Source: Desulforapulum autotrophicum (lineage in GTDB: Bacteria; Desulfobacterota; Desulfobacteria; Desulfobacterales; Desulfolunaceae). From it: a stretch of 64,000 nt of DNA. The stretch spans positions 1 to 64,000 of the forward strand of contig DYJE01000013.1 of the NCBI GenBank assembly GCA_020723285.1, read 5' to 3'. Position numbers and translations under genes: made by a program. Numbering within the stretch: position 1 is the first letter of the stretch; every line of letters starts with the position of its first letter. Positions 1 through 64,000 of the stretch are shown here, in pieces. The notes under the pieces were generated by a model. That model searched no databases. It was not told the origin of the DNA and worked only from the letters and a program-made list of their open reading frames with translations.

Positions 1-894
1 TATTTATATATTAAATTATCGCGGGTTTGAAATTCATAGTGCGGAAAGTGAGATTATAATGAGAAAAGGGCCGATTTATTTATTAATGGAGTGTATGATT
101 GTTCGTTTGAAAATATTAACCCGCCAAATTTTGAATCAATCGTTAATTTTTATATAGGTGCGTATTACCAACCAAATTTTCAAGTTTTTTTTAAAGGATA
201 TATTGATGAAGTACGCATATACAAACGTGCTGTATCTGACGAAGAAATTGCAGAATTAGCCTTTATCGATTCTGATAATGATGGTGTTTCAGATAATCAC
301 GATTTATGTCCAAACACACCCTCAAATACATCTATTAACAATGATGGTTGTTCTGATTTTCAGATTGGCGAACGAATTATTTTTCAAGACGATTTTTCTT
401 ATGAAAATTCTGGAGGATGGGTAGAGTCATCTGATTCATGGAGCATCATTGATGGGCAATATAATGTATACCTAAGTGGCACAAACAACTGGGCTTCGAC
501 CTATATAACTGGATCAGATGTTTGGACTGATTTCATCGTCGAATTTGATTTAATACGAACCGGGGGGGTTGATTTTGGATTCACAATTAAAAATCAATTT
601 ATTTCTTTCCGAACAGGATGGTATTGGGATGGTGGAAATAACTACTATTTTCTTAATGGTTCAGTAATTGGAAACTTTACTTTGTTTTTGGATACTTCCT
701 ATCATTTCAGAGTAGAATGTATTGATAATAATATAAAATTATACATTAAACAAAAGCAAACAGGGGATGATCAATATATTCTATTATATAATATTTCAAC
801 CAATTCAAATAGCTTAATTACTTTTCATGGATGGAGTGGACATTATGGATTGTCCAACTATAGTATAGACAACGTAAAAATTATCGAAAAATAA
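1..894 (+). CDS. LamG / thrombospondin type 3 repeat surface protein, 5' truncated and probably frameshifted
   Basis: The frame is open from base 52 to the stop at 894. It first reads the end of a concanavalin-like LamG domain (ADLFINGVYD, then GYIDEVRIYKRAVSDEEI), then a calcium-binding thrombospondin type 3 repeat (DSDNDGVSDNHDLCPNTP), then about 170 residues of beta-rich sequence resembling another jelly-roll domain. Such modules occur in secreted or cell-surface adhesins of Gram-negative bacteria. Frame 1 is blocked by stops at 28, 37 and 49. Frame 2 upstream stays open and reads plausible protein (RGFEIHSAESEI), so a one-base shift near 50-60 may break the gene. A GTG at 91 could start translation, but it would fall inside the LamG domain. 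The true 5' end lies outside the window. Base composition matches the foreign island. Confidence 0.55.
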
Positions 895-987
895 GAATTT
901 TATCACTGCTGTCCGGTTAAAATTTTGTATAATCCAATAACATATTGTTATTAAGATACATATCAACTAATTTGAATTCAGTAAACG

Positions 988-1165
988 AAAGGTGCTGTTA
1001 AATTACATACACTCTTGGACTTGCGGACCAATATTCCGACGTTCATATCGATAACGGACGGCAAAGTGCAGTAAGATCAACGAGCATGGAGCGATCTATC
1101 TCATGGACCTGGGGTATCTTGATTTTGAAAGGTTGCTCAAGTGGAATTTTATATATTTTAAAATA
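988..1165 (+). pseudogene. IS4-type DDE transposase remnant
   Basis: Two frames together read a conserved part of IS4-family transposases. From 988 one frame gives KGAVKLHTLLDLRTNIPTF and ISITDGKVQ, then a stop. After a frame change near 1070 the next frame gives KINEHGAIYLMDLGYLDFER. The family pattern is a threonine/aspartate-rich strand followed by a YxMDRGYLDFxRL segment. The rest of the enzyme is absent and the two halves are out of frame, so this is a dead relic. A sequence near 908 (CTGTCCGGTTAAA) may be an IS end, but that is a guess. Confidence 0.6.
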
Positions 1166-1311
1166 ATAAAACCCGCTAAAAAATGGCTAAAGAAAATAAT
1201 CCAAAATAGTTTTTTTATTCTAATATCAACTAATATTGTCATATATTTTTTTGATTGTAATTTCATATTGATATGCGTTTTCGGTGAATTTTAAAAATTG
1301 TCAGAAATATT

Positions 1312-1355
1312 TTCCTAATCCATGTGCACAAGTTCGATTCTTGTCGGGGGCGCCA
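1312..1355 (+). mobile_element. attR: 3' fragment of tRNA-Arg(CCT) from the anticodon loop to CCA
   Basis: The sequence runs from a 7-nt anticodon loop (TTCCTAA, anticodon CCT) through the 3' anticodon strand and a 4-nt variable loop. A perfect T-arm follows (ACAAG, TTCGATT, CTTGT), then the acceptor strand CGGGGGC, a discriminator G and an encoded CCA. Upstream bases do not form the 5' half of the anticodon stem, so the gene copy begins in the anticodon loop. That is a usual crossover point for tyrosine integrases. Confidence 0.75.
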
Positions 1356-1364
1356 AATAAAATC

Positions 1365-1395
1365 AAGCACTTAGGAAGTTTTTAAGTGCTTTTTT
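1365..1395 (+). terminator. Rho-independent terminator of the original tRNA-Arg
   Basis: A 9-bp stem (AAGCACTTA / TAAGTGCTT) with a 9-nt loop is followed by a run of T. It lies ten bases after the tRNA CCA end and would have ended the native tRNA transcript. Confidence 0.85.
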
Positions 1396-1422
1396 ATTTT
1401 TCTTGATTTGTTTGCCCAGTAT

Positions 1423-1584
1423 ATGTCTCTTGTTTGTGCAGAGGTTCATTCAAGTTTGCGTAAACGTCAAAGCCCTGGTCAACATGAATACGACTACCGG
1501 CTTCGGATCGGTCGATTCAGGGTCACCCTTGAAAAAATCGCTCAGGCTATGGGCATTTCTTATGAACATCTCGTTGATTTATGA
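1423..1584 (+). pseudogene. relic of a RelE-type toxin joined to an HTH antitoxin tail
   Basis: A 53-residue frame starts at ATG 1423. Its middle reads HEYDYRLRIGRFRV, which resembles the core strand of RelE/ParE toxins. It continues directly as TLEKIAQAMGISYEHLVDL, which resembles the end of an XRE-type helix-turn-helix antitoxin. A full RelE protein is about 90 residues and the antitoxin about 80 or more. An internal deletion that fused the two genes of a toxin-antitoxin pair would explain the sequence. No start-site signal is evident. It could also be a chance open frame. Confidence 0.35.
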
Positions 1585-1705
1585 TGTTTAACGGATGGAC
1601 AGCAACCGTATAGTCTACTGGCCTCTGGTTGTTCAAATGAAAATGGGGCATGATTGATAAAATCATAGCCCCTTCAATCTTCCGCTATCTGCCCCCGCCC
1701 TTGAA

Positions 1706-1909
1706 TCACCGTTTCAAGCGTAATCGATTCCGATTTCCCATAATGGATTTGATTTGAAACAGCTTCCCTTTAACTTCTGTCAAAAGAAGGCTGGTCAAAT
1801 CATCATTTCCGTTTTCCATCGAGTCTTCACCAAGGTTCAAAAATTCGATGCATGGTTCAAGTCCAAAATTTAAGAGTTCTTCATCCGTTTTTGCAGTCGC
1901 AAGGTACAT
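1706..1909 (-). CDS. small hypothetical protein (67 aa)
   Basis: I do not recognise this protein. It starts at ATG 1909 with a strong ribosome binding site (GGAGG, six bases upstream), which is the main reason to believe it. The product is soluble, acidic in the middle (EDSMENGNDD) and basic at the C-terminus (NRNRLRLKR), with no signal peptide or membrane segment. It stands alone between the tRNA remnant and the Ehr operon, and reads toward the island. It has no visible partner gene. Confidence 0.5.
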   Translation of the reverse strand: MYLATAKTDEELLNFGLEPCIEFLNLGEDSMENGNDDLTSLLLTEVKGKLFQIKSIMGNRNRLRLKR

Positions 1910-2285
1910 TCACTTCCTCCAAATATTTCGAACAGCATGTAAAAATAAAAACTCACGGTTTCCGAACTCTTTTTTCCCGAAAAAAAATGAAGTTCATTCA
2001 TAACCATTTAACAAGAACATACTGACACAAATTTTTCTGTTGCATCGTCTGTAAGTTTCCATTAAATAGCCTTGATATTCAAGACGGGTTAAACCCGCCG
2101 TTCGGCTTCGGATCATGTTCGTCCACAGACCGATCGCATCGTTCTGCCAAGAATCATCCTCGACAAAACGTGTGCCTCACGACCGGTTTCACGATGAAAA
2201 CTCCCGGAGCGGTTTTTTTCGTAAAACCTTCAAAACGGTTTTTAATTTTCCGTACTTTGACAAGCGATGAACCGAGGAGAACCCC
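1910..2285. other. intergenic region upstream of the Ehr operon
   Basis: No gene is visible in these 376 bases. The region must hold the promoters of the leftward small gene and the rightward Ehr operon. A palindrome (GGGTTTAACCC on one strand, near 2085-2099) and a small AAAACC / GGTTTT hairpin near 2222-2244 are the only structures noticed. Neither has a clear assignment. Confidence 0.4.
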
Positions 2286-3002
2286 ATGGAACTGGGCACA
2301 AGACAGGTCGCCGAGTTTTTGAACATATCCGAAAAAAAGCTGTACCAGTGGATCGAGCGGAAAAAACTGCCCGCCATCCGTGTGGGCGCACAGTACCGAA
2401 TCAACAAGGCGCGGCTTATCGAGTGGGCCATAGCCAACAAGATCCGGCTCTCTCCCGGAATTTTCACCGATGATGAGCCGCAGATGGCCGACATCCCCAG
2501 ACTGGATGAAACCCTGGGGCGCGGCGGAGTCCACATCGGCGTCACCGGATCGGACATTCCATCGGTTCTTGCGTCGGTCATCGAACGAATGCCCTTACCG
2601 AACGATGTGGACCGGGGCTACGTGCTCCAGGTTCTGCTGGCCCGGGAATCCATGGGTTCCACCGGCATTGGCAACGGCATCGCCATTCCCCATGTGCGGA
2701 ATCCTATCATCATGCACATCTCCCAGCCGATGATCGCCCTGTGCTACCTTGAAAACCCCATCGCATTCAACGCCCTGGACGGGCAACCGGTACACACGCT
2801 GTTCACCATCATCAGCCCCTCGTCATCCACCCATATCCATCTGCTGTCACGGCTTTCCTATGCCTTGAGGGACCCTGCGTTCATGGGTAAAATCACCGAA
2901 AGGGCGGGAGAAGACGCGGTTATCAAAGCCGCGGCCATCATCGAAACCAACCTGGCTGAGGCAGCAAAAAGGAAAGCCTCACCGAAAGGGACTGAATCAT
3001 GA
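2286..3002 (+). CDS. excisionase-type HTH protein fused to a PTS EIIA (fructose/Ntr type) domain
   Basis: Residues 3-55 form a MerR/excisionase-like DNA-binding helix-turn-helix (GTRQVAEFLNISEKKLYQW). Residues 85-225 form a PTS EIIA domain of the mannitol/fructose/Ntr class. The phosphorylatable histidine is visible as His136 in GNGIAIPHVRNP. No transport domain is attached, so the protein is most likely a regulator whose DNA binding or partner contacts respond to phosphorylation by HPr. The start at 2286 follows a good ribosome binding site (GAGGAG, six bases). Its stop overlaps the start of the next gene (ATGA at 2999-3002), so it is translationally coupled to the Ehr genes. The general PTS genes ptsI and ptsH lie near 56 kb. 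The role in controlling this operon is inferred. Confidence 0.85.
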   Translation: MELGTRQVAEFLNISEKKLYQWIERKKLPAIRVGAQYRINKARLIEWAIANKIRLSPGIFTDDEPQMADIPRLDETLGRGGVHIGVTGSDIPSVLASVIERMPLPNDVDRGYVLQVLLARESMGSTGIGNGIAIPHVRNPIIMHISQPMIALCYLENPIAFNALDGQPVHTLFTIISPSSSTHIHLLSRLSYALRDPAFMGKITERAGEDAVIKAAAIIETNLAEAAKRKASPKGTES

Positions 3003-4984
3003 TTCTGTTTCTCGCCGCCCTGATCGTTCTTCTGACCGGTGCTTTTGTGACGGCTTGTGCCGGACGGCGGCTCTGGGCAAACACGGCTGGTCCTCTTTTT
3101 TCCGTGGCAGGATCGGTCCTGACTGTGGTGGGAAGCTTGATGACTTATGAGGACGGCCCCTGGGAGTGGGCTCTTAATCAAGGCGGTTCGGCCATCCTGT
3201 CCATCCATTTTTCCATGGACCCCCTTTCCGCGTTTTTCTGCACAGTAACGGCCGTGATCACCGGCATTGCGGCTATCTACGGCGGCGGCTACCTCAAGGA
3301 GTACGCCGATGAAAAAAACTTAGGCATGGCCTGGGCTTTTTTCCTGATCCTCTCTGCCAGTATGCTTGCGGTGGAAACCGCCTGGGATGGAATTTTCTTT
3401 CTCGTGGCATGGGAAATCATGTCACTTTCCTCGTTTTTCCTCGTCATTTTTGAAAGCGAAAAGCCCGAAGTTCTGAAAGCGGGCTGGGTCTACCTGGTGG
3501 CCACCCATTTCGCCACGGCTTTCCTCATGGTAATGTTCATGATTCTGGGATCGGCAGGGTCCTTTTCCTTTGGATCGGCTGCCGTTCCTCCGGCCTTGAA
3601 AAGTGTGGTTTTTATCCTGGCCCTTGTCGGTTTCGGAACCAAGGCCGGTTTCTCACCCTTTCACGTCTGGCTGCCCGAAGCCCATCCCGCTGCCCCCTCC
3701 CATGTTTCCGCCGTGATGAGCGCCGTGATGGTGAAAGCGGGAATTTACGGGATTTTAAGAATCCTGACGTTCACCGGCGAACCCCTTCTCTGGTGGGGCT
3801 GGACCCTGGTGATTCTGGGTGCGGTCACCGGAATCGGCGGGGTTCTTTTCGCACTGGCGCAGAAAGACCTGAAACGACTCCTGGCATACAGCACCGTCGA
3901 AAATATCGGCATCATCGCCCTGGGCTTGGGGCTTGGCATCGTGGGTATGGCCACAACCCATCCGGTGATGGCGGTTCTTGGTGTGAGCGGATGCCTGATG
4001 CATGTTCTGAATCATGCGGTGTTCAAAAGCCTGCTGTTCTTCGGTGCCGGTTCCGTGCTTCACGCAACGGGTAGTAAGAACATGGAAAACCTGGGAGGTC
4101 TGATGAAACGCATGGAAAAAACCGGTTCCTTTTTCATGGTGGGCGCGGCGGCCATCTGCGCCCTGCCCCCGTTGAACGGCTTCATCGGCGAATTCCTGAT
4201 TTACCTCGGGTCGTTCAAAGCCTTCACCGTACATTATGGAACTCAAGGGTCCCTTTGCGGCATTCTGACCATCAGCACCCTGGCCCTCATCGGCGGCCTT
4301 GCCGCAGCCTGCTTCACCCGGGCTGGCGGTGTGGTGTTTCTGGGGGAACCACGCAGCTCTGAAGCTGAAAAAGCCCATGAATCCAATGCGTTCATGACCG
4401 GCTCCATGGCCATTCTTACGGCCCTCTGCCTTGCCCTGGGCCTTGCAGGCCCTTTCACGATCCGCCTGATCCAGCCTGCGGTGCAGGTCCTCACAGGCCG
4501 GTCTCACGCCATGGATACCGTGATCTTTGAAGGCGGCGACTACCTGATGCGAATCAGTGTCGCCGGTCTGTGTTTCCTGATTCTTGTCCTTGCCCTTCGC
4601 CTGATCCGAAACCGTTTTCTCTCAGGTCGAAGCGTGGAAGAAGCCGGTACCTGGGACTGCGGGTACACAGCGCCCGACGCCCGCATGCAGTACACTGCCT
4701 CATCGTTTTCCGATCCGGTGGTCACCATGTTCCAGGCCGCTGTCCGTTCAAAAAAACAGGTCGACCGTCCTGTGGGCCTGTTCCCCGAAAGCGGGGCCAT
4801 CCAAACGAGGACCGACGACGTGGTGCTCACACGTCTGATTTCGCCGATGTTCGTTCTTGCAGCAGGGGTATCGGACAGACTTCACCGTATGAAAAAAGGC
4901 TACAACCAGATCTACATCCTGTACATTGTCCTCGCTTTGTTCACCCTTTTGTTCTGGACCTTTTACCAGGAGTATACGCGATGA
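2999..4984 (+). CDS. hyfB: Ehr/hydrogenase-4 subunit B-like antiporter-type membrane subunit
   Basis: This 661-residue polytopic membrane protein belongs to the NuoL/NuoM/Mrp antiporter-like family and matches HyfB/HycC in length. The conserved proton-channel segment is seen around residues 215-250 (GTKAGFSPFHVWLPEAHP, then HVSAVMSAVMVKAGIYG), followed by LKRLLAYSTVENIG. It should form one of the ion-translocating modules of a complex I-like membrane complex. It is the first of six subunit genes and overlaps the gene before (ATGA) and the gene after (ATGA at 4981). The name hyfB marks homology only, because the complex lacks hydrogenase active-site cysteines (see the large subunit). Confidence 0.9.
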   Translation: MILFLAALIVLLTGAFVTACAGRRLWANTAGPLFSVAGSVLTVVGSLMTYEDGPWEWALNQGGSAILSIHFSMDPLSAFFCTVTAVITGIAAIYGGGYLKEYADEKNLGMAWAFFLILSASMLAVETAWDGIFFLVAWEIMSLSSFFLVIFESEKPEVLKAGWVYLVATHFATAFLMVMFMILGSAGSFSFGSAAVPPALKSVVFILALVGFGTKAGFSPFHVWLPEAHPAAPSHVSAVMSAVMVKAGIYGILRILTFTGEPLLWWGWTLVILGAVTGIGGVLFALAQKDLKRLLAYSTVENIGIIALGLGLGIVGMATTHPVMAVLGVSGCLMHVLNHAVFKSLLFFGAGSVLHATGSKNMENLGGLMKRMEKTGSFFMVGAAAICALPPLNGFIGEFLIYLGSFKAFTVHYGTQGSLCGILTISTLALIGGLAAACFTRAGGVVFLGEPRSSEAEKAHESNAFMTGSMAILTALCLALGLAGPFTIRLIQPAVQVLTGRSHAMDTVIFEGGDYLMRISVAGLCFLILVLALRLIRNRFLSGRSVEEAGTWDCGYTAPDARMQYTASSFSDPVVTMFQAAVRSKKQVDRPVGLFPESGAIQTRTDDVVLTRLISPMFVLAAGVSDRLHRMKKGYNQIYILYIVLALFTLLFWTFYQEYTR

Positions 4985-5895
4985 ACCATCCTCCATACAT
5001 CCACGTGGCGGTTTCCCTCGCGGCCGCTCCCTTTCTTTTCGGCGTGATCAACAAAGTCAAAGCCGGTTTTGCGGGTCGAAAAGGACCTCCTCTTTTCCAG
5101 ATGTATTACGACATCGTGAAACTTATGAGAAAAGGCGCAGTCTACAGCCGGACCACCACCGAAATGTTCCGCCTGTCACCCCTGGTCAGTGTGGCCGTGG
5201 GTATCCTTGCGGTGATGACCGTGCCCCTGGGACAGACAGAAAGCCTGATTTCCTTTCACGGGGATATTTTCCTTCTGGCCTACCTGTTCGGCATGGCCCG
5301 TTTCACCACGGTACTGGCGGCCATGGACACCGGATCGGCCTTCGAGGGCATGGGGGCCAGCCGTGAAGTTCAGTTTTCCATGCTGGCCGAACCGGCTTTC
5401 CTGGTGGGGCTCGCGGCGTTGAGTTTGCTGACGGGGGAATCCTCGGTGGCCGGAATTCTATCGGCCCTTCGAAACGGTACGGGAACAGCCACGGGCCATG
5501 TGGTGATTCCCATCTGCGTGGCCAGCCTGTTCATCGTTCTGCTGGCGGAAAACTCCCGAATCCCCGTTGACGATCCCAACACCCACCTGGAGCTGACCAT
5601 GATCCACGAAGTCATGGTGCTTGACCACGGCGGCATGGACCTGGGTTTCATCCATTACGGTTCAGCCCTGAAACTCTGGGTATTCGCCTCCATCATCGCC
5701 CGGATTCTCGTCCCGGTAAAAATGTCAAGCCCCATGCTTGACGCGGCTCTCGCAACAGCCTCCCTCCTTGCCGTGACCGTGGCCGTGGGCGTGGTGGAAT
5801 CCACCATGGCCCGCCTGCGCATGCTTAGGGTTCCACAACTTTTAACAGGTGCCACCATTTTGTCCCTGGTGGCTCTGATCATCGCCATGAGGTAA
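4981..5895 (+). CDS. hyfC: Ehr/HyfC-like membrane subunit (NuoH family)
   Basis: The 304-residue product is a NuoH/HycD/HyfC-type integral membrane protein that anchors the peripheral arm and forms part of the quinone- or ion-access path. Family signatures include the loop GRKGPPLFQMYYDIVKLMRKG and the conserved acidic segment RIPVDDPNTHLELTMIHE. The ATG at 4981 is chosen because it overlaps the previous stop, lies after GGAG, and gives the family length. The open frame runs much further upstream, but only as an antisense-like overlap with the previous gene. Confidence 0.9.
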   Translation: MNHPPYIHVAVSLAAAPFLFGVINKVKAGFAGRKGPPLFQMYYDIVKLMRKGAVYSRTTTEMFRLSPLVSVAVGILAVMTVPLGQTESLISFHGDIFLLAYLFGMARFTTVLAAMDTGSAFEGMGASREVQFSMLAEPAFLVGLAALSLLTGESSVAGILSALRNGTGTATGHVVIPICVASLFIVLLAENSRIPVDDPNTHLELTMIHEVMVLDHGGMDLGFIHYGSALKLWVFASIIARILVPVKMSSPMLDAALATASLLAVTVAVGVVESTMARLRMLRVPQLLTGATILSLVALIIAMR

Positions 5896-5899
5896 AACC

Positions 5900-6535
5900 A
5901 TGAACGAATGGCTCGATCTGGCCGTCGCCCTTTTGATTCTGTCGAATTTCATGCTGGTGAACACCAGCCGCCTGATGTCCTGCATCCGCATCGTAGCGAT
6001 CCAGGCTGTGATCCTCAGCGTCATCGCCCTTCTGTCCCATCTCCACGCCCTGGATGTCCGGCTTGTGGTTCTCGTGATCATCACCGTGGCCCTTAAAGCC
6101 TTGGTCCTTCCCCAGGTTCTCAAGCGGGTGACCGTGGGCACTGGTGTTGAACGGGAACTTTCACCCTTTGTGGGCTACAGTCTTTCCCTGATGGCCGGTG
6201 GCGGTCTTCTGGCCCTGAGTTTCCTGATGTCCCACTTCCTCACCGTTCCCGAACCCGGTCTTTCACGATTTTTCCTTCCGGCTTCGCTGTTCACGATTTT
6301 CACCGGTCTTTTCATCATCATCGCCCGGAAGAAAGCCGTGACCCAGGTGATGGGTTACATGGCCATGGAAAACGGAATTTACGCCTTCGGCGTGTCCCTC
6401 GCCATCCATGAACCATTCATCGTGGAAATCTCGGTGCTCCTCGATGTGTTCGTGGCCGTCCTGATCATGGGCGTGGCGATTTTCCACATCAGCCATGAAT
6501 TCGATCATATCGATACGGATCAACTTTCAGTGTAA
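5900..6535 (+). CDS. hyfE: Ehr/HyfE-like membrane subunit
   Basis: The product is a 211-residue hydrophobic protein with about seven predicted membrane segments, similar in length and position to HyfE. HyfE fuses regions related to NuoK and a short NuoJ-like part. Sequence cues are the conserved NuoK-type stretch VTQVMGYMAMENGIYAFGVS. It starts four bases after the hyfC-like stop with GAGG upstream, so it is co-translated within the operon. It is expected to link the antiporter subunits in the membrane arm. Confidence 0.85.
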   Translation: MNEWLDLAVALLILSNFMLVNTSRLMSCIRIVAIQAVILSVIALLSHLHALDVRLVVLVIITVALKALVLPQVLKRVTVGTGVERELSPFVGYSLSLMAGGGLLALSFLMSHFLTVPEPGLSRFFLPASLFTIFTGLFIIIARKKAVTQVMGYMAMENGIYAFGVSLAIHEPFIVEISVLLDVFVAVLIMGVAIFHISHEFDHIDTDQLSV

Positions 6536-6552
6536 AAAAAGGAATCGATTCT

Positions 6553-8052
6553 ATGTTGTTGTGGTCTCTCATCGTGATACCCGCCCTTGCAGGACTTTTC
6601 TGCCTCCTGTCACGAAGCGGCTCTTTATCGCGGTTCATGCTGCCCCTCGTGTCGGCCCTCCATTTCATTCTGGTGGTCTGCTGCTGGATGACTTACACAT
6701 GTCCTTCGGTCCCGCCGGAATGGATCGGCCTGGACGATGCCGGGCTTCTTTTTCTTTCCGTCACCAGCGTGACCTTTCTTCTGACGTCGTTCTACGCTTT
6801 CGGATATATCCGGCGGGAGGGCCGTGCCCAGACCATGGACATGGAAGAGGGTTTTTTCTTTAAAAACAGTCCGGACGCGGTGTTTGTCGGCTGCCTTCTG
6901 TTTTTTCTCAGCACCATGACCCTGGTGACGGTAAGTCTCCATCTGGGACTCGTCTGGGTGGCTGTGGAAGCCACCACCCTTTCAAGTACGCCTCTTATTT
7001 ATTACCACCGGCACCACCGTAGCCTGGAGGCCACCTGGAAATACCTTTTGATCTGCTCCGTGGGCATCGCTCTGGCCATGCTGGGCAACTTCTTCGTGGT
7101 GGTGGCCGGAACCGGCATCGGGGAACACGGCGTCCATCTTTCCCTTTTGTCTCTCTCCGAGCATGCGGACAAGCTGAACCCGGCATGGCTCAAAGCGGCC
7201 TTTGTGCTGTGCCTGGTGGGTTACGGCACGAAAATCGGATTTTCCCCGCTTCACACCTGGATGCCTGCAACCTACAGTGAAGCCCCTTCCATGGTGGCAG
7301 CCCTTCTTTCCGGTGCCCTTAAAGCCTGCGCCTTTCTCGCCCTCCTCCGCATTCATCAGGTGATGACCCTGGCCGGTCTCGGTGCCACAAGTCGGAGCCT
7401 TTTCATGGTCCTTGGCGTCGTTTCCCTTTTCACCGCCGCCGTGTTCATCGTCCGCCAGACCGATTTCAAAAAAATGCTGGCCTTTTCCAGCGTCGAACAC
7501 ATGGGCATCCTGGCTCTGGGAGTGGGTGTCGGGGGCACCGGCATTTTCGGAAGCATGTTCCATATGGTGAACCACTCGCTGACCAAGACCCTCCTGTTCC
7601 TGGCCGCTGGGAATATCGTCCACAGCTACAGGTCCAGGACCGACCTCGACATCCGAGGCCTTATCTACAGCCTGCCCAAAACCGCCGTACTCTGGATCAT
7701 AGGTGCCCTGGCCATTGTGGGGGTTCCGCCTTTCGGAACGTTCCTCAGCGAACTCACCATTCTTAAAAGCATGGTACACGCGGGCCGGTTCGGACTTGCC
7801 GCCGTTTACCTTTTTTTGCTGGGCGTGATCTTCGCGGCCATCAGCGCGTCGGTGTTTCCCATGGTTTTTTCAAAACGAACCGGCGATTCTTGTTCAGCCG
7901 CCGCTTCCGCGGTCACGCCGTCTGAAGAACCTCTGTGGTCTGTTTTGCCCCTTTGGGTGATGGCTGCCGCTGTTCTTGTTCTGGGATTTTACATGCCGCC
8001 GTTTCTGTCGGACATTTTTCACGGCATTGCCGTGTCTCTGGGAGGATTGTGA
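6553..8052 (+). CDS. hyfF: Ehr/HyfF-like antiporter-type membrane subunit
   Basis: This 499-residue polytopic protein is a second NuoL/M/N-family subunit. The conserved channel region reads GYGTKIGFSPLHTWMPATYS, followed by a lysine-bearing helix (SGALKACAFLALLR) and DFKKMLAFSSVEHMGILALG. HyfF is normally about 525 residues. With the HyfB-like protein it gives the complex two antiporter-like modules, as in formate hydrogenlyase-2 and Ehr complexes. It starts after AAGGA and ends in an ATGA-type overlap with the large-subunit gene at 8052. Confidence 0.9.
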   Translation: MLLWSLIVIPALAGLFCLLSRSGSLSRFMLPLVSALHFILVVCCWMTYTCPSVPPEWIGLDDAGLLFLSVTSVTFLLTSFYAFGYIRREGRAQTMDMEEGFFFKNSPDAVFVGCLLFFLSTMTLVTVSLHLGLVWVAVEATTLSSTPLIYYHRHHRSLEATWKYLLICSVGIALAMLGNFFVVVAGTGIGEHGVHLSLLSLSEHADKLNPAWLKAAFVLCLVGYGTKIGFSPLHTWMPATYSEAPSMVAALLSGALKACAFLALLRIHQVMTLAGLGATSRSLFMVLGVVSLFTAAVFIVRQTDFKKMLAFSSVEHMGILALGVGVGGTGIFGSMFHMVNHSLTKTLLFLAAGNIVHSYRSRTDLDIRGLIYSLPKTAVLWIIGALAIVGVPPFGTFLSELTILKSMVHAGRFGLAAVYLFLLGVIFAAISASVFPMVFSKRTGDSCSAAASAVTPSEEPLWSVLPLWVMAAAVLVLGFYMPPFLSDIFHGIAVSLGGL

Positions 8053-9560
8053 TGCCGCGATTCCACGCTGAAACCCTTGACGTGTACAATGGCCAGACCT
8101 TCCCTGTTTCTGCATGCCCCAACACGGACATGGCTTCGTTCAGAGCAACCCTGATCGGCGGTGTTTCACAAGGGCTTCGAATCTCGGCCCTTTTCGGTGC
8201 CCCTCTTGCCGGAGACACCCTGCGCCTCTACGCTGTTTTAACCGATGACAACGCCGGCCGACTGCACCTTATAAGCACCGATGTGACAGGTTCCTACACG
8301 GCCCTCACCCCCTCCTGCGCCCAGGCGCACATGTTCGAACGGGAAATTTTCGAACAGTGGGGTGTCCGGCCCGAAGGCCATCCCTGGCTGAAGCCGGTAC
8401 GCTTCGAAACCCCTTTTCGCGGAAACGGAAAAGCAGCCCCCATCGGCATCACGGATTTTTTTCACATGAAGGGCGATGAAGCCCATGAAGTGGCGGTGGG
8501 GCCGGTTCACGCCGGGGTCATCGAACCCGGCCATTTCCGCTTCCAGTGCCACGGGGAAACCGTGTACCACCTCGAAATCTCCCTGGGTTACCAGCATCGG
8601 GGCATCGAGCGGAAAATTCCCGGCGGCCCCCACCCGCTCACACCTTTCCAGATGGAAACCCTGGCCGGCGACACCACAATCGGTCATATGGGGACATACT
8701 GCCGGATGATCGAACATTTTTCCGGTATCGCCTCACCGGCAAAAGGCCAGGCCATCCGGGGCATCGCGGCCGAGCTGGAACGGCTGGCCAACCACATCGG
8801 GGATCTGGGAGCCATGGCCGGTGACGTGGGATTCCTGCCCACCATGAGCTACTGCGGACGCATCCGGGGCGACGCCCTGAACATGACTGCTGTGCTCTGC
8901 GGCAACCGTTTCGGGCGCGGGCTGGTCGTTCCCGGCGGTACGGCCTTTGACCTTGACTCCCGGCTGATCGAAATCCTTTTGAAACGTCTGGACGACCTTG
9001 AAAAAGACGCCACCTCCGCCATCGAGCTGATGTTCAACACCCCGTCGGTTCTCGCACGTTTTGAAAACACCGGGCGGGTCAGCAGGGAAACGGCCAGGGA
9101 AATCGGGCTTGTGGGTCCTGCTGCCCGGTCCTGCGGCCTGACTCAGGATATCCGGTTCCAGCACCCTTACGGTATTTACAATTACATCATGGCCCAGATG
9201 TACACCTGGCATACCGGGGATTGTTTTTCACGGGCTTACGTCCGCTGGCTTGAAATCCAGGAAAGCATGGCCTTTGTCCGTCAGGTCCTTCATGCCATGC
9301 CTTCCGGGGAAACACGAACAGCCATGCGCGGCCAGCTGGCACCGGACACCATGTCCGTAACCCTCACGGAAGGCTGGCGCGGCGAGATCTGCCATGCAGC
9401 AGCCACCGATGCAAACGGGAGATTCGCGTTCTACAAGATCGTCGACCCTTCGTTCCACAACTGGTTCGGACTGGCCCAGGCCCTTCGGGACCAGCAGATC
9501 AGCGATTTTCCGCTGTGCAACAAGAGTTTCAACCTGTCATACTGCGGACATGACTTGTAA
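8052..9560 (+). CDS. hyfG: Ehr large subunit (NuoCD/HyfG-like) lacking the Ni-binding cysteines
   Basis: The 502-residue protein has an N-terminal NuoC-like domain (about 1-125, AHMFEREIFEQWGVRPEG) and a NuoD/hydrogenase large-subunit domain (about 145-502, with LGYQHRGIERKI). In [NiFe] hydrogenases two CxxC motifs bind nickel. Here the first site reads METLAGDTTIGHMGTYC with no CxxC, and the C-terminal DPCxxC is replaced by FNLSYCGHDL. The protein therefore cannot hold a normal NiFe centre. This combination is the mark of the energy-converting-hydrogenase-related (Ehr) complexes described in Geobacter and relatives. Their electron partner is unknown. Start 8052 overlaps the previous stop and follows GGAGG. 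The stop lies inside the first copy of an intergenic hairpin repeat. Confidence 0.9.
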   Translation: MPRFHAETLDVYNGQTFPVSACPNTDMASFRATLIGGVSQGLRISALFGAPLAGDTLRLYAVLTDDNAGRLHLISTDVTGSYTALTPSCAQAHMFEREIFEQWGVRPEGHPWLKPVRFETPFRGNGKAAPIGITDFFHMKGDEAHEVAVGPVHAGVIEPGHFRFQCHGETVYHLEISLGYQHRGIERKIPGGPHPLTPFQMETLAGDTTIGHMGTYCRMIEHFSGIASPAKGQAIRGIAAELERLANHIGDLGAMAGDVGFLPTMSYCGRIRGDALNMTAVLCGNRFGRGLVVPGGTAFDLDSRLIEILLKRLDDLEKDATSAIELMFNTPSVLARFENTGRVSRETAREIGLVGPAARSCGLTQDIRFQHPYGIYNYIMAQMYTWHTGDCFSRAYVRWLEIQESMAFVRQVLHAMPSGETRTAMRGQLAPDTMSVTLTEGWRGEICHAAATDANGRFAFYKIVDPSFHNWFGLAQALRDQQISDFPLCNKSFNLSYCGHDL

Positions 9561-9655
9561 ACGGCCATGGGCCGCCCTCCTTTCGAGGGAAGCCACAACG
9601 AACGATGAAAGATGGCGTGAGTCTCACCACGTCACTTTCGTATAAAACGAACAGG
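9558..9655 (+). repeat. dispersed hairpin repeat, copy A
   Basis: The repeat begins at the hyfG-like stop codon and reads TAACGGCC-style sequence with a hairpin CGGCC-ATG-GGCCG, then a GGGAAGCCACAACGAAC segment. A second hairpin (GTGAG / CTCAC) follows and the repeat ends near AAAACGAACAGGA. Related copies lie at 12286 and 53227. This copy sits inside the Ehr operon between the large and small subunit genes. Confidence 0.6.
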
Positions 9656-9667
9656 AGCTTCACCACG

Positions 9668-10426
9668 ATGCTGATCGATCTCATCAAAGCGCGGTTTCAC
9701 CAGAAACACCGCACCATGGCCTGGCCCGACGGCCCTCTGCCCCCTCTTCCCGAACGGTTCGCCGGACGGCCGGTGATCGAGGGTTCCTGCGCGGACAACT
9801 GCCGGACCTGCGCAGATGTCTGCCCTGTTGCCGCCGTGAGTTTCAAAGAAAAGGCCCCCCTGATCGACACGGGCCGCTGCCTGTTCTGCCGGCGGTGCGA
9901 AGCGGCATGCCCGTCAGAAGCCATCCGGTTTACCCATGAATACCGTCTTGCCGGAAGAAACCGTGACGATCTGACCGTGTCACAGGGCTGCGGTCCCTTT
10001 CCCGAAGCCCTGGTTGAAAAAGCCCGGAGCCTGTTCGGCCGTTCCCTCAAACTCCGGGAAATCAGTGCGGGCGGCTGCAACGCCTGCGAAGCGGACAGCA
10101 ACGTGTTAACCACCGTGGGCTGGGATCTCGGCCGTTTCGGCATCCAGTTCGTGGCCTCCCCCCGACATGCCGACGGAATTTTCATCACCGGACCTGTTCC
10201 AAAAAACATGGAAACCGCTGTCCTTAAAACATACCACGCCGTGCCCCAGCCCCGGATCGTCATCGCCACCGGCGCCTGCGCCATCTCCGGCGGCCCTTTT
10301 GCCGGAAACCCCGAACACTGCGGCGGCGCGTCGTCCGTGGTCCCCGTGGATCTGTTCATCCCCGGCTGCCCGCCCCATCCCCTGACCATTCTGGATGGAC
10401 TTTTGCGGTTTATTGGGAGGGTATAA
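9668..10426 (+). CDS. hyfI: Ehr small subunit: 2[4Fe-4S] ferredoxin fused to a NuoB/HyfI-like domain
   Basis: Residues 38-90 form a ferredoxin domain with two cluster motifs (CADNCRTCADVCP and CLFCRRCEAACP). Residues 105-252 form a NuoB/hydrogenase small-subunit domain with cysteines 137 and 140 (GGCNACEAD), 204 (TGACAISGG) and 234 (IPGCPPHP), which can bind the proximal 4Fe-4S cluster. In E. coli hydrogenase 4 these are two proteins, HyfH and HyfI, so this is a fusion. The protein should carry electrons between an unknown soluble partner and the large subunit. The ATG at 9668 is preferred because GGAG lies upstream. An upstream in-frame ATG at 9605 would add a non-conserved leader that is part of the repeat. 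Confidence 0.85.
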   Translation: MLIDLIKARFHQKHRTMAWPDGPLPPLPERFAGRPVIEGSCADNCRTCADVCPVAAVSFKEKAPLIDTGRCLFCRRCEAACPSEAIRFTHEYRLAGRNRDDLTVSQGCGPFPEALVEKARSLFGRSLKLREISAGGCNACEADSNVLTTVGWDLGRFGIQFVASPRHADGIFITGPVPKNMETAVLKTYHAVPQPRIVIATGACAISGGPFAGNPEHCGGASSVVPVDLFIPGCPPHPLTILDGLLRFIGRV

Positions 10427-10523
10427 AATAAAACATTGAGCATACCGTGGCACAAACTCCATGAAGGCATAACTTTAGCGGTCTGCTAACTTAATCACCC
10501 CGGCCGCACTCCATGAAAATAAT

Positions 10524-10563
10524 TTGACATTGTATCATATCGTGTTACATATTTAATATGATA
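10524..10563 (+). promoter_or_regulatory. higBA promoter and operator overlapping the higB start
   Basis: A -35 box TTGACA (10524-10529) and a -10 box TACATA (10546-10551) are spaced 16 bases apart. An inverted repeat TATCATAT (10533-10540) / ATATGATA (10556-10563) brackets the -10 box and covers the higB ATG at 10558. It is a good candidate for HigA autorepression. Transcription would start almost at the ATG, so the message may be leaderless. Confidence 0.6.
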
Positions 10564-10833
10564 AAGAGTTTTAAACATAAAGGGCTCGCCGAGCTTTTTT
10601 TGAAGGGATTTTCCCATAAAATTAATAACGAGTTGCATTCACGGCTTTTACGTCGTCTGGATGCGCTGGAACAGACAGAAATATTGACGGATTTAAACAT
10701 TCCTGGCTTCAATTTCCATGGCCTCCATGGAGAACCCAAGCGTTACAGCATTCATGTCAATGGACCATGGTGTATAACATTTGAATGGGAGAATGGCGAA
10801 GCACTGAGGGTCGATTTAGAACAGTATCATTAA
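10558..10833 (+). CDS. higB: HigB-type toxin (RelE/ParE superfamily mRNA interferase)
   Basis: The 91-residue protein begins MIKSFKHKGL and ends with WCITFEWENGEALRVDLEQYH, the typical start and end of HigB toxins, which cut mRNA on the ribosome. The family length is about 92 residues. It lies ten bases before a HigA-type antitoxin gene, in the inverted toxin-first order typical of higBA. No ribosome binding site is seen, in keeping with a leaderless or weakly translated toxin message. The surrounding DNA is AT-richer than the Ehr operon, which suggests acquisition by transfer. Confidence 0.9.
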   Translation: MIKSFKHKGLAELFLKGFSHKINNELHSRLLRRLDALEQTEILTDLNIPGFNFHGLHGEPKRYSIHVNGPWCITFEWENGEALRVDLEQYH

Positions 10834-10843
10834 GGAAACATAC

Positions 10844-11161
10844 ATGGAATACAATATAAAACGTCCATCTACAAGGGCTCCGATACATCCCGGTGAAATT
10901 TTGAGAGAAGATGTGTTACATAATTTAGATATAACTGTAACGGAAGCATCCAAACGACTCGGGATTTCACGTCAACAATTGCACAGAATTTTATCCTGCA
11001 CCCATCCGATTACAACTGATGTAGCATTGCGTATCGGAAAATTTACTGGAAATGGGCCAGGACTATGGCTTCGGATGCAACAAGCTTATGACTTGTGGCA
11101 TGCGGAAAACAGAATGAAAGACGAGCTCTCAAAAATCGAGCCAATAACGATGGCACATTAA
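10844..11161 (+). CDS. higA: HigA-type antitoxin (XRE helix-turn-helix)
   Basis: The 105-residue protein carries the HigA signature HPGEILREDVL near residue 16 and an XRE helix-turn-helix (VTEASKRLGISRQQLHRIL). The C-terminal part contains NGPGLWLRMQQAYDLWHAE. It should bind and neutralise HigB and repress the operon through the inverted repeat at the higB start. GGAA precedes the ATG. The start is ten bases after the toxin stop, so the pair is one transcript. Confidence 0.92.
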   Translation: MEYNIKRPSTRAPIHPGEILREDVLHNLDITVTEASKRLGISRQQLHRILSCTHPITTDVALRIGKFTGNGPGLWLRMQQAYDLWHAENRMKDELSKIEPITMAH

Positions 11162-11757
11162 TATCTATTTAATTCAATATTTTAAACATTAGTTCCGGGG
11201 TCAATTTATCCTCATGACCTCATTTATCAGTGGCCATTTTTTAAGTCTATTTTTGTAGAGGGATCAGTTGCAGGGAGAATTGACACCATAATTCTTACAT
11301 TCTGAAAAACATCAGTTGTTTAGAGTGCTATTTTTTCAGTTTCCGTCTTTATATATCCCTGCCCTCAAGAATCGTTTCACAAAGCGATGAATTCTCTTGT
11401 CAGCGATCCTGTGCGCCAGAAATTTCATCAGCCATTCCGGGTTTACATTGTCGAAGAATCCTTTGATGGCAGCTTCGACTATGTGATTGACCGGGTTGTT
11501 CTATACTGCCTCACTCAATGATACGTTTCGTTTCCGGTTGATGAATTTCCCAAAAATAAGGTCTGAATCAATGGTTGACCAGCCATCACTGCACATTATC
11601 TATTTTGAATGAAATGTATTGATTCCCTCAAAATAGGTGATTTCTTCTCATGATTCTTATAATAACACGATGATTCGATTATTCTGAGTATCGGGCCACG
11701 TGCCGGGTTTGGATAGCCTTAACTGCGATTTGAAGACAGTTTAATGAGAGGATAAAC
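11162..11757. other. AT-rich intergenic stretch with decayed mobile DNA
   Basis: These 596 bases hold no intact gene. The only recognisable content is the reverse-transcriptase relic at 11336-11505. The rest is AT-rich and unassigned, and must contain the promoter of the NimA-like gene at 11758. Confidence 0.5.
11336..11505 (-). pseudogene. group II intron reverse transcriptase/maturase remnant
   Basis: On the minus strand one frame reads NPVNHIVEAAIKGFFDNVNP, then EWLMKFLAHRIADKRIHRF, then VKRFLRAGIYKDGN and a stop. This matches the conserved block of intron-encoded reverse transcriptases (family pattern DIKGFFDNVNHEWL followed by RFLKAG). The catalytic YADD region, the maturase domain and the intron RNA ends are missing, and stops bound both sides. 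It is a short dead fragment. Confidence 0.65.
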
Positions 11758-12246
11758 ATGGAATTCAGAAACACGGATGTAAGGCGCAGAGACAGGCTTC
11801 TGGAGGAAGCCGAAGCCCTGAGTCTTTTGAAAAACGGGGAATACGGGGTCCTTTCCATGCAGGGTGATACAGGCGGCGGTTACGGCGTGCCTTTGAGTTA
11901 CGCCTGGGACGGCGGGTCGTCCATCTACATCCACTGCGCGCCCGAGGGCCGTAAGTTGAAGTGCATCGCCCTGTGTGACCGGGTGTCGTTCTGTGTGGTG
12001 GGAAAAACAAGGGTTTCGCCCACCGGCTTCACCACCGCCTACGAAAGCATCGTTCTTTCAGGAACGGCCCGAACGGGCCTTGATGAAGACGAGCGGCGAC
12101 AAGCCCTGGTCCTGATCCTTCGGAAATACACCCCGGATGACATGGCCAAAGGGATGGAATACATCGAGAAATCATTTCAGCGCACGGAAATCATGCGGAT
12201 CGACATCGTTTCCTGGTCGGGTAAATGTAAACGGTTGTCATCCTGA
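11758..12246 (+). CDS. NimA-like pyridoxamine 5'-phosphate oxidase family flavoprotein
   Basis: The 162-residue protein has the split-barrel fold signature of the pyridoxamine phosphate oxidase-like, FMN-binding family: LLKNGEYGVLSMQGDTGGGY, then YGVPLSYAW, SIYIHCAPEGRKLKCI and VSFCVVG. NimA-type members include nitroimidazole reductases, but most have no known substrate. In anaerobes they are common small redox proteins. GAGG lies seven bases before the ATG. The gene stands alone, and a copy of the dispersed hairpin repeat lies 40 bases after its stop. Confidence 0.8.
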   Translation: MEFRNTDVRRRDRLLEEAEALSLLKNGEYGVLSMQGDTGGGYGVPLSYAWDGGSSIYIHCAPEGRKLKCIALCDRVSFCVVGKTRVSPTGFTTAYESIVLSGTARTGLDEDERRQALVLILRKYTPDDMAKGMEYIEKSFQRTEIMRIDIVSWSGKCKRLSS

Positions 12247-12285
12247 TTCGTTCGATCTGGCTCACCAGGACCCTTCACTTCCCTA

Positions 12286-12380
12286 TAACGGCCTTGGGCC
12301 GATCTTCTGACAAGGGCACCCGCAACGTATGATATAAGATGACGGGCGTCTCGTCATGTGGCATTCATACCAAACGAGGA
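12286..12380 (+). repeat. dispersed hairpin repeat, copy B
   Basis: The sequence starts TAACGGCCTTGGGCCG, forming the hairpin CGGCC-TTG-GGCCG, and aligns along its length with copy A at 9558. The second hairpin is present with different bases (ATGACG / CGTCAT). It lies between the convergent NimA-like and MCP genes. Confidence 0.55.
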
Positions 12381-12383
12381 TGA

Positions 12384-13904
12384 TCATCCGGCTTCAAGCT
12401 GCCGGGTCAGAGAGGCCATTTCCTTTGAAACGTTCAGCATCAGTTCCGCGGAATGCTCCACCTCGGAGCTTTGACGGCTGGTGTTTTCTGATTTGATGTT
12501 TACGGTGCCGATACCCGTGAAGATTTTCTCCGAAGACCGTTTGTTCTGATCCAGCTTATGGTTGACATAGGACACCCCGGTATTGATTTCGCCGATCACG
12601 GACGTGACCTCGCGTGTGGGGGCCGTCTGTTCTTCTACGGCGCGGGTCACGGCATGGACAATGTCTTTCAGGGACTCTATGATGGCGGTGATGGCGGTGA
12701 TTTCGGCCGTGCTTTCCGCCGTGGCTTTCTGGATGCCCGTCACCTGTTTCTTGATCGCGGCCGTCGCATCGTTGGTCTGTCCGGCCAGCTGCTTGATTTC
12801 ACCGGCGACCACGGCAAACCCTTTGCCCGCTTCCCCCGCACGGGCAGCTTCGATGGTGGCGTTCAACGCGAGCAGGTTGGTCTGAGATGAAATTTCCGTG
12901 ATGATTTCCGAGATATTTCCGATTTCATTGGCTGCGATGGTCAGCTCACGGGTCCTGTCGGATGCCGACTGCACCTGACTGACGGCATGGTTGGTGATGG
13001 TGACGGCCGATTCCGTCTGCTGGTGTATGGTTTCAAGGGTAACCATGAGACTTTCCATGGCCTTCGATGTTTCCGTCAGTTTGGTGGCCGCATAGGACAT
13101 GGATTCATAGATCTTCAGGTTGTTCTTTTTCATGGTTTCCGATTCATTTCCAACGTCTTTGGCGATGTTGGTGGTTTCTTCCGCTGCATCGTGCATGTCT
13201 CCCGATATGAATTTCAGCGACGTGGATGTTTCTTCGAGTGTTATGGTTTTCCCGCCCAGCTGCCGGATCACTTCATCGATCAGGTTCTTTTTCTCTTTCA
13301 GCTGGATCTTTCCCAGTTGGTTTTCGATGTAGGACGCATGACTGTTTTTGGTGGCGGAAGCAATGGCTGCGAGATAGAGAAGAAACATGCCCGATATGGA
13401 GTACTGTGTCGTCCAGATCCCCCAGGCAATCACGGGCAGGGTCATCACAGCGACATACCCCTTCAGCAGCCGGCTGTCCGGTGCCAGAGTGACCACGCTT
13501 CCACCCGCAAGACCGCAGGTGATGATCAGGATCAGCATGGTGATGATGTTGCTGGTACCGTAGAATTGAAGCGCCGTGGTACAGAAGATGCCCCACAGGA
13601 ATCCCAGCACAAGTCCCAGAACAAAGAAGCCCTGCTGAAACGGGCCTGGATTACGCTCATAATTTGTCCGGCTCGAAACCAGAAGATACAACCTGAGGGC
13701 GCTCACGAACGTCAGAACGGTTCCGAGGATCCATACGGTCGTTGGATGATCGCCGATAAAGGAGGTTGTGCAGGTGATACCCCAGAAAAGAATCGGATAA
13801 ACCAGAACCGGCATTTTGGACATCTGGAACATATCAAGATAGGCTTGGTAGACGATCTGTTTTTTTTGCTCGGCTGTCATTTCATGCATTGCAGACTGGC
13901 TCAT
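12384..13904 (-). CDS. methyl-accepting chemotaxis-type signal transducer with multi-pass membrane sensor
   Basis: The first 190 residues hold about six hydrophobic segments and no large periplasmic domain, so sensing is in or at the membrane. Residues 230-506 form the coiled-coil signalling domain. The conserved CheA/CheW-binding hairpin tip is [19 protein letters not shown], followed by [18 protein letters not shown]. No HAMP domain is obvious. The protein should feed a CheA kinase, but no che genes lie nearby, so the input signal and pathway are unknown. It reads leftward and alone. Confidence 0.88.
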
Positions 13905-14045
13905 AACATTCCTTTCAACGATGAGACTTCATTTTTTTGAACTTATAAGGGTTGGATTCGACCGGAACAAACACGACAGGCGTTTCGATAAAGGATGGAT
14001 TTCACTGTTTTTTTGTCATTATTTTATAGGATTTACGCCCTGATG

Positions 14046-14867
14046 TCAAACAGTGTTCACAACACCATCGGCACTCACATGGATCACATGCCCCGGTTCA
14101 TGCTGCATGGCAACAGAAAGAACCGCCGGGAAGCCTTCAAGGACACGCCGGGCGGAAGACAGCGCAATGTGAGGGGCGTTGTTCTCTTCACTTAAGTGGG
14201 CGAGGATCACATGGTACAGGCGTTCATGAACCAGTTCAGCCAGCAGCGCTTCAGTGTCTTCATTGGCCAGATGCCCTTTCCGGCCTTTGACCCGCTGTTT
14301 CAGGGGCCAGGGGTAGCGCTCGTTTTCCATGAGCATGGCCGGATCGTGATTGGATTCGATGATCAGGAGATTGGACTGTTTCAGGTGTTCGCGGACCACC
14401 AGGTTGGCGATGCCCAGATCGGTGGCAAGACCGATTTTCGTGCCGTTTTTTTCAATGACAAAACCGGCGGGATCGGCGGCGTCATGGGAGATTGAAAACG
14501 GGTGGATGCGAAGGCCCTTGATGCTGAAGGGAGAACCGCAGTCCATCCACCGGATTTCATGGGGGGTTTTGATGACATCTTCCCCGGCGGCGAAGGTCCC
14601 CTCGTTGATGTACACCGGAATTTTCAGCTTGCGGCTTATAGCACCGGCACCCCTTATGTGATCGTTGTGTTCATGGGATATGACGATGGCATCGATGGAT
14701 TCGTAAGGAAGGCCCCGGATGTCCATGCGCCGTCTTGTTTCCTTTGCGGAAAGTCCGGCGTCGATGAGGATGGCTGTATCACCGTCGGTGATGTGGATGG
14801 CGTTGCCCTTGCTCCCGCTGGCCAGAACACAGACGGAAAGGACGTGGTTTCCCGCGGTTCCGGTCAT
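14046..14867 (-). CDS. MBL-fold metallo-hydrolase (YycJ/WalJ-like)
   Basis: The 273-residue protein has the metallo-beta-lactamase fold motifs SGSKGN near the N-terminus, a buried aspartate strand (TAILIDAGLS) and the metal site ISHEHNDHIRGAG (HxHxDH). The length and the SGSKGN signature fit the YycJ/WalJ group, nucleases or phosphodiesterases linked to cell-wall and DNA-repair phenotypes in Firmicutes. The substrate is not known here. Its start overlaps the dut stop (ATGA), so it is the last gene of the long leftward cluster. Confidence 0.82.
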   Translation of the reverse strand: MTGTAGNHVLSVCVLASGSKGNAIHITDGDTAILIDAGLSAKETRRRMDIRGLPYESIDAIVISHEHNDHIRGAGAISRKLKIPVYINEGTFAAGEDVIKTPHEIRWMDCGSPFSIKGLRIHPFSISHDAADPAGFVIEKNGTKIGLATDLGIANLVVREHLKQSNLLIIESNHDPAMLMENERYPWPLKQRVKGRKGHLANEDTEALLAELVHERLYHVILAHLSEENNAPHIALSSARRVLEGFPAVLSVAMQHEPGHVIHVSADGVVNTV

Positions 14868-15340
14868 GAGCTGTGATCGGCTCCAAGCCCGGTATGCCCG
14901 AAGCCTCCTTCCCCGCGTTCCGTGTCATCCAGGGAAGCCGTCTCTGTAATTCTCGCCTGATACACCCGGGAGATCACCATCTGGGCCACACGGTCGCCGC
15001 GCCGGAACGTGTAATCCGTTTCCCCCAGATTGATCACCGCAAGTTTCACCTCGCCCCGGTAATCGCTGTCGATGGTTCCGGGAGAGTTGATGAGGCCGAT
15101 GCCGTGGCGAACGGCCAGTCCGCTGCGGGGCCGGATCTGGGCTTCAAAGCCCGGCGGGATGGCCATTCTGAATCCCGTGGGAAGGAGGGTGATCTTTCCC
15201 GCTTGCAAAACGCGGTCTCCGTCTATGGAGATGCACACATCCATTCCGGCGGCCTGTTCACTCATATACCGGGGCAGGGGAACATCCGCATCTTTTTCAG
15301 GGTCCATCCTGACGAACCGGATTTCAAGAGCGTCTTTCAT
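14864..15340 (-). CDS. dut: dUTP diphosphatase
   Basis: The 158-residue enzyme hydrolyses dUTP to dUMP and keeps uracil out of DNA. All five trimeric dUTPase motifs are visible: AAGMDVCI, RPRSGLAV, GTIDSDYRGEVKLAVINLG, RGDRVAQMVI and RGEGGFGHTG. It starts directly after the M16 peptidase stop (one base apart) and overlaps the MBL gene after it. The same dut placement next to an M16 peptidase and pnp is common in this class of bacteria. Confidence 0.95.
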   Translation of the reverse strand: MKDALEIRFVRMDPEKDADVPLPRYMSEQAAGMDVCISIDGDRVLQAGKITLLPTGFRMAIPPGFEAQIRPRSGLAVRHGIGLINSPGTIDSDYRGEVKLAVINLGETDYTFRRGDRVAQMVISRVYQARITETASLDDTERGEGGFGHTGLGADHSS

Positions 15341-16621
15341 TTATTTCCCGCCCATGAAGCTGTCCAGAAGTCCGTCCAGCTGTTTCCTGTTTTTACAGGG
15401 TCCCAGGAGGGTGAGGGAAGGCCGGCCGTTTTTGAAAAGGTACTCCGCCGTCCGGCGGATGTCGTCTACCGTCACGTCGGCGATATGGCTCAGTGTTTCT
15501 TTCACAGGGACGTAACGTTCGAAATGTATTTCGTTCTGGGCCAGCCGGACCATCTGATTCTCGGTGTTTTCAGACCCCAGAAGAATGCTTCCTTTGGTGA
15601 ATTCCTTGGCATCCTTCAGCTCCGACTCCGGAATCAGGGACGCACAAAGTTTTTCAAGTTCGTCCAGAATCAGGGTCAGAGACGTGACCACATGTTCCGG
15701 TGCCACACCGGTGTAGACACCGAACAGCCCCGAATCGATGTTGAGGGATGAAAACGAATACACCGAATAGGCCAGACCACGTTTTTCGCGGATCTCCTGA
15801 AAAAGACGGCTGCTCATGTTCCCCCCCAGCAAGGTGTTCAGCAGGGACGCAGCGAACCGGTCCGGATGGGTGAGGGACAGGCCGTTCATGGCCATGCACA
15901 CATGGACCTGTTCCAGATTCTTTTTATACAGTTTCGTGTGGACATTCACACCGGGTAAGACCCTGGGTTCAGGTTCCCCATCCCGGGCCAGACCGGAAAA
16001 CGAGGGGGCCAGAAGCTCCACAAACCGTTCATGATCCACGTTGCCCGCTGCGGAAATCACCACAGACTGGGGCTTGTAATGGCTGGAAAAATAATTCCGG
16101 ATCGATTCGGCGCTGAAACCCTGGACCGTTTCCCGCGTCCCTAAAATGGATCTCCCCAGAGCGTGGCCTGTCCAGAAATTTTCTTCAAGAAGGGTATGGA
16201 TGTACTCTTCGGGACTGTCTTCCAGCATGCTGATTTCAGACAGAATGACCGGGCGTTCGTTTTCCACTTCCGAAGGACTGAACTCGGAATTCAGGAAGAT
16301 GTCCGTCAATATGGACACCATGGTTTCAAGATGGGTGTCAAGAACCCTGGCGTGATAACAGGTGTATTCCGCCGAGGTAAAGGCGTTGCTCTGCCCGCCG
16401 ATGGCGTCGAACTCCTTGGCGATCTGGAAGGCGGACCGGGTCTTGGTCCCTTTGAAGAGCATGTGTTCGATGAAATGGGAGAGCCCGTTTTCTTCGGGTT
16501 TTTCATCACGGGCTCCCACCGTGACCCAGATGCCCATGGAAACGGAACGGACGTGAGGAATCTTCTGGGACAGAATCCTCACACCGTTTTCAAGGGTTGT
16601 TTTCTTGACGGATCCCGCCAT
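15341..16621 (-). CDS. M16 family zinc peptidase (pitrilysin / processing-peptidase type)
   Basis: The 426-residue protein carries the inverted zinc motif HFIEH (in GLSHFIEHMLFKGT, near residue 48) with the downstream acidic ligand region, and the second M16 domain with EIREKRGLAYSVYSF. This is the one-chain size of the bacterial YmxG/mitochondrial processing-peptidase-like group. The catalytic zinc residues appear intact. It lies three bases after pnp, an arrangement seen in many bacteria. Its substrate is unknown. Confidence 0.9.
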   Translation of the reverse strand: MAGSVKKTTLENGVRILSQKIPHVRSVSMGIWVTVGARDEKPEENGLSHFIEHMLFKGTKTRSAFQIAKEFDAIGGQSNAFTSAEYTCYHARVLDTHLETMVSILTDIFLNSEFSPSEVENERPVILSEISMLEDSPEEYIHTLLEENFWTGHALGRSILGTRETVQGFSAESIRNYFSSHYKPQSVVISAAGNVDHERFVELLAPSFSGLARDGEPEPRVLPGVNVHTKLYKKNLEQVHVCMAMNGLSLTHPDRFAASLLNTLLGGNMSSRLFQEIREKRGLAYSVYSFSSLNIDSGLFGVYTGVAPEHVVTSLTLILDELEKLCASLIPESELKDAKEFTKGSILLGSENTENQMVRLAQNEIHFERYVPVKETLSHIADVTVDDIRRTAEYLFKNGRPSLTLLGPCKNRKQLDGLLDSFMGGK

Positions 16622-16624
16622 AAA

Positions 16625-18727
16625 TCAGCTTTCTTCCGTGTTTTTTTCATCTTCAAGAACCGCTTTGTAACTCAGCCGGATCTTGCCGTCTCGGGTCACC
16701 TCAAGGACTTTCACCCGGATGGTGTCGCCCTCTTTCACGATGTCCGTGACTTTTTTAACACGGTAGTTGGCCAGCTCGGAAATGTGAACCAGACCGTCGG
16801 TTCCGGGCTTGATGGTGACAAAGGCTCCGAAATCAGTGGTCTTGGAAACCACACCTTCGTAAATGGTTCCGGGTTCGGGATCGGTTCCGATGTCCCTGAC
16901 GATCTTCACGGCCGCTTCCCCTTCTTCCTGGGAACTGGCGTGGATCTTCACGATGCCGTCGTCATTCACCTCGATGGTGGTGTTAGTGTCGGCCTGGATC
17001 TGACGGATGATTTTGCCGCCCGGCCCGATAATGTCACGAATCTTGTCTTTGTTGATGGTAACTGTGTAGGCCTTGGGCGCGTAAACGGAAATGTCCTCAC
17101 GACTGGTGTCGATGGCGGCCAGCATCTTGTCCAGAATGTGGATACGTCCCTTACGGGCCTGCTCCAGGGCCTTGGTCATGATGTCTTTGGACAGTTCCTT
17201 GATTTTGATGTCCATCTGGAGGGCCGTTACCCCTTCCCGTGTTCCGGCCACCTTGAAATCCATGTCACCGGTATGGTCTTCGTCACCCAGGATGTCCGAC
17301 AAAATGACGACCTGGTCCCCTTCTTTCACCAGGCCCATGGCGATACCTGAAACCGGACCGATGATGGGAACGCCGCCGTCCATGAGGGCCAGTGTTCCGG
17401 CACAGACGGTGCCCATGGAGGAACTGCCGTTGGATTCGGTGACTTCGGACACGATGCGCACCGTGTAGTCGAAATCCGCCTTGTCGGGAATGATGGCTTC
17501 GATGGCCCGGCTTGCAAGGGCTCCATGGCCGATTTCACGGCGCCCGGGGCTGCCTACGCGTTTCACTTCCCCCACGGAGAACGGAGGAAAGTTGTAATGA
17601 AGCATGAAAGGTTTGGTCGTATCCCCGTTCAGGGTTTCAATTCTCTGTTCATCGTTGCCTGATCCCAGAGTCAGAACACCCAGGACCTGGGTTTCTCCGC
17701 GTGTGAACAGGGCGCTGCCGTGGGTTCTTGGAAGAAGCCCCACTTCGCTGGTAATGGGTCTGATTTCGTCAAAGGCCCTTCCGTCGATGCGTTTGCCTTT
17801 TTCAAGGATAATTTTCCGGCTGATTTTCTTGATCAGTTTGTCCCAGAGCGATTCGATTTCGCCTTTTCGATCGGCGTATTCTTCGCCCAGCTCTTCCAGA
17901 AGGCCGGCTTTCACTTTTGATAGGGCCGTTCTCCGTTCCATCTTGTCCGGAACCTGAATGCCGTCGGTGATTTTGTCCGCTGCCTTTTCTTCCATCAGCG
18001 CAAAAAGGGCTTCATCCCTCTGAACTTCCGCGATTTCACGTTTCGTTTTGCCCAGAACGGCGGCCAGTTTTTCCTGGATGTCGATGAGAGGCTGAATGGC
18101 GTTGTGGCCGAATTCGATGGCTTCCAGCATGTCGCTTTCCGAAACGATGCGGGCTCCGGCTTCCACCATGGTGACCCCGGTGCGTGATCCGGCAAGAACG
18201 ATGTTGATGTCCGCCTCTTTCACCTGGGTGATGGTGGGGTTGGCGATAAGTTCGCCGTTGACCCGGGCCACACGGACAGCACCGATGGGACCGTCAAAGG
18301 GAATGTCTGAAATGGTGAGGGCTGCGGAAGTTCCCACCATGGCCAGAATGTCCGGCTCGTTTTCCTTGTCCATGGACACCACGGTGCAGATCACCTGGGT
18401 TTCGCAGGTGAACCCGTCGGGGAAAAGCGGCCGGATGGGCCGGTCGATCAGCCGGCAGGTGAGGATTTCCTTTTCGCTGGGCCGGCCCACTTCACGACGG
18501 AAGTAGTTGCCGGGAATCCGGCCTGCGGCGTAGATCTTTTCCTGATACTCCACGGAAAGGGGGAGAAAATCAAGACCTTCCCGTCCTTTGGATTCCGCCA
18601 CCACGGTACAGAGAACCATGGTTTCACCCAGCTGGGCGATAACGGCTCCCGACGCCTGTTTGGCGATTTTCCCGGACATGAGGCGAAGTGTTTTTCCTCC
18701 AATTTCTGCTTCGAAGCATTGTTCCAT
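16625..18727 (-). CDS. pnp: polyribonucleotide nucleotidyltransferase (PNPase)
   Basis: The 700-residue enzyme degrades RNA from the 3' end with phosphate. The order is two RNase PH domains separated by a helical linker, then KH ([17 protein letters not shown]) and S1 ([20 protein letters not shown]) domains at the C-terminus. Active-site segments of the second core domain are present ([19 protein letters not shown]). The length matches the family. AAGGAG lies before ATG 18727. It follows rpsO across a 300-base leader that holds a strong hairpin, as in E. coli, where RNase III cleaves the pnp leader for autoregulation. Confidence 0.97.
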
Positions 18728-18978
18728 AATACGACTCCTTCATTTGTTCTTACTTTGATTTCATGGATGCAGAATCGGAGGCTTGCGTAGAAATCCATTC
18801 ATAGACCATAAACACACAGGAAACATCAAACGGTGATAAAAAAATCTGTGACGGGAAGCTTGATGTGACATGTTTGTTTATGTGATATGAATAACTTATA
18901 CGCAAACCTGAAATGAACCGATATCTGACGCTTATCTCTTTCTTACTTACTTTACGTTGTCTTGCTTTGTGCCGGAGT

Positions 18979-19015
18979 CACACGTCCGGAAAGGACAGGC
19001 CTTCACGGACGTGTG
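18979..19015 (-). promoter_or_regulatory. rpsO-pnp intergenic hairpin (candidate RNA processing or autoregulation site)
   Basis: A 10-bp perfect stem (CACACGTCCG / CGGACGTGTG) encloses a 17-base loop that itself can pair partly (AAGG / CCTT). It starts eleven bases after the rpsO stop on the message. No T-run follows on the minus strand, so it is less like a terminator and more like the RNase III-type processing hairpin known at this site in E. coli. Confidence 0.5.
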
Positions 19016-19026
19016 TTTTACTGTTT

Positions 19027-19296
19027 CTACCGTTTCAATCCAAGCGAATCAAGAAGTTCTCTGTAGCGTTTGACGTCTTTTCCCTTCAGGTAGTTGAGAA
19101 GTCTGCGTCTGCGGCCGACAAGAATCAAAAGACCACGGCGTGAGTGGTGATCCTTGGGATGGCTTTTGGAATGCTCGGTGAGATACTGGATACGGTCTGA
19201 CAGAAGGGCGATCTGCACTTCGGGAGACCCTGTGTCCGAATCATGCTGTTTGAATTTTGAAATGGTGAGAGCTTTGTCTTCTTTTGCGTAAACCAC
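19027..19296 (-). CDS. rpsO: 30S ribosomal protein S15
   Basis: The 89-residue protein binds 16S rRNA in the platform of the small subunit. Sequence signatures include [31 protein letters not shown] and [14 protein letters not shown]. The frame starts at GTG 19296, eight bases after GGAGG. An ATG inside the same region is in another frame and too close to the binding site. It lies between truB and pnp, the standard order. Confidence 0.96.
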
Positions 19297-19452
19297 GTTT
19301 CATGCCTCCGAAATAATCATCTGGAATACCCTTATGGACTCTGCCGCCCTTCGAACCAATATTCCATTCAGTAAGAGGGCTCCTTTAAAAAGGACAGGGG
19401 CGGGTCCGGTTAAAACTTGATCAATAAATAAAAAAATCGAACAATTATACAA

Positions 19453-20385
19453 TTAATCGTGAAAAACACAACAATAATTATGGAGCCCCGTGTTTTTATC
19501 ACGTTCGAGAATGGCGATGACACAGCCTCTGTCATCCACGACTTTGACGAAGGGCGCATCTTTGACAGAAATAATATATTCTCTGTCTTTTGCTATTGTT
19601 ATCCCGTTCCTGACCCTGGCAGCTGTTGGCGGGTCCGCGCGGAACGAAGCCATATCCGGCAGGGCCTCGTCAAGGGAGATCATGGCCGCCGCCACATCTC
19701 CAGGTTCGGCCAGGTCATCGAGCCTGACGGCGTTATCAATTGAAAAACCGCAGGTTTCCGTTCGTCTGAGTGCTGAGAGATGGGCACCGCAGCCCGCACG
19801 CTCACCGATATCGGCGGCCAGGGACCGGATGTAGGTTCCGCCTGAACAGCCCACATCCGCCGTGATGCGCGGCGGTTCGATCATTTTGAGGCAGATGTCA
19901 TGGATGATTACCGGCCGGGCGTCTTTCTGTACCGGCGTCCCTTTGCGCGCCAGTTTGTACAAGGGAACTCCGTTTTGCTTCAATGCGGAATAGACCGGGG
20001 GCGCCTGGAGCTGGGGACCCTTGAAATCGGATAAAAGTGCCGTTATGGTACCGGATTCAAAAAAACGGGGATTGTCCTTAAAAAAATCCGGCGGACAGGT
20101 TCTGGTCACGGTTCCTGTGGAATCCAGGGTGTCGGTTTCCGTTCCAAAGGTAATTTCAGCCTCGTAGCGTTTATCCCCTGAAAGAAAAAACCGGGATATC
20201 CGTGTGCCGTGATTGATACCGATGATCATCAGACCGTCGGCAAAAGGGTCAAGGGTTCCTGAATGGCCGACTTTCTTGGCTTTCGAAATTCGCTTGATTC
20301 GTGAAACAAGATGGGCGGAACTCATACCCACGGGTTTATGAACGAGAAGGATGCCATGGTGTGCAAAAGTCTGGGGCTGGGACAT
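19453..20385 (-). CDS. truB: tRNA pseudouridine(55) synthase
   Basis: The 310-residue enzyme makes pseudouridine 55 in the T-loop of tRNAs. The N-terminal region reads GILLVHKPVGMSS and the catalytic aspartate lies in KVGHSGTLDPFADG, near residue 42. Further family segments are GTYIRSLAADIGERAGCGAHL, shortened by the usual loop differences. The C-terminus has the small PUA-like part. It starts eight bases after nrnA and precedes rpsO. Confidence 0.95.
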   Translation of the reverse strand: MSQPQTFAHHGILLVHKPVGMSSAHLVSRIKRISKAKKVGHSGTLDPFADGLMIIGINHGTRISRFFLSGDKRYEAEITFGTETDTLDSTGTVTRTCPPDFFKDNPRFFESGTITALLSDFKGPQLQAPPVYSALKQNGVPLYKLARKGTPVQKDARPVIIHDICLKMIEPPRITADVGCSGGTYIRSLAADIGERAGCGAHLSALRRTETCGFSIDNAVRLDDLAEPGDVAAAMISLDEALPDMASFRADPPTAARVRNGITIAKDREYIISVKDAPFVKVVDDRGCVIAILERDKNTGLHNYCCVFHD

Positions 20386-20393
20386 GATATTTT

Positions 20394-21365
20394 CTAAAGG
20401 GCTTCGGCCAGGCTGAAAATCGAACGTTTGAGTTCGGAAAGGGAGACGCCTTCCATCTTGAAACCGGCGGCGCTGTGATGCCCTCCGCCGCCCAGACGGG
20501 CCGCGATACTTGACACATCCACTTCACCGCTGGACCTCAGACTGACGTGATAAACGCCTTTTCCGTTCATCCCCATGTGGGTTTCGCGGATCAGTGCCGC
20601 CACCTGAACGTCCTCGATGTGTTTGGCGTAATTGACCAGTCCGTAAATGTCATCAAGCTGGGTTCCGGTCTCCTCCATCATCCTCTGGGACAGAAACATG
20701 GTGGACAGTTTGCCGTTTCTCGATATGTCGATGGTGTCCAGAACCATGTTGAGAAGCTTCAGCCGCCCCAGGGAATATGTGGCGTACACGCACTGGGCCA
20801 CGGTGTAGGGGTCGGCACCCTGGGTCACCATTTCAGATGAAATGGCAAAAGCCGCCGTGTTGGTGTTCTGGAACATGAACGACCCGGTATCGGTGAGGAT
20901 CGCCGTGTAAATGGCCGTGGCCATGGTTTTGTCAAAGGCGACCCCGAGATCCCTGATGATGTGGTATACGATTTCAGCCGTGGCACAGGCCTGGCTGTCC
21001 ACATGGGCAAACGTCCCGAAAAGGGTGTTGGTCACATGATGGTCGATGTTGAGCAGCGCGGGTATGGTCTCGATATCCTCGCTCAGGCGGCCGATTCTCT
21101 GAAGATCCCCGCAGTCAAGAACGATGGCCAGATCGTAATCCGAAAGATCCCCGGCTTGATCCCCGATGAGGTTCACCGACGGAAGAAAACGGAATATGGC
21201 CGGTGTGGGGCTTTCATTGTACAATGTAACCGTTTTCCCCAGAGCCTTGAGGCATACTCCCAGCGCCAGCATGGATCCGATGGCGTCACCATCGGGCTGG
21301 GTATGGGAGGCGATAAGAACCCGGTCGCTTTTTCTGATCTCTTCGAGAAGCATGGCAGGAATCAT
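20394..21365 (-). CDS. nrnA: DHH-family bifunctional oligoribonuclease / PAP phosphatase
   Basis: The 323-residue protein has the DHH phosphoesterase motifs SHTQPDGDAIGS (near residue 20), the DCGD-type strand, NIDHHVTN and, in the DHHA1 domain, LGGGGHHSAAG. NrnA proteins degrade short RNAs and dephosphorylate 3'-phosphoadenosine 5'-phosphate. The gene overlaps rbfA by four bases and is followed closely by truB, a frequent arrangement in Gram-positive and deltaproteobacterial nusA operons. Confidence 0.93.
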   Translation of the reverse strand: MIPAMLLEEIRKSDRVLIASHTQPDGDAIGSMLALGVCLKALGKTVTLYNESPTPAIFRFLPSVNLIGDQAGDLSDYDLAIVLDCGDLQRIGRLSEDIETIPALLNIDHHVTNTLFGTFAHVDSQACATAEIVYHIIRDLGVAFDKTMATAIYTAILTDTGSFMFQNTNTAAFAISSEMVTQGADPYTVAQCVYATYSLGRLKLLNMVLDTIDISRNGKLSTMFLSQRMMEETGTQLDDIYGLVNYAKHIEDVQVAALIRETHMGMNGKGVYHVSLRSSGEVDVSSIAARLGGGGHHSAAGFKMEGVSLSELKRSIFSLAEAL

Positions 21366-21727
21366 GGCTGCGGATCGTTATCTTTATCGTTCAAGGATTT
21401 TAAAAGCTTGTCTATCCGAGAACCGTAATCGAAAGACGAATCATGAAGAAAACGGAGTTTGGGCATGTAACGGAGGCCCAGCTGTTTCGCCAGAGCGCTT
21501 CGAATGAAACCCGAAGCGCTCTCGAACCCGTAGACCGCATCCCTCTGGGCTTTTTCGCCGCTGGCCACCGTGAAGTAGATATGCGCCTCCCTGAGGTCCG
21601 GCGTCAGCTCCACACCGGTCACTGTGACCATGTCAAGACGCGGATCGTTGATCTTTTTACGAAGAAGCTCGGACAGACAGGTCTGAATTCGCACACCGAT
21701 TCTGTCCGATCTTGAAAATGACTTCAT
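21362..21727 (-). CDS. rbfA: ribosome-binding factor A
   Basis: The 121-residue protein helps mature the 5' end of 16S rRNA and assists 30S assembly. The KH-like fold is recognised from RIGVRIQTCLSELLRKKIND, VTVTGVELTPDLREAHIYF and LRYMPKLRFLHDSSFDYG. It lies 13 bases after infB and overlaps nrnA, as expected for the nusA-infB operon. Confidence 0.95.
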   Translation of the reverse strand: MKSFSRSDRIGVRIQTCLSELLRKKINDPRLDMVTVTGVELTPDLREAHIYFTVASGEKAQRDAVYGFESASGFIRSALAKQLGLRYMPKLRFLHDSSFDYGSRIDKLLKSLNDKDNDPQP

Positions 21728-21740
21728 GGTTTAACACCTG

Positions 21741-24644
21741 TCAACCCAGCGTGGGTTTGATTTCTTCAAGCATGTAGCAATCCAGGGTATCGCCGATCTT
21801 GATGTCGTTATAGTTCTCGATACCGATACCGCATTCGTATCCATGCTGCACTTCCCTGGCGTCGTCCTTGAACCGCCTGAGGGACCCGATGTTGCCGTCG
21901 AAGATGATCACGCCGTCCCGGAGGAGGCGGATGCGCTGGGATCTCTGGATCATACCTTCCGTGACGTAACAGCCGGCGATGGTTCCGCGCTTGGGAATGA
22001 CAAAGGTGTCCCTGACTTCCGCGCGTCCCAGAACCACTTCCTTGAACGTGGATTCCATCAGGCCCACCATGGCGTCCTTCAGATCCTTGATGGCGTTGTA
22101 GATGATGTCGTAGAACCGCATGTCCACATGCTCTTCCTTGGCCATCTCCTGAACCTTGGTGGCGGGACGGACGTTGAAACCGAGAATGATGGCGTTGGAA
22201 ACCGCAGCCAGACTCACGTCGGATTCGGTGACCGTTCCTGTGGCGGAGTGGATCACGTTGATCTTCACTTCGCTGGTGGCCAGTTTGCCCAACGCTTCCT
22301 TGAGGGCTTCGATGGATCCGTGAACGTCGGCCTTGATGATCAGGTTCAGTTCTTTCACGATGCCTTCTGCCATCTGCTGGAACAGACCTTCCAGGCTCAG
22401 GCGGCTGTTCTTGGCCAGTTCCTTGGCTCTTGCCTTCTGGGTTCTGTGTGAGCTGACCTGTTTGGCGTCCTTGTCCGCAGCAAGAGCGATCAGCTCGTCA
22501 CCGGCTTCGGGAACCCCGGTCAAACCCACCACTTCCACTGGGATGGCCGGCCCGGCTTCGGTGATCAGTCGGCCCTGGTCGTTGAACATGGCCCTGATTT
22601 TTCCGTAATGCATGCCGCAGACCACGCTCTGTCCCGTTTTCAGGGTTCCTTCCTGAATCAGGATGGTGGCGATGGGACCTCGGCCGGAATCCAGTTTGGA
22701 TTCCACCACGTGACCGATGGCGAATTTATTCGGGTTGGCCTTCAGTTCAAGAACTTCAGCCTGAAGGAGTATCATTTCAAGGAGATCCGTGATCCCGATT
22801 TTCTTTTTGGCCGACACATTGACGAAGATGGTATCTCCGCCCCAGTCTTCTGCAAGGACGCCGTGATCGGAAAGTTCCCGTTTCACTTTGTCCGGATCTG
22901 CCGCTTCTTTGTCGATCTTGTTCACCGCCACGATGATGGGCACTTTTGCCGCCTTGGCGTGGTTCAGCGCTTCGATGGTCTGGGGTTTCACACCGTCATC
23001 GGCAGCCACAACCAGAACGACAAGGTCGGTGACTTTGGCACCTCTGGCCCGCATGGCCGTAAAGGCTTCATGGCCCGGCGTGTCGAGGAAGACGATCTGG
23101 CCTCGGGCTGTTTCCACGTTGTAAGCCCCGATATGCTGAGTGATGCCGCCTGCTTCGCCTTCGGCGATGGACGATGTCCTGATCACGTCAAGCAGCGACG
23201 TCTTTCCATGGTCGACATGGCCCATGATGGTGACGACGGGCGGACGGTGCATAAGGTTTTCAGGATCTTCCTCGATTTCGGGTTTGAGGAAGATGTCCTC
23301 TTCAAACGAGGCTTTTTCCACTTCAAAACCAAATTCTGAAGCCACCAGCGCCGCCGTGTCATAATCGATGGTCTGGTTCACCGTGGCCATGACCCCCATG
23401 CCCATAAGCTTGGCGATCATCTCACTGGCTTTTATGCCCATACGTTTGGCCAGATCGGCCAGAATAATGGTTTCATCGATCTTGACTCTCCGCTTGATGG
23501 CCTTGGGTGTGGTGATCTGGGTTTTCTGGCCTTCGTTGATTTTGTCTTTTCCTCCACCTTTTGCGCCTTTTCTGCCTTTTCTTCCTTTGCCGTTGGAATA
23601 CAGGGCATTTCCTTCCACCACGGTTTTCCGTTTGGATTTTTTCCGTGAGAAAGCGTCTTCTTCTGTCTCCTCATCCTCGCGGAAGACCTTCCCTTTTTTG
23701 ACCTTCTTGAATCCTTTGTCTGCGGATTTATCTTCGTCCACAGCAGGGGTTTCCGCAACGACCGGGATGGTCACACGGGCTGATTCGCTGGCCCGTTCAG
23801 CCGCGGAACTCTTGATGGCAGCCACCATGGGGGCATCGGGAAGCTTGATAATCCGGGCGGCCGTGAATTTTTTCTTTTTCTTCTTTTTACCGTCGAGCCT
23901 GTCGTCATCATCGGAATCCCCATCCGCAGGGGCATCCGAGTCTGAAACATCAGGCGACTCAGGTTCCTGACCATCATCATCCTGGCCCTCGTCGTCGGAA
24001 CTGATATCAGGTTCATCCAAGACTGGTTCAGGAGAATCGGCGGCTTCGGCCTCATCCCTGTGAGCCGTAACGCTCAGGGGCTCGGCCACGTCCTCGCTGC
24101 TCGAATCGTCTGCGGAATCCGCATCAGCCACATCGGAAGCTTCGGCCTGAATGTCCACAGGTTTTTTGATAATCCGGGCCGGTTCGAACGAAGGTTTTTT
24201 CGGTACGCTGACCGGAGGTTTTGTCTCTGTAACGGGCTTTTCATCCTGAGGGGGGATTGCCTCAGCCTGGATGTCGACCGTTTCGTCACCGGTTTCGTCC
24301 ACAGGTTCTTTGACCCTGCGTCTCACAGCACCCTGGGGTTTTTCAGCAGCTACAGGCTCATCGTCATGGGATTCGTCCAGAATATCAGACCCGTCGTCCG
24401 GCAGTTCCTCTCCGTTTTCAGACAGCTTTTTCCGTCTTCTGATCACGGTGGAGCGGACTCGCTTTTCATCCACATCAGACTCTTTCTTGCCAAAAAGATT
24501 GGATTTGATCAGCTCGATGGTATCCTCTTCGAGGGTACTCATGTGACTGCCGACCGCAATGCCCATCTTTTCGATCTTGGTCATCAGAGCCTTGTTGGTC
24601 ATGTTAAGATTTTTGGCAAGTTCGTACACTCTCAGTTTTGCCAT
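21741..24644 (-). CDS. infB: translation initiation factor IF-2
   Basis: The 967-residue GTPase brings initiator tRNA to the 30S subunit. The N-terminus has the short IF2_N module ([20 protein letters not shown]), then about 400 residues of low-complexity acidic, proline- and lysine-rich linker. The G domain has GHVDHGKTS (G1), DTPGHEAF (G3) and NKID (G4), followed by domains II to IV. The long linker is usual for this factor in deltaproteobacteria. A gap of 143 bases separates it from nusA, with no extra gene. Confidence 0.97.
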
Positions 24645-24787
24645 TCAATCCCCCTTACCCAGACGTGCTGGATATGCAGCTTTGGAAACCTCTTGTTCAT
24701 GTTTCAAAGTCACACAAAATCTGTCTGCAGTGAAAAGCAGGTGTTATTCGGGACGGCCATACCAGAAACGCCGCCACATCTTATCAA

Positions 24788-26140
24788 TCATTCATCCGTG
24801 TCATCGGGGCTGTCGCCGGTTTGCGGCGCATCACCACTGTCAGGATTCACATCCGCATCGACATCAGCGCTGTCTGTTTCTTCATCCTCAACCGAAGCCG
24901 CCGAACCCGGTACGTAATCCTTCGCAGCGTCGATGATGGGCTGTGCTTTGGCTTTTCCAATGCCTCTGACCAGACCCAGTTCTTCAGCCGACGCTTCGGC
25001 CACGTCTTTCGCTGTAAAATAACCTTTTTCATGAAGCGCGTCGGCGATGGCCATGGTCACACCGGGCAGACTCAGAAGTTCGTTGTATCCGGCCTTGACC
25101 GTGGAGCTGTAAGATTCCTCGTTAATCACGTCCAGCTGCCAGCCGGTCAGGGCCGACGCCAGCCGGACATTCTGACCGCGCTTCCCGATGGCCACGCTCA
25201 GATAATCATCATGAACGATAACTTCCATGCTGTGATTGTCCTCATCGATGATGACTTTGGAAATCTCGGCCGGAGCCAGGGCGTTGCAGATGAATTTGGC
25301 CGCGTCGATATGCCAGGGAATGATGTCGATCTTTTCCCCTTTGAGTTCCTGAACTACGTTCTGGACCCGGCTTCCCTTCATACCCACGCAGGCACCCACA
25401 GGATCGATATCCGAATCCGTGGAGCTGACGGCGATTTTCGAACGGGCTCCCGGTTCACGGGCCGCGCCTTCAATGGTCACCACACCTTCCATGATTTCAG
25501 GCACTTCAGTTTTAAACAGGCTGATAAGGAAATCGGAGCTGGCACGGGTCAGAATGATCTGGGGTCCCCGTGAATCCGCGAGAACGTCTTTGATCAGAGC
25601 GCGGATCCTGTCGCCTCGGCGGTAGGATTCCTTGGGGATCTGGTCCCGGACGGAAAGAATCCCTTCGGTGTGGCCCAGATTCACGATGATGTTGCCCCGG
25701 TCGATACGCTGGACGATGCCGTTGATGATTTCACCTTTCCGGTCGATGAAGCTTTTGTAGACCGCATCCCTTTCAGCATCCTTCATCTTCTGGATGATCA
25801 CCTGTTTGGCGGACTGTGCGGCAATGCGACCAAAGTTGGCCGTATCCACCTTCAATCCCAGGCTGTCCCCGATCTCGCAGTCCGGATCCAGTTTCCGACC
25901 TTCTTCAACGGTGATTTCAAGTTCGGGGTTTTCCACGTCCTCAACCACTTCCTTGAACTGAAACACCTCGATCTCGCCGGCTTCCTCGTTGTATTGAACT
26001 TCGATGTCCGCATCCCGGCCAAGAATTTTCCGTGCGGCGGAGGTCAAAGCCTCCTCAAGGGTTTTGATAAGAACACCCGAATCGATGCCTTTGTCTTTGC
26101 TGACCTGTTCAACCACCCGTTTAATGTCTGATATCAACAT
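24788..26140 (-). CDS. nusA: transcription termination/antitermination protein NusA
   Basis: The 450-residue RNA polymerase-binding factor shows the N-terminal NusA domain, an S1 domain (GEIINGIVQRIDRGNIIVNLG) and two KH domains (GACVGMKGSRVQNVVQELKG and SVAIGKRGQNVRLASALTGW). One helix-hairpin-helix repeat follows (SAEELGLVRGIGKAKAQ), then an acidic tail. It overlaps the end of rimP by a few bases and has GGAG before its ATG. It may control its own operon through the terminator in the rimP leader. Confidence 0.97.
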   Translation of the reverse strand: MLISDIKRVVEQVSKDKGIDSGVLIKTLEEALTSAARKILGRDADIEVQYNEEAGEIEVFQFKEVVEDVENPELEITVEEGRKLDPDCEIGDSLGLKVDTANFGRIAAQSAKQVIIQKMKDAERDAVYKSFIDRKGEIINGIVQRIDRGNIIVNLGHTEGILSVRDQIPKESYRRGDRIRALIKDVLADSRGPQIILTRASSDFLISLFKTEVPEIMEGVVTIEGAAREPGARSKIAVSSTDSDIDPVGACVGMKGSRVQNVVQELKGEKIDIIPWHIDAAKFICNALAPAEISKVIIDEDNHSMEVIVHDDYLSVAIGKRGQNVRLASALTGWQLDVINEESYSSTVKAGYNELLSLPGVTMAIADALHEKGYFTAKDVAEASAEELGLVRGIGKAKAQPIIDAAKDYVPGSAASVEDEETDSADVDADVNPDSGDAPQTGDSPDDTDE

Positions 26141-26727
26141 CTGTCATCTCCATTGTTTTCGGCTAGCCGTGCTTTTTTTATCGATGAAAAATCAATTTCA
26201 ACCGTGTGATCGTCAACCGAAAGTGTGACACAGTCTTTTTCCGAGATGCCGTTTAAAATTCCCGACCATTTCTTTTTACCTTCGATTTCCCGGAGCGTGC
26301 GGATCACGACTCTTTGTCCGATAAACTTCGTATAATCGCTTTTCTTGAAAAGCGGTCTGTTGATGCCCGGCGAGGATACTTCCAGCCGGTATTCCACATC
26401 GATGATCTGGTTGACATCCAGGATATCCGCAAGCTGCCGACTGACCGCCGTGCAGTCCCCCATGGTGACCCCCCCCGGTTTGTCGATGTAAATCCGAAGG
26501 TAATAATGATGGGACTCGGAAAGAAATTCCACATGAACCAGTTCCAGAGACTCATCATGGCAGATCCCGGATACAATTTTCTCTACTTTGTCTACGATAC
26601 CGCTTCCCGGATTGCGTGGCGGACGTTTGGAAGCTTTATGCGAAGATGGAGCGGGTCTTCCTGGCCGAGTGTCTTTGCCGGAACGTCCGCTCTTCCCTGT
26701 CTTGTGACCTTTTTTTTCATCACGCAT
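26134..26727 (-). CDS. rimP: ribosome maturation factor RimP
   Basis: The 197-residue protein is needed for 30S subunit maturation. The core (about 45-197) has LVHVEFLSESHHYYLRIYID, then DCTAVSRQLADILDV, YRLEVSSPGINRPL and the C-terminal SH3-like domain. RimP is normally about 150 residues. Here a basic 45-residue N-terminal extension rich in Lys, Arg, Pro and Ser precedes it. I choose ATG 26727 because AGGA lies seven bases upstream. An in-frame ATG 18 bases earlier sits in the T-run of a terminator and has no binding site. Confidence 0.92.
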   Translation of the reverse strand: MRDEKKGHKTGKSGRSGKDTRPGRPAPSSHKASKRPPRNPGSGIVDKVEKIVSGICHDESLELVHVEFLSESHHYYLRIYIDKPGGVTMGDCTAVSRQLADILDVNQIIDVEYRLEVSSPGINRPLFKKSDYTKFIGQRVVIRTLREIEGKKKWSGILNGISEKDCVTLSVDDHTVEIDFSSIKKARLAENNGDDRC

Positions 26728-26745
26728 AAATAATCCTGCCACCAT

Positions 26746-26773
26746 ATAAAAAAAACGGGCTTTTTTGCCCGTT
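26746..26773 (-). terminator. Rho-independent terminator between tRNA-Gly and rimP
   Basis: On the minus strand AACGGGC pairs with GCCCGTT across a six-A loop and is followed by eight T. It ends only 18 bases before the rimP start, so any transcript from the tRNA side must read through it to express the rimP-nusA-infB operon. Confidence 0.88.
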
Positions 26774-26839
26774 CCTCGAACACACCTTCAATTTTGAAGC
26801 GGACCAGGTACACGGTATCCGGCTTCGTCTTCTCATCTT

Positions 26840-26873
26840 ACGCCGGACCACGGATTGACCCATCATCCGGCGT
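26840..26873 (-). promoter_or_regulatory. hairpin in the tRNA-Gly to rimP leader
   Basis: An 8-bp perfect stem (ACGCCGGA / TCCGGCGT) with an 18-base loop lies between the tRNA and the terminator. It is not followed by T. It may be a processing site for the tRNA 3' end or part of an attenuation control. Confidence 0.4.
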
Positions 26874-26911
26874 GAGCTGCTCTTTAAGTCCAGAAACAAA
26901 AGAAAGGCGGA

Positions 26912-26987
26912 TGGAGCGGGCAACGAGATTCGAACTCGCGACACCAAGCTTGGGAAGCTTGTACTCTACCAGCTGAGCTATGCCCGC
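26912..26987 (-). tRNA. tRNA-Gly (anticodon CCC)
   Basis: The 76-nt gene folds into a complete cloverleaf: acceptor GCGGGCA / TGCCCGC, D-arm GCTC AGCTGGTA GAGT, anticodon stem CAAGC / GCTTG with loop TTCCCAA, and T-arm GCGAG TTCGAAT CTCGT. The discriminator is T and the CCA is encoded. The central triplet CCC reads the GGG glycine codon. It is the last unit before the rimP-nusA operon, like metY in E. coli. Confidence 0.96.
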
Positions 26988-27014
26988 TTTGCGTCAATCG
27001 TGTACCGAAAAGAG

Positions 27015-27043
27015 CTTTTACGATATAATATCAATATTGTCAA
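27015..27043 (-). promoter_or_regulatory. probable promoter of tRNA-Gly
   Basis: On the minus strand a consensus -35 TTGACA (27038-27043) lies about 50 bases upstream of the tRNA. The best -10 candidates 17 bases away are weak (TAAAAG), while TATATC-like sequences are closer. The promoter is likely but its exact -10 box is not settled. Confidence 0.4.
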
Positions 27044-27073
27044 TACGTAAACTCAGTATCCAGGGTAATCCCA

Positions 27074-27445
27074 TCAATCAAGAAGACTTAAGATCTCCAT
27101 CAGCTCTGAACGGATATCGTCAAGATTGATTTTACCTCCGAGGGATTTGCGGGATTCGGCCATCTTTTCCCCTGATTTTTCAACGGATTTAGACGAACCC
27201 GAGTCCGTTTCCAGATATTTCCGTGCCCCCTGGATGGTGAATTTTTCATTGTGCAGAAGATGCTTGATGTAAAGAATCAGCTGTATGTCGCTCTTCCGGT
27301 ACATCCTCTGCCCTGTGGACGTCCGCCTTGGCTTGATGTTCTTGAATTCGCTCTCCCAGAACCTGAGCACATGGGATTCCAGTCCGGTGATTTCGCTGAC
27401 CTCACCGATTTTGAAATACATTTTGTCAGGAATGACGGGGTCCAT
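27074..27445 (-). CDS. MerR-family transcriptional regulator downstream of pheT
   Basis: The 123-residue protein has an N-terminal MerR-type winged helix (YFKIGEVSEITGLESHVLRF, WESEFKNIKPRRTSTGQRMY) and a short helical C-terminus with no effector domain. MerR proteins of this small type follow pheT in many deltaproteobacteria, in the place where E. coli has ihfA. Its target is unknown. It lies 38 bases after pheT and is probably in the same transcript, followed by the tRNA-Gly promoter. Confidence 0.85.
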   Translation of the reverse strand: MDPVIPDKMYFKIGEVSEITGLESHVLRFWESEFKNIKPRRTSTGQRMYRKSDIQLILYIKHLLHNEKFTIQGARKYLETDSGSSKSVEKSGEKMAESRKSLGGKINLDDIRSELMEILSLLD

Positions 27446-27483
27446 GATTCAATCCTTAAATCCAGTCTCACGGGTTGGCGGAA

Positions 27484-29916
27484 TCAACCGGAAAGCCCGG
27501 CGTCGAACTGCGCCAGAAGCCTGTCGGTGATCCGCGTGTGCACCTTGTTCACATCCTTGTCTTTCAGCGTTTTTTCAAGATCCCGGTACGTGATCCGGAA
27601 CGACAGGCTTTTCCGGCCTTCGGGAATGGGAGCGCCGGTGTAGAGATCGATGAGCCTGACCTGTTCCACCAGTTTTTCACCGGCCTGACGTATGCTTTCA
27701 AGAACATCGCCGGCCTTGACACCTTCACCGCAGACCATGGTCACATCCCGGGACACAAAGGGATAACGGGGAATCGGCGATGCCTTCCGCACAGAACTGA
27801 CCTGAGCGGCAAGATCTTTAAGTCCGATCTCGAAAAGGTACACATCCTGGCGGATGTCAAAGGCGTCAAGAACGTCCTGTCTGATTTTTCCCATGACGCC
27901 GATGCGAGTTCCCTCAACCTTCAGGGCCGCCGCGTACCCTTTTCTGAAATAATGGCATTCGTCACCGGGCAGGGGCTCAAAAACCGCCGTTTCAATGAAA
28001 AGCGCCTTGAGAAAACCTTCAAGCACCCCTTTCATGTCATAAAAATCGGTGTCACGCTCTTTGGCGTACCAGGACTGTTTACCGGCGTTGCCCGTGAGCA
28101 CGGCGGAGAACATCTCCACTTCTTCGGCCAGTTCCTCACCGGTCTTTTTGTAAAAGACTTTTCCGATCTCGAACAGGGCCAGATCCCTGACCTGACGCGA
28201 GTTGTTGTGCTGGACATTCTGAAGAAGTCCGGGGACGAGGGATGTCCGCATCACCGACTGATCTTCGGAAAGGGGATTCATGACGGGAATGACCGACCGC
28301 CTCTGATCATTCTGAGGAAGGGCCATTCTGTCGCAGGACGCCGGATGGACAAAGCTGTAGTTGATGGCTTCGTAAAAACCGAATCCGGTGAAAAGGGTCC
28401 GCACGGTGTTTTTCAGCACGATACCTGCCGTGGGGGCAACCGCTTCAGCCGGGATGGGCGGAAATGTTGTTTTGATGTTATTGTAACCCCAGATCCGGGC
28501 CACTTCTTCGGATAGATCCTCGGGCCGTTCGATATCCACACGGAACGGCGGGGGCACCACTTTGAGGGTGTCGTCGTCCACGGCAGCCACGGCCAGTTCC
28601 ACCGCTTCCAGATGGGACGTGATTTCATCCCGCTTGAGATCGGTGCCCAGCCGTTTGTTCAGAGCCTTGACACTGACCATAATTTCACGACAGGGCGAAG
28701 GAGCCGGGTGGACGTCGATCACTCCGTCCACCAGATTTCCCTTGCCCACGGTGGTGATAAGGGATGCGGCGCGTTCAAGGGCGTATATCGTTCCTTCGGG
28801 ATCGACGCCCCGTTCAAAGCGGTAGGCCGCGTCGGTGCCGAGGGCTGTTTTTTTCGATGTCTTCCGGATACAGGCCGGATTGAAATACGCGCTTTCGATG
28901 AGCACACGGGTGGTGCCGTCTTCTATCTCGGAATTGAGACCGCCCATGACCCCGCCAAGAGCCACGGGTTTTTCACCGTCGCAGATCATCAGCATGTCAC
29001 GGTCAAGGGTATGGGTTTTGTTGTCCAGCGTGGTGAATGTTTCTCCGTCAGTGGCGGCCCGGACGACAATCCTCTGGCCCGCGAGCCGGTCGAAATCGAA
29101 GGCGTGGAGAGGCTGCCCCGTTTCCATCATGATGTAGTTGGTCACATCCACGATGTTGTTGATGGGTTTGAGCCCCACGGAGATCAGGCGGTCCTGGAGC
29201 CAGAACGGCGAGGGTCCCACTTTGACGTCAAACACGAGGCGGGCCGCATATCGGGGGCAGAGTTCAGGGTTCAGAATCTCGACGGAAGTGTATTCTCCGA
29301 TCTTTCCGTATTCTTTCGACGGTTCGGCGATGCTGGCCTGTGGGTAGCTGACCAGGGATCTGGGCTCGCTGAAAGCCCCCACTTCCCTGGCCACACCGAT
29401 GATGGACAGACAGTCGGGCCGGTTGGGCGTCACGCCCAGTTCCAGAGTGGCGTCGCTCAATCCCAGGGCCTGAACCAGAGGCGTACCTGGGGCCGCCTGG
29501 GTTTCAAGTTCCATGATCCCTGATTTTTCAAGGCTCAGACCCAGTTCGGACGCGCTGCACAGCATGCCTTCGGACAGTTCCCCCCGGAGCTTCCCTTTTT
29601 TGATGGTGATGCCGTTGGGCAGAGTGGCCCCTTCAAGGGCGCAGGGAACCACAAGGCCTTTGGCCGCATTGGGCGCACCGCAGACAATGGAAAGAAGCGC
29701 ATCGCCCCCGACGTCCACCTGGCACAAAGACAGCTTGTCCGCGTTGGGATGGGGTTTGATGTCCACGATCCGGCTGACCACCACGCCGTCCAGGGCGCTG
29801 TAACGGTTTTCCACGGATTCCACTTCAAGGCCCGCCATGGTGAGCGAATCGGCCAGATCATCCGTGGCCATGGTCACAGGCACGTATTCCTTTAACCAGC
29901 TTAAACTGATCTTCAT
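27484..29916 (-). CDS. pheT: phenylalanyl-tRNA synthetase beta subunit
   Basis: The 810-residue subunit has the usual order: tRNA-binding OB domain (ALDGVVVSRIVDIKPHPNAD), B3/B4 editing region, B5, the catalytic-like core, and the C-terminal ferredoxin-fold anticodon-binding domain (IPRYPFVSRDVTMVCGEGV). It works as an alpha2-beta2 tetramer with PheS. It starts two bases after the pheS stop. Length is normal for the family. Confidence 0.97.
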   Translation of the reverse strand: MKISLSWLKEYVPVTMATDDLADSLTMAGLEVESVENRYSALDGVVVSRIVDIKPHPNADKLSLCQVDVGGDALLSIVCGAPNAAKGLVVPCALEGATLPNGITIKKGKLRGELSEGMLCSASELGLSLEKSGIMELETQAAPGTPLVQALGLSDATLELGVTPNRPDCLSIIGVAREVGAFSEPRSLVSYPQASIAEPSKEYGKIGEYTSVEILNPELCPRYAARLVFDVKVGPSPFWLQDRLISVGLKPINNIVDVTNYIMMETGQPLHAFDFDRLAGQRIVVRAATDGETFTTLDNKTHTLDRDMLMICDGEKPVALGGVMGGLNSEIEDGTTRVLIESAYFNPACIRKTSKKTALGTDAAYRFERGVDPEGTIYALERAASLITTVGKGNLVDGVIDVHPAPSPCREIMVSVKALNKRLGTDLKRDEITSHLEAVELAVAAVDDDTLKVVPPPFRVDIERPEDLSEEVARIWGYNNIKTTFPPIPAEAVAPTAGIVLKNTVRTLFTGFGFYEAINYSFVHPASCDRMALPQNDQRRSVIPVMNPLSEDQSVMRTSLVPGLLQNVQHNNSRQVRDLALFEIGKVFYKKTGEELAEEVEMFSAVLTGNAGKQSWYAKERDTDFYDMKGVLEGFLKALFIETAVFEPLPGDECHYFRKGYAAALKVEGTRIGVMGKIRQDVLDAFDIRQDVYLFEIGLKDLAAQVSSVRKASPIPRYPFVSRDVTMVCGEGVKAGDVLESIRQAGEKLVEQVRLIDLYTGAPIPEGRKSLSFRITYRDLEKTLKDKDVNKVHTRITDRLLAQFDAGLSG

Positions 29917-29918
29917 AA

Positions 29919-30926
29919 TTAGAACTGCCTCAAGAATCTGAAGTCGTTTTCGAAATATTTCCGGATATCGTCGATGCCGTATTTGAGCATGGTGATTCTT
30001 TCCACACCCATGCCGAAAGCGAAGCCGGTGTATTTTTTCGTGTCGTATCCCACATTTTCGAACACGGCGGGATGAACCATGCCAGCCCCGAGGACCTCAA
30101 GCCAGCCGGTCTGTGAACAGACACGACAGCCTTTGCCACGGCAGATCACGCAACGGATGTCCACTTCGGCGCTGGGCTCCGTAAAAGGAAAGAAACTGGG
30201 CCGGAAGCGGAGGCTTGTTTCAGCATCGAACATCTGGTGCACGAAAGTGGTCAAAATGCCCTTGAGATCGCCAAACGACACGTTTTCATCCACCAGTAGC
30301 CCCTCCACCTGATGGAACATCGGGGTATGTGTGATGTCGGAGTCGCAGCGGTAGACTTTTCCGGGAGCGATGATCCGCACGGGCGGGGCCTGTTTTTCCA
30401 TGACCCTGGGCTGTGTGGGCGAGGTGTGTGTTCTAAGGACCGTGCTTTCGGAAATATAGAACGTGTCCTGCATGTCCCTGGCGGGATGGTGTTTGGGAAT
30501 GTTCAGAGCTTCGAAGTTGTAATAGTCGCTCTCGATCTCCGGGCCTTCCACGATGCTGAACCCCAGCTTCGTAAAAATACCGCAGATCTCCAGGGTGATC
30601 TGGGTGAGGGGATGAAGACGGCCTGCGGCGGCCATCCGGCCGGGAAGCGTCACGTCGATGCCTTCATCGGCACCCTCGGCCTTGGCTTCCATTTCCGTCC
30701 TGATTTTGGCAACGGCTTCTTCAAGGGCGATCTTCACCTCGTTGGACCGTTTGCCCGCCAAAGGCCGCTCGTCGGGAGGAAGGGCCGACAGGCCGCGGAG
30801 GTACAGGGTCACCAGGCCTTTGCGGCCCAGGTATTTGACGGAAAAAGCCTCAACGTCGTCCAGGGTTCCGGCGTTCTGCAATTCGGACAGCGCGTCCCGG
30901 TAAATCTCTTCAATATTCGTCAGCAC
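29919..30926 (-). CDS. pheS: phenylalanyl-tRNA synthetase alpha subunit
   Basis: The 335-residue class II synthetase subunit has an N-terminal coiled coil (about 1-90) and the catalytic domain with motif 2 ([12 protein letters not shown] and [19 protein letters not shown]) and motif 3 ([17 protein letters not shown]). A cysteine-rich insertion ([18 protein letters not shown]) is present, as in many bacterial PheS proteins. It lies 129 bases after rplT and just before pheT. Confidence 0.97.
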
Positions 30927-31055
30927 GTTAGCTCACTCTGCTTAAATGTCTGTTGTTCGGCTAAAAAACATGAACCGCCAAGAAACAGTAAAAGGGAATG
31001 GAGCGGACGCCGGGCGTCATCGTGTTCTCTCCATTCCCTTTAAAAGCGACGGGTT

Positions 31056-31397
31056 CTATGAAATCTGGGCTGCGATCTGTTTGAACGCGCCGGGATCGGA
31101 AATCGCGAGTTCCGCGAGAATCTTGCGGTCAAGCCCGACATTGGCGGTTTTCAGGTTGTGAATGAAAACGCTGTAGCTCATTTCGCTCATGCGTGCAGCC
31201 GCGTTGATACGGGCGATCCAGAGTCTGCGGAAGTTCCGTTTTTTCTGTTTACGGTCTCTGAAGGCATACATCAGGGCCTTGTCCACCGAGTCGGCGGCTG
31301 TTCTGAACAATTTGCTGCGCCCACCGCGGAAACCCTTGGCCAGCTTCAGAACCTTTTTTCTGCGTCTTCTTGCTTTGTAACCTCGTTTGATTCGCAT
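31056..31397 (-). CDS. rplT: 50S ribosomal protein L20
   Basis: The 113-residue basic protein is recognised by [33 protein letters not shown] and [20 protein letters not shown]20 is needed early in 50S assembly and represses the infC-rpmI-rplT message in E. coli and Bacillus. It follows rpmI by 43 bases. Confidence 0.97.
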
Positions 31398-31440
31398 TGT
31401 CTATCTCCTTCAAGTCTTTAAACGTCAGAACAAAGGACGG

Positions 31441-31638
31441 CTAACCGTTGGGCAGCATTCTTCTGATGGATTTAACGTTTGTTGCATCGATGATGTTCCC
31501 TTTGCGGAGGGACCGTTTACGTTTACGTGATTTGGTCGTCAGAATGTGGCCACCAAAAGCTTTTTCAAATTTGAATTTCCCTGTGCCGGTCACTCTGAAG
31601 CGTTTTGCGGCGGATCTGTTTGTTTTGATTTTTGGCAT
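31441..31638 (-). CDS. rpmI: 50S ribosomal protein L35
   Basis: The 65-residue protein begins [20 protein letters not shown] and ends RRMLPNG, as L35 does. A strong AAGGAG lies upstream of the ATG. The 190-base gap before it, after infC, can form a long-range stem and an internal hairpin, in the place where L20 binds its message in E. coli. Confidence 0.96.
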
Positions 31639-31666
31639 TTTAAAAAAATCTCCTTAAGATTTAACT

Positions 31667-31724
31667 CCATATGCGTTGTACAGTCATTCGGCAACATTCA
31701 CAATCACCGAACAAACACATATGG
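31667..31724 (-). promoter_or_regulatory. structured infC-rpmI intergenic leader (candidate L20 control site)
   Basis: CCATATG (31718-31724 read on the minus strand) can pair with CATATGG (31667-31673). It encloses a second hairpin TTCGG / CCGAA (31687-31691 with 31707-31711). The structure ends about 30 bases before the rpmI start. Position fits autoregulation by L20, but the pairing is only inferred. Confidence 0.4.
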
Positions 31725-31827
31725 CGCGAACCTGCTTAGACAGACCACGCCATCGGTTCCTGCATTTTTCCATATGAACCCACCGCCCCAGCGGTACGTC
31801 CGGTCAAAGAGGATTAACGCGCGAACA

Positions 31828-32343
31828 TCATTTGGGTGCCAGAATCATGAACATGGCCCGTCCTTCGAATTTCGGAGCCTGTTCCACAACGGCCACATCA
31901 GCTGTTTCCGTGGCGATCTGCGTCAGTACATCTTTGCCCAGTGCCGAAAGTGTGATTTCACGACCCCTGAAAACGCAGGTGACCTTGACCTTGTTTTTCT
32001 TGGCGATGAACTTCTTGATATGACCGGTCTTGGTCAGAAGATCGTTCTCGCCGGTCTTGGGCCGGACCTTGATTTCCTTGAGCTGAACAACGGCCTGTTT
32101 CTTTTTGGCTTCCTGTTTCTTCTTCGTCTCCTCGTACTTGTATCTGCCGAAATCCATGATTTTGCAGACGGGCGGGGAGGCGTTCGGTGAAATTTCAACC
32201 AGATCGAGGTTGAATTCACTGGCCGCCGCAAGGGCCTGATGTAAAGGCAATATGCCGAGCTGGTTGCCTTCCGGATCGATCACCCGGACTTCCTTGGCTC
32301 GGATCTTCCTGTTGATGTTTATCTGTTCGCGGTTAGCAGCTAT
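31828..32343 (-). CDS. infC: translation initiation factor IF-3 with a probable AUA start codon
   Basis: The 171-residue factor has both IF3 domains: NRKIRAKEVRVIDPEGNQLG at the N-terminus, the lysine-rich linker (KYEETKKKQEAKKKQ) and the C-domain (VQLKEIKVRPKTGENDL). No ATG, GTG or TTG fits in front of the conserved N-terminus. The nearest in-frame ATG is 84 bases upstream, at the predicted transcription start, and gives a non-conserved leader. A strong GGAGG lies five bases before an ATA codon at 32343, which gives the normal family length. IF3 genes use rare start codons (AUU in E. coli) so that IF3 can repress its own synthesis. Confidence 0.9.
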   Translation of the reverse strand: MAANREQININRKIRAKEVRVIDPEGNQLGILPLHQALAAASEFNLDLVEISPNASPPVCKIMDFGRYKYEETKKKQEAKKKQAVVQLKEIKVRPKTGENDLLTKTGHIKKFIAKKNKVKVTCVFRGREITLSALGKDVLTQIATETADVAVVEQAPKFEGRAMFMILAPK

Positions 32344-32433
32344 GCTTTCCTCCTCATGGTGCACTGTTCTTTCATTACAGGGGTTTGCCGGAAAAACCGC
32401 ATGGCAATCCACTATGGTGATTAACAACCGATC

Positions 32434-32462
32434 TATTTATAGAAGAATGTTCTGAAATGCAA
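32434..32462 (-). promoter_or_regulatory. infC operon promoter
   Basis: On the minus strand TTGCAT (32457-32462) and TAAATA (32434-32439) are spaced by exactly 17 bases. Transcription would start near 32427, leaving a leader of about 84 bases before the AUA start. Confidence 0.55.
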
Positions 32463-32499
32463 GCGAAAAAATAACCCGTGCCTGTTTTTCGAAAACAGA

Positions 32500-33003
32500 T
32501 TAGGACACCGAAAGGGTGTACTGTTCCAGATAACTTCCCTTCCAGTATCTGTTTTCGGGCAGAAGAAAAAACCGTTTGAAAAGTTCCAGGCTCTCCTTTC
32601 TCAGAACATGGGGCGTGATGAACATATTCAGACTGCTGTATAGTGGAGCCAATCCTTTCAGGTCGCAGGACGTCCCTCCGCCCATGGCGTCTTCAAAGGC
32701 ATAGACGATATGCCGTATGCCCGAAAGCATGATGGCGGCGTAGCACATCAGACAGGGTTCCATGGTGGAATAGATCACCGTTTCCTTGCGCTCATCGTGT
32801 GGAATGATTCCCGAGATCTGACGAAGGGCCGTTATTTCCGCGTGATCGATTTCATTCACGGCGTCTGAGGATGAGTGGCTTCTTCTGGCCGTCACCTCAA
32901 CCACACCCTTGTGGACAATCACGCAGCCCACGGGAAACTCGCCTTCGTCAAGGGCCAGCGCCGCCTGGGCCAGGGCCTCTTTCATGTATCGTTCATGTCT
33001 CAT
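32500..33003 (-). CDS. nucleoside / tRNA adenosine deaminase-like zinc enzyme
   Basis: The 167-residue protein has the cytidine deaminase-fold zinc motifs HAE (residues 54-56) and PCLMC (83-87), with a proton-shuttling glutamate in HAE. This fits the TadA/guanine deaminase branch. Several TadA-specific residues around the RNA-binding loop are not evident, so a free base or nucleoside substrate is equally possible. Start 33003 is chosen because it overlaps the previous stop (ATGA). An alternative ATG lies 15 bases upstream. It stands just before the infC promoter. Confidence 0.8.
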   Translation of the reverse strand: MRHERYMKEALAQAALALDEGEFPVGCVIVHKGVVEVTARRSHSSSDAVNEIDHAEITALRQISGIIPHDERKETVIYSTMEPCLMCYAAIMLSGIRHIVYAFEDAMGGGTSCDLKGLAPLYSSLNMFITPHVLRKESLELFKRFFLLPENRYWKGSYLEQYTLSVS

Positions 33004-33554
33004 GGTTCGATCCTGCAAATGTCGCTGTCGCAGGGACAGCTACCGTCCACCTCAAACGCATATAAAATCCTGGATTCCATGTCCTTACGTTTTGAACAAA
33101 CCTCCCGGACCTCCATCTTCGAAATCCTTACGAGTTCGGTTTTGTCCGGAATGGCCTCAAATCCCCTTCCCCGGACCTTGCCTGAAAACCCGCAAAGAAT
33201 GTCCGCATCCTCTCCGTTGGTGGCCACCACCACTGGGATCTGGTGAATGTCCATTAGCCGTGACGCCGCAAGGGCCGACCTGTGCCGGGTCACCAGAGAA
33301 CCCGGACCGTATTTCACCAGCATCATGATCCTGCCTTCGACGGATACCAGAAAATCCACAGGAATCGCCGCTTTTTTGTCGGAAGCCGTTACAGTGAGTT
33401 TCCTCCCCGCCTCGATATCTTTTATGACATACCCCTTTTCCAGAACAAGATAACGGGCGATTTTCTGTCTGTACCGTTCGTCGTGGGTGTCGGTGATGTG
33501 GTCACCGCTCAGAAAATCCGTCAACGTTCCCAATATGAGATGATGGGTGTTCAT
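33000..33554 (-). CDS. stand-alone HsdR N-terminal-like (restriction endonuclease-fold) protein
   Basis: The 184-residue protein resembles the N-terminal nuclease-like domain of type I restriction HsdR subunits: RQKIARYLVLEKGYVIKDIE, then KAAIPVDFLVSVEGRIMML and VKYGPGSLVTRHRSALAAS. A PD-(D/E)xK-like arrangement (IPVDF ... VKYG) can be read, but the second acidic-x-lysine is poorly conserved. No helicase, HsdM or HsdS gene is nearby, so this is not a complete restriction system. It is translationally coupled to the deaminase. The ATG at 33554 is preferred over 33581 because AAAGG lies upstream. Confidence 0.65.
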   Translation of the reverse strand: MNTHHLILGTLTDFLSGDHITDTHDERYRQKIARYLVLEKGYVIKDIEAGRKLTVTASDKKAAIPVDFLVSVEGRIMMLVKYGPGSLVTRHRSALAASRLMDIHQIPVVVATNGEDADILCGFSGKVRGRGFEAIPDKTELVRISKMEVREVCSKRKDMESRILYAFEVDGSCPCDSDICRIEP

Positions 33555-33672
33555 ACTGCCCCGCCTTTCATGATGTCTCATTCAAACAGGGTAATCAATC
33601 GGCAGGATGTTGTAAAGGTCGTCCTTAAAGTAAATGATAAAAGATTTCATGATTCGCTGAATGAGTGAAACT

Positions 33673-33702
33673 GAAAGCCGGAAGAACTGTCTTCCGGCTT
33701 TC
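33673..33702 (-). terminator. strong hairpin terminator after the lipase-like gene
   Basis: A perfect 13-bp stem (GAAAGCCGGAAGA / TCTTCCGGCTTTC) with a 4-base loop lies 30 bases after the leftward hydrolase gene. The T-run is short on both strands. It probably separates this gene from the core cluster. Confidence 0.75.
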
Positions 33703-33732
33703 TTCACGAAGATTCGTGATTTGAGGAGGATA

Positions 33733-35283
33733 TTACAAATCGTTTCGGGTTGCAGGTTTGCTTGTGTTCGGCGGATTCACGGTCAAGGCGTCAACCATTT
33801 CAAGCCAGTAACCGAGCTGCGGGAATACGTCGAGGGGCATTTTTTTGCCGAGAGCCACGTCCACATGGGCGGTGCCGTTCACCACATACCATTCGTCATA
33901 GGCTGTGGGCATTTTTTTTGAAATGATGGTGTTGTAGGTGTTTGTCGGGCTGACCAGGGCTCCTGCCGTCGATGAGAATGTTAGCAGCGGAACGGTCATG
34001 CGGGACATGTTCCGGTCGTAGTAATAGTATCCGTCGTTGGCGGGATCGGGGGTGCCGCCGCCTTTGGTCAGCTTGCTGTTCGACATGTAGTTCTCTTTGC
34101 CGTTCAGGTAATGTTCCCGGATAGTTTTGTTGAGACCCAGATCCATGTAATGCCCGAAAGCCCGGATGGACGTGCCGCCGCAGCTGTAGCGGATGACCCA
34201 GTCTTCCATGCAGGGTTCCATGTTCTTCACCAGCCAGAAGTTCATGTAGGTGAAGAGGTTTTCCCCGTTATCGGCCAAAGCCGCTTTGTTGAGGTATCCG
34301 AAAATCATGTCTTCCATGGTGTACATGGTTTTGCTGGGAACAAGCTGGAACAGGTAGTCACCCATGTTGTCCAGGGGCAGATAGAGAGGAGTGGCCACAA
34401 GGGACCACATGAACGAGGTGTCCATATTGGAGGGAAGAGGCGGCAGACCGGCGGGGTCGAGGGCTATCAAACCCTTGATTTCCGCGTTTCTCGCTTTGGC
34501 AAGGGCGGCGTCACCTTTAACATGGGGCTGGATTCCCAGAGCAAAGTTGTAGTTGTAGTAGGCCTTCTTGCCCGCAGCGGTGGTCGCCTTGCCGTAATCC
34601 ATGTATGCGCCCTGAAGATAGGCGTAGCCCACGAGGGCTCCGGTGCTGTGGCCGCCAATGAACATGCGTTTCCCCGTCACGGCCTTCACTTTGGCGATGG
34701 CTGCAGGCGTGTCGAGGGTCGCCCAGGTGTCCAGGGTGTTCAGGGTTCTCCGGTTGTTCCCCTGGCTGTGCAGCGGGGCTCTGCCCGTGTCCCTGTAGTT
34801 CATCAGCCACACGTCATAGCCTTTGAGCCAGAGAAAGTGGGCCAGATTGTAAAAGCGCATCTTGTCGGCCTTGATGGATTCAATATAATCCGTGCCTTTG
34901 GCGTTCAAAATCCAGTCCGGGGCCTGAGAGACAGGGGGAAGGCTCATGATGCTGTATTCGTCTTCCATGCCCGGCGGTGTGCAGGACAGATACTGGTTCA
35001 TGGTCATCCCGATACCCGGAAAAAGAAGCACCGGTGTGCCTTTGGTCCTGAACGCCGGTGTTCCGGTGGTGTACGGAGCGTAGCGGTACAGATAGATAAC
35101 CCCGCCGTCATCGGGTGATGTGCTGTAAATGCCCTTTTCGTTCAAGGGAATGCTTGCGGCATGACCCAGAACCGGTGAAAGACCGATTCCGAATATCGCT
35201 GCCATAAAAACCATGACCAAAAATCTGTATCCCATAAACTGAACCCCGAGGCCCCTTTCTCTTAACCGAGCCGATTTATTCAT
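33733..35283 (-). CDS. secreted alpha/beta hydrolase (lipase/esterase-like)
   Basis: The 516-residue protein begins with a signal peptide (basic start, hydrophobic YRFLVMVFMAAIFGIGLS, cleavage near GHAAS). The alpha/beta-hydrolase nucleophile elbow is GGHSTGALVGYAYL and the oxyanion-side motif is LLFPGIGMTMNQYL. A late GTAHVDVALG supplies the probable catalytic histidine. The product should be periplasmic or extracellular and act on lipid or ester substrates. ATG 35283 is preferred because GGGGAG lies six bases upstream. It is a single gene with its own terminator. Confidence 0.85.
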   Translation of the reverse strand: MNKSARLRERGLGVQFMGYRFLVMVFMAAIFGIGLSPVLGHAASIPLNEKGIYSTSPDDGGVIYLYRYAPYTTGTPAFRTKGTPVLLFPGIGMTMNQYLSCTPPGMEDEYSIMSLPPVSQAPDWILNAKGTDYIESIKADKMRFYNLAHFLWLKGYDVWLMNYRDTGRAPLHSQGNNRRTLNTLDTWATLDTPAAIAKVKAVTGKRMFIGGHSTGALVGYAYLQGAYMDYGKATTAAGKKAYYNYNFALGIQPHVKGDAALAKARNAEIKGLIALDPAGLPPLPSNMDTSFMWSLVATPLYLPLDNMGDYLFQLVPSKTMYTMEDMIFGYLNKAALADNGENLFTYMNFWLVKNMEPCMEDWVIRYSCGGTSIRAFGHYMDLGLNKTIREHYLNGKENYMSNSKLTKGGGTPDPANDGYYYYDRNMSRMTVPLLTFSSTAGALVSPTNTYNTIISKKMPTAYDEWYVVNGTAHVDVALGKKMPLDVFPQLGYWLEMVDALTVNPPNTSKPATRNDL

Positions 35284-36153
35284 CCTTGTCTCCCCTTTTT
35301 TCAAGATTTATTTACCTTTGCCACGATGCAAACGGAGCGTGGCGACTTTCATAGTTAACGTCGATGGTTTCTCCCGTTTCTTGCACCTCCTCATTTACAC
35401 CTGAAATAGCGTGTTTTTTGAACGGCCACTGCTTATTAAAGCGATCTTTGTTTACCTTTAATAACAAAAAAATCTGGCCGTCGTTTGAGTCACAACGGTC
35501 TCTGACACTGCTGTTAAATTTTTACGACTGCGAATTAATAAGGATTACTATCAATATCCATGCCAATAAATGGTGAAGCGCTGCATCCACTATAGATCTC
35601 AAATCCGATGTGAAACCCAAACAACATCGTTTGTAAACATGGGGTCAAAATTTCCTTTGCATTCGTAAAATTATGTGTATCACACTTGATTTACAATGAA
35701 TTCGTGAATTGGGGTCATTTAACCCTGTTCCAGGAACCAAGCGCCCCATTTTTGATGCAGAAACCCGAGTGACATCACAGACCGCTTTGATTGAGATGAA
35801 TCTGATGAGCAAGTTATGCTTTTCCGTGTACTGGAGAAGACGTACACAGAAAATGGGGGAGGGAGGGGTGTCAAAACTTGGCTCATCAGTTCATCCTGCG
35901 ATTGGAAGTGTCTCTGGTCAGGGGCTGCCAATCGCGTGGAACAGGGGAATGTTACCTTAAACTTTCACACCAGTCGGAAATGAGAACACCGCCAAGGGAT
36001 CGACATTCCGTATTGCGGCGAAGCTTCAGACAAGGCGAATTGCCTTCATTGGCAAGGATAGTGTTTGGCCAGTCGTAACAGCATACATGAACGTACGTCG
36101 AACGTCTGTCCAAACCTTATTTTATTTTTTCCAATCTTGCACCTTGCGGCCAA
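35284..36153. other. 870-base intergenic region with no recognised gene
   Basis: I see no convincing gene between the two hydrolases. Short open frames exist (for example 35709-35960) but lack conserved sequence or start signals. The composition is lower in GC than the neighbours. The region may hold the promoter of the leftward hydrolase and decayed mobile DNA. Confidence 0.5.
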
Positions 36154-37686
36154 CTAATACAAATCGTTTTCTTCAGTCGCTTCGATTATGAGATCCCCGT
36201 CTTCAGACATTAAAAACCCTTTATCCACGGCATCGTATACGGAGTTTGTTACAGCTTCCACATAGGATCTGTGATCGGGGTACAATGACTGCATAGTCTG
36301 CTCATCAAAATGTTCTGTTCGTCCGGAAATTCCGCAGACAGTGATCCAGCGGGGATCACGCTTGTCGGGCATTTCGTTTTCACCGGACAGAACGGCAACG
36401 GGGACGTCCACATAAGGACTTCGAACGCCGCCCATAGTGTTCCCGAAGGAGTCATACACAAAACCCGTTCCTGTTTCATTCAGGGCGAGACGCGGCACTG
36501 ACGGCGGCGCTGTGCCCTCCGTCACCCAGGTGTTCAGGGCGTTCAGGGCGGCATGGGCGATGAAATGGTGCTGGGGACCACTGTTGATAAAAACGGAACA
36601 CGGCGCAATCATAAGGTTTGGTTTTTTCACCGAAACAAGTTCGGCGATATCGGCCTTGTCGCCCTTGTCAAACATGCCTGACGTGCTCATGTAGTAATCA
36701 TTGTGGGCAGTTCCGGCAGCCTCCCAGAGTCGGTAATACCCATGGTCCGCCTGGCGGCAGGTGACGGCACCGAACACGAAAAGATCCGTTTCCGACTGAA
36801 GATTCATGACAGGGGTCTCCAGATCATTCCGGTACATGACCACCGAAGGTGCCGGAATGGTTCGCTGAGGTGCCTGTGAAAGCTGGGCTGAGGCTCCGTC
36901 ATCGAACGCCGCCAGACTGCCCAGACGACTGTGAATGAAGTAACCGTCGAACACGTCCGTGTGTCGGCCCAGTGCGTTGATGAACGTGGTCAGCCGGGCT
37001 GCGGCTTGGGACTGGCCCATGGCGATCAAGTGTTTCGCTTTCAGCCCTCCCAGCGGGGCGATCCCGTCAGGGGAAGGATCGCGGACGGCCCGGGCGGCCT
37101 GGCCGAACATATCATAGGAAAAGCTGTCTCCGGGATGGCTGAGAGATCTGTAGCGCCAGGGCTCGATTTTTTTCAACGCTGTGGACACTGAAATCATCAG
37201 GGGGTTGTCCATGATGGCTTCACCGCCTTCCACCCCCACACGCTGGGCTGAAACGCCGACCCAGGCATAGCCCCTTCGCATCATTTCCGTGTGCATGTTG
37301 ACCCAGCAGGCCGCTGAATCGGCACCGCCGCTGACATTCAGCCATTCGACAAGGACCGTGCCGTTGAATTTTGACGGGTCGACGGGTCGGTGGACCAGTA
37401 TCCGGGTTTTGAATTTGGCGATTTCCGCCGGAACCACGTCCCATTTCCCGTCACTTTCCAAAGGGGATGGACTGGTGAACGAATGGGCCGACCCGCTGAT
37501 AAAGAACTCTTCAATGGTGTATCCGAAGGATTTCAGGGAGATCATGGTTCCCGCGATAAAAGGGACCCCGATGTTCGGCGCTTTTACAACGTCAGGGGAT
37601 GCAAAATCGGCTTGTTCGTCGCAGGAAAATAGCACCAGAAAAACAGCTAAAACAGAAACATGGCGAAAAAATAATGATGTCCTCAT
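36154..37686 (-). CDS. exported alpha/beta-hydrolase domain protein (putative lipoprotein)
   Basis: The 510-residue protein has a hydrophobic leader ending LFSC, close to a lipobox, so it may be a lipoprotein. The rest matches the large, poorly studied alpha/beta-hydrolase family with GTVLVEWLNVSGGADSA and a nucleophile elbow GQSQAAARL. The probable catalytic histidine lies late in the protein. The family is abundant in hydrocarbon- and ester-degrading bacteria, but the substrate is unknown. The gene reads leftward, alone, beside another exported hydrolase. Confidence 0.8.
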   Translation of the reverse strand: MRTSLFFRHVSVLAVFLVLFSCDEQADFASPDVVKAPNIGVPFIAGTMISLKSFGYTIEEFFISGSAHSFTSPSPLESDGKWDVVPAEIAKFKTRILVHRPVDPSKFNGTVLVEWLNVSGGADSAACWVNMHTEMMRRGYAWVGVSAQRVGVEGGEAIMDNPLMISVSTALKKIEPWRYRSLSHPGDSFSYDMFGQAARAVRDPSPDGIAPLGGLKAKHLIAMGQSQAAARLTTFINALGRHTDVFDGYFIHSRLGSLAAFDDGASAQLSQAPQRTIPAPSVVMYRNDLETPVMNLQSETDLFVFGAVTCRQADHGYYRLWEAAGTAHNDYYMSTSGMFDKGDKADIAELVSVKKPNLMIAPCSVFINSGPQHHFIAHAALNALNTWVTEGTAPPSVPRLALNETGTGFVYDSFGNTMGGVRSPYVDVPVAVLSGENEMPDKRDPRWITVCGISGRTEHFDEQTMQSLYPDHRSYVEAVTNSVYDAVDKGFLMSEDGDLIIEATEENDLY

Positions 37687-38469
37687 GGCAACTTTTTAAA
37701 ATATTTATATGTATTGAACAGTCATGATCGGAACCCTTCCGAACATCTTTGATGCGCTCACTCCTGGGCTCCGGCTTCTCCGCGCATGGCCCGAGCCATG
37801 CGGAAATGCGTTCCCAGGCTGGAGCCCTGCTTATACCCCTAAGTCTGCATGACAAAAAATCCTGTCGGCCTAAAAAGTAGACACCCATTGAATCTCAATT
37901 CTTTCGAAAGATGATTCAAAGTTTGCCCATCAAGTAGGTCGGATAGAGGAACGAAATCCGACGGGTGGCGGCCATTGCGACAACGGTTTTTTTCTATTCA
38001 AAGTTGACCACTGTTACAGAATAAACGGCTGTTTATTTTAAGGATCGGGTCATTTGTCGGGTTTCGTTCCTCTACCCGACTACGAGGGCCTGACGCATTC
38101 TTACCGTCTGGAGCCCTGGGAACGAGGAAACTCGGGAACGCAATTTTCAAATAATGTGCCAAAACAAGCCATTGGCCGCTGGAAGGTGTTTTTTATTGCA
38201 CGCACCATGCAAAAATGGTGATTCTTAAACCCATTCACCCTTCGATGGTGTGTGTTCGGTGTTCAAATAAACGCGTCCATCGGAAGTTTATTCTGACAAC
38301 CACGCTATGGAATCACAAAAGCATGTGTGGGTTTTCGTTCCGGGAACCCGGTCTGAGATGCGGATGACACGATGAGGTTTAGGGTCAAAACGACTCAAAA
38401 GAGTGGGCTTGGATATGCAACATCCTTGAATAATGAAGAATAGGCGTTGTGTGGTCAATCGACCCCGGT
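37687..38469. other. 783-base intergenic region with repeats
   Basis: No gene is visible. The region holds the MITE-like element at 37934-38083 and, on either side, copies of a GGAGCCCTGGGAACGAG-type sequence (near 37757-37828 and 38112-38145), a motif often seen as a scattered intergenic repeat. Confidence 0.55.
37934..38083. mobile_element. MITE-like element, copy 1 (about 150 bp, inverted ends)
   Basis: The left end reads GTAGGTCGGATAGAGGAACG and the right end, reversed, reads GTAGTCGGGTAGAGGAACG, so the ends are inverted copies. The interior carries GCGACAACGG and a T-run. A homologous element lies at 41672. There is no coding capacity. It may also be a REP-type doublet. Confidence 0.6.
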
Positions 38470-40617
38470 TCAGGGCACCCCCAACCCGTGTTTCACGATT
38501 TTCGTGAAAAGGGTCTTTCGATTGATGCCCAAGGCTTTGGCAGCTTTGCCCCGGTGCCATCGGCATTCATCCAGGGTTCTAAGGAGGATTTCCTTTTCAC
38601 AGGATTCCAGCATGGCGGCGAGATCCCGGCCCTCCGTTGGGTCAGGGGCTATAAAGTCCTTGGGTTTTGCGGAACCGCCGCCGAAATCGAGTTTTTTCAT
38701 GGAGATGAAGCGTTGGACCACATTCTGGAGTTCCCGGACGTTGCCGGGCCAGTCATGGTCGAGAAACCGGCCCATCTGAATCCGTGCGACGTTCGCTTCA
38801 GATCCGCCGTGTAGATTCATGAAATGGTCGATCAAAAGGGGGATGTCTTCTTTCCGTTGCCGTAAGGGAGGAAGCTGGATGGGGATGATGTGGATGCGGT
38901 AGAAAAAATCCTCCCGGATCAGCCCGTCCCGAACCAGGTCCATCATGTTCCGGTTAGTGGCACCGATGATCCGGACGTCCGTGGTCCGGCTCACATTGCT
39001 CCCCAAAGGAGTGTATTCCCCGTTGTCGATGACCCGAAGGAGCTTGACCTGCATATTGAGGTTGATCTCACCCACTTCGTCGAGAAACAATGTGCCTCCG
39101 TCGGCGTAATCGAGAAACCCCGGCTTGTCGGCGTAAGCCCCGGTGAACGCGCCTTTTTTGTATCCGAAAAACTCGCTCTCGATAATGTTTTCAGGAATGG
39201 CCCCACAGTTCACCGCCACAAAACGCCGGTCTTTCCGTGTGCTCATCTGATGAATTTCACGGGCCACCAACTCCTTACCGGTACCCGATTCGCCGTAGAG
39301 AACCACATTGGCGTTTGTTTCGGCGGCGTTGACGATGGCTGCGTACAAATCCTGCATCACCTGGCATTTGCCGATGATGTTGCCGAAACGGAAGCGCTCT
39401 TTCATGGAGGATCTGAGCAGAAGGTTCTCGTTCCGAAGATGATCCCTGCTTTCCACCAGATGGGCTTCGGCTTTCTTTCGGGAGGTTATGTCGGTGAAGG
39501 ACAGCACCCTCTGATTGGACAATGCCATGTTTCCCACCTGCATGATCATATCGAAGGTGTTCCCGGCAGAACCGGTGAGGCGGCATTCCAGTTCCCAGGA
39601 GAAATCCCCGGGCCGGGCAAGAAAGCCTCGGAGACCTTCTTCCCCCTCGCAGTGGGAGATAAGCTGAAACAGGGTCATCCGTCCTTCGATATCCTCTTTG
39701 CCGAATCCCGTCAGCTCGGTGAACCTTGCGTTCACCATGGATATGACATGATCCTCCTCCAGAATGACGGTGGGCTGCCCTGTGTTTTCAAACACGCCGC
39801 GATACCTTGCCTCGCTGATTTCAAGGGCTTTTTTGGCTTTGAATTCCTCGGTGACGTCCCGTGTGAGGATTCGTATGGCAACCGGCGTATCCCCCTCATA
39901 CACCAGAACCTGGTTGTACTCGTAACTGTACTCATTGCCGTCCTTGAGCAGAACATGTTCAACGCCTCTCGACACCCCTTTTTCCCTCACTTCCCTGAAA
40001 TTCCGCTGCATGACGTGCCTCAGGTCGTCGCTCAGGAAATCCATGATGTTCAGACCCACAAGGTCGCTTTCGGTGATGGTGTAGTCCTCGTTGTAAGTCA
40101 GGCTCTGGGTGATGCTGGATTCCAGAAGGTTGCCGTCGAAATCGCAGAGAATCCAGAATTCCCAGGTGTTCTGGAAAATATCCCGGCATTTCTGCTCGGC
40201 CTTGAAAAGGGCTTTTTTAAGGTTCTGATGATATGAGACGTCTTCAATCACACATGCGACACCATTAAAAACACCTTCGGCGTGCAGGCGGCGGGCATAA
40301 AAAAGGGCCGGAAAGGAACTTCCGTCATTTCGAAGGGCCATGATTTCAAGGGCGGCCACGTCCCCCAGATCCAGGTTCTTTTTGACCTGCTCCCATGATT
40401 CGGAACTGAAAAAAAGTTCCGGCGAATCAGGAATCGCCCCGAACAGGGCCAGACCCGCCTGATTGAGAAAAACGATCCTGTTTTCCCTGTCGGTGATAAA
40501 CACCGCAACAGGCAAATGATCGGCAAAAGCCGTCAACAGAATCGTGTTGGGGGAAAACGGCCGGTCTCCTGAACAAAAACCGCCAGTTAACCCCTGTGAG
40601 CTGGTATGGTCAAACAT
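38470..40617 (-). CDS. sigma-54-dependent activator with three PAS domains
   Basis: The 715-residue protein has three PAS-type sensor domains (about 30-135, 150-265 and 270-390). An AAA+ domain follows, with Walker A GESGTGKE, the sigma-54 contact loop GAFTGA and Walker B GGTLFLDEVGE. A Fis-type helix-turn-helix is at the end (RGKAAKALGINRKTLFTKI). It should drive sigma-54 promoters in response to a cytoplasmic redox or small-molecule signal. No response-regulator receiver domain is present. Its targets are not adjacent: the gene next upstream is decayed. Confidence 0.93.
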   Translation of the reverse strand: MFDHTSSQGLTGGFCSGDRPFSPNTILLTAFADHLPVAVFITDRENRIVFLNQAGLALFGAIPDSPELFFSSESWEQVKKNLDLGDVAALEIMALRNDGSSFPALFYARRLHAEGVFNGVACVIEDVSYHQNLKKALFKAEQKCRDIFQNTWEFWILCDFDGNLLESSITQSLTYNEDYTITESDLVGLNIMDFLSDDLRHVMQRNFREVREKGVSRGVEHVLLKDGNEYSYEYNQVLVYEGDTPVAIRILTRDVTEEFKAKKALEISEARYRGVFENTGQPTVILEEDHVISMVNARFTELTGFGKEDIEGRMTLFQLISHCEGEEGLRGFLARPGDFSWELECRLTGSAGNTFDMIMQVGNMALSNQRVLSFTDITSRKKAEAHLVESRDHLRNENLLLRSSMKERFRFGNIIGKCQVMQDLYAAIVNAAETNANVVLYGESGTGKELVAREIHQMSTRKDRRFVAVNCGAIPENIIESEFFGYKKGAFTGAYADKPGFLDYADGGTLFLDEVGEINLNMQVKLLRVIDNGEYTPLGSNVSRTTDVRIIGATNRNMMDLVRDGLIREDFFYRIHIIPIQLPPLRQRKEDIPLLIDHFMNLHGGSEANVARIQMGRFLDHDWPGNVRELQNVVQRFISMKKLDFGGGSAKPKDFIAPDPTEGRDLAAMLESCEKEILLRTLDECRWHRGKAAKALGINRKTLFTKIVKHGLGVP

Positions 40618-40720
40618 AGCATCCCGTATGTGTTATTAATTGCCGAACACTTGATCAACGTTCATGTTTTTAACGTCCGTTTAACCTACACTTATTCATA
40701 TGGGCATCCACTGTCAAGCA

Positions 40721-40801
40721 TTATGTTTTCGCGGACCAGGCGTTGACGATTTTCCCGTGATCGACTTCGCATTCAATCCGTAAATGACCTTCAATCCGGA
40801 C
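40721..40801 (-). pseudogene. [NiFe] hydrogenase large-subunit N-terminal fragment
   Basis: A 26-residue frame reads VRIEGHLRIECEVDHGKIV then NAWSAKT and a stop. It matches the start of periplasmic or cytoplasmic [NiFe]-hydrogenase large subunits (family pattern TRIEGHLxIEVEVDxGKVxxAW). The rest of the gene, including the nickel motifs, is missing. It directly abuts the molybdopterin-binding remnant, so a deletion has joined two genes. Confidence 0.6.
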
Positions 40802-41145
40802 CGTCGGCAGCTTTGATGCCTGCGGGGGTCTCGTCGTCGGGGGCCACGGACATGCCGCCGGTGGTGGCGATAAAAATCGGCCTCTTCGGCGATCAGTTCA
40901 CGGATGGCCCCGGCGATCATGGACATGTCGTCATCGACGATGATCTGGCGGAGAATGCGGCTTCCGAGGGCGTTGAACTTCCGGTGAAGCACCGGGCCGA
41001 ACTCGTCCTCGATGCGCCCGTGGTAAACCTCGCTGCCGGAGGTGACCACGCCGATGGCATGGGGTTTTAACGGTTTCACCGTAATGACGGGACCGTGATT
41101 CCGACAGATCTCCTCTACGGCCTCATGTCCGAGTTCCATGCGGGG
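40802..41145 (-). pseudogene. molybdopterin-binding (MoCF/MoeA-like) protein, truncated and frameshifted
   Basis: One frame reads PHAIGVVTSGSEVYHGRIED, then EFGPVLHRKFNALGSRILRQ and IAGAIRELIAEEADF. The continuation IATTGGMSVAPDDETPAGIK is in another frame, restored by removing one T from the T5 run near 40869. This is the MoCF/MogA-type fold of a deltaproteobacterial molybdopterin-binding protein family. The N-terminal domain and the C-terminal end (usually GxPGCV...) are gone. The gene is dead. Confidence 0.75.
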
Positions 41146-41356
41146 ACCCACGGGGCGTGCTGCAGCCCTGCTGTGAAGTCCACAGCGGACAGCACGTATA
41201 AATGAAGAATATGAGACTGAATGTAATTGGATCCAAGGATGAGATAAAAATGTAAACAACGCCCACAGAAATGATCATACAATAAATAAACAGGCCTCAT
41301 ACAGATCAGTGTTCCCCGGATTTAAAAGACCCTGAAAAAAATGCCTGATTCTGGCC

Positions 41357-41620
41357 TTGCTGCACGGGATTGAGGGGTTTGAGGAAGATTACGTAAAAAA
41401 CCACAAACAGGTGGCCATTGATTTTTATCGCCGAGGCTTTCAGAAAACTCCAGGAACAGAAAAAATCACTTCCACCGAATCCCCGGTGGTCCTGGCCCAT
41501 ATGGTCCACAGTCTGACCCTTGAAATGGCCATGCAGCGTGTGATCATCAAATCAACACCCCTTCATGAATTTGACCTGGAAGCCTTGTGCGAGTCCTTTA
41601 TCCGGCTTTTCCTGGCCTGA
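41357..41620 (+). pseudogene. possible TetR-type regulator C-terminal fragment
   Basis: An 87-residue frame resembles the all-helical C-terminal ligand-binding part of TetR-family regulators (SPVVLAHMVHSLTLEMAMQR, then LEALCESFIRLFLA). There is no DNA-binding domain, and a stop lies just upstream in frame. It sits between the decayed hydrogenase locus and the second MITE-like element. Identification is weak, and an intact small protein of unknown role cannot be excluded. Confidence 0.35.
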
Positions 41621-41671
41621 TACAATCCGGCGTTGTAACCTGAGAAATCAGGTATCGACACCCAACCCATC

Positions 41672-41838
41672 GTAGGTCGGGTTCTCCAAACCCGACACAT
41701 GGCCCGATCCTTAAAAAAATCGGGCGCACGTTTTGCGGCAACACCCGTTTTTTTTATGGAGATTGGATATCGACATGGGGGCTTCCGAATGATAAGGGTG
41801 GGGCCATGTGTCGGCTTTCGTCCCTCAAGCCGACCTAC
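41672..41838. mobile_element. MITE-like element, copy 2 (about 167 bp, inverted ends)
   Basis: The left end reads GTAGGTCGGGTTCTCCAAAC and the right end, reversed, reads GTAGGTCGGCTTGAGGGACG. Next to both ends is an ACATGGCCCGATCC-like sequence. The interior GCGGCAACACCCG plus a T-run matches copy 1 at 37934. It has no coding capacity and lies just upstream of the hypA promoter region. Confidence 0.6.
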
Positions 41839-41973
41839 GACTGCGACGTTTTTTTCTTTGTTATCGCCCGGAAAAGAATTGACAGCCCGTAGTCAGGATG
41901 GGCAAAGGCAAAGCCGTGCCCATCTCTTAAGCCAACTGCATTGACCCTTCCGGGAGCCAAACACCTGAAAAGG

Positions 41974-42026
41974 TTGACGATAGAAAAAAGTTGACATATG
42001 CCACCCATGCAAGTATCCACTTGCAT
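41974..42026 (+). promoter_or_regulatory. hypA promoter region with palindromic operator
   Basis: Two overlapping promoter candidates are present: TTGACG -17- TATGCC (41974-42002) and TTGACA -17- TATCCA (41991-42019). A perfect palindrome ATGCAAGT-ATCC-ACTTGCAT (42007-42026) overlaps the second -10 box and the likely start site. It lies 50 bases before the hypA ATG and looks like a repressor operator. Confidence 0.5.
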
Positions 42027-42075
42027 TGAGTTGTCAACACGGAATAAACCCAAGGGCAACGAATGGAAACCAGAC

Positions 42076-42426
42076 ATGCATGAAATCAGCATCGCATCAA
42101 GCCTGATCGAGCAGGCTGCGGCCCATGTTCCGGAAGGGAAACGTCTTCTTGCGGTCCGCGTGACCGTCGGCCCTTTGTCGGGAATCTCCGCCGACTCTCT
42201 TGAATTCTGCTTTGACTCCGTGGCGGCGGATATGGGCCATGGTTCGGCCAGACTATCCATCACCCGGATTCCCGCCTGTTTTGAATGCCTGACCTGCGGG
42301 GCTTGCTATAAATCGGAATCCGTTTACACCGAATGCCCCTTATGCCAATCCCTCGAACGCATCACCTATTCCGGCGACCGGTTCACCCTGGACGCCATCG
42401 ACGTGGAGGACACCCATCATGTGTAA
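42076..42426 (+). CDS. hypA: hydrogenase nickel incorporation protein HypA
   Basis: The 116-residue protein delivers nickel, with HypB, to the [NiFe]-hydrogenase large subunit. The start MHEISI gives the nickel-binding His2. The zinc site is formed by C71xxC74 and C87xxC90 (CLTC and CPLC). The ATG at 42076 is chosen because MHE is essential, although the frame stays open further upstream. It overlaps hypB by eight bases. No intact hydrogenase is in the window, and the Ehr large subunit cannot bind nickel, so its client lies elsewhere or is lost. Confidence 0.95.
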   Translation: MHEISIASSLIEQAAAHVPEGKRLLAVRVTVGPLSGISADSLEFCFDSVAADMGHGSARLSITRIPACFECLTCGACYKSESVYTECPLCQSLERITYSGDRFTLDAIDVEDTHHV

Positions 42427-43126
42427 CGACTGCGGCTGCCTTGAACCGGGCCACGATCACCCCCATTCCCATGAAACAACGACCCTCGCCGTCCATCAGG
42501 ATGTCCTGGCCAAGAACAACACCTTTGCTGAACGGAACCGGGGCTTCTTCAAAGCCAAAGGCGTGTTCGTCGTCAACCTGATTTCGTCACCGGGCAGCGG
42601 CAAGACCGCTCTTCTTGAAGCCCTGGCCCACCATTACGGGCCAGCCATGGCCGTCATCGAAGGCGACATCCAGACCTCCAGGGACGCCGACCGGGTCATC
42701 CGGTCGGGAAGCCGGGCTTATCAGATCGAAACCTTAGGGGCCTGCCACCTGGACGCCCATGCCGTGCATCACGCCCTGGACCATCTGGATCTTTCAGGCT
42801 GCCGCCTCCTGATCATTGAAAATGTGGGAAACCTGGTCTGCCCTTCGGCCTACGATCTGGGCGAGCATGAAAAAATGGCCATATTGTCCCTGCCCGAAGG
42901 CGACGACAAGATCCTCAAATACCCGGCGCTTTTCTCACGCGTAGGCACCCTGATCATCAACAAGATCGATCTTCAACCGTACCTGGATTTTAGTGTGGAC
43001 ACGGCTGTTTCCGAATGCCGGTCCCTGAACCGTTCGTTTGAAACCTTCCTTCTGTCGGCCCGGACCGGCGAAGGTGTGGACAGCCTGATCAGGCACCTGG
43101 ACCTGCGCATTCAGGCCCTTCGCTAA
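42419..43126 (+). CDS. hypB: hydrogenase nickel incorporation GTPase HypB
   Basis: The 235-residue GTPase begins with the high-affinity nickel motif (MCNDCGC) and a short histidine-rich stretch (HDHPHSH). The G domain has a P-loop SSPGSGKT, the metal-site strand GACHLDAHAV and NKIDL for guanine binding. It loads nickel in the hydrogenase maturation pathway together with HypA. The hypC-F genes are absent here. The gene overlaps hypA, so the pair is one transcript from the palindrome-bearing promoter. Confidence 0.95.
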   Translation: MCNDCGCLEPGHDHPHSHETTTLAVHQDVLAKNNTFAERNRGFFKAKGVFVVNLISSPGSGKTALLEALAHHYGPAMAVIEGDIQTSRDADRVIRSGSRAYQIETLGACHLDAHAVHHALDHLDLSGCRLLIIENVGNLVCPSAYDLGEHEKMAILSLPEGDDKILKYPALFSRVGTLIINKIDLQPYLDFSVDTAVSECRSLNRSFETFLLSARTGEGVDSLIRHLDLRIQALR

Positions 43127-43344
43127 ACCGCTGTGCAAGCCGGATACGCCCGCCACGCGGGACATACTCCGCACCACGGTTCTTCCCTGTTTTTCAAAAC
43201 AGAAAAAAGCTTCACCTTGGGGTTGCCACACGGAAGGTTCTGATCTATATAAAACCTTTAATGAAATCTGATGTGTATGTGGGATTGGCAATCGTTAAAG
43301 GCAAATGAGCCTGTTTTCCGGTTCGATTTGAAAAGCTGCGCGAT

Positions 43345-44412
43345 GTGATGAAAATGTCTATACGGGAAGAGTACGAAAAACGGGAGCGGGCGCTCATTTC
43401 CCCATTCGGTTGTCTGAGTTCCGAATCCAGGGGACGGATACGGAAAGAAGACCCCTGCCCCATCCGGACGGAATTCCAGAGAGACCGGGACAGAATCCTT
43501 TATTCCAACGCCTTCAGACGCCTGAAACACAAAACCCAGGTGTTTCTCTCCCCCCTGGGAGAGCATTACAGAACCCGACTCACCCACACCCTTGAAGTGG
43601 CCCAGATCGCCAGAACACTTTCCCGGGCCATGCGTCTCAACGAGGATCTGGCCGAAGCCATCGCCCTGGCCCACGACCTGGGGCATACACCCTTCGGGCA
43701 CAGCGGCGAAACAGCCCTCAAACAAATCTACTCCATCGATTTTTCCCACACCAGCCAGAGTCTCCGGGTGGTGGACGTTCTTGAAAAATCAGGGCAGGGC
43801 CTGAACCTGACCCATGAAGTGCGCGACGGCATCATCAAACATTCCAAAGGCTACGGCGACATCATCTCCAGCAATCCCGACGACATGGCCGCAACCGTCG
43901 AAGGACGCATCGTCCGTGTGGCGGACATCATGGCTTACCTGAACCACGATCTCGACGACGCCATACGAAGCGGGGTGATCAAAAAGAACCAGGTCCCTTC
44001 CCTGTGCCGGAAAGTCCTTGGAACCACCCATGCCCAGCGTGCCGCGGCCATGGTTTCATCCCTGGCTCAGAATTCCGGCCCGGAAAACGGTGAAATGATG
44101 CTCCGGGTCAGTTCCGACGTGAAAGAAGCCATGTCTCTGCTCCGGGAATTCCTGTACGAAAACGTGTACCGGTCACCCCAGGTTCACGGAGAATTCGAAA
44201 AATCCATGAAAATCCTCAAGGATATCTATCAGTATTTTCTGGACACCCGCCACCGGCAGCGGTTCGATGAAGAACTTGCCGACATCGAAATGGAAAACTG
44301 CGCCGTTGACGATCCCCACGACCGGCGGGTCTGCGACTTCATCGCCAGCATGACGGACCGCCATGCCCTGGATCTTTATTCCAAACTCTTTTTCCCCCTG
44401 CCCCTGGTGTGA
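43345..44412 (+). CDS. dGTPase-like HD-domain deoxynucleotide triphosphohydrolase
   Basis: The 355-residue protein has the Dgt-type HD metal site: FRRLKHKTQVFL, RTRLTHTLEVAQIAR (His), ALAHDLGHTPFGHSGE (His-Asp) and RVADIMAYLNHDLDDA (late Asp). Such enzymes release triphosphate from dNTPs and help balance nucleotide pools. E. coli dGTPase is longer (505 residues), so this is the shorter dGTPase-like group. It is four bases from the next gene, in a three-gene cluster with two YkgJ-type proteins. Confidence 0.88.
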   Translation: MMKMSIREEYEKRERALISPFGCLSSESRGRIRKEDPCPIRTEFQRDRDRILYSNAFRRLKHKTQVFLSPLGEHYRTRLTHTLEVAQIARTLSRAMRLNEDLAEAIALAHDLGHTPFGHSGETALKQIYSIDFSHTSQSLRVVDVLEKSGQGLNLTHEVRDGIIKHSKGYGDIISSNPDDMAATVEGRIVRVADIMAYLNHDLDDAIRSGVIKKNQVPSLCRKVLGTTHAQRAAAMVSSLAQNSGPENGEMMLRVSSDVKEAMSLLREFLYENVYRSPQVHGEFEKSMKILKDIYQYFLDTRHRQRFDEELADIEMENCAVDDPHDRRVCDFIASMTDRHALDLYSKLFFPLPLV

Positions 44413-44415
44413 CCG

Positions 44416-45003
44416 ATGATTTTTCATGACCGTGTGCGCGACATCGATAGCGCGTTATGGCTGACGCCCATCGCACAGATTTTTGAAAGGATGGACGCCG
44501 CTTACGACAAGGTCTCCGAAGCGTACGGATTCCATTGCCGGGGATGCGCCGACAACTGCTGCCTGACCCGTTTTCACCATCACACCCTTGCTGAAACCCT
44601 GTACCTCAAACGGGGTTTTGAAGGCCTTTCCGACGATCTGAAGGTTGAACTGAAGGACAAAGCCCGGGACGTGGTGGAAAAAACCCGAAAGGCCGATGAA
44701 AAAGGGGAAACGCCCCGGATCATGTGCCCCTTGAACCATGAGGGCCTGTGCATGCTGTACGTTTACCGGCCCATGATCTGCCGCCTCCACGGCCTGGCCC
44801 ACGAGCTGATAAAACCCGGCCAGAGCCCGGTTTTAAGCGAAGGCTGCGGCCTTTTCACCGAAAAGACACGCTCCATGGACTACATTCCTTTTGACCGCAC
44901 ACCGTTTTACGTGGACATGGCCCTTTTGGAGCAGAACCTCCGAAAGGTTTCCGGATTCACGGATCGGCTGAAACACACCGTGGCGGAGATAATCCTTTTA
45001 TGA
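44416..45003 (+). CDS. YkgJ-type cysteine-cluster protein (1)
   Basis: The 195-residue protein has the cysteine cluster CRGCADNCC near residue 38 and later cysteines in IMCPLNHEGLCMLY, MICRLHG and EGCGLF. This is the layout of the YkgJ/CxxCxxCC family, likely to bind zinc or an iron-sulfur cluster. The function is unknown. It overlaps the next gene by the ATGA at 45000-45003 and follows the dGTPase-like gene by three bases. Confidence 0.78.
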   Translation: MIFHDRVRDIDSALWLTPIAQIFERMDAAYDKVSEAYGFHCRGCADNCCLTRFHHHTLAETLYLKRGFEGLSDDLKVELKDKARDVVEKTRKADEKGETPRIMCPLNHEGLCMLYVYRPMICRLHGLAHELIKPGQSPVLSEGCGLFTEKTRSMDYIPFDRTPFYVDMALLEQNLRKVSGFTDRLKHTVAEIILL

Positions 45004-45779
45004 AATCCGTAGATCCTGACGATATCGAAGACATTCCCGGCATCCGCCTCAAAAAAAACGACGCGTTCTGTTTCGAGTGCCGCCCGGACCTGGCCTGTTT
45101 CAACCTGTGCTGCCGGAACCTCAACCTGTTCCTTTACCCGTATGACGTCATCCGTCTCAAGAACAATCTGGGCCTTTCCTCAGACGAATTCATCGACCGC
45201 CACACCGATGTGGTTCTGAGACCGGGCCAGCATTTTCCCGACGTTCTCCTAAGAATGGCGGACAACGACCAGGCCACCTGCCCTTACCTCACGGAACAGG
45301 GATGTTCGGTGTACCCGGACCGGCCCGACACCTGCAGAACCTTTCCGGTGGAGCAGGGGCTGCTGTTCAAAAGCCAGGGCAAACCGGAACCGGTCCATTT
45401 CTTCAGGCCCCCGGACTTCTGCCTGGGCAAAAACGAATCCCGAACCTTTACCCTGGACACCTGGGCCAAAGATCAGGACGCTGCCACGTACAACAGCATG
45501 ACCGTGCTCTGGTCCGAGGTGCGGCATCTTTTCATGAACGATCCCTGGGGCATGGAAGGGCCGTCGGGCCAGCGGGCGAAAATGGCGTTCATGGCCGCCT
45601 ACAACGTGGACCGATTCCGGTCCTTCATCTTTGAAAGCTCGTTTCTGAAACGCTACAAAGTCAAATCCGATGTCCAGGCCAGGATCCGGAAAAACGACAC
45701 GGAACTGATGAAATTCGGTTTCGCCTTCATCAGGGTCACTCTGTTCGGACTCCCTTCATCCCTGCTGCGGCTCAGATAA
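45000..45779 (+). CDS. YkgJ-type cysteine-cluster protein (2)
   Basis: The 259-residue protein is a longer relative of the preceding one. The cluster CRPDLACFNLCC lies near residue 27, followed by ATCPYLTEQGCSVYPDRP and DTCRTFPVEQG, as in the YkgJ family. The remaining 120 residues are basic and unassigned. Two different YkgJ-type proteins encoded back to back suggest a heteromeric or sequential function. The likely metal cofactor is inferred from the cysteine pattern. Confidence 0.78.
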   Translation: MKSVDPDDIEDIPGIRLKKNDAFCFECRPDLACFNLCCRNLNLFLYPYDVIRLKNNLGLSSDEFIDRHTDVVLRPGQHFPDVLLRMADNDQATCPYLTEQGCSVYPDRPDTCRTFPVEQGLLFKSQGKPEPVHFFRPPDFCLGKNESRTFTLDTWAKDQDAATYNSMTVLWSEVRHLFMNDPWGMEGPSGQRAKMAFMAAYNVDRFRSFIFESSFLKRYKVKSDVQARIRKNDTELMKFGFAFIRVTLFGLPSSLLRLR

Positions 45780-45783
45780 CCGT

Positions 45784-47523
45784 TCAGGCCGGACTGCTTT
45801 TCTTTCTCTGCAACCGCCGTTTACCGGACCTCATGGTCATGCGGACACGTTCACTCCAGGGCAGGCGCAGGAAGTTGGTTTTGAGGATACCTTTGGTAAA
45901 CCAGGTTTTAAGGGTGTAGTCGATGGCCACTTCCACCACCACGGGCTTTCCTTCTCCTGCGGCGTGGAGGGCCTGGGGTATGATTTTTTCCACAAGGCCG
46001 TCGGTGGGAATGTAGAAGTATTTGGCGTTCACAGCCGCGGCAAAGGCACGGGTGCTGTAGTCCGGCAAAATGGTGCAGGTGTCTCTGGCGAACGTGAATT
46101 TCTGGAGCTGTGAAATCTGGCTCAGATTTTTGTCCCGCATCACGAAAACCACCGGAGCGATGGACATGTTGGACGCGGTCAGAAGTTCGAGGCCAGTCAT
46201 CAGCATGGCACCGTCACCGGCGATGGCGATGACCTCACGATCCGGGTTGGCCAGCTTCGCGCCGATGGCCGCCGGAACAGAATACCCCATGCAGGAATAA
46301 TCGATGGGGCCGATGAACAGACCCGGTTTTTCAAGACGCAGCATCTCCATGGCCAGAAAGGTGCCGTTGCCGCTGTCGGTGGTGTAGATGGCGTCGTCTC
46401 TGGCGTATTTCTGAACCGTTGAAAAGAAATTCCAGGGGGATACCCCCTTTTTGCTTTTCCGGCTTTCCCAGAACGCGATGACCTGCTGGTGGCCTGCGGC
46501 GATTTCGGCAATCATGGCGGTGTTCTTGGGATGGCGTTCCACCAGGGGGGAAAGGGTCCGCAAAAAACTCCCCGCGTCGGAAACAATGGGCAGCCGGGCC
46601 TTGAAATTGGCGTTGTGCACTTCGGGATTGATGTCCACATGAATCATGTTTTCCGGGGGATTGATGCCGTAACTCGCCGTGGCCACTTCCCCGAACCGGC
46701 AGCCGATGGCCAGAAGGCAGTCGCAGCGGTCCATGACCCGGCTGACAAACGACGGGGCGGAGTTGCCGAAACCGTTCCACAGAAACAGTTCGTGGTTCTC
46801 GGGAAAAACACCTTTGCCCTGGATGGTGGTCACCACAGGCGCTGACAGTTTTTCCGCCAGCTCGTACAACAGAAAGGGGGTGTTTTTGGCCCCGTTGCCT
46901 ACGTAAATGGCCGGGCGTTTGGATTCGTTCAGCATCTGGGCCGCCCGGAGCATGTCATCGGATTTGGGCAGCGACGGAATATATGGCGGCCGGTTGTACA
47001 CAAAGCCGGGGCTGTCAAAGGAATTCAGGTAGTGGTTCATGGGAATTTCAACAGCCACAGGCCCCGGAGTCTTCGACCTTGCGATCTGGATGGCGTTACG
47101 CACCGTGTGGTAGATGTCGTCCTGCGACACCACATGAAACACTTCCTTGCACACCGGGCGGAGAATCGCCAGCTGGTCGATGTCGTGAAGCTGATAGGAT
47201 TTTCCGGTGTCGGTTCTGACTCCGCAGGTGAGGACAAGAAGGGGGATGTTGTCCATGAACGCTTCGGCAATGCCTGAAAGGGCGTGTGTGACGCCAGCGC
47301 CGGGTACGGTGTTCACCACCCCCAGAGTGTCGGAGGTCCGGGACACGGCGTCCGCCATGAACGACGCGCACTGCTCGTCGGTCACCAGAACGGGCCGGAT
47401 GAGTTCCGAATCCTCCAGGGCGTCGTACAACTCGATATTGTGTGTTCCGGGAATTCCGAACGTGTAACGGACACCTTCATCTTCAAGCGCTCTGACAACA
47501 GCTACAGATCCTCTGATTTTCAT
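45784..47523 (-). CDS. thiamine diphosphate-dependent enzyme (acetolactate synthase-like)
   Basis: The 579-residue protein has the three domains of ThDP enzymes of the acetolactate synthase / benzoylformate decarboxylase family. Glu51 in TDEQCASFMADA is the cofactor-activating glutamate. The pyrophosphate/magnesium motif is GDGAMLMTGLELLTASNM. The conserved DSGNGTF and YSCMGYSVPAAIGAKLANP lie near the active site. The C-terminal 30 residues are basic. Several family activities are possible, and no small regulatory subunit or branched-chain genes are near. A decarboxylase or oxalyl/sulfo-acid lyase role cannot be excluded. Confidence 0.82.
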   Translation of the reverse strand: MKIRGSVAVVRALEDEGVRYTFGIPGTHNIELYDALEDSELIRPVLVTDEQCASFMADAVSRTSDTLGVVNTVPGAGVTHALSGIAEAFMDNIPLLVLTCGVRTDTGKSYQLHDIDQLAILRPVCKEVFHVVSQDDIYHTVRNAIQIARSKTPGPVAVEIPMNHYLNSFDSPGFVYNRPPYIPSLPKSDDMLRAAQMLNESKRPAIYVGNGAKNTPFLLYELAEKLSAPVVTTIQGKGVFPENHELFLWNGFGNSAPSFVSRVMDRCDCLLAIGCRFGEVATASYGINPPENMIHVDINPEVHNANFKARLPIVSDAGSFLRTLSPLVERHPKNTAMIAEIAAGHQQVIAFWESRKSKKGVSPWNFFSTVQKYARDDAIYTTDSGNGTFLAMEMLRLEKPGLFIGPIDYSCMGYSVPAAIGAKLANPDREVIAIAGDGAMLMTGLELLTASNMSIAPVVFVMRDKNLSQISQLQKFTFARDTCTILPDYSTRAFAAAVNAKYFYIPTDGLVEKIIPQALHAAGEGKPVVVEVAIDYTLKTWFTKGILKTNFLRLPWSERVRMTMRSGKRRLQRKKSSPA

Positions 47524-47711
47524 TACTCTGATTGTTCCCCGCTATGATTTTTTTAGCAGGCGGAGCGCCCGCCCTTCCCCGTTGTACCCCTCGGTGTTTG
47601 ATACGTACCTGCTTGATCATATCTTGTCAAATGATTTGTACCATGACCGTATCACCGGCGGAAGGGGCTGAGCCCATCCGCCGGATGTCCCGGAGGCATC
47701 GGGGAAAGGGT

Positions 47712-49265
47712 TTATTTGGCGCCTGAAAAAATTCTGTAGCTGATGAGGAGATCCAGAGCCTGTTTGATCTGGCTGTCCAGGAGAAGCCTGGCCTTGTCGG
47801 GCTTTCCGAACTCGTCGGCGTCATCCTCCGGGTCTTCCAGGGAGACATAACGGCTCAGACCGTTCACGTAGCCCACATCCTTCCCATGGGAAATCCGGAT
47901 CCAGTTGTTTTCCAGCCGCTCAAGAACATTGAATTTTGAACCTTTTGCAAGAACCTTGATCAGCGCGCTTGAGGCATCATCGGATTTTCTCATGTTCAGA
48001 GTATCGGTGACCACCGTGCCCGTGGAAACCACCGGCGACTCGGCCTGGACCGCGGCCGGCGTTTCCGAAGGAGTTTCCTCACCCGCGCTTTTCAGGTGAT
48101 TTTTCAGATCTTTCTCCTTGATGAAATCCTGGGCCACTTCTTTTTTCAGCCGGGCGTAGCCCAGGTCAATGTCCGGGATAATGCCTTCGGCCTGGATGGA
48201 CCGGCCGCTGGGTGTGTAATAACGGGCCACCGTGAGTTTCAAAGCCGAGCCGTCCCCCAGGGGTTTGATGTTCTGCACCGATCCTTTTCCAAACGAAGGC
48301 GTCCCGAGAACAAGGGCCCGTTTGTGGTCCTGAAGGGCTCCGGCCACAATCTCGGACGCGCTGGCGCTGCCGCCGTTGATCAGAACCACCATGGGCCAGG
48401 TTTTTTCCTTGCCGCTGTCACGGGCTTCCCAGAGCTGGGAATCGCTGGGGTTCCTGCCCCTGATGGACACGATGATCCCTTTTTTGATGAACAGATCTGA
48501 AATGGACACCGCCTGCTGAAGAAGACCGCCTGGGTTTCCCCGCAGATCGAGTACCAGCCCTTTCAGGCCTTTCGATTCCTTTTCAAGAAGCCCCAGGGCT
48601 TTTTCCGTGTCCTTTGTGGTGTTTTCGTTGAAATTGCTGATGGACAGATACCCGTATCCCGGAGACAATGTCACCGATTTCACGGACTCCAGCGGAATGT
48701 CGTCTCTCACCAGATCGTAAGTGATGGGAGCCGCTTCCCCTTTTCGGCGGACGGTGAGGGTCAGCCGGGTTCCCTTGGCACCCTTGATCTTGTTCACCGC
48801 GTCGTTGATGGACATGTCGAGGGCCGAGTCGCCGTTGATTTTGACAATGACGTCTCCGGCCCGGATGCCGGCCTTGTGGGCCGGTGTTCCTTCAATGGGG
48901 GAAATGACCGTGAGGATATCGTCCTTGATGGTCAGAACCACGCCGATGCCTGAAAATTCACCTTTGGTATCCTCATGCAGGGCTTCGTACTCTTCGGCGT
49001 CAAGATAGGAGGAGTGGGGGTCCAGGCTCCGGACCATGCCCTGAACGGCTTTTTTGATCAAAGCTTCGGACTCCACCGGGTCCACATAATTTTTTTCGAT
49101 CTCGTCGATCACATCGGAGAAAATGATCAGGTTCTTGTAAACGGCGCCATCTTCTCCATAGGCGGGGGGCGTTGGGCCTGAAAAACCCTGGATAATCCAG
49201 AATCCCATCAGTGCCGTCAGCCAGACCCTCACGGAGTTTCGTGTTTTTATCATCTGTTTTATCAT
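47712..49265 (-). CDS. C-terminal processing protease (S41) with C-terminal SH3 domain
   Basis: The 517-residue protein has a signal peptide or membrane anchor, a PDZ domain (FSGIGVVLTIKDDILTVISP) and the S41 catalytic domain. The active Ser lies in NGGSASASEIVAGALQDH and the Lys in GTPSFGKGSVQ. A bacterial SH3 domain follows (DTLNMRKSDDASSALIKVL ... ENNWIRISHGKD). CtpA/Prc-type proteases trim periplasmic and envelope proteins. The SH3 domain suggests docking to murein. It lies after envC in an ftsE-ftsX-envC-ctpA order found in many bacteria. The second in-frame ATG (49253) is also possible. Confidence 0.9.
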   Translation of the reverse strand: MIKQMIKTRNSVRVWLTALMGFWIIQGFSGPTPPAYGEDGAVYKNLIIFSDVIDEIEKNYVDPVESEALIKKAVQGMVRSLDPHSSYLDAEEYEALHEDTKGEFSGIGVVLTIKDDILTVISPIEGTPAHKAGIRAGDVIVKINGDSALDMSINDAVNKIKGAKGTRLTLTVRRKGEAAPITYDLVRDDIPLESVKSVTLSPGYGYLSISNFNENTTKDTEKALGLLEKESKGLKGLVLDLRGNPGGLLQQAVSISDLFIKKGIIVSIRGRNPSDSQLWEARDSGKEKTWPMVVLINGGSASASEIVAGALQDHKRALVLGTPSFGKGSVQNIKPLGDGSALKLTVARYYTPSGRSIQAEGIIPDIDLGYARLKKEVAQDFIKEKDLKNHLKSAGEETPSETPAAVQAESPVVSTGTVVTDTLNMRKSDDASSALIKVLAKGSKFNVLERLENNWIRISHGKDVGYVNGLSRYVSLEDPEDDADEFGKPDKARLLLDSQIKQALDLLISYRIFSGAK

Positions 49266-49336
49266 CCTTTCAAAACCTGCATGTCAAAAAATATTCAACG
49301 CTTTAAAAAACAGGCGTTCACTCCAACATCACCCGG

Positions 49337-50800
49337 CTATCCGTCTCCACGCTTCAACCAGGCCATGGGGTCCAGGGGTTCTCCCCGGTGCCGGATCTCG
49401 AAATGAAGCAGAGGGCCTGAAAGGGAACCGGTATCCCCCACCGTGGCGATCACCTCACGGTCCTCGACCCGTTCCCCTTTATGTTTGAACACTTCTTCGG
49501 TGTGTCCGTAAACGCTGTAATAACTGTTCCCGTGATCGATAATGATCAAATTGCCGTAGCCTTTCAGCCAGTCTGAAAAAAGAACCTGGCCTTCGCCCAC
49601 GGCCTGAACCGGCTCGCCCCTGTCCGCCCGGACCTGAATCCCGCTGTGGAATGTTTCGACGTTGAACTCGCTGTCCGTGGCCCGGCCGAAAAATGAAACC
49701 ACCTTCCCCTTCACCGGCAACCTGAGCCGCCCTTTTCGCGCCGTGAAGGAATGCTCGTCGAACGGACCTTTGTCCGCTTCCCCCGCCGTTTTCCGCTCAA
49801 GGGCCTTAAGGGTGCGATCAAGATCCCTGGCCGCCTCTTTCAGCGCGACGATGGCCGCCATCCCCGAGTTTTTTTTCTGCCGGACCTCGGAGAGCATCAC
49901 CGAACGCTTTTTTTTCATATCCGTGATGTCGCTGATACGTCCTCGGACGTCCTCTTGCAGGGCTACCGACCGTTTTTCATGCTCGGCAAGCCGGCTTTCA
50001 ATCAACTTGAGACGGGCCAGGTTTTCAAGGTGAGCGGCCAGGATGTTTTCGTCTTCTTTCAGGATAAATTCCAGGGAACGCTGACGGTTGATCAGGTCGT
50101 ACATGGACTCCGCCGATGCCAGAACATTCATCCGACCCACATGGTACAGTTTGTAAAGAGCCACGACCCGTTTGGAGATATAGTCTTCATTCCGTTTCAG
50201 ACTTTCAAGAAGGGCCTGTTTTTCACGGCTGTTGGTCTTCATGGATTCCCTGATGCTGCTCAGATCTTTTTTAAGAGCCGCCACCTTCACTCTGGACCGG
50301 TTGAGGTTCCGGTCCATTCCATCGAGATCTTTAAGAAGGTTCTGTTCTTTTTCTGAAAATTTACGAATCTCCCCCTGATGCATCCGGATCTTTGAATCGA
50401 TCGTCTTCTTTTTCCGGGTCTGTTCGGAAAAATCCTTTGACGGTTCGGACGAAGCGGCTTCACGCTGAGCGATTTTCTCTGTCTGGGGCGCTGCTGTCAC
50501 CCGGATATAGGAATCCCGGTTCCTGACAAAACCCCTGACCCCTTTTCGTTCGACTTCAAGCCAGCCGTCTCCGGTGTCACGAACGACGTTGAGAGTGACA
50601 CCTTTGAGAAGAATCAGAACGCTCCGGCTGTCCTTGTCCGGCTTCTGGCGGACATGCAGCCTGTCGGACACCACCGTGGCTTCGCCGCACACCGAAGGTT
50701 CCGCACCGGCCACAAGCAACGCAAGACAGGCGAAAACCACAATCGCCGCCGTCAGTTGTTTTTCAGAAACTGTCTTAAAGAAAGAAAGCATCCCAGCCAT
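49337..50800 (-). CDS. envC: EnvC-type murein hydrolase activator with degenerate LytM domain
   Basis: The 487-residue protein has a signal peptide, an SH3 domain (VVSDRLHVRQKPDKDSRSV), a long coiled coil (about 110-330) and a C-terminal M23/LytM domain. In active LytM enzymes the metal ligands are HxxxD and HxH. Here the segment reads FHSGIQVRAD and LLHFEIRHRG, so at least one ligand is replaced, as in E. coli EnvC. It therefore probably activates an amidase rather than cutting murein itself, under control of FtsEX. It overlaps ftsX by 49 bases. ATG 50791 is an alternative start. Confidence 0.88.
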   Translation of the reverse strand: MAGMLSFFKTVSEKQLTAAIVVFACLALLVAGAEPSVCGEATVVSDRLHVRQKPDKDSRSVLILLKGVTLNVVRDTGDGWLEVERKGVRGFVRNRDSYIRVTAAPQTEKIAQREAASSEPSKDFSEQTRKKKTIDSKIRMHQGEIRKFSEKEQNLLKDLDGMDRNLNRSRVKVAALKKDLSSIRESMKTNSREKQALLESLKRNEDYISKRVVALYKLYHVGRMNVLASAESMYDLINRQRSLEFILKEDENILAAHLENLARLKLIESRLAEHEKRSVALQEDVRGRISDITDMKKKRSVMLSEVRQKKNSGMAAIVALKEAARDLDRTLKALERKTAGEADKGPFDEHSFTARKGRLRLPVKGKVVSFFGRATDSEFNVETFHSGIQVRADRGEPVQAVGEGQVLFSDWLKGYGNLIIIDHGNSYYSVYGHTEEVFKHKGERVEDREVIATVGDTGSLSGPLLHFEIRHRGEPLDPMAWLKRGDG

Positions 50801-51633
50801 CCGACAAAAACACTGTAAACGATGATACCCAGCACCACATTCCAGGGGAGGAAGCGGATATGGATCACATACGATGAAAAATTCTTTTCGATATTGGCGG
50901 AAATGGCCAGATACCCGATATAAAGGGCGATCAGTCCGACCATGCCGCCCACCGCACCCTGAATCAACCCGGCGATGTAGGACGGAACCTGGATAAACCC
51001 GTCGGTGGCACCCACCAGCCGCATGATCTGAATTTCGTCGCGCCGGGAATAAAGGGCCAGACGAATGGTGTTGGATATGATAAAAACCGTCACCATGAAA
51101 AACAATATGCCCATGGTGATCCCGATGAACTTGAACAGGTTGAACACCTGGGTGAACCGGCCGATCCAGGCCTGCCCGTATTCCACATCGTCGACGGAGT
51201 CAAGGGCCGACACCCTGGCCGCCAGGGTTTCAATTTTCTCGAAAGTCTGCTCCTCCGGATTCATGAATATCTCGAAGGCGTCGGGCAGGGGATTGATATC
51301 CAGGTTGTCGATGAGGGACATCTGACGTTTCATCTGGGCTTTCAGGGATTCAAGGCCTTCCTGCCGCGAAATGAACCGGACGTCCCTGACGCCGGACATT
51401 TTCGCGAGGGTTTCACGGAGTCCCGCCACATCACTTTCCCGGGTTTCCGGCGTGATGTAGGCCATGATCCGTATCCCTTTTTTCCAGCCGTTCATCACGT
51501 CCCCGGCGTTCACGAAAAGAAGGCCGCCTGCGCTGGCGATAAGAATGGACAGGGCGATGGTCATGATGGTCACCAGGGTGATGAACAGATTGTCGGCCAT
51601 GTCTTTCATGGCCCTTCTGAAGAAAATGGTCAC
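50752..51633 (-). CDS. ftsX: cell-division ABC transporter-like permease FtsX
   Basis: The 293-residue protein has four membrane segments and one large periplasmic loop between the first two (about 60-150) that contacts EnvC. Its N-terminus is FFRRAMKDMADNLF. FtsX and FtsE use ATP to drive amidase activation at the septum. It lies 12 bases after ftsE and overlaps envC. Confidence 0.93.
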   Translation of the reverse strand: MTIFFRRAMKDMADNLFITLVTIMTIALSILIASAGGLLFVNAGDVMNGWKKGIRIMAYITPETRESDVAGLRETLAKMSGVRDVRFISRQEGLESLKAQMKRQMSLIDNLDINPLPDAFEIFMNPEEQTFEKIETLAARVSALDSVDDVEYGQAWIGRFTQVFNLFKFIGITMGILFFMVTVFIISNTIRLALYSRRDEIQIMRLVGATDGFIQVPSYIAGLIQGAVGGMVGLIALYIGYLAISANIEKNFSSYVIHIRFLPWNVVLGIIVYSVFVGWLGCFLSLRQFLKNN

Positions 51634-51645
51634 GATACCCGCCGT

Positions 51646-52356
51646 TTATTCATTCCGTTCCACGTCTGTCCGCATGCCATGGTCCATGACACGCCCGTTT
51701 TCCAGATAGATGATTCTCTGGTTTGTTCTGCTTAGAATCTCCTTGTCATGGGTGGCGATGATGATGGTCGCCCCCCTGGACTGGTAGCCTTTCAGCAAAT
51801 CCATGATGATGGCCGCCGATCGGGAATCCAGGCTCCCCGTGGGTTCGTCCGCCAGGATGATTTTGGGGTCGCCCACGATGGCTCTGGCCACCGCCACCCG
51901 CTGCTGCTCCCCGCCAGAAAGGCTGGGCGGGTATTGATTCATCTTGTCTTCCATACCGGCCTGCCGAAGAACGTTCTGGGCTTTTTTGCGGACAAGCTGG
52001 GGTTTTAGCCCCGCCACTTCCAGAACCAGGGCGACGTTTTCATAGGCGGTTTTAGTCTGGATCAGTTTGAAATCCTGGAAAATGACACCGAATTTTCTCC
52101 GTAGCATCGGGACCTGGCCCTGAGGAACCCGGATAAGATTGGACCCGTCCACCAGGATCTGGCCTTCGGACACGGTTTCACCCCGGTACATGAGCTTGAG
52201 CAGGGTGGATTTCCCCGCTCCCGAAGGGCCGGTGACAAACACCCATTCGTTGAAATCGATATCGAGGCTCACGTCCGCCAGGGCGTTTTTCGCACCGTAC
52301 CGTTTATACACATGAAACATGCGCACGATGGGATGTTTTTTCGTAAGTTCGCTCAT
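51646..52356 (-). CDS. ftsE: cell-division ATP-binding protein FtsE
   Basis: The 236-residue ABC ATPase has Walker [15 protein letters not shown], the signature [15 protein letters not shown], Walker [12 protein letters not shown] and a late His switch (ATHDKEIL). FtsE pairs with FtsX at the division ring. It is the first gene of the leftward ftsEX-envC-ctpA operon. Confidence 0.95.
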
Positions 52357-52434
52357 GTCGAGGATCGCCTTGATTCGATGGCCCGCAAAGACGGCCTAAA
52401 AACCGCCCGGCGTCATCCTGTCCGTTGTTTGTGA

Positions 52435-52463
52435 TTGACCTTAAAAGTTATTACTGATATGGG
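52435..52463 (+). promoter_or_regulatory. pyrE promoter candidate
   Basis: TTGACC (52435-52440) and TATGGG (52458-52463) are spaced by exactly 17 bases, reading toward pyrE. The predicted leader is about 200 bases and contains the hairpin at 52507. Confidence 0.45.
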
Positions 52464-52506
52464 CTCCATAGTCAAGGAGTGCCGTGACCCGGTTTTCCTT
52501 ACATGA

Positions 52507-52555
52507 AAACCTCCACTGAATTCCCATAGCAGGCTTCTTCCTTCAGTGGAGGTTT
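52507..52555 (+). promoter_or_regulatory. 14-bp hairpin in the pyrE leader
   Basis: AAACCTCCACTGAA (52507-52520) pairs perfectly with TTCAGTGGAGGTTT (52542-52555) across a 21-base loop. It lies between the divergent ftsE and pyrE genes, so it is not the 3' terminator of either. An attenuator-like or processing role in the pyrE leader is possible. Confidence 0.5.
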
Positions 52556-52674
52556 ATACTCTTATAATTAAAATAAAATCAACAGATTCTTGGATGGCCC
52601 CATCAATTCGGGCAAGGTGAAACACCCGGTCCCGCAAGTAAAGTAAACCCGCAAACTTTTTGAGGAATCAAACC

Positions 52675-53229
52675 ATGAAACAGGAACTCATCGAACTCCT
52701 TTGTGAAAAATCGTTCAAATATTCCGAAGAACCGGTGTTCAAGCTGGCCTCCGGAAAAATGAGCCATTTCTACGTCAACTGCAAACCCACGATCCTGAAC
52801 CCCCAGGGTATGTTCCTTACCGGCCACCTGGTGTTCGAAGCCATCCGGGATCTCAAGGTGAACGGCATCGGCGGGCTGACCTTCGGCGCAGACCCCATCG
52901 CCGTGGCGGCGTCCTTCGCCTCGGGCCTTGAAAACGAACCGGTGAACGCCTTTTCCATCCGCAAAGAGCAGAAGGATCACGGCATCATCAAATGGGTGGA
53001 AGGCGACATGAAAAAGGGAGACCGCGTGGTTATCGTGGATGACGTCGTGACCACCGGCGGGTCCACCATCAAAGCCATCGAACGCGCCCGGGCCGAAGGC
53101 CTGGAGGTGGTCCGTGTGGTCTGCCTCATCGACCGCCAGGAAGGCGGCGTGGAAAACATCCAAGCCCTGGTCCCGGATGTGGTGTCCATCATCACCCGCG
53201 ACGAGCTTCTGGCGGTGGTGAAAAAATAA
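52675..53229 (+). CDS. pyrE: orotate phosphoribosyltransferase
   Basis: The 184-residue enzyme makes orotidine monophosphate in pyrimidine synthesis. The PRPP motif is [18 protein letters not shown] near residue 122. The family start ([20 protein letters not shown]) and FGADPIAVA are present. ATG 52675 is preferred because GAGG lies upstream. A TTG 15 bases earlier gives a longer frame. The stop lies in the first bases of the third copy of the dispersed hairpin repeat. Confidence 0.92.
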
Positions 53230-53280
53230 CGGCCATGGGCTGCTTTTCTGGCAAGGAAGTCCACAACGAACAATGAATAA
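53227..53280 (+). repeat. dispersed hairpin repeat, copy C
   Basis: Beginning at the pyrE stop codon, TAACGGCCATGGGCTG forms the hairpin CGGCC-ATG-GGCTG with one G-T pair. The sequence continues GGAAGTCCACAACGAACAATG, as in copy A. It is shorter than copies A and B. Confidence 0.55.
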
Positions 53281-53331
53281 TGAAAAACCTGGATTAAGAA
53301 AAAAACCGCCATCACCGTTGTGATTATGAAA

Positions 53332-53376
53332 CAAAAAAACCGATTCTACAGCCGTATAACGGCCTCGGAATCGGTT
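53332..53376 (-). terminator. ssrA terminator
   Basis: On the minus strand AACCGATTC pairs with GAATCGGTT, with a small inner hairpin (GCCG / CGGC) in the loop, and is followed by a run of T. It lies 15 bases after the tmRNA 3' end. Confidence 0.85.
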
Positions 53377-53391
53377 CAATGTCTTTAAAAC

Positions 53392-53796
53392 TGGTGGAGG
53401 CGGCGGGAATTGAACCCGCGTCCTAAGAAAATTCCCTATGATACCCCTACACTTATAGTCAGCATGCTTATACATCGGGCTTTTACCAGCTGACGGGGTT
53501 CGCCTGACGCCTTCTATTCCGAATTAACTTCGGTTGCCGCCGCCTCGTGGAAGAAGAACAACCGGGCGAAGGTTCCCTATCACTCTGTTTGTCACCGACA
53601 TCCGCCCGAGTGAGAAAACGGAGTCGATGTGCGCCTCAAGGGCGCGTGACTTTTAGCTTACACTGCGATTAAGCAGCTACAGCCATTGCATAGTCGTCTG
53701 CATTTATTTTTTTGATTGATGATTAACGAGGCCAACAATCATCCTCGAAGTGCAGTATCAAAGATCTCAATTCCCAGTCGAAACCAGTGCGCCCCC
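53392..53796 (-). ncRNA. ssrA: transfer-messenger RNA (tmRNA)
   Basis: The 405-nt RNA has a tRNA-like acceptor (GGGGGCG / CGCCTCC, encoded CCA) and begins with GGGGGCGCACTGGTTTCGAC, the usual tmRNA start. The T-arm reads GGGTTCAATTCCC. The tag reading frame (53669-53701, minus strand) encodes ADDYAMAVAA then TAA. tmRNA with SmpB rescues stalled ribosomes and marks unfinished proteins for proteolysis. smpB is the next gene upstream. Confidence 0.95.
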
Positions 53797-53815
53797 TTGG
53801 GATTTGTTTGAATCC

Positions 53816-53844
53816 AATGTAACCGCTCGTGGCGGTTCTGTCAA
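53816..53844 (-). promoter_or_regulatory. ssrA promoter
   Basis: On the minus strand TTGACA (53839-53844) and TACATT (53816-53821) are spaced by 17 bases. Transcription would start about 13 bases before the mature tmRNA end at 53796. Confidence 0.65.
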
Positions 53845-53861
53845 ACGATAGTGACGATTTT

Positions 53862-54332
53862 TTATGAATAATCCTTATGTCGGTTCACCCGGTGCATTTC
53901 ACGGTTCGCGTCTTTTTCTTTCAGGCTCTGACGCTTGTCGTAAAGATTCTTGCCCTGGCCGATGCCGAGCTTCATCTTGATGCGGCTCCCCTTGAAGTAA
54001 ATGCTCAGAGGAATGAGGGAAAAACCCTTTTCATTGACCTTGTTGTAGATCTTCCGGATTTCGGCCTTGTTCAGAAGAAGCTTCCGGGGCTTCAGGGGGT
54101 CATGGTTATCGTTGTACGAATAGGTGTAAGGACTGACATGCATCTGGTGAACGTAGACCTCCCCTTTATCCGTGATTCTGGCGTAAGAGTCCTTGATATT
54201 CACACCCCCGCCACGGATGGCTTTCACTTCCGACCCCACCAGCACCAGCCCGGCTTCGTACTGGTCGGAAATGGTGTAGCTGTGATGGGCTTTTTTATTG
54301 ACGGCAATCTGCCGGATTTTCTTGTCATCCAC
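53862..54332 (-). CDS. smpB: SsrA-binding protein SmpB
   Basis: The 156-residue protein binds tmRNA and the ribosome. Family segments are NKKAHHSYTISDQYEAGLVL, then VLVGSEVKAIRGGGVNIKDS, LNKAEIRKI and a basic tail (KEKDANREMHRVNRHKD). It lies upstream of ssrA and 18 bases after ptsI, so it is likely co-transcribed with ptsH-ptsI. Confidence 0.96.
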   Translation of the reverse strand: MDDKKIRQIAVNKKAHHSYTISDQYEAGLVLVGSEVKAIRGGGVNIKDSYARITDKGEVYVHQMHVSPYTYSYNDNHDPLKPRKLLLNKAEIRKIYNKVNEKGFSLIPLSIYFKGSRIKMKLGIGQGKNLYDKRQSLKEKDANREMHRVNRHKDYS

Positions 54333-54350
54333 GATGGTTTACTCCAGGGT

Positions 54351-56105
54351 TTATAAACCGAGCTTTTGCTCTTCACATCTGATCAGGCGTTCAATATCTT
54401 CCACCGAACCTTGCCTGAGAACGTCCGTCACGATGGAAAGGGTTTTTTCACGGCTGAGCTTTCTGATTCTGTCCTTCACATCGGGAATGGCCTGGGGAGC
54501 CATGCTGAGCTCGTCAAGTCCCATACCGATCAGAAGCGGCAGATTGACCGGATCTGACGCCATCTCACCGCACATGAACACCTTGATTCCCTTGGACTTG
54601 GCCACATTCACCACATGGTTGATGATGCGGATGACCGCCGGGTGAAGGGGTTTGTAAAGATGGGCCACTTTCTGATTGCTTCGATCAATGGCCAGCATGT
54701 ATTGGGTCAGATCGTTGGTCCCGATGCTGAAGAAACTCACCTCGTCGGCCAGAACTTCCGCCATGTAGGCCGCCGAAGGAATTTCGATCATAATGCCCAC
54801 CTCGATATCGCTGCGGTGGGGGATGTTTTCTTTTTTGAGGGCCTTAACCGCCTCGTGGAGGTGACGTTTGGCCGCAAGGACTTCTTCAAGACCGGAAATC
54901 ATGGGAAACATCACCCGGATGTTGCCGTAGACCGCAGCTCGCAATATGGCCCGAAGCTGTGTCATGAAAACGTCGGTCCGTGTCAGACAGAAGCGGATGG
55001 CCCGAAGACCCAGTGCGGGATTCGATTCATCGTTATTGCTGTCATAGGCAAGCGCCTTATCGCCGTTGATGTCCAGAGTCCTGATGGTCACAGGCTCGGG
55101 CGCGATGAGTTCCACCACATCCTTGTATTGCTCGTACAGCTCGTCTTCGCTGGGATAACTCGCTCTGTTGAGATACTGAAACTCCGTTCTGAACAAACCG
55201 ATTCCCTGGCCCCCATGATCCAGAACGGAAACCACTTCCTCCACCAGCTCGATGTTTCCCATCAGAGTCATTGTGTAACCGTCGGTGGTGGTGGCGGGAC
55301 TTTTACTTTCCCGGGTGACGATGGCTTTTCTGAGTTCGTAATCCCTCTGTATATCGTTGTATCGCAACAGCGTTTCATCGGTGGGGTGAACGATGACGAG
55401 CCCTTCAAGACCGTCCACGATGATGATGTCTTCGTTCTGAATGATCTGGGTGGCGTTTCCAAGTCCCTGGATCGAAGGAATTTCAAGGGTCCGTGCAATG
55501 ATGCTTGTGTGGGAGGCCTGCCCCCCCTTGTCTGTGACAAAACCCATGATTTTTTCTAGCTGGATCTGGCTGGTGTCTGCAGGAGACAAATCCCGGGCCA
55601 CCAGAATCACACGTTTGTTGATCTTGGAAATATTGACCTTCTCAGCCCCGGTGAGGTTGCCCATGATCCGCTCTGAAACCTGGGCCACATCCGTGGAACG
55701 GGAACGAAGATAGGGGTCGGGAATATCCAGGAACATGGCCTGGACTTTCGAGGCAATCCGCTTGAGCGCCCATTCGGCATTAATACGATCCTGGTCAATA
55801 ATTTCAAGGGCTTTTCCGTAAAGCAGCTTGTCACCGGCAAGAACCTTGTGGGATTCGAGAATGCTGATATGCTGGATGTATTCTGCCGGAAGATCCCGGA
55901 TAATGGCTGTGATTTCGTCTTTTGTTTTTTTGACGGCGGATTTGAGCCTGGCCTGTTCACGGGCCACATCCTGGGGGCCGATGTCGTATTTGACTACCAC
56001 GTCCACCCCTTCTTTGTCCACAAGGTAAGCCTGCCCTATGCATATGCCCGGAGAGCCTTTAATTCCGGTCAGTACAATTTCCTCAGAGCCAGAAAGTTTG
56101 TCCAT
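54351..56105 (-). CDS. ptsI: phosphoenolpyruvate-protein phosphotransferase (PTS enzyme I)
   Basis: The 584-residue enzyme takes phosphate from PEP and passes it to HPr. The active histidine lies in DKGGQASHTSIIARTLEIPS. The C-terminal PEP-binding domain has FFSIGTNDLTQYMLAIDRSN and the conserved FMCGEMASDP. It lies eight bases after ptsH. No sugar-specific permease is near, so the pathway may be regulatory and could end at the EIIA-type protein at 2286. Confidence 0.95.
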   Translation of the reverse strand: MDKLSGSEEIVLTGIKGSPGICIGQAYLVDKEGVDVVVKYDIGPQDVAREQARLKSAVKKTKDEITAIIRDLPAEYIQHISILESHKVLAGDKLLYGKALEIIDQDRINAEWALKRIASKVQAMFLDIPDPYLRSRSTDVAQVSERIMGNLTGAEKVNISKINKRVILVARDLSPADTSQIQLEKIMGFVTDKGGQASHTSIIARTLEIPSIQGLGNATQIIQNEDIIIVDGLEGLVIVHPTDETLLRYNDIQRDYELRKAIVTRESKSPATTTDGYTMTLMGNIELVEEVVSVLDHGGQGIGLFRTEFQYLNRASYPSEDELYEQYKDVVELIAPEPVTIRTLDINGDKALAYDSNNDESNPALGLRAIRFCLTRTDVFMTQLRAILRAAVYGNIRVMFPMISGLEEVLAAKRHLHEAVKALKKENIPHRSDIEVGIMIEIPSAAYMAEVLADEVSFFSIGTNDLTQYMLAIDRSNQKVAHLYKPLHPAVIRIINHVVNVAKSKGIKVFMCGEMASDPVNLPLLIGMGLDELSMAPQAIPDVKDRIRKLSREKTLSIVTDVLRQGSVEDIERLIRCEEQKLGL

Positions 56106-56113
56106 GCGATGTC

Positions 56114-56356
56114 CTATTCCTCGATACCCTGCTCGATCAGAACGGCAATTTCCATGAAAAGCTTTTCATCGGCCTGGCTTTCCATATGCAGCGTGACCTC
56201 CGTTCCTTTGGAACACCCCAGGGTCAGTATGTCGATGATACTGCCGGCATCGACCTTTTCGTCCTCTTTGATAATCCAGACCCTTCCACCTGAAGTCGAG
56301 GCAAGTTTGGCGATCATGGCCGCAGGACGGGCATGAATCCCCAGGGGATTGGCCAC
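56114..56356 (-). CDS. ptsH: phosphocarrier protein HPr (start codon uncertain)
   Basis: The frame encodes ANPLGIHARPAAMIAKLAS with the active His (residue 8 in the short form) and the later Ser-type region (GCSKGTEVTLHMES) of HPr. The first usual start codon, GTG 56356, would leave out the first beta strand. Upstream the frame remains open and reads INTLSKKIIV, a normal HPr start, with CAGG a few bases ahead of an ATC codon. A non-standard start is therefore possible. The gene precedes ptsI by eight bases. Confidence 0.88.
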   Translation of the reverse strand: MANPLGIHARPAAMIAKLASTSGGRVWIIKEDEKVDAGSIIDILTLGCSKGTEVTLHMESQADEKLFMEIAVLIEQGIEE

Positions 56357-56551
56357 GATTATTTTCTTTGAAAGCGTATTGATGTGAATACCTGCAAGGT
56401 TAACTGTTGAATGTGTTGAACCGGAAATTGCAATGGGATCCCATTCTAACCGGCGGCCCTAAATCTGTCTTTCGTCTTTTATTGCATGACCTTTAGTGTT
56501 TATCATACAGGGAAAGTCAGTGTCAAAGGCTTTGGAGGTTGAGGGGAAAAC

Positions 56552-58624
56552 TCAGTTGGGCTCGATCTTCATTTCCCATTCCGAATCGAAATCCGAACGC
56601 CGTACTTCTCTTAACGTTACGTTTTTACAGGTATCTTTGAGAATCATCATGGTGTTCGGACCGTTGATTATGGTTCCGGAAAAAATCTCCCGGAGGACCT
56701 TCACCTGTGACAATGGAGGTGTTTTTTTGTCCCAGGTCTTGATTTCCTTGATCTTTTCGTTCAGCTTCTCAATTTCATGAACATATATTTCGCACTGGTT
56801 TTGCAGCTCAAGGATATAATCCGTCAGGACGTCCTGCTGTTTGAAATATTCCTCGTTTTTTTGCGTGATCCGTCCCGCTTCGTTTTCACAAAACAAAAGC
56901 CCTTCCCGCAACAGTTGCCGCTGTTTCTGTCCATGCTCCGACAACTCACCGGAACAGTCAATATTCTTCATCTGGGTTTCAAGGGCTCTTTTCTGCTGTC
57001 CCAGGCGGTCCTCGGCCTGAACCAGATCCATGATTTTTTTATGCAATTGTTTCTGGGTTGCGGTGTATTCCTCTTTCCGCTTCTGCTCTTTTTCAAGTTC
57101 GACCTTCTTTTCCTCGATCTCTTCTTTGAAATACCGAATTTTTTTTTCAGTATGATCACTGATCCCAGAACGTATGGTGCAGGGACGAGATACATCGGAC
57201 CCAATCTGCTTTGCCGTGATCCCCTTTTTCGCTGACACCAGTGAAGAAATCACATGAACGCCATCACCTGCGAAATGGCCGCTTGTCCTTATTTTGCAGT
57301 CGATCACCGCTTTTTTCACCAGGACATCGCCGTAGGCGTCAACCTTCGTACCTGCCATATGCATGGCGTGAACCCCACCCCCGGCCCTCAGGACCGAATT
57401 AATGATGCCACCCGACACCTCGATATTGCCCACCACATCGATTTCACCGCCGTTCACGTCCTTTGCCGTCAGATTTCCACCTTTGATGATAAACCCCGGG
57501 TTGATGGAACCTTTCACGATGATGCTGCCGTTAAAAATGATATTACCCGTGGTGTAATCTACATCGCCCGGAATATGAAGTTCCTTCATCACCGTCACTT
57601 CGCCGTGGACCGTCATCAAAGGTTGGCCATCCATCGTCGAGACGATTTTCAATCCGTTTTCAGAGATTTCCGTACCCGGACCGCTTTTAAGGGGTTGATC
57701 GTTGGCCTGCTCCACAGGTATGGGATTGCCGAAAACATCGCTGCCGGTTTTCCCGTCGATTCCCGGAATTTTCTCTGCCAGTACCACTCCGGCCTTCACA
57801 AAGGGGACTGCCCCCCTGTCCTTGAAGTCAATGGTTCCGTGATCTGTGATTTTTCCGGGGTTCAGATAATCGTTGATGAAAAAAATCCTTACAACGGCGT
57901 CCCTTGAAGGAATGGAGTGTATTCCGAAGGCAATGACAAATCCTAAAGGTTCTCCGCCATATTTTGCCAGATGATTTTCAATATCCTGATCACCGATCAC
58001 TCCAAACTGTAATCCCTGGTCTTTGATCAGCGCCTTGATCTCCGAAAGTTCCGGGTTTCTCCCAAGACCACCGGGGATATGGATATCTGCCCTCATACCG
58101 TTGTTCGTCACGATAAGCGAAATCCGTCGTTTAAGGTCATTTTCCTTTTTATGCGCCTCCGAATGTTTCGTGTCGTGAGCTTCATGGGTCATCAGTTCAT
58201 CGTAAGACAGACCCCGTAATTTTTCCATCAGGCGGTTCCGCTGCTCGGCGGTTAAAAGCCCTTCACTGATCAGGATATCGCCCACGGATTTCAGGATACC
58301 CTCTTTAAAGGCCTGCTTTTGTACGTCCAGGGCTTTCACCAGGTCGACCTCCGGGACCAGATGATGCCGTGCGGCAAGAACGGCAAATCGTTTGTCGATG
58401 GTCCGGATGGATGCGGCCAAAAGGCGGGTCATGGTCAGTTTATCGACGATATTTCGCTCAAGGAGATACTCCACAAGAGACAGAGCGGTTCCTTTTGACG
58501 AGGCGATCTGTATGTCTGACAGAGCCTTTTTGAGAACAGACTGGGTGATGATCCTGTTTTCCAGAGCTATTTCGGCAAGAATGAAACTCATATCCCCCTG
58601 GGTTTTCTCTGAAAAATCATTCAT
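56552..58624 (-). CDS. FapA / DUF342 polymer-forming protein
   Basis: The 690-residue protein has a helical N-terminal part (about 1-150), a central repeat-rich beta-helix (about 230-475, with GDVDYTTGNIIFNGSIIVKG, GGEIDVVGNIEVSGGIINS and AYGDVLVKKAVIDCKI) and a long coiled coil (about 480-640). This is the DUF342/FapA layout, a group often linked to polar landmarks, motility or secretion-like systems in Gram-negative bacteria. No motility genes are nearby. A ribosome-binding site is not obvious at the ATG 58624. Confidence 0.85.
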   Translation of the reverse strand: MNDFSEKTQGDMSFILAEIALENRIITQSVLKKALSDIQIASSKGTALSLVEYLLERNIVDKLTMTRLLAASIRTIDKRFAVLAARHHLVPEVDLVKALDVQKQAFKEGILKSVGDILISEGLLTAEQRNRLMEKLRGLSYDELMTHEAHDTKHSEAHKKENDLKRRISLIVTNNGMRADIHIPGGLGRNPELSEIKALIKDQGLQFGVIGDQDIENHLAKYGGEPLGFVIAFGIHSIPSRDAVVRIFFINDYLNPGKITDHGTIDFKDRGAVPFVKAGVVLAEKIPGIDGKTGSDVFGNPIPVEQANDQPLKSGPGTEISENGLKIVSTMDGQPLMTVHGEVTVMKELHIPGDVDYTTGNIIFNGSIIVKGSINPGFIIKGGNLTAKDVNGGEIDVVGNIEVSGGIINSVLRAGGGVHAMHMAGTKVDAYGDVLVKKAVIDCKIRTSGHFAGDGVHVISSLVSAKKGITAKQIGSDVSRPCTIRSGISDHTEKKIRYFKEEIEEKKVELEKEQKRKEEYTATQKQLHKKIMDLVQAEDRLGQQKRALETQMKNIDCSGELSEHGQKQRQLLREGLLFCENEAGRITQKNEEYFKQQDVLTDYILELQNQCEIYVHEIEKLNEKIKEIKTWDKKTPPLSQVKVLREIFSGTIINGPNTMMILKDTCKNVTLREVRRSDFDSEWEMKIEPN

Positions 58625-58780
58625 GGCTTCATCTGAACCTTTGTCCTAAGTCTCAGAAAAAACAAAACCGTTCCCCTGTCGACAGAGAAACGGTCAATCA
58701 AGCATTTTCCCCAAATCAGGTTTGACCTGTCAGATGCCATGCGTCTGATGATTATCATTGGACCTTCAGCAGATTGGCGA

Positions 58781-59035
58781 TCAGGTGTTCAGCATGGCTT
58801 CGATCTGAGTGAACCCGTCATCGAGCATCTTTTTCAGCTCTTCCCTTCTTTTTTTGTATTCCACCAGGGTCGTTTCAAGAGCCTTGATGGCGTCTTTGGG
58901 CATACTCGTCTTTTCAAGCATGTCCGTCGTCATTTTTTCCGCCTGCCCCTGGAGAATCACCATGGTGTTGTATCCAGCGTCAAAAGCTGCTTTCTGATAC
59001 TCCAACGTCCTTTTGATCATCGCCTTCGAGTCCAT
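58781..59035 (-). CDS. small phasin-like coiled-coil protein (84 aa)
   Basis: The protein is highly charged and helical (SKAMIKRTLEYQKAAFDAGY ... EYKKRREELKKMLDDGFTQI), with repeated heptads and a C-terminal FTQIEAML. It resembles small phasin-like proteins that coat storage granules, which are common in Desulfobacterales. No signal peptide or membrane segment is present. It may act with the RHH-like protein at 60002. Identification is by layout only. Confidence 0.5.
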   Translation of the reverse strand: MDSKAMIKRTLEYQKAAFDAGYNTMVILQGQAEKMTTDMLEKTSMPKDAIKALETTLVEYKKRREELKKMLDDGFTQIEAMLNT

Positions 59036-59385
59036 TCTTCCTCCTTAATACCATTGATAACATACGATACACATCGTTAACGGAATCCGATACATCTTGC
59101 CAAAAATACGTTTGAAAACTGCAGTTCGTTCGATAGATTGAAAAGGAATGCTAATGAAAGGTAAAAAATTATAGAAATTATAAAGTAATGATCTTTTTTT
59201 TTCAACAGAATTTCCAGCCAGAATTTCCAACGAGTATGAAATCACCTGATATTTCAAATGGACATCAATCGGTTGCTTTGTTATAATCTTTTAAAAATAG
59301 ACCATTACCCTTTCCATCCGGTCGCCGATTAACATTAAGAATCACAGACCCTTTCATTAAAAAACTCAATTGTCGGAGTGTGTGA
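59036..59385. other. AT-rich intergenic region with the response-regulator promoter
   Basis: No gene is visible. The 350 bases are AT-rich and hold the promoter at 59259-59287. A leftward 70-residue open frame (59045-59257) has no conserved sequence and is not counted as a gene. Confidence 0.5.
59259..59287 (+). promoter_or_regulatory. promoter of the response-regulator gene
   Basis: TGGACA (59259-59264) and a perfect TATAAT (59282-59287) are spaced by exactly 17 bases, with an expected start near 59294. Confidence 0.65.
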
Positions 59386-59784
59386 ATGAAATGCCTTGTT
59401 GTGGATGATGATGGAGTCAGTCTGACAAAAATGCAGAAAATCATTGGCGAATTCGGAGATTGCGTGCTGGCGGAATCCGGAAAAGACGCCATCGTGGAAT
59501 TCAACCATGCCTGGGATCAGAATCTTCCCTTTGACCTGATTGCCCTTGACATCAGCATGCCGGATATGTCGGGACTCGACGTCCTTACCACCATACGGAA
59601 TATCGAAAAAGAGAAAGGGTTGACCAAAGACCGCCAATGCAAGGTCATGATGGTCACAGCAACGGCCGATCAGGATGTGGTGATCGGAAGCGTCCGGGCT
59701 GGCTGCAACACCTATATCGTCAAGCCTTTTGACAGGAGTCGTGTCATCGATAAACTTAAAAGCCTGGGATACAAAGTCAAATAA
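59386..59784 (+). CDS. single-domain response regulator (CheY-like)
   Basis: The 132-residue receiver has the acidic pocket VVDDDG near residue 6, the phosphate-accepting Asp in FDLIALDISMPDMSG, the conserved Thr/Ser in MMVTATADQ and Lys in YIVKPFDR. It has no output domain, so it should act through protein contacts or as a phosphate relay. No histidine kinase is near, although the FapA-like and phasin-like genes flank it. A terminator follows its stop. Confidence 0.9.
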   Translation: MKCLVVDDDGVSLTKMQKIIGEFGDCVLAESGKDAIVEFNHAWDQNLPFDLIALDISMPDMSGLDVLTTIRNIEKEKGLTKDRQCKVMMVTATADQDVVIGSVRAGCNTYIVKPFDRSRVIDKLKSLGYKVK

Positions 59785-59803
59785 AATCTCGTTTGACTAA
59801 AGG

Positions 59804-59837
59804 AAAGGCCGGAACCATGCAGTGAGCCGGCCTTTTT
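59804..59837 (+). terminator. terminator of the response-regulator gene
   Basis: AAAGGCCGG (59804-59812) pairs with CCGGCCTTT (59827-59835) and is followed by T residues. It lies 20 bases after the stop. Confidence 0.88.
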
Positions 59838-60001
59838 CAACGCACCTCCTGACCGGTATGTATAACCTGTTACGTATTCCATTGATCATTACCGATATTC
59901 CACAATCCAATCAGCCATATATCTGGAACATTGACACATCACCCACTCCATAGTATGTATTCAGAAATTTGTATGTATCTTTGAACACCGGGAGTATTCA
60001 C

Positions 60002-60490
60002 ATGGCCAAAAAAATCACCATCAGCGTCCCTGACGAGCTTCATGAAAAAATGAAGGAATGGAAATCCGTTCTCAATTTTTCCAAGGTTTTTCAAAACGCC
60101 ATAACGACGATGATCCGCAAGAAAGAAGTCCTGAAGAATAAATTCATGGACGAAATGGATCTTTCTTCCATTGTGGACCGCCTGAAAAAAGAAAAATTCG
60201 AATTTGAAAGCAATATCATGGAGAGTGGTAAAAAGGACGGGTTGGAATGGTCAAGAACCGCACATTACCGAGAACTGCAATACGCCCTTTCATGGAATCC
60301 CGCAGGCAACCCGGCCCAGGATGAAGAACTGGGAGACTACTTCACCCACATGTTCACCCAATACAAAGACAAACTCTTCGCCACAGGAAAAATGGCCCAG
60401 AACCGGCTCAGTTCGCTCTCTGAAAAGTACCTGAAAGGCTGGAAAGAAGGTGTGGAGCTTTTCTGGAATGAAGTGAAAGACAAGCTGTAA
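60002..60490 (+). CDS. hypothetical protein with ribbon-helix-helix-like N-terminus (162 aa)
   Basis: The protein begins MAKKITISVPDELHEKMKEW, which resembles a ribbon-helix-helix DNA-binding domain, and continues KSVLNFSKVFQNAITTMIRK. The rest (about 70-162) is basic, aromatic and helical with no recognised family. ATG 60002 follows GGGAG. An upstream start at 59969 has no binding site. It is followed 38 bases later by plsC. Whether it is a regulator is not shown. Confidence 0.55.
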   Translation: MAKKITISVPDELHEKMKEWKSVLNFSKVFQNAITTMIRKKEVLKNKFMDEMDLSSIVDRLKKEKFEFESNIMESGKKDGLEWSRTAHYRELQYALSWNPAGNPAQDEELGDYFTHMFTQYKDKLFATGKMAQNRLSSLSEKYLKGWKEGVELFWNEVKDKL

Positions 60491-60527
60491 TCAGCGCGCA
60501 TTGACAATACATAAGATCGGAGAAACT

Positions 60528-61361
60528 ATGGGCCTTGGAAATATTCCTCGGGATTTTTTTGAAGAGTACTGGCTGAAATACTCGGTAGACCGGAAAAGAA
60601 TGTCTGAGAACATCAAGGAGCTTTTTGAGTCTGCGGAAATCCGCCTGTTCAAAGCTCTTTACCAGCCTTACAAATGGCTGTTCATCGTGCCTCTTCTCGT
60701 AGTGTCAACCTTGGTTTTCGGACTTCTCGCCTTTACCGCATCCCTTGTTTTTTCACCTTCCGTGGGACGAATTTTCGCGGTGCTGTGGGCCAGAACCAAC
60801 GGCTTTTTCACGCCCATGACCGTCACTGTCGAGGGGTCCGAAAACATGGAACCCGGCCAGTCCTATGTCATCACGGCCAACCATCAGAGCCTGTACGACA
60901 TATACGCGCTGTACGGATGGCTGAACCGGGATTTCAAATGGGTCATGAAAAAAGAACTGGAACGCGTTCCCGTTCTGGGCTTCGCCTGTAAAGCCCTGGG
61001 GCATATATTCATCGACCGGTCCGATTCCAAACATGCCATCATGACCATCAACCATGCAAAATCAAAAATAACTGACGGGGTTTCCGTGGTTTTTTTTCCT
61101 GAAGGTTCCAGGAGCGAGGACGGGTCCATAGGTCCGTTCAAGAAAGGCGCATTCAAAATGGCCGTTGATCTGGGAATTCCCATCCTGCCTGTAACCCTTA
61201 ACGGTACACGAAACATCCTCCCCAAAGGCAGTATCGATCTTTTACCGGGTGATGTTTCGATGATCATCCACAAGCCGATTCCCGTCACGCATTATCATGA
61301 AAAAAACCTGAAGCGCCTCATGGATAAAACACGGTTTTCCATCATGGCCGGACTGGAATAA
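60528..61361 (+). CDS. 1-acylglycerol-3-phosphate acyltransferase (PlsC type)
   Basis: The 277-residue protein has an N-terminal amphipathic or membrane-associated segment and the acyltransferase motifs NHQSLYDI (HX4D), FPEGSRS (FPEG) and LPVTLNGT. It should add the second acyl chain to lysophosphatidic acid in phospholipid synthesis, but the family also holds other acyl transfer roles. Start 60528 follows CGGAG. An in-frame ATG at 60501 has no binding site. Confidence 0.85.
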   Translation: MGLGNIPRDFFEEYWLKYSVDRKRMSENIKELFESAEIRLFKALYQPYKWLFIVPLLVVSTLVFGLLAFTASLVFSPSVGRIFAVLWARTNGFFTPMTVTVEGSENMEPGQSYVITANHQSLYDIYALYGWLNRDFKWVMKKELERVPVLGFACKALGHIFIDRSDSKHAIMTINHAKSKITDGVSVVFFPEGSRSEDGSIGPFKKGAFKMAVDLGIPILPVTLNGTRNILPKGSIDLLPGDVSMIIHKPIPVTHYHEKNLKRLMDKTRFSIMAGLE

Positions 61362-61403
61362 CGTCACTCGGGTTGAATGAGTGTAATAAGACAGGAACGC
61401 GAA

Positions 61404-61823
61404 TCAAACGCCGGAAAAGAGACTGCCGATAAAGCAACTGCCGCCGCCCCCACTTCCGGCTGCGGTTGTTGCGGTACCGGAGGAGCTTTTACCCGCTGTT
61501 CCGCCGTACAGTGCAAGAGGCAGATGGGCGGAAACTATAACGTCTGAAAAATCACTGGAATTTCCGCATTCGTTAAAGGCTTTGATGGAGTAATAGTATT
61601 CTTCACCGCCCGGAGAAGCCGTCAATTCGAGATAGGTTTCATCGGCGGGGACTTCCAGACTGTTTTCCTCTGTAAAAGAATCAGGATCTTTGCTCCAGTA
61701 GACCACATAGTAGTCGGCATCATCGTTGGCATCCCACTGGAGTTTGGGGGCGTCGGCGGCAAATGCGGCAGCGGCGGACAAACCAAGAACAATCATCAAA
61801 ACAGAAAACCACGATCTGAACAT
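61404..61823 (-). CDS. secreted fibronectin type III-like protein with Gly-rich Cys tail
   Basis: The 139-residue protein has a signal peptide (SWFSVLMIVLGLSAAAAFA) and one fibronectin type III-like domain (LQWDANDDADYYVVYWSKD ... YYYSIKAFNECGNSS). The C-terminus is Gly/Ser-rich and ends CFIGSLFSGV, which resembles the GGGCFIATAAYG-type sorting tails found on many secreted proteins of Desulfobacterota. Start 61823 follows GGGAGG. Longer in-frame starts give no signal peptide. The sorting role is inferred. Confidence 0.72.
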   Translation of the reverse strand: MFRSWFSVLMIVLGLSAAAAFAADAPKLQWDANDDADYYVVYWSKDPDSFTEENSLEVPADETYLELTASPGGEEYYYSIKAFNECGNSSDFSDVIVSAHLPLALYGGTAGKSSSGTATTAAGSGGGGSCFIGSLFSGV

Positions 61824-62103
61824 AAAAACCTCCCCACACCGGATGACCGCCTCAAACTCTCCCCACACAACTCACGCGGTCCGAATCTATCACAAACGAT
61901 TGAGTCACCCCATGATCAACCGTTTTAAACAAACCTAACAAATATCGTGCCATAGCACCTTAAAACCCCAAGAACACCGTCTTTTCAGGATGGCGCATCA
62001 ATGTTTTTAAAATTGAACACCAGAATAATCCTTGGAAGCTGTCGCTACTATTGGCGAAATAAAACCACTGGCAGCATATCGCCATAAAATTGTCGAACTG
62101 ACA

Positions 62104-62961
62104 TCATGTCAGGGAGGTAAGACGCCTGTAATAACCGATCCTGTTGATCCATCCAGACAGCCAGCGATGCTCGCTCCGCCAGAAAGGCGCGTTGGCCACA
62201 CGCCGAGTCAGAACAACTTCAGCAGCCTGGATGAAATCATGAATGGCCAGGGGCCCCGGCTCAACACCTTCCATTTCCTCAAGGACCTGCAAAAGCCCCC
62301 ATCCCTGGTTGTTGTACCGTTCACTGGGTTTAAGCCCTTCTCCTTTGAAATTCACATAATCAATCAGCGCGAACAGCTGCCGTGAAGAACCGGAAATCCG
62401 TTCCAGTTGCCGTCCGACATGTTGTTTTTTTTCATCGGTTGCAGCTTCAAGCAATCTGGGTATGGCTTTTTGAAGGCGTGCGACGATAAAAAGAGTCTGT
62501 TCGCGGGTGGTGCTCATCAGAAAAGCGTGAAGCTGTTTCATCGACGGCGTGTTGCGTGAATTCATAAATTCGCGCCGGCTGGGCCATGGACAATCGACAT
62601 CTTTCATTGACCGGATAAAATTTGGAAGCCTTACACCGCTCTTGCGGGCATAATCGAGGTATGCAGGAAAACTCTCCTCAAAAGGGCCTTCTTTGCCTTT
62701 GGGATACCAGATAAAATGACCGATACCCAGGGACGGGAAATCCTCACCCCTGTTCCATGCAATGAGGTTTTCCTGTTTTCCGCCACATTCATTTTGAAAA
62801 ATGGTTTTGCCGATCCACGACACATCGTCTGGGTTGATATCTGACAGGGGCTGAACATGGACACCGGCATTAACAGCTTGTGCAATAGCCAGAAAAGTCA
62901 CAGAGACACAGGCCAGAATGAGGACGAAACATGCCATCAATGATATCCCCTTGTCCCTCAT
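62104..62961 (-). CDS. secreted lysozyme-like hypothetical protein
   Basis: The 285-residue protein has a signal peptide or anchor (MACFVLILACVSVTFLAIA, then AQAVNAG). Its centre reads IFQNECGGKQENLIAWNRGE and SLGIGHFIWYPKG. The pattern of a glutamate about 20 residues before a T/S-x-GIGH strand recalls T4-type lysozymes, and a proteobacterial family of unknown function shares it. Muramidase activity is therefore a reasonable guess, but not proven. The gene reads leftward and alone. Confidence 0.6.
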   Translation of the reverse strand: MRDKGISLMACFVLILACVSVTFLAIAQAVNAGVHVQPLSDINPDDVSWIGKTIFQNECGGKQENLIAWNRGEDFPSLGIGHFIWYPKGKEGPFEESFPAYLDYARKSGVRLPNFIRSMKDVDCPWPSRREFMNSRNTPSMKQLHAFLMSTTREQTLFIVARLQKAIPRLLEAATDEKKQHVGRQLERISGSSRQLFALIDYVNFKGEGLKPSERYNNQGWGLLQVLEEMEGVEPGPLAIHDFIQAAEVVLTRRVANAPFWRSEHRWLSGWINRIGYYRRLTSLT

Positions 62962-63027
62962 AAGGCCGCCCTTTCGTCATCTTGGATGTTTTCTGTTAGC
63001 AGGAAAACCATAGCACAGCAGCAGGGC

Positions 63028-63065
63028 AAAAAAAAGGGCCAGCTCTCCGAAGATCGCTGACCCTT
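63028..63065 (-). terminator. terminator of the NrfD-family gene
   Basis: On the minus strand AAGGGTCAGC pairs with GCTGGCCCTT (one G-T pair) across a 12-base loop and is followed by eight T. It lies 29 bases after the stop. Confidence 0.9.
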
Positions 63066-63094
63066 TATATTCTTACAAGCTGCCGAAAGTTCTC

Positions 63095-64000
63095 TTAGGC
63101 CTTGATTTCCTCTTTGATGGAAACCGCGATTTTATAGAGAACCGTGATGACGGCAAAACCAACACACCAGATACCCACGGTGATGACAAGTTCAGGAGCC
63201 GTGGGAACGTATTCGTTGTAGTGATGGAGTGGAGACGGTACGAATCCGCCGGCCATCATACCCATGCCTTTGTCGATCCAGGTGCCGAAGAACACCATGA
63301 GACAGAGGAACGGCATGTACTTCTCGTTGTTCCTGATTTTGGGCTGAACAAGAAGAATGATGGCACCGATCATGAGGGCCATGGATGTCCACATCCAGCC
63401 TACAAGAACGCCATGGCCATGATCACCCAGACCAAACAGGTAGTTGATGTGCGCCATGTGTTCAGGAATCTGGCTGTAATACGCCGTGAAAATCTCGCAA
63501 GCGAAGAAAAAGATGTTTGCGATCAGCGCATAGGTGATGATTTTCATCAGGGTTTTCATGGCTTTTTCGCCCGGATCAAAGTTGGTAAACCGGCGGACGA
63601 GGAAGCACAAAAGCATGAGGAAAGAAGGTCCTGCCGCGAAAGCGGAAGCCAGGAACCGGGGGGCCAGAACGGCGGTGAGCCAGAAACCACGGCCGGGAAG
63701 CCCGCTGTACAGGAAGGCCGTAACGGTATGGATGCCGAAAGCCCAGGGGATTGAAAGGTAAATCAACGGTTTCACCCATTTGGGGGCGTCCACGCCGTTA
63801 CGTTCCGCTTCGAGAAGCTTCCAGCCGATGATGAGGTTCAGGGCCAGATAGCCGTTCAGAACAAAGGCGTCCCAGAACAGCATGGAGTAAGGTGTGGCGT
63901 TGATGATCACGTTCATGGCCCGGGTGGGCTGGCCCATGTCGGCCACGATGAACAGCAGACACATGGTCACAGCACCGATGGCCAGGAATTCACCCAGAAT
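63095..64000 (-). CDS. NrfD / polysulfide-reductase-family membrane subunit, 5' end outside window
   Basis: The visible 301 residues form about eight membrane segments. Early parts read ILGEFLAIGAVTMCLLFIVA and FWDAFVLNGYLALNL, and the later part reads MMAGGFVPSPLHHYNEYVP, all typical of NrfD/DsrP/QrcD-like proteins. These exchange electrons with the quinone pool inside sulfate-reducer respiratory complexes. The frame is open to the right edge, so the start and partner genes (iron-sulfur and cytochrome subunits) lie beyond it. Which complex it belongs to cannot be told here. Confidence 0.9.
   Translation of the reverse strand: MLGEFLAIGAVTMCLLFIVADMGQPTRAMNVIINATPYSMLFWDAFVLNGYLALNLIIGWKLLEAERNGVDAPKWVKPLIYLSIPWAFGIHTVTAFLYSGLPGRGFWLTAVLAPRFLASAFAAGPSFLMLLCFLVRRFTNFDPGEKAMKTLMKIITYALIANIFFFACEIFTAYYSQIPEHMAHINYLFGLGDHGHGVLVGWMWTSMALMIGAIILLVQPKIRNNEKYMPFLCLMVFFGTWIDKGMGMMAGGFVPSPLHHYNEYVPTAPELVITVGIWCVGFAVITVLYKIAVSIKEEIKA

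Follow-up and report, generated by a model that had tools for sequence, protein, structure and literature searches.

The window analyzed here, a stretch of 64,000 nucleotides from Desulforapulum autotrophicum, carries on its forward strand an operon of seven genes (positions 2286-10426) encoding a regulator, five proteins resembling HyfB, HyfC, HyfE, HyfF and HyfG, and a ferredoxin-NuoB fusion. The first gene (2286-3002, 238 aa) joins an HTH_17 domain (PF12728, 1.8e-13) to a PTS EIIA type-2 (PtsN-like) domain (PF00359, 2.6e-26). It is followed by a HyfB-like antiporter subunit (2999-4984, 661 aa; NCBIfam hydrogenase 4 subunit B, 3.5e-175), a HyfC/NuoH-like membrane anchor (4981-5895, 304 aa; Pfam NADHdh, 2.2e-32), a HyfE-like membrane subunit (5900-6535, 211 aa; NCBIfam hydrogenase 4 membrane subunit, 6.6e-19), a HyfF-like antiporter subunit (6553-8052, 499 aa; NCBIfam hydrogenase 4 subunit F, 1.3e-96), the large subunit, a HyfG/HycE-like NuoCD fusion in which all four nickel cysteines are replaced (8052-9560, 502 aa), and a small subunit composed of a two-cluster ferredoxin domain and a NuoB/HyfI-like domain (9605-10426; Oxidored_q6, 2.4e-26, together with Fer4 domains). 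ATGA overlaps link the regulator to the HyfB-like gene and the HyfB-like to the HyfC-like gene. The preliminary description of this locus, which spanned 8052-10426, gave the boundaries of the last two genes exactly and took in only those two, and it was silent on the regulator, the rest of the operon and the simultaneous loss of quinone residues. A second copy in the same genome was also absent from it. The two antiporter-like subunits that it placed in the operon were recovered as the NCBIfam matches listed above. Residues Glu139, Lys215, Lys246 and Lys343 of the HyfB-like subunit are kept in at least 95% of relatives, and Glu139, Lys227 and Lys345 of the HyfF-like subunit are likewise conserved among relatives.

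The large subunit is a single unbroken reading frame that runs from the ATG at 8052 to the stop at 9560 and contains ETLAGDTTIGHMG. Its first nickel motif is remodelled to A205-G-D-T208-T-I-G-H212 (8664-8687, forward strand), as opposed to C241GICGFAH248 in HycE. At the C-terminal end, the fingerprint DFPLCNKSFNLSYCGHDL (9504-9557, forward strand) stands in place of DPCxxCxxR and is followed directly by the stop, its end aligning with the final residue of mature HycE. Alignment to HyfG and HycE revealed that C241, C244, C531 and C534 of HycE correspond to A205, T208, S496 and G499, and that C498, the one cysteine remaining near the C-terminal site, is off-register. The loss of both CxxC nickel pairs, claimed earlier, is thus borne out; intact nickel cysteines or a frame that restored them had been named as observations against it, and the alignment shows no such cysteines in this protein, whose frame is uninterrupted by any frameshift. 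Among 91 relatives, the four positions are occupied by Ala or Ser (one Cys), by Thr or Ser (one Ala), by Ser (91/91) and by Gly (91/91), and substitutions so nearly fixed reflect neither sequencing error nor chance decay. The protein ends at the equivalent of HycE R537, the nickel-maturation cut site, and has no C-terminal extension. Since its C-terminus already has the mature 'cut' form, there is no nickel maturation.

The NuoC/NuoD fold was nevertheless kept, as the preliminary description had stated. The best match of the AlphaFold model was HycE (7z0s_E; Z 38.8 over 475 residues), chains of complex I were matched at Z of about 33-34, and a profile comparison matched HycE with an E-value of 1.2e-61; the active-site loops (residues 150-159 and 491-502) are of low confidence in this single-chain model, falling below pLDDT 50. 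The two residues that hold the quinone headgroup in complex I, His38 and Tyr87 in Nqo4 numbering, are replaced by Ile157 and Gly206 in all 91 relatives. The quinone His and Tyr are retained in both of the NuoD-like proteins that this genome encodes. When the proton-relay residues named for HycE (PMC9474812) were mapped onto the alignment, E158, R443, N247, H248, E401 and R359 were each kept in 91/91, and the canopy Asp529 of HycE was Asn494 in 85 of the 91. Judged by its residues, the remodelled pocket appears to fit neither hydrogen nor ordinary quinone chemistry.

All 12 cluster cysteines of the small subunit, four proximal and eight in the ferredoxin domain, were present in the alignment, in agreement with the earlier claim that they are retained. 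The proximal [4Fe-4S] site is of the hydrogenase type (C158xxC161), with the spacing of HycG and no gap at the motif. The N6b-like and N2-like cysteine sets occur in 86/86 relatives and the N6a-like set in 74/86. The first ~21 residues have no counterpart in relatives, so the protein probably starts at the ATG at 9668 rather than at the start of the open reading frame at 9605. Genes flanking the operon were surveyed at 91 loci, and no conserved electron-donor gene adjoins it; the other recurrent neighbour clusters that were inspected resemble antisense ORFs. With no further conserved neighbour at these loci, the complex appears to have no dedicated NADH or formate module. A Shine-Dalgarno-like AGGAG lies immediately 5' of the ATG at 9668.

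Ehr complexes have been described as group-4-hydrogenase-like assemblies of unknown function that lack the Ni/Fe ligands and contain Mrp-like subunits (PMC6349859, PMC10284858, PMC4378227, PMC3569383). The operon encodes homology to group 4 NiFe large subunits and NuoCD, no nickel CxxC, Mrp/Nuo-like antiporters and a NuoH-like anchor, and these published descriptions place its predicted product among the known Ehr complexes. The Ehr-type layout proposed at the outset is upheld by nickel-ligand loss, fold, antiporters and NuoH-like subunit alike. The Ehr complex of Geobacter sulfurreducens (GSU0739-0745) shares the hydrogenase-4-like arm, a Ni-ligand-free NuoCD-like protein, a NuoB-like protein and the absence of an NADH module (PMC7894505, PMC6349859, PMC10284858); compared with that complex, known by description, the present clade opens with the HTH-EIIA gene and has the ferredoxin-NuoB fusion. 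The best match in both sequence and structure is to formate hydrogenlyase and hydrogenase 4 of E. coli (HycE, HyfG), with which the B, C, E, F, G and I set and the proton relay are held in common. However, the operon lacks the nickel cysteines, the maturation tail, HyfA, HyfD, HyfJ and formate dehydrogenase, so that both the four Ni/Fe-ligating cysteines and the protease-removed C-terminal extension of a group 4 [NiFe] hydrogenase are missing. Respiratory complex I, including the 11-subunit form, shares the fold, the Ni-free state and the antiporter subunits, but differs in retaining His38 and Tyr87 and in having a tandem CC at N2 instead of the proximal CxxC.

About 280 relatives were found, spread over many phyla and including Desulfobacterota with the same operon layout. 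One starred branch divides Ehr from Nuo and the hydrogenases in a tree that also includes one wrongly extracted row (L022_nuo), whose very long branch falls outside the groups discussed. Among diverged relatives, the point at which the electron chain is interrupted varies, although the pocket fingerprint mostly stays. The ferredoxin domain is missing in Rhizobium, Methylocalor and Rhodococcus, and the proximal cluster is missing in Allomeiothermus, which largely retains the fingerprint, and in Mycobacterium branderi. We considered and rejected calling the last two fully 'redox-dead', given that their ferredoxin domain retains one cluster set and the loss is confined to the proximal cluster. 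A sister group found on three plasmids and including M. branderi sits behind fluoride riboswitches and adjoins eno, ppa, DUF190 and crcB; it forms a branch separate from the clade of the window. No riboswitch was found in the 64-kb window, where RNA matches were confined to a tmRNA and one tRNA.

The HTH-EIIA regulator is the first gene in 48 of the 55 operons with room upstream, and its phospho-histidine (H136) is conserved in 52/52. A possible phosphate donor system lies on the reverse strand of the window, namely a PTS enzyme I (54351-56105; PF05524, 5.9e-26) and an HPr-like phosphocarrier (56132-56371; PF00381, 7.3e-20). A literature search returned nothing relevant linking a PTS-EIIA regulator with Ehr or hydrogenase-4.

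We favour, at somewhat short of an even chance, an Ehr-type membrane-bound, ferredoxin-fed and ion-pumping oxidoreductase with a non-hydrogenase acceptor site. Electrons would enter from reduced ferredoxin or a different carrier of low potential, and we infer ferredoxin as the donor from the fused domain only. They would then pass from an N6a-like to an N6b-like and a proximal cluster and on to a small, protonatable acceptor occupying what was once the NiFe pocket. Protons may be handled by Glu158 on the beta1-beta2 loop and by an Arg443/His248/Glu401/Arg359 relay, and a conformational or charge change would drive ion pumping in both antiporter subunits. Expression of the operon probably depends on whether the HTH-EIIA protein is phosphorylated, that is, on the PEP/nitrogen status of the cell. 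Since the ferredoxin domain or the proximal cluster is missing in some distant relatives, electrons cannot be delivered to the pocket in every member of the wider group.

Possible, if rather doubtful, is a ferredoxin:menaquinone oxidoreductase similar to complex I without its NADH module, with menaquinone in a rearranged headgroup site. The NuoCD-like fold agrees with such an enzyme, the genome encodes the futalosine menaquinone pathway (two PF02621 matches) and a menaquinone marker occurs in 30 of 49 carrier genomes. However, the headgroup residues are invariably Ile and Gly, and neither MqnA/D nor MenD appears in the other 19 genomes, MAGs of unknown completeness, of which the Propionivibrio one may use ubiquinone; an Atribacterota (L117) and a Bipolaricaulota (L125) genome, both with short operon contigs, yielded no UbiA-family prenyltransferase either. 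We consider it unlikely that the complex is a non-redox or redox-gated ion pump or antiporter, with an ion or small ligand bound in the pocket and an Fe-S chain that is a regulator or remnant. Survival of most of the pocket fingerprint in Allomeiothermus, which lost the proximal cluster, and the loss of proximal-cluster cysteines from M. branderi within the fluoride group point in this direction, as does the fact that Na+/H+ antiporters make up one of the common classes associated with fluoride riboswitches (PMC11139923). That group is nonetheless a separate branch, and the invariant proximal and N6b-like cysteines (86/86) argue for use of the electron chain in the clade of the window.

Very improbable is a sulfane-sulfur or polysulfide reductase like Pyrococcus MBS (Mbx), with catalysis at the proximal cluster. 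MBS shares the ferredoxin-type input and the absence of the quinone His and Tyr (PMC7684303), but it has Mrp small subunits that are missing here and keeps two of the four nickel cysteines, of which none is left in the present protein. Its catalysis moreover requires a cluster motif shortened by three residues for three-Cys coordination, which frees one iron, whereas the motif here has hydrogenase length and four cysteines. We give still less credence to a formate-linked complex (FDH-Ehr), proposed for Riflemargulisbacteria (PMC6349859) and from Geobacter proteomics, in which Ehr proteins of G. sulfurreducens increase on formate (PMC7894505), as the operon neighbourhood at the 91 loci has no conserved gene for a formate dehydrogenase or of the nuoE/F type, although a partner may be encoded elsewhere. 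That the complex is still a [NiFe] hydrogenase, with HycE as its closest solved relative, is refuted at the sequence level by the four replaced ligands and the missing maturation extension and hardly deserves credence.

Apart from the oxidoreductase reading that we favour, it is conceivable, though improbable, that the Ehr pocket represents a third state of the hydrogenase/complex I site, holding neither nickel nor quinone and serving an ion- or small-ligand-coupled step that is electron-free in some lineages. If true, the family would consist of PTS- or fluoride-controlled ion pumps built from respiratory parts. What appears to be new, as far as residues and gene order can tell, is the replacement of quinone-headgroup residues alongside the nickel ligands with a hydrogenase-type proton relay retained, the HTH and PTS-EIIA regulator with its invariant phospho-histidine as the usual first gene, and the electron-chain breaks of diverged relatives together with the fluoride-riboswitch sister group. 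Uncultivated anaerobes commonly carry Ehr complexes, which occur also in soil aerobes and frequently bear the annotation complex I or hydrogenase 4; such automatic hydrogenase or NADH dehydrogenase labels mislead metabolic reconstructions. The residue map rules out nickel catalysis and a canonical quinone headgroup site, variants in which the electron chain is naturally broken allow testing whether electrons are needed, and the conserved HTH-EIIA regulator offers a first regulatory handle on Ehr function.

The operon is well supported as a member of the energy-converting-hydrogenase-related (Ehr) complexes. It comprises seven genes and starts at 2286, in the order HTH_17-PTS EIIA type-2 regulator, HyfB-like, HyfC/NuoH-like, HyfE-like, HyfF-like, HyfG-like and ferredoxin-NuoB fusion (Hyf denoting hydrogenase 4); start and stop codons of neighbouring genes overlap between regulator and B, between B and C, and between F and G. 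The two genes singled out in the preliminary description, which are real and intact, form its end: one encodes the 502-aa large subunit (ATG 8052 to stop 9560), the other the small subunit (9605, probably 9668, to 10426). A HigB-like toxin gene, with a HigA-like HTH antitoxin gene after it, lies just 3' (10558-11161), and Rfam places a tmRNA gene on the reverse strand at 53392-53796.

The absence of nickel ligands claimed for the large subunit was borne out by alignment. Residues C241, C244, C531 and C534 of HycE, the large subunit of E. coli formate hydrogenlyase, correspond to A205, T208, S496 and G499. Among 91 relatives these positions hold 83 A, 7 S and 1 C; 83 T, 7 S and 1 A; S in all; and G in all. 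The almost invariant C-terminus, DFPLCNKSFNLSYCGHDL, stops at the equivalent of HycE R537, the residue at which HycE ends after maturation cleavage. The replacement is a fixed, functional alternative rather than the product of decay. In structural comparison, the AlphaFold model (mean pLDDT 85.6) matched HycE best (Z 38.8, 475 residues), followed by complex I NuoCD; the homologous core of HycE spans 182-537 (PMC9474812).

The complex I quinone-headgroup residues His38 and Tyr87 (Nqo4 numbering) are replaced with I157 and G206 in 91/91 relatives, while two NuoD-like control proteins of the host genome retain both. Of the HycE proton-relay residues (PMC9474812), E193, R478, H284, E437 and R395 are retained as E158, R443, H248, E401 and R359, and S283 aligns with N247, all six being invariant (91/91); at the canopy position Asp529, 85 of the 91 have Asn. 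The proximal-cluster CxxC has the same spacing as in HycG, the formate hydrogenlyase small subunit; complex I instead has tandem cysteines here, and the Pyrococcus sulfane reductase MBS a shortened motif (PMC7684303).

The proximal (C158, C161, C225, C255) and N6b-like (C73, C92, C95, C98) sets are invariant in 86 small subunits, of which 74 have a full N6a-like set. The HyfB-like and HyfF-like subunits both show conservation of the antiporter Glu/Lys residues, and comparison of 91 loci revealed no further conserved gene around the operon. This anatomy suggests that the donor may be ferredoxin or another low-potential carrier. We rank first, tentatively and somewhat short of an even chance, an ion pump that takes electrons from ferredoxin and whose acceptor site is neither a nickel site nor a canonical quinone site. 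A ferredoxin:menaquinone oxidoreductase ranks below it and appears unlikely. MqnA/D-like genes were found in 26 of 49 carrier genomes searched and MenD in 4 more; the other 19 had neither, two of them also lacking any UbiA-family protein. As these MAGs may be incomplete, the gaps only weaken the menaquinone hypothesis. A non-redox or redox-gated pump is more improbable than either.

The HTH-EIIA regulator gene occurs in 48 of the 55 operons with enough upstream sequence, being absent from L056 and from one sub-clade of order relatives (L046-L051) that also has N489; its phospho-histidine H136 is conserved in 52/52. Genes for Enzyme I and an HPr-like protein lie near 54-56 kb of the window. HPr genes within about 4 kb of Ehr-like operons on two Burkholderiales plasmids (HPr-family phosphocarriers at L160:139-402 and L163:751-1014) are a second PTS link. 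Taken together, these features make PTS(Ntr) control likely; we found no literature on such control of an Ehr-type operon.

The genome collection contained 281 confirmed relatives, in Desulfobacterota, Planctomycetota, Acidobacteriota, Verrucomicrobiota, Elusimicrobiota and other phyla, with a close homologue in 11 of 40 order-level relatives. The host carries a second, dissimilar copy, placed by the tree in a different sub-clade. Its membrane and large subunits (55% identity) are on contig C81 (L041), where a HyfB-like gene and regulator diverge from C-E-F-G; its probable small subunit, on contig C58 (L142:7846-8613), has lost the N6a-like (first ferredoxin cluster) cysteines. The same operon, with the same pocket fingerprint, is plasmid-borne in aerobes (Variovorax, Rhizobium, Sinorhizobium, Azospirillum, Cupriavidus, Burkholderia, Rhodococcus, Methylocalor and Allomeiothermus), several of which have no ferredoxin domain in it. 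Allomeiothermus silvanus pMESIL01 carries the operon twice, with 100% identical NuoB-like small subunits (L150:11293-12165 and L161:9001-9873) that retain one ferredoxin cluster set and have lost all four proximal-cluster cysteines. On Variovorax sp. PBL-E5 plasmid 3, two different Ehr-type operons lie next to each other (L148:4857-12141 and 15553-21380), and the small subunit of one contains a ferredoxin domain.

A separate branch (Caballeronia, Burkholderia multivorans and Mycobacterium branderi) has Ehr-like operons behind fluoride riboswitches. At three plasmid loci, RF01734 (L156:3863-3933, L158:3971-4041, L157:3600-3673) lies directly upstream of a C-E-F-G-I-B operon whose large subunit lacks the nickel cysteines; eno, ppa, DUF190 and crcB occur close by in varying combinations. 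The M. branderi NuoB-like small subunit (L157:8848-9642) has lost all four proximal-cluster cysteines and retains one ferredoxin cluster set. A review lists 'formate hydrogen lyase' among the commonest fluoride-riboswitch-associated enzymes (PMC11139923). Since the gene set at these three loci is nickel-free and Ehr-like, that label deserves re-examination, and our results suggest that some fluoride-associated 'formate hydrogenlyase' genes encode nickel-free Ehr-like complexes.
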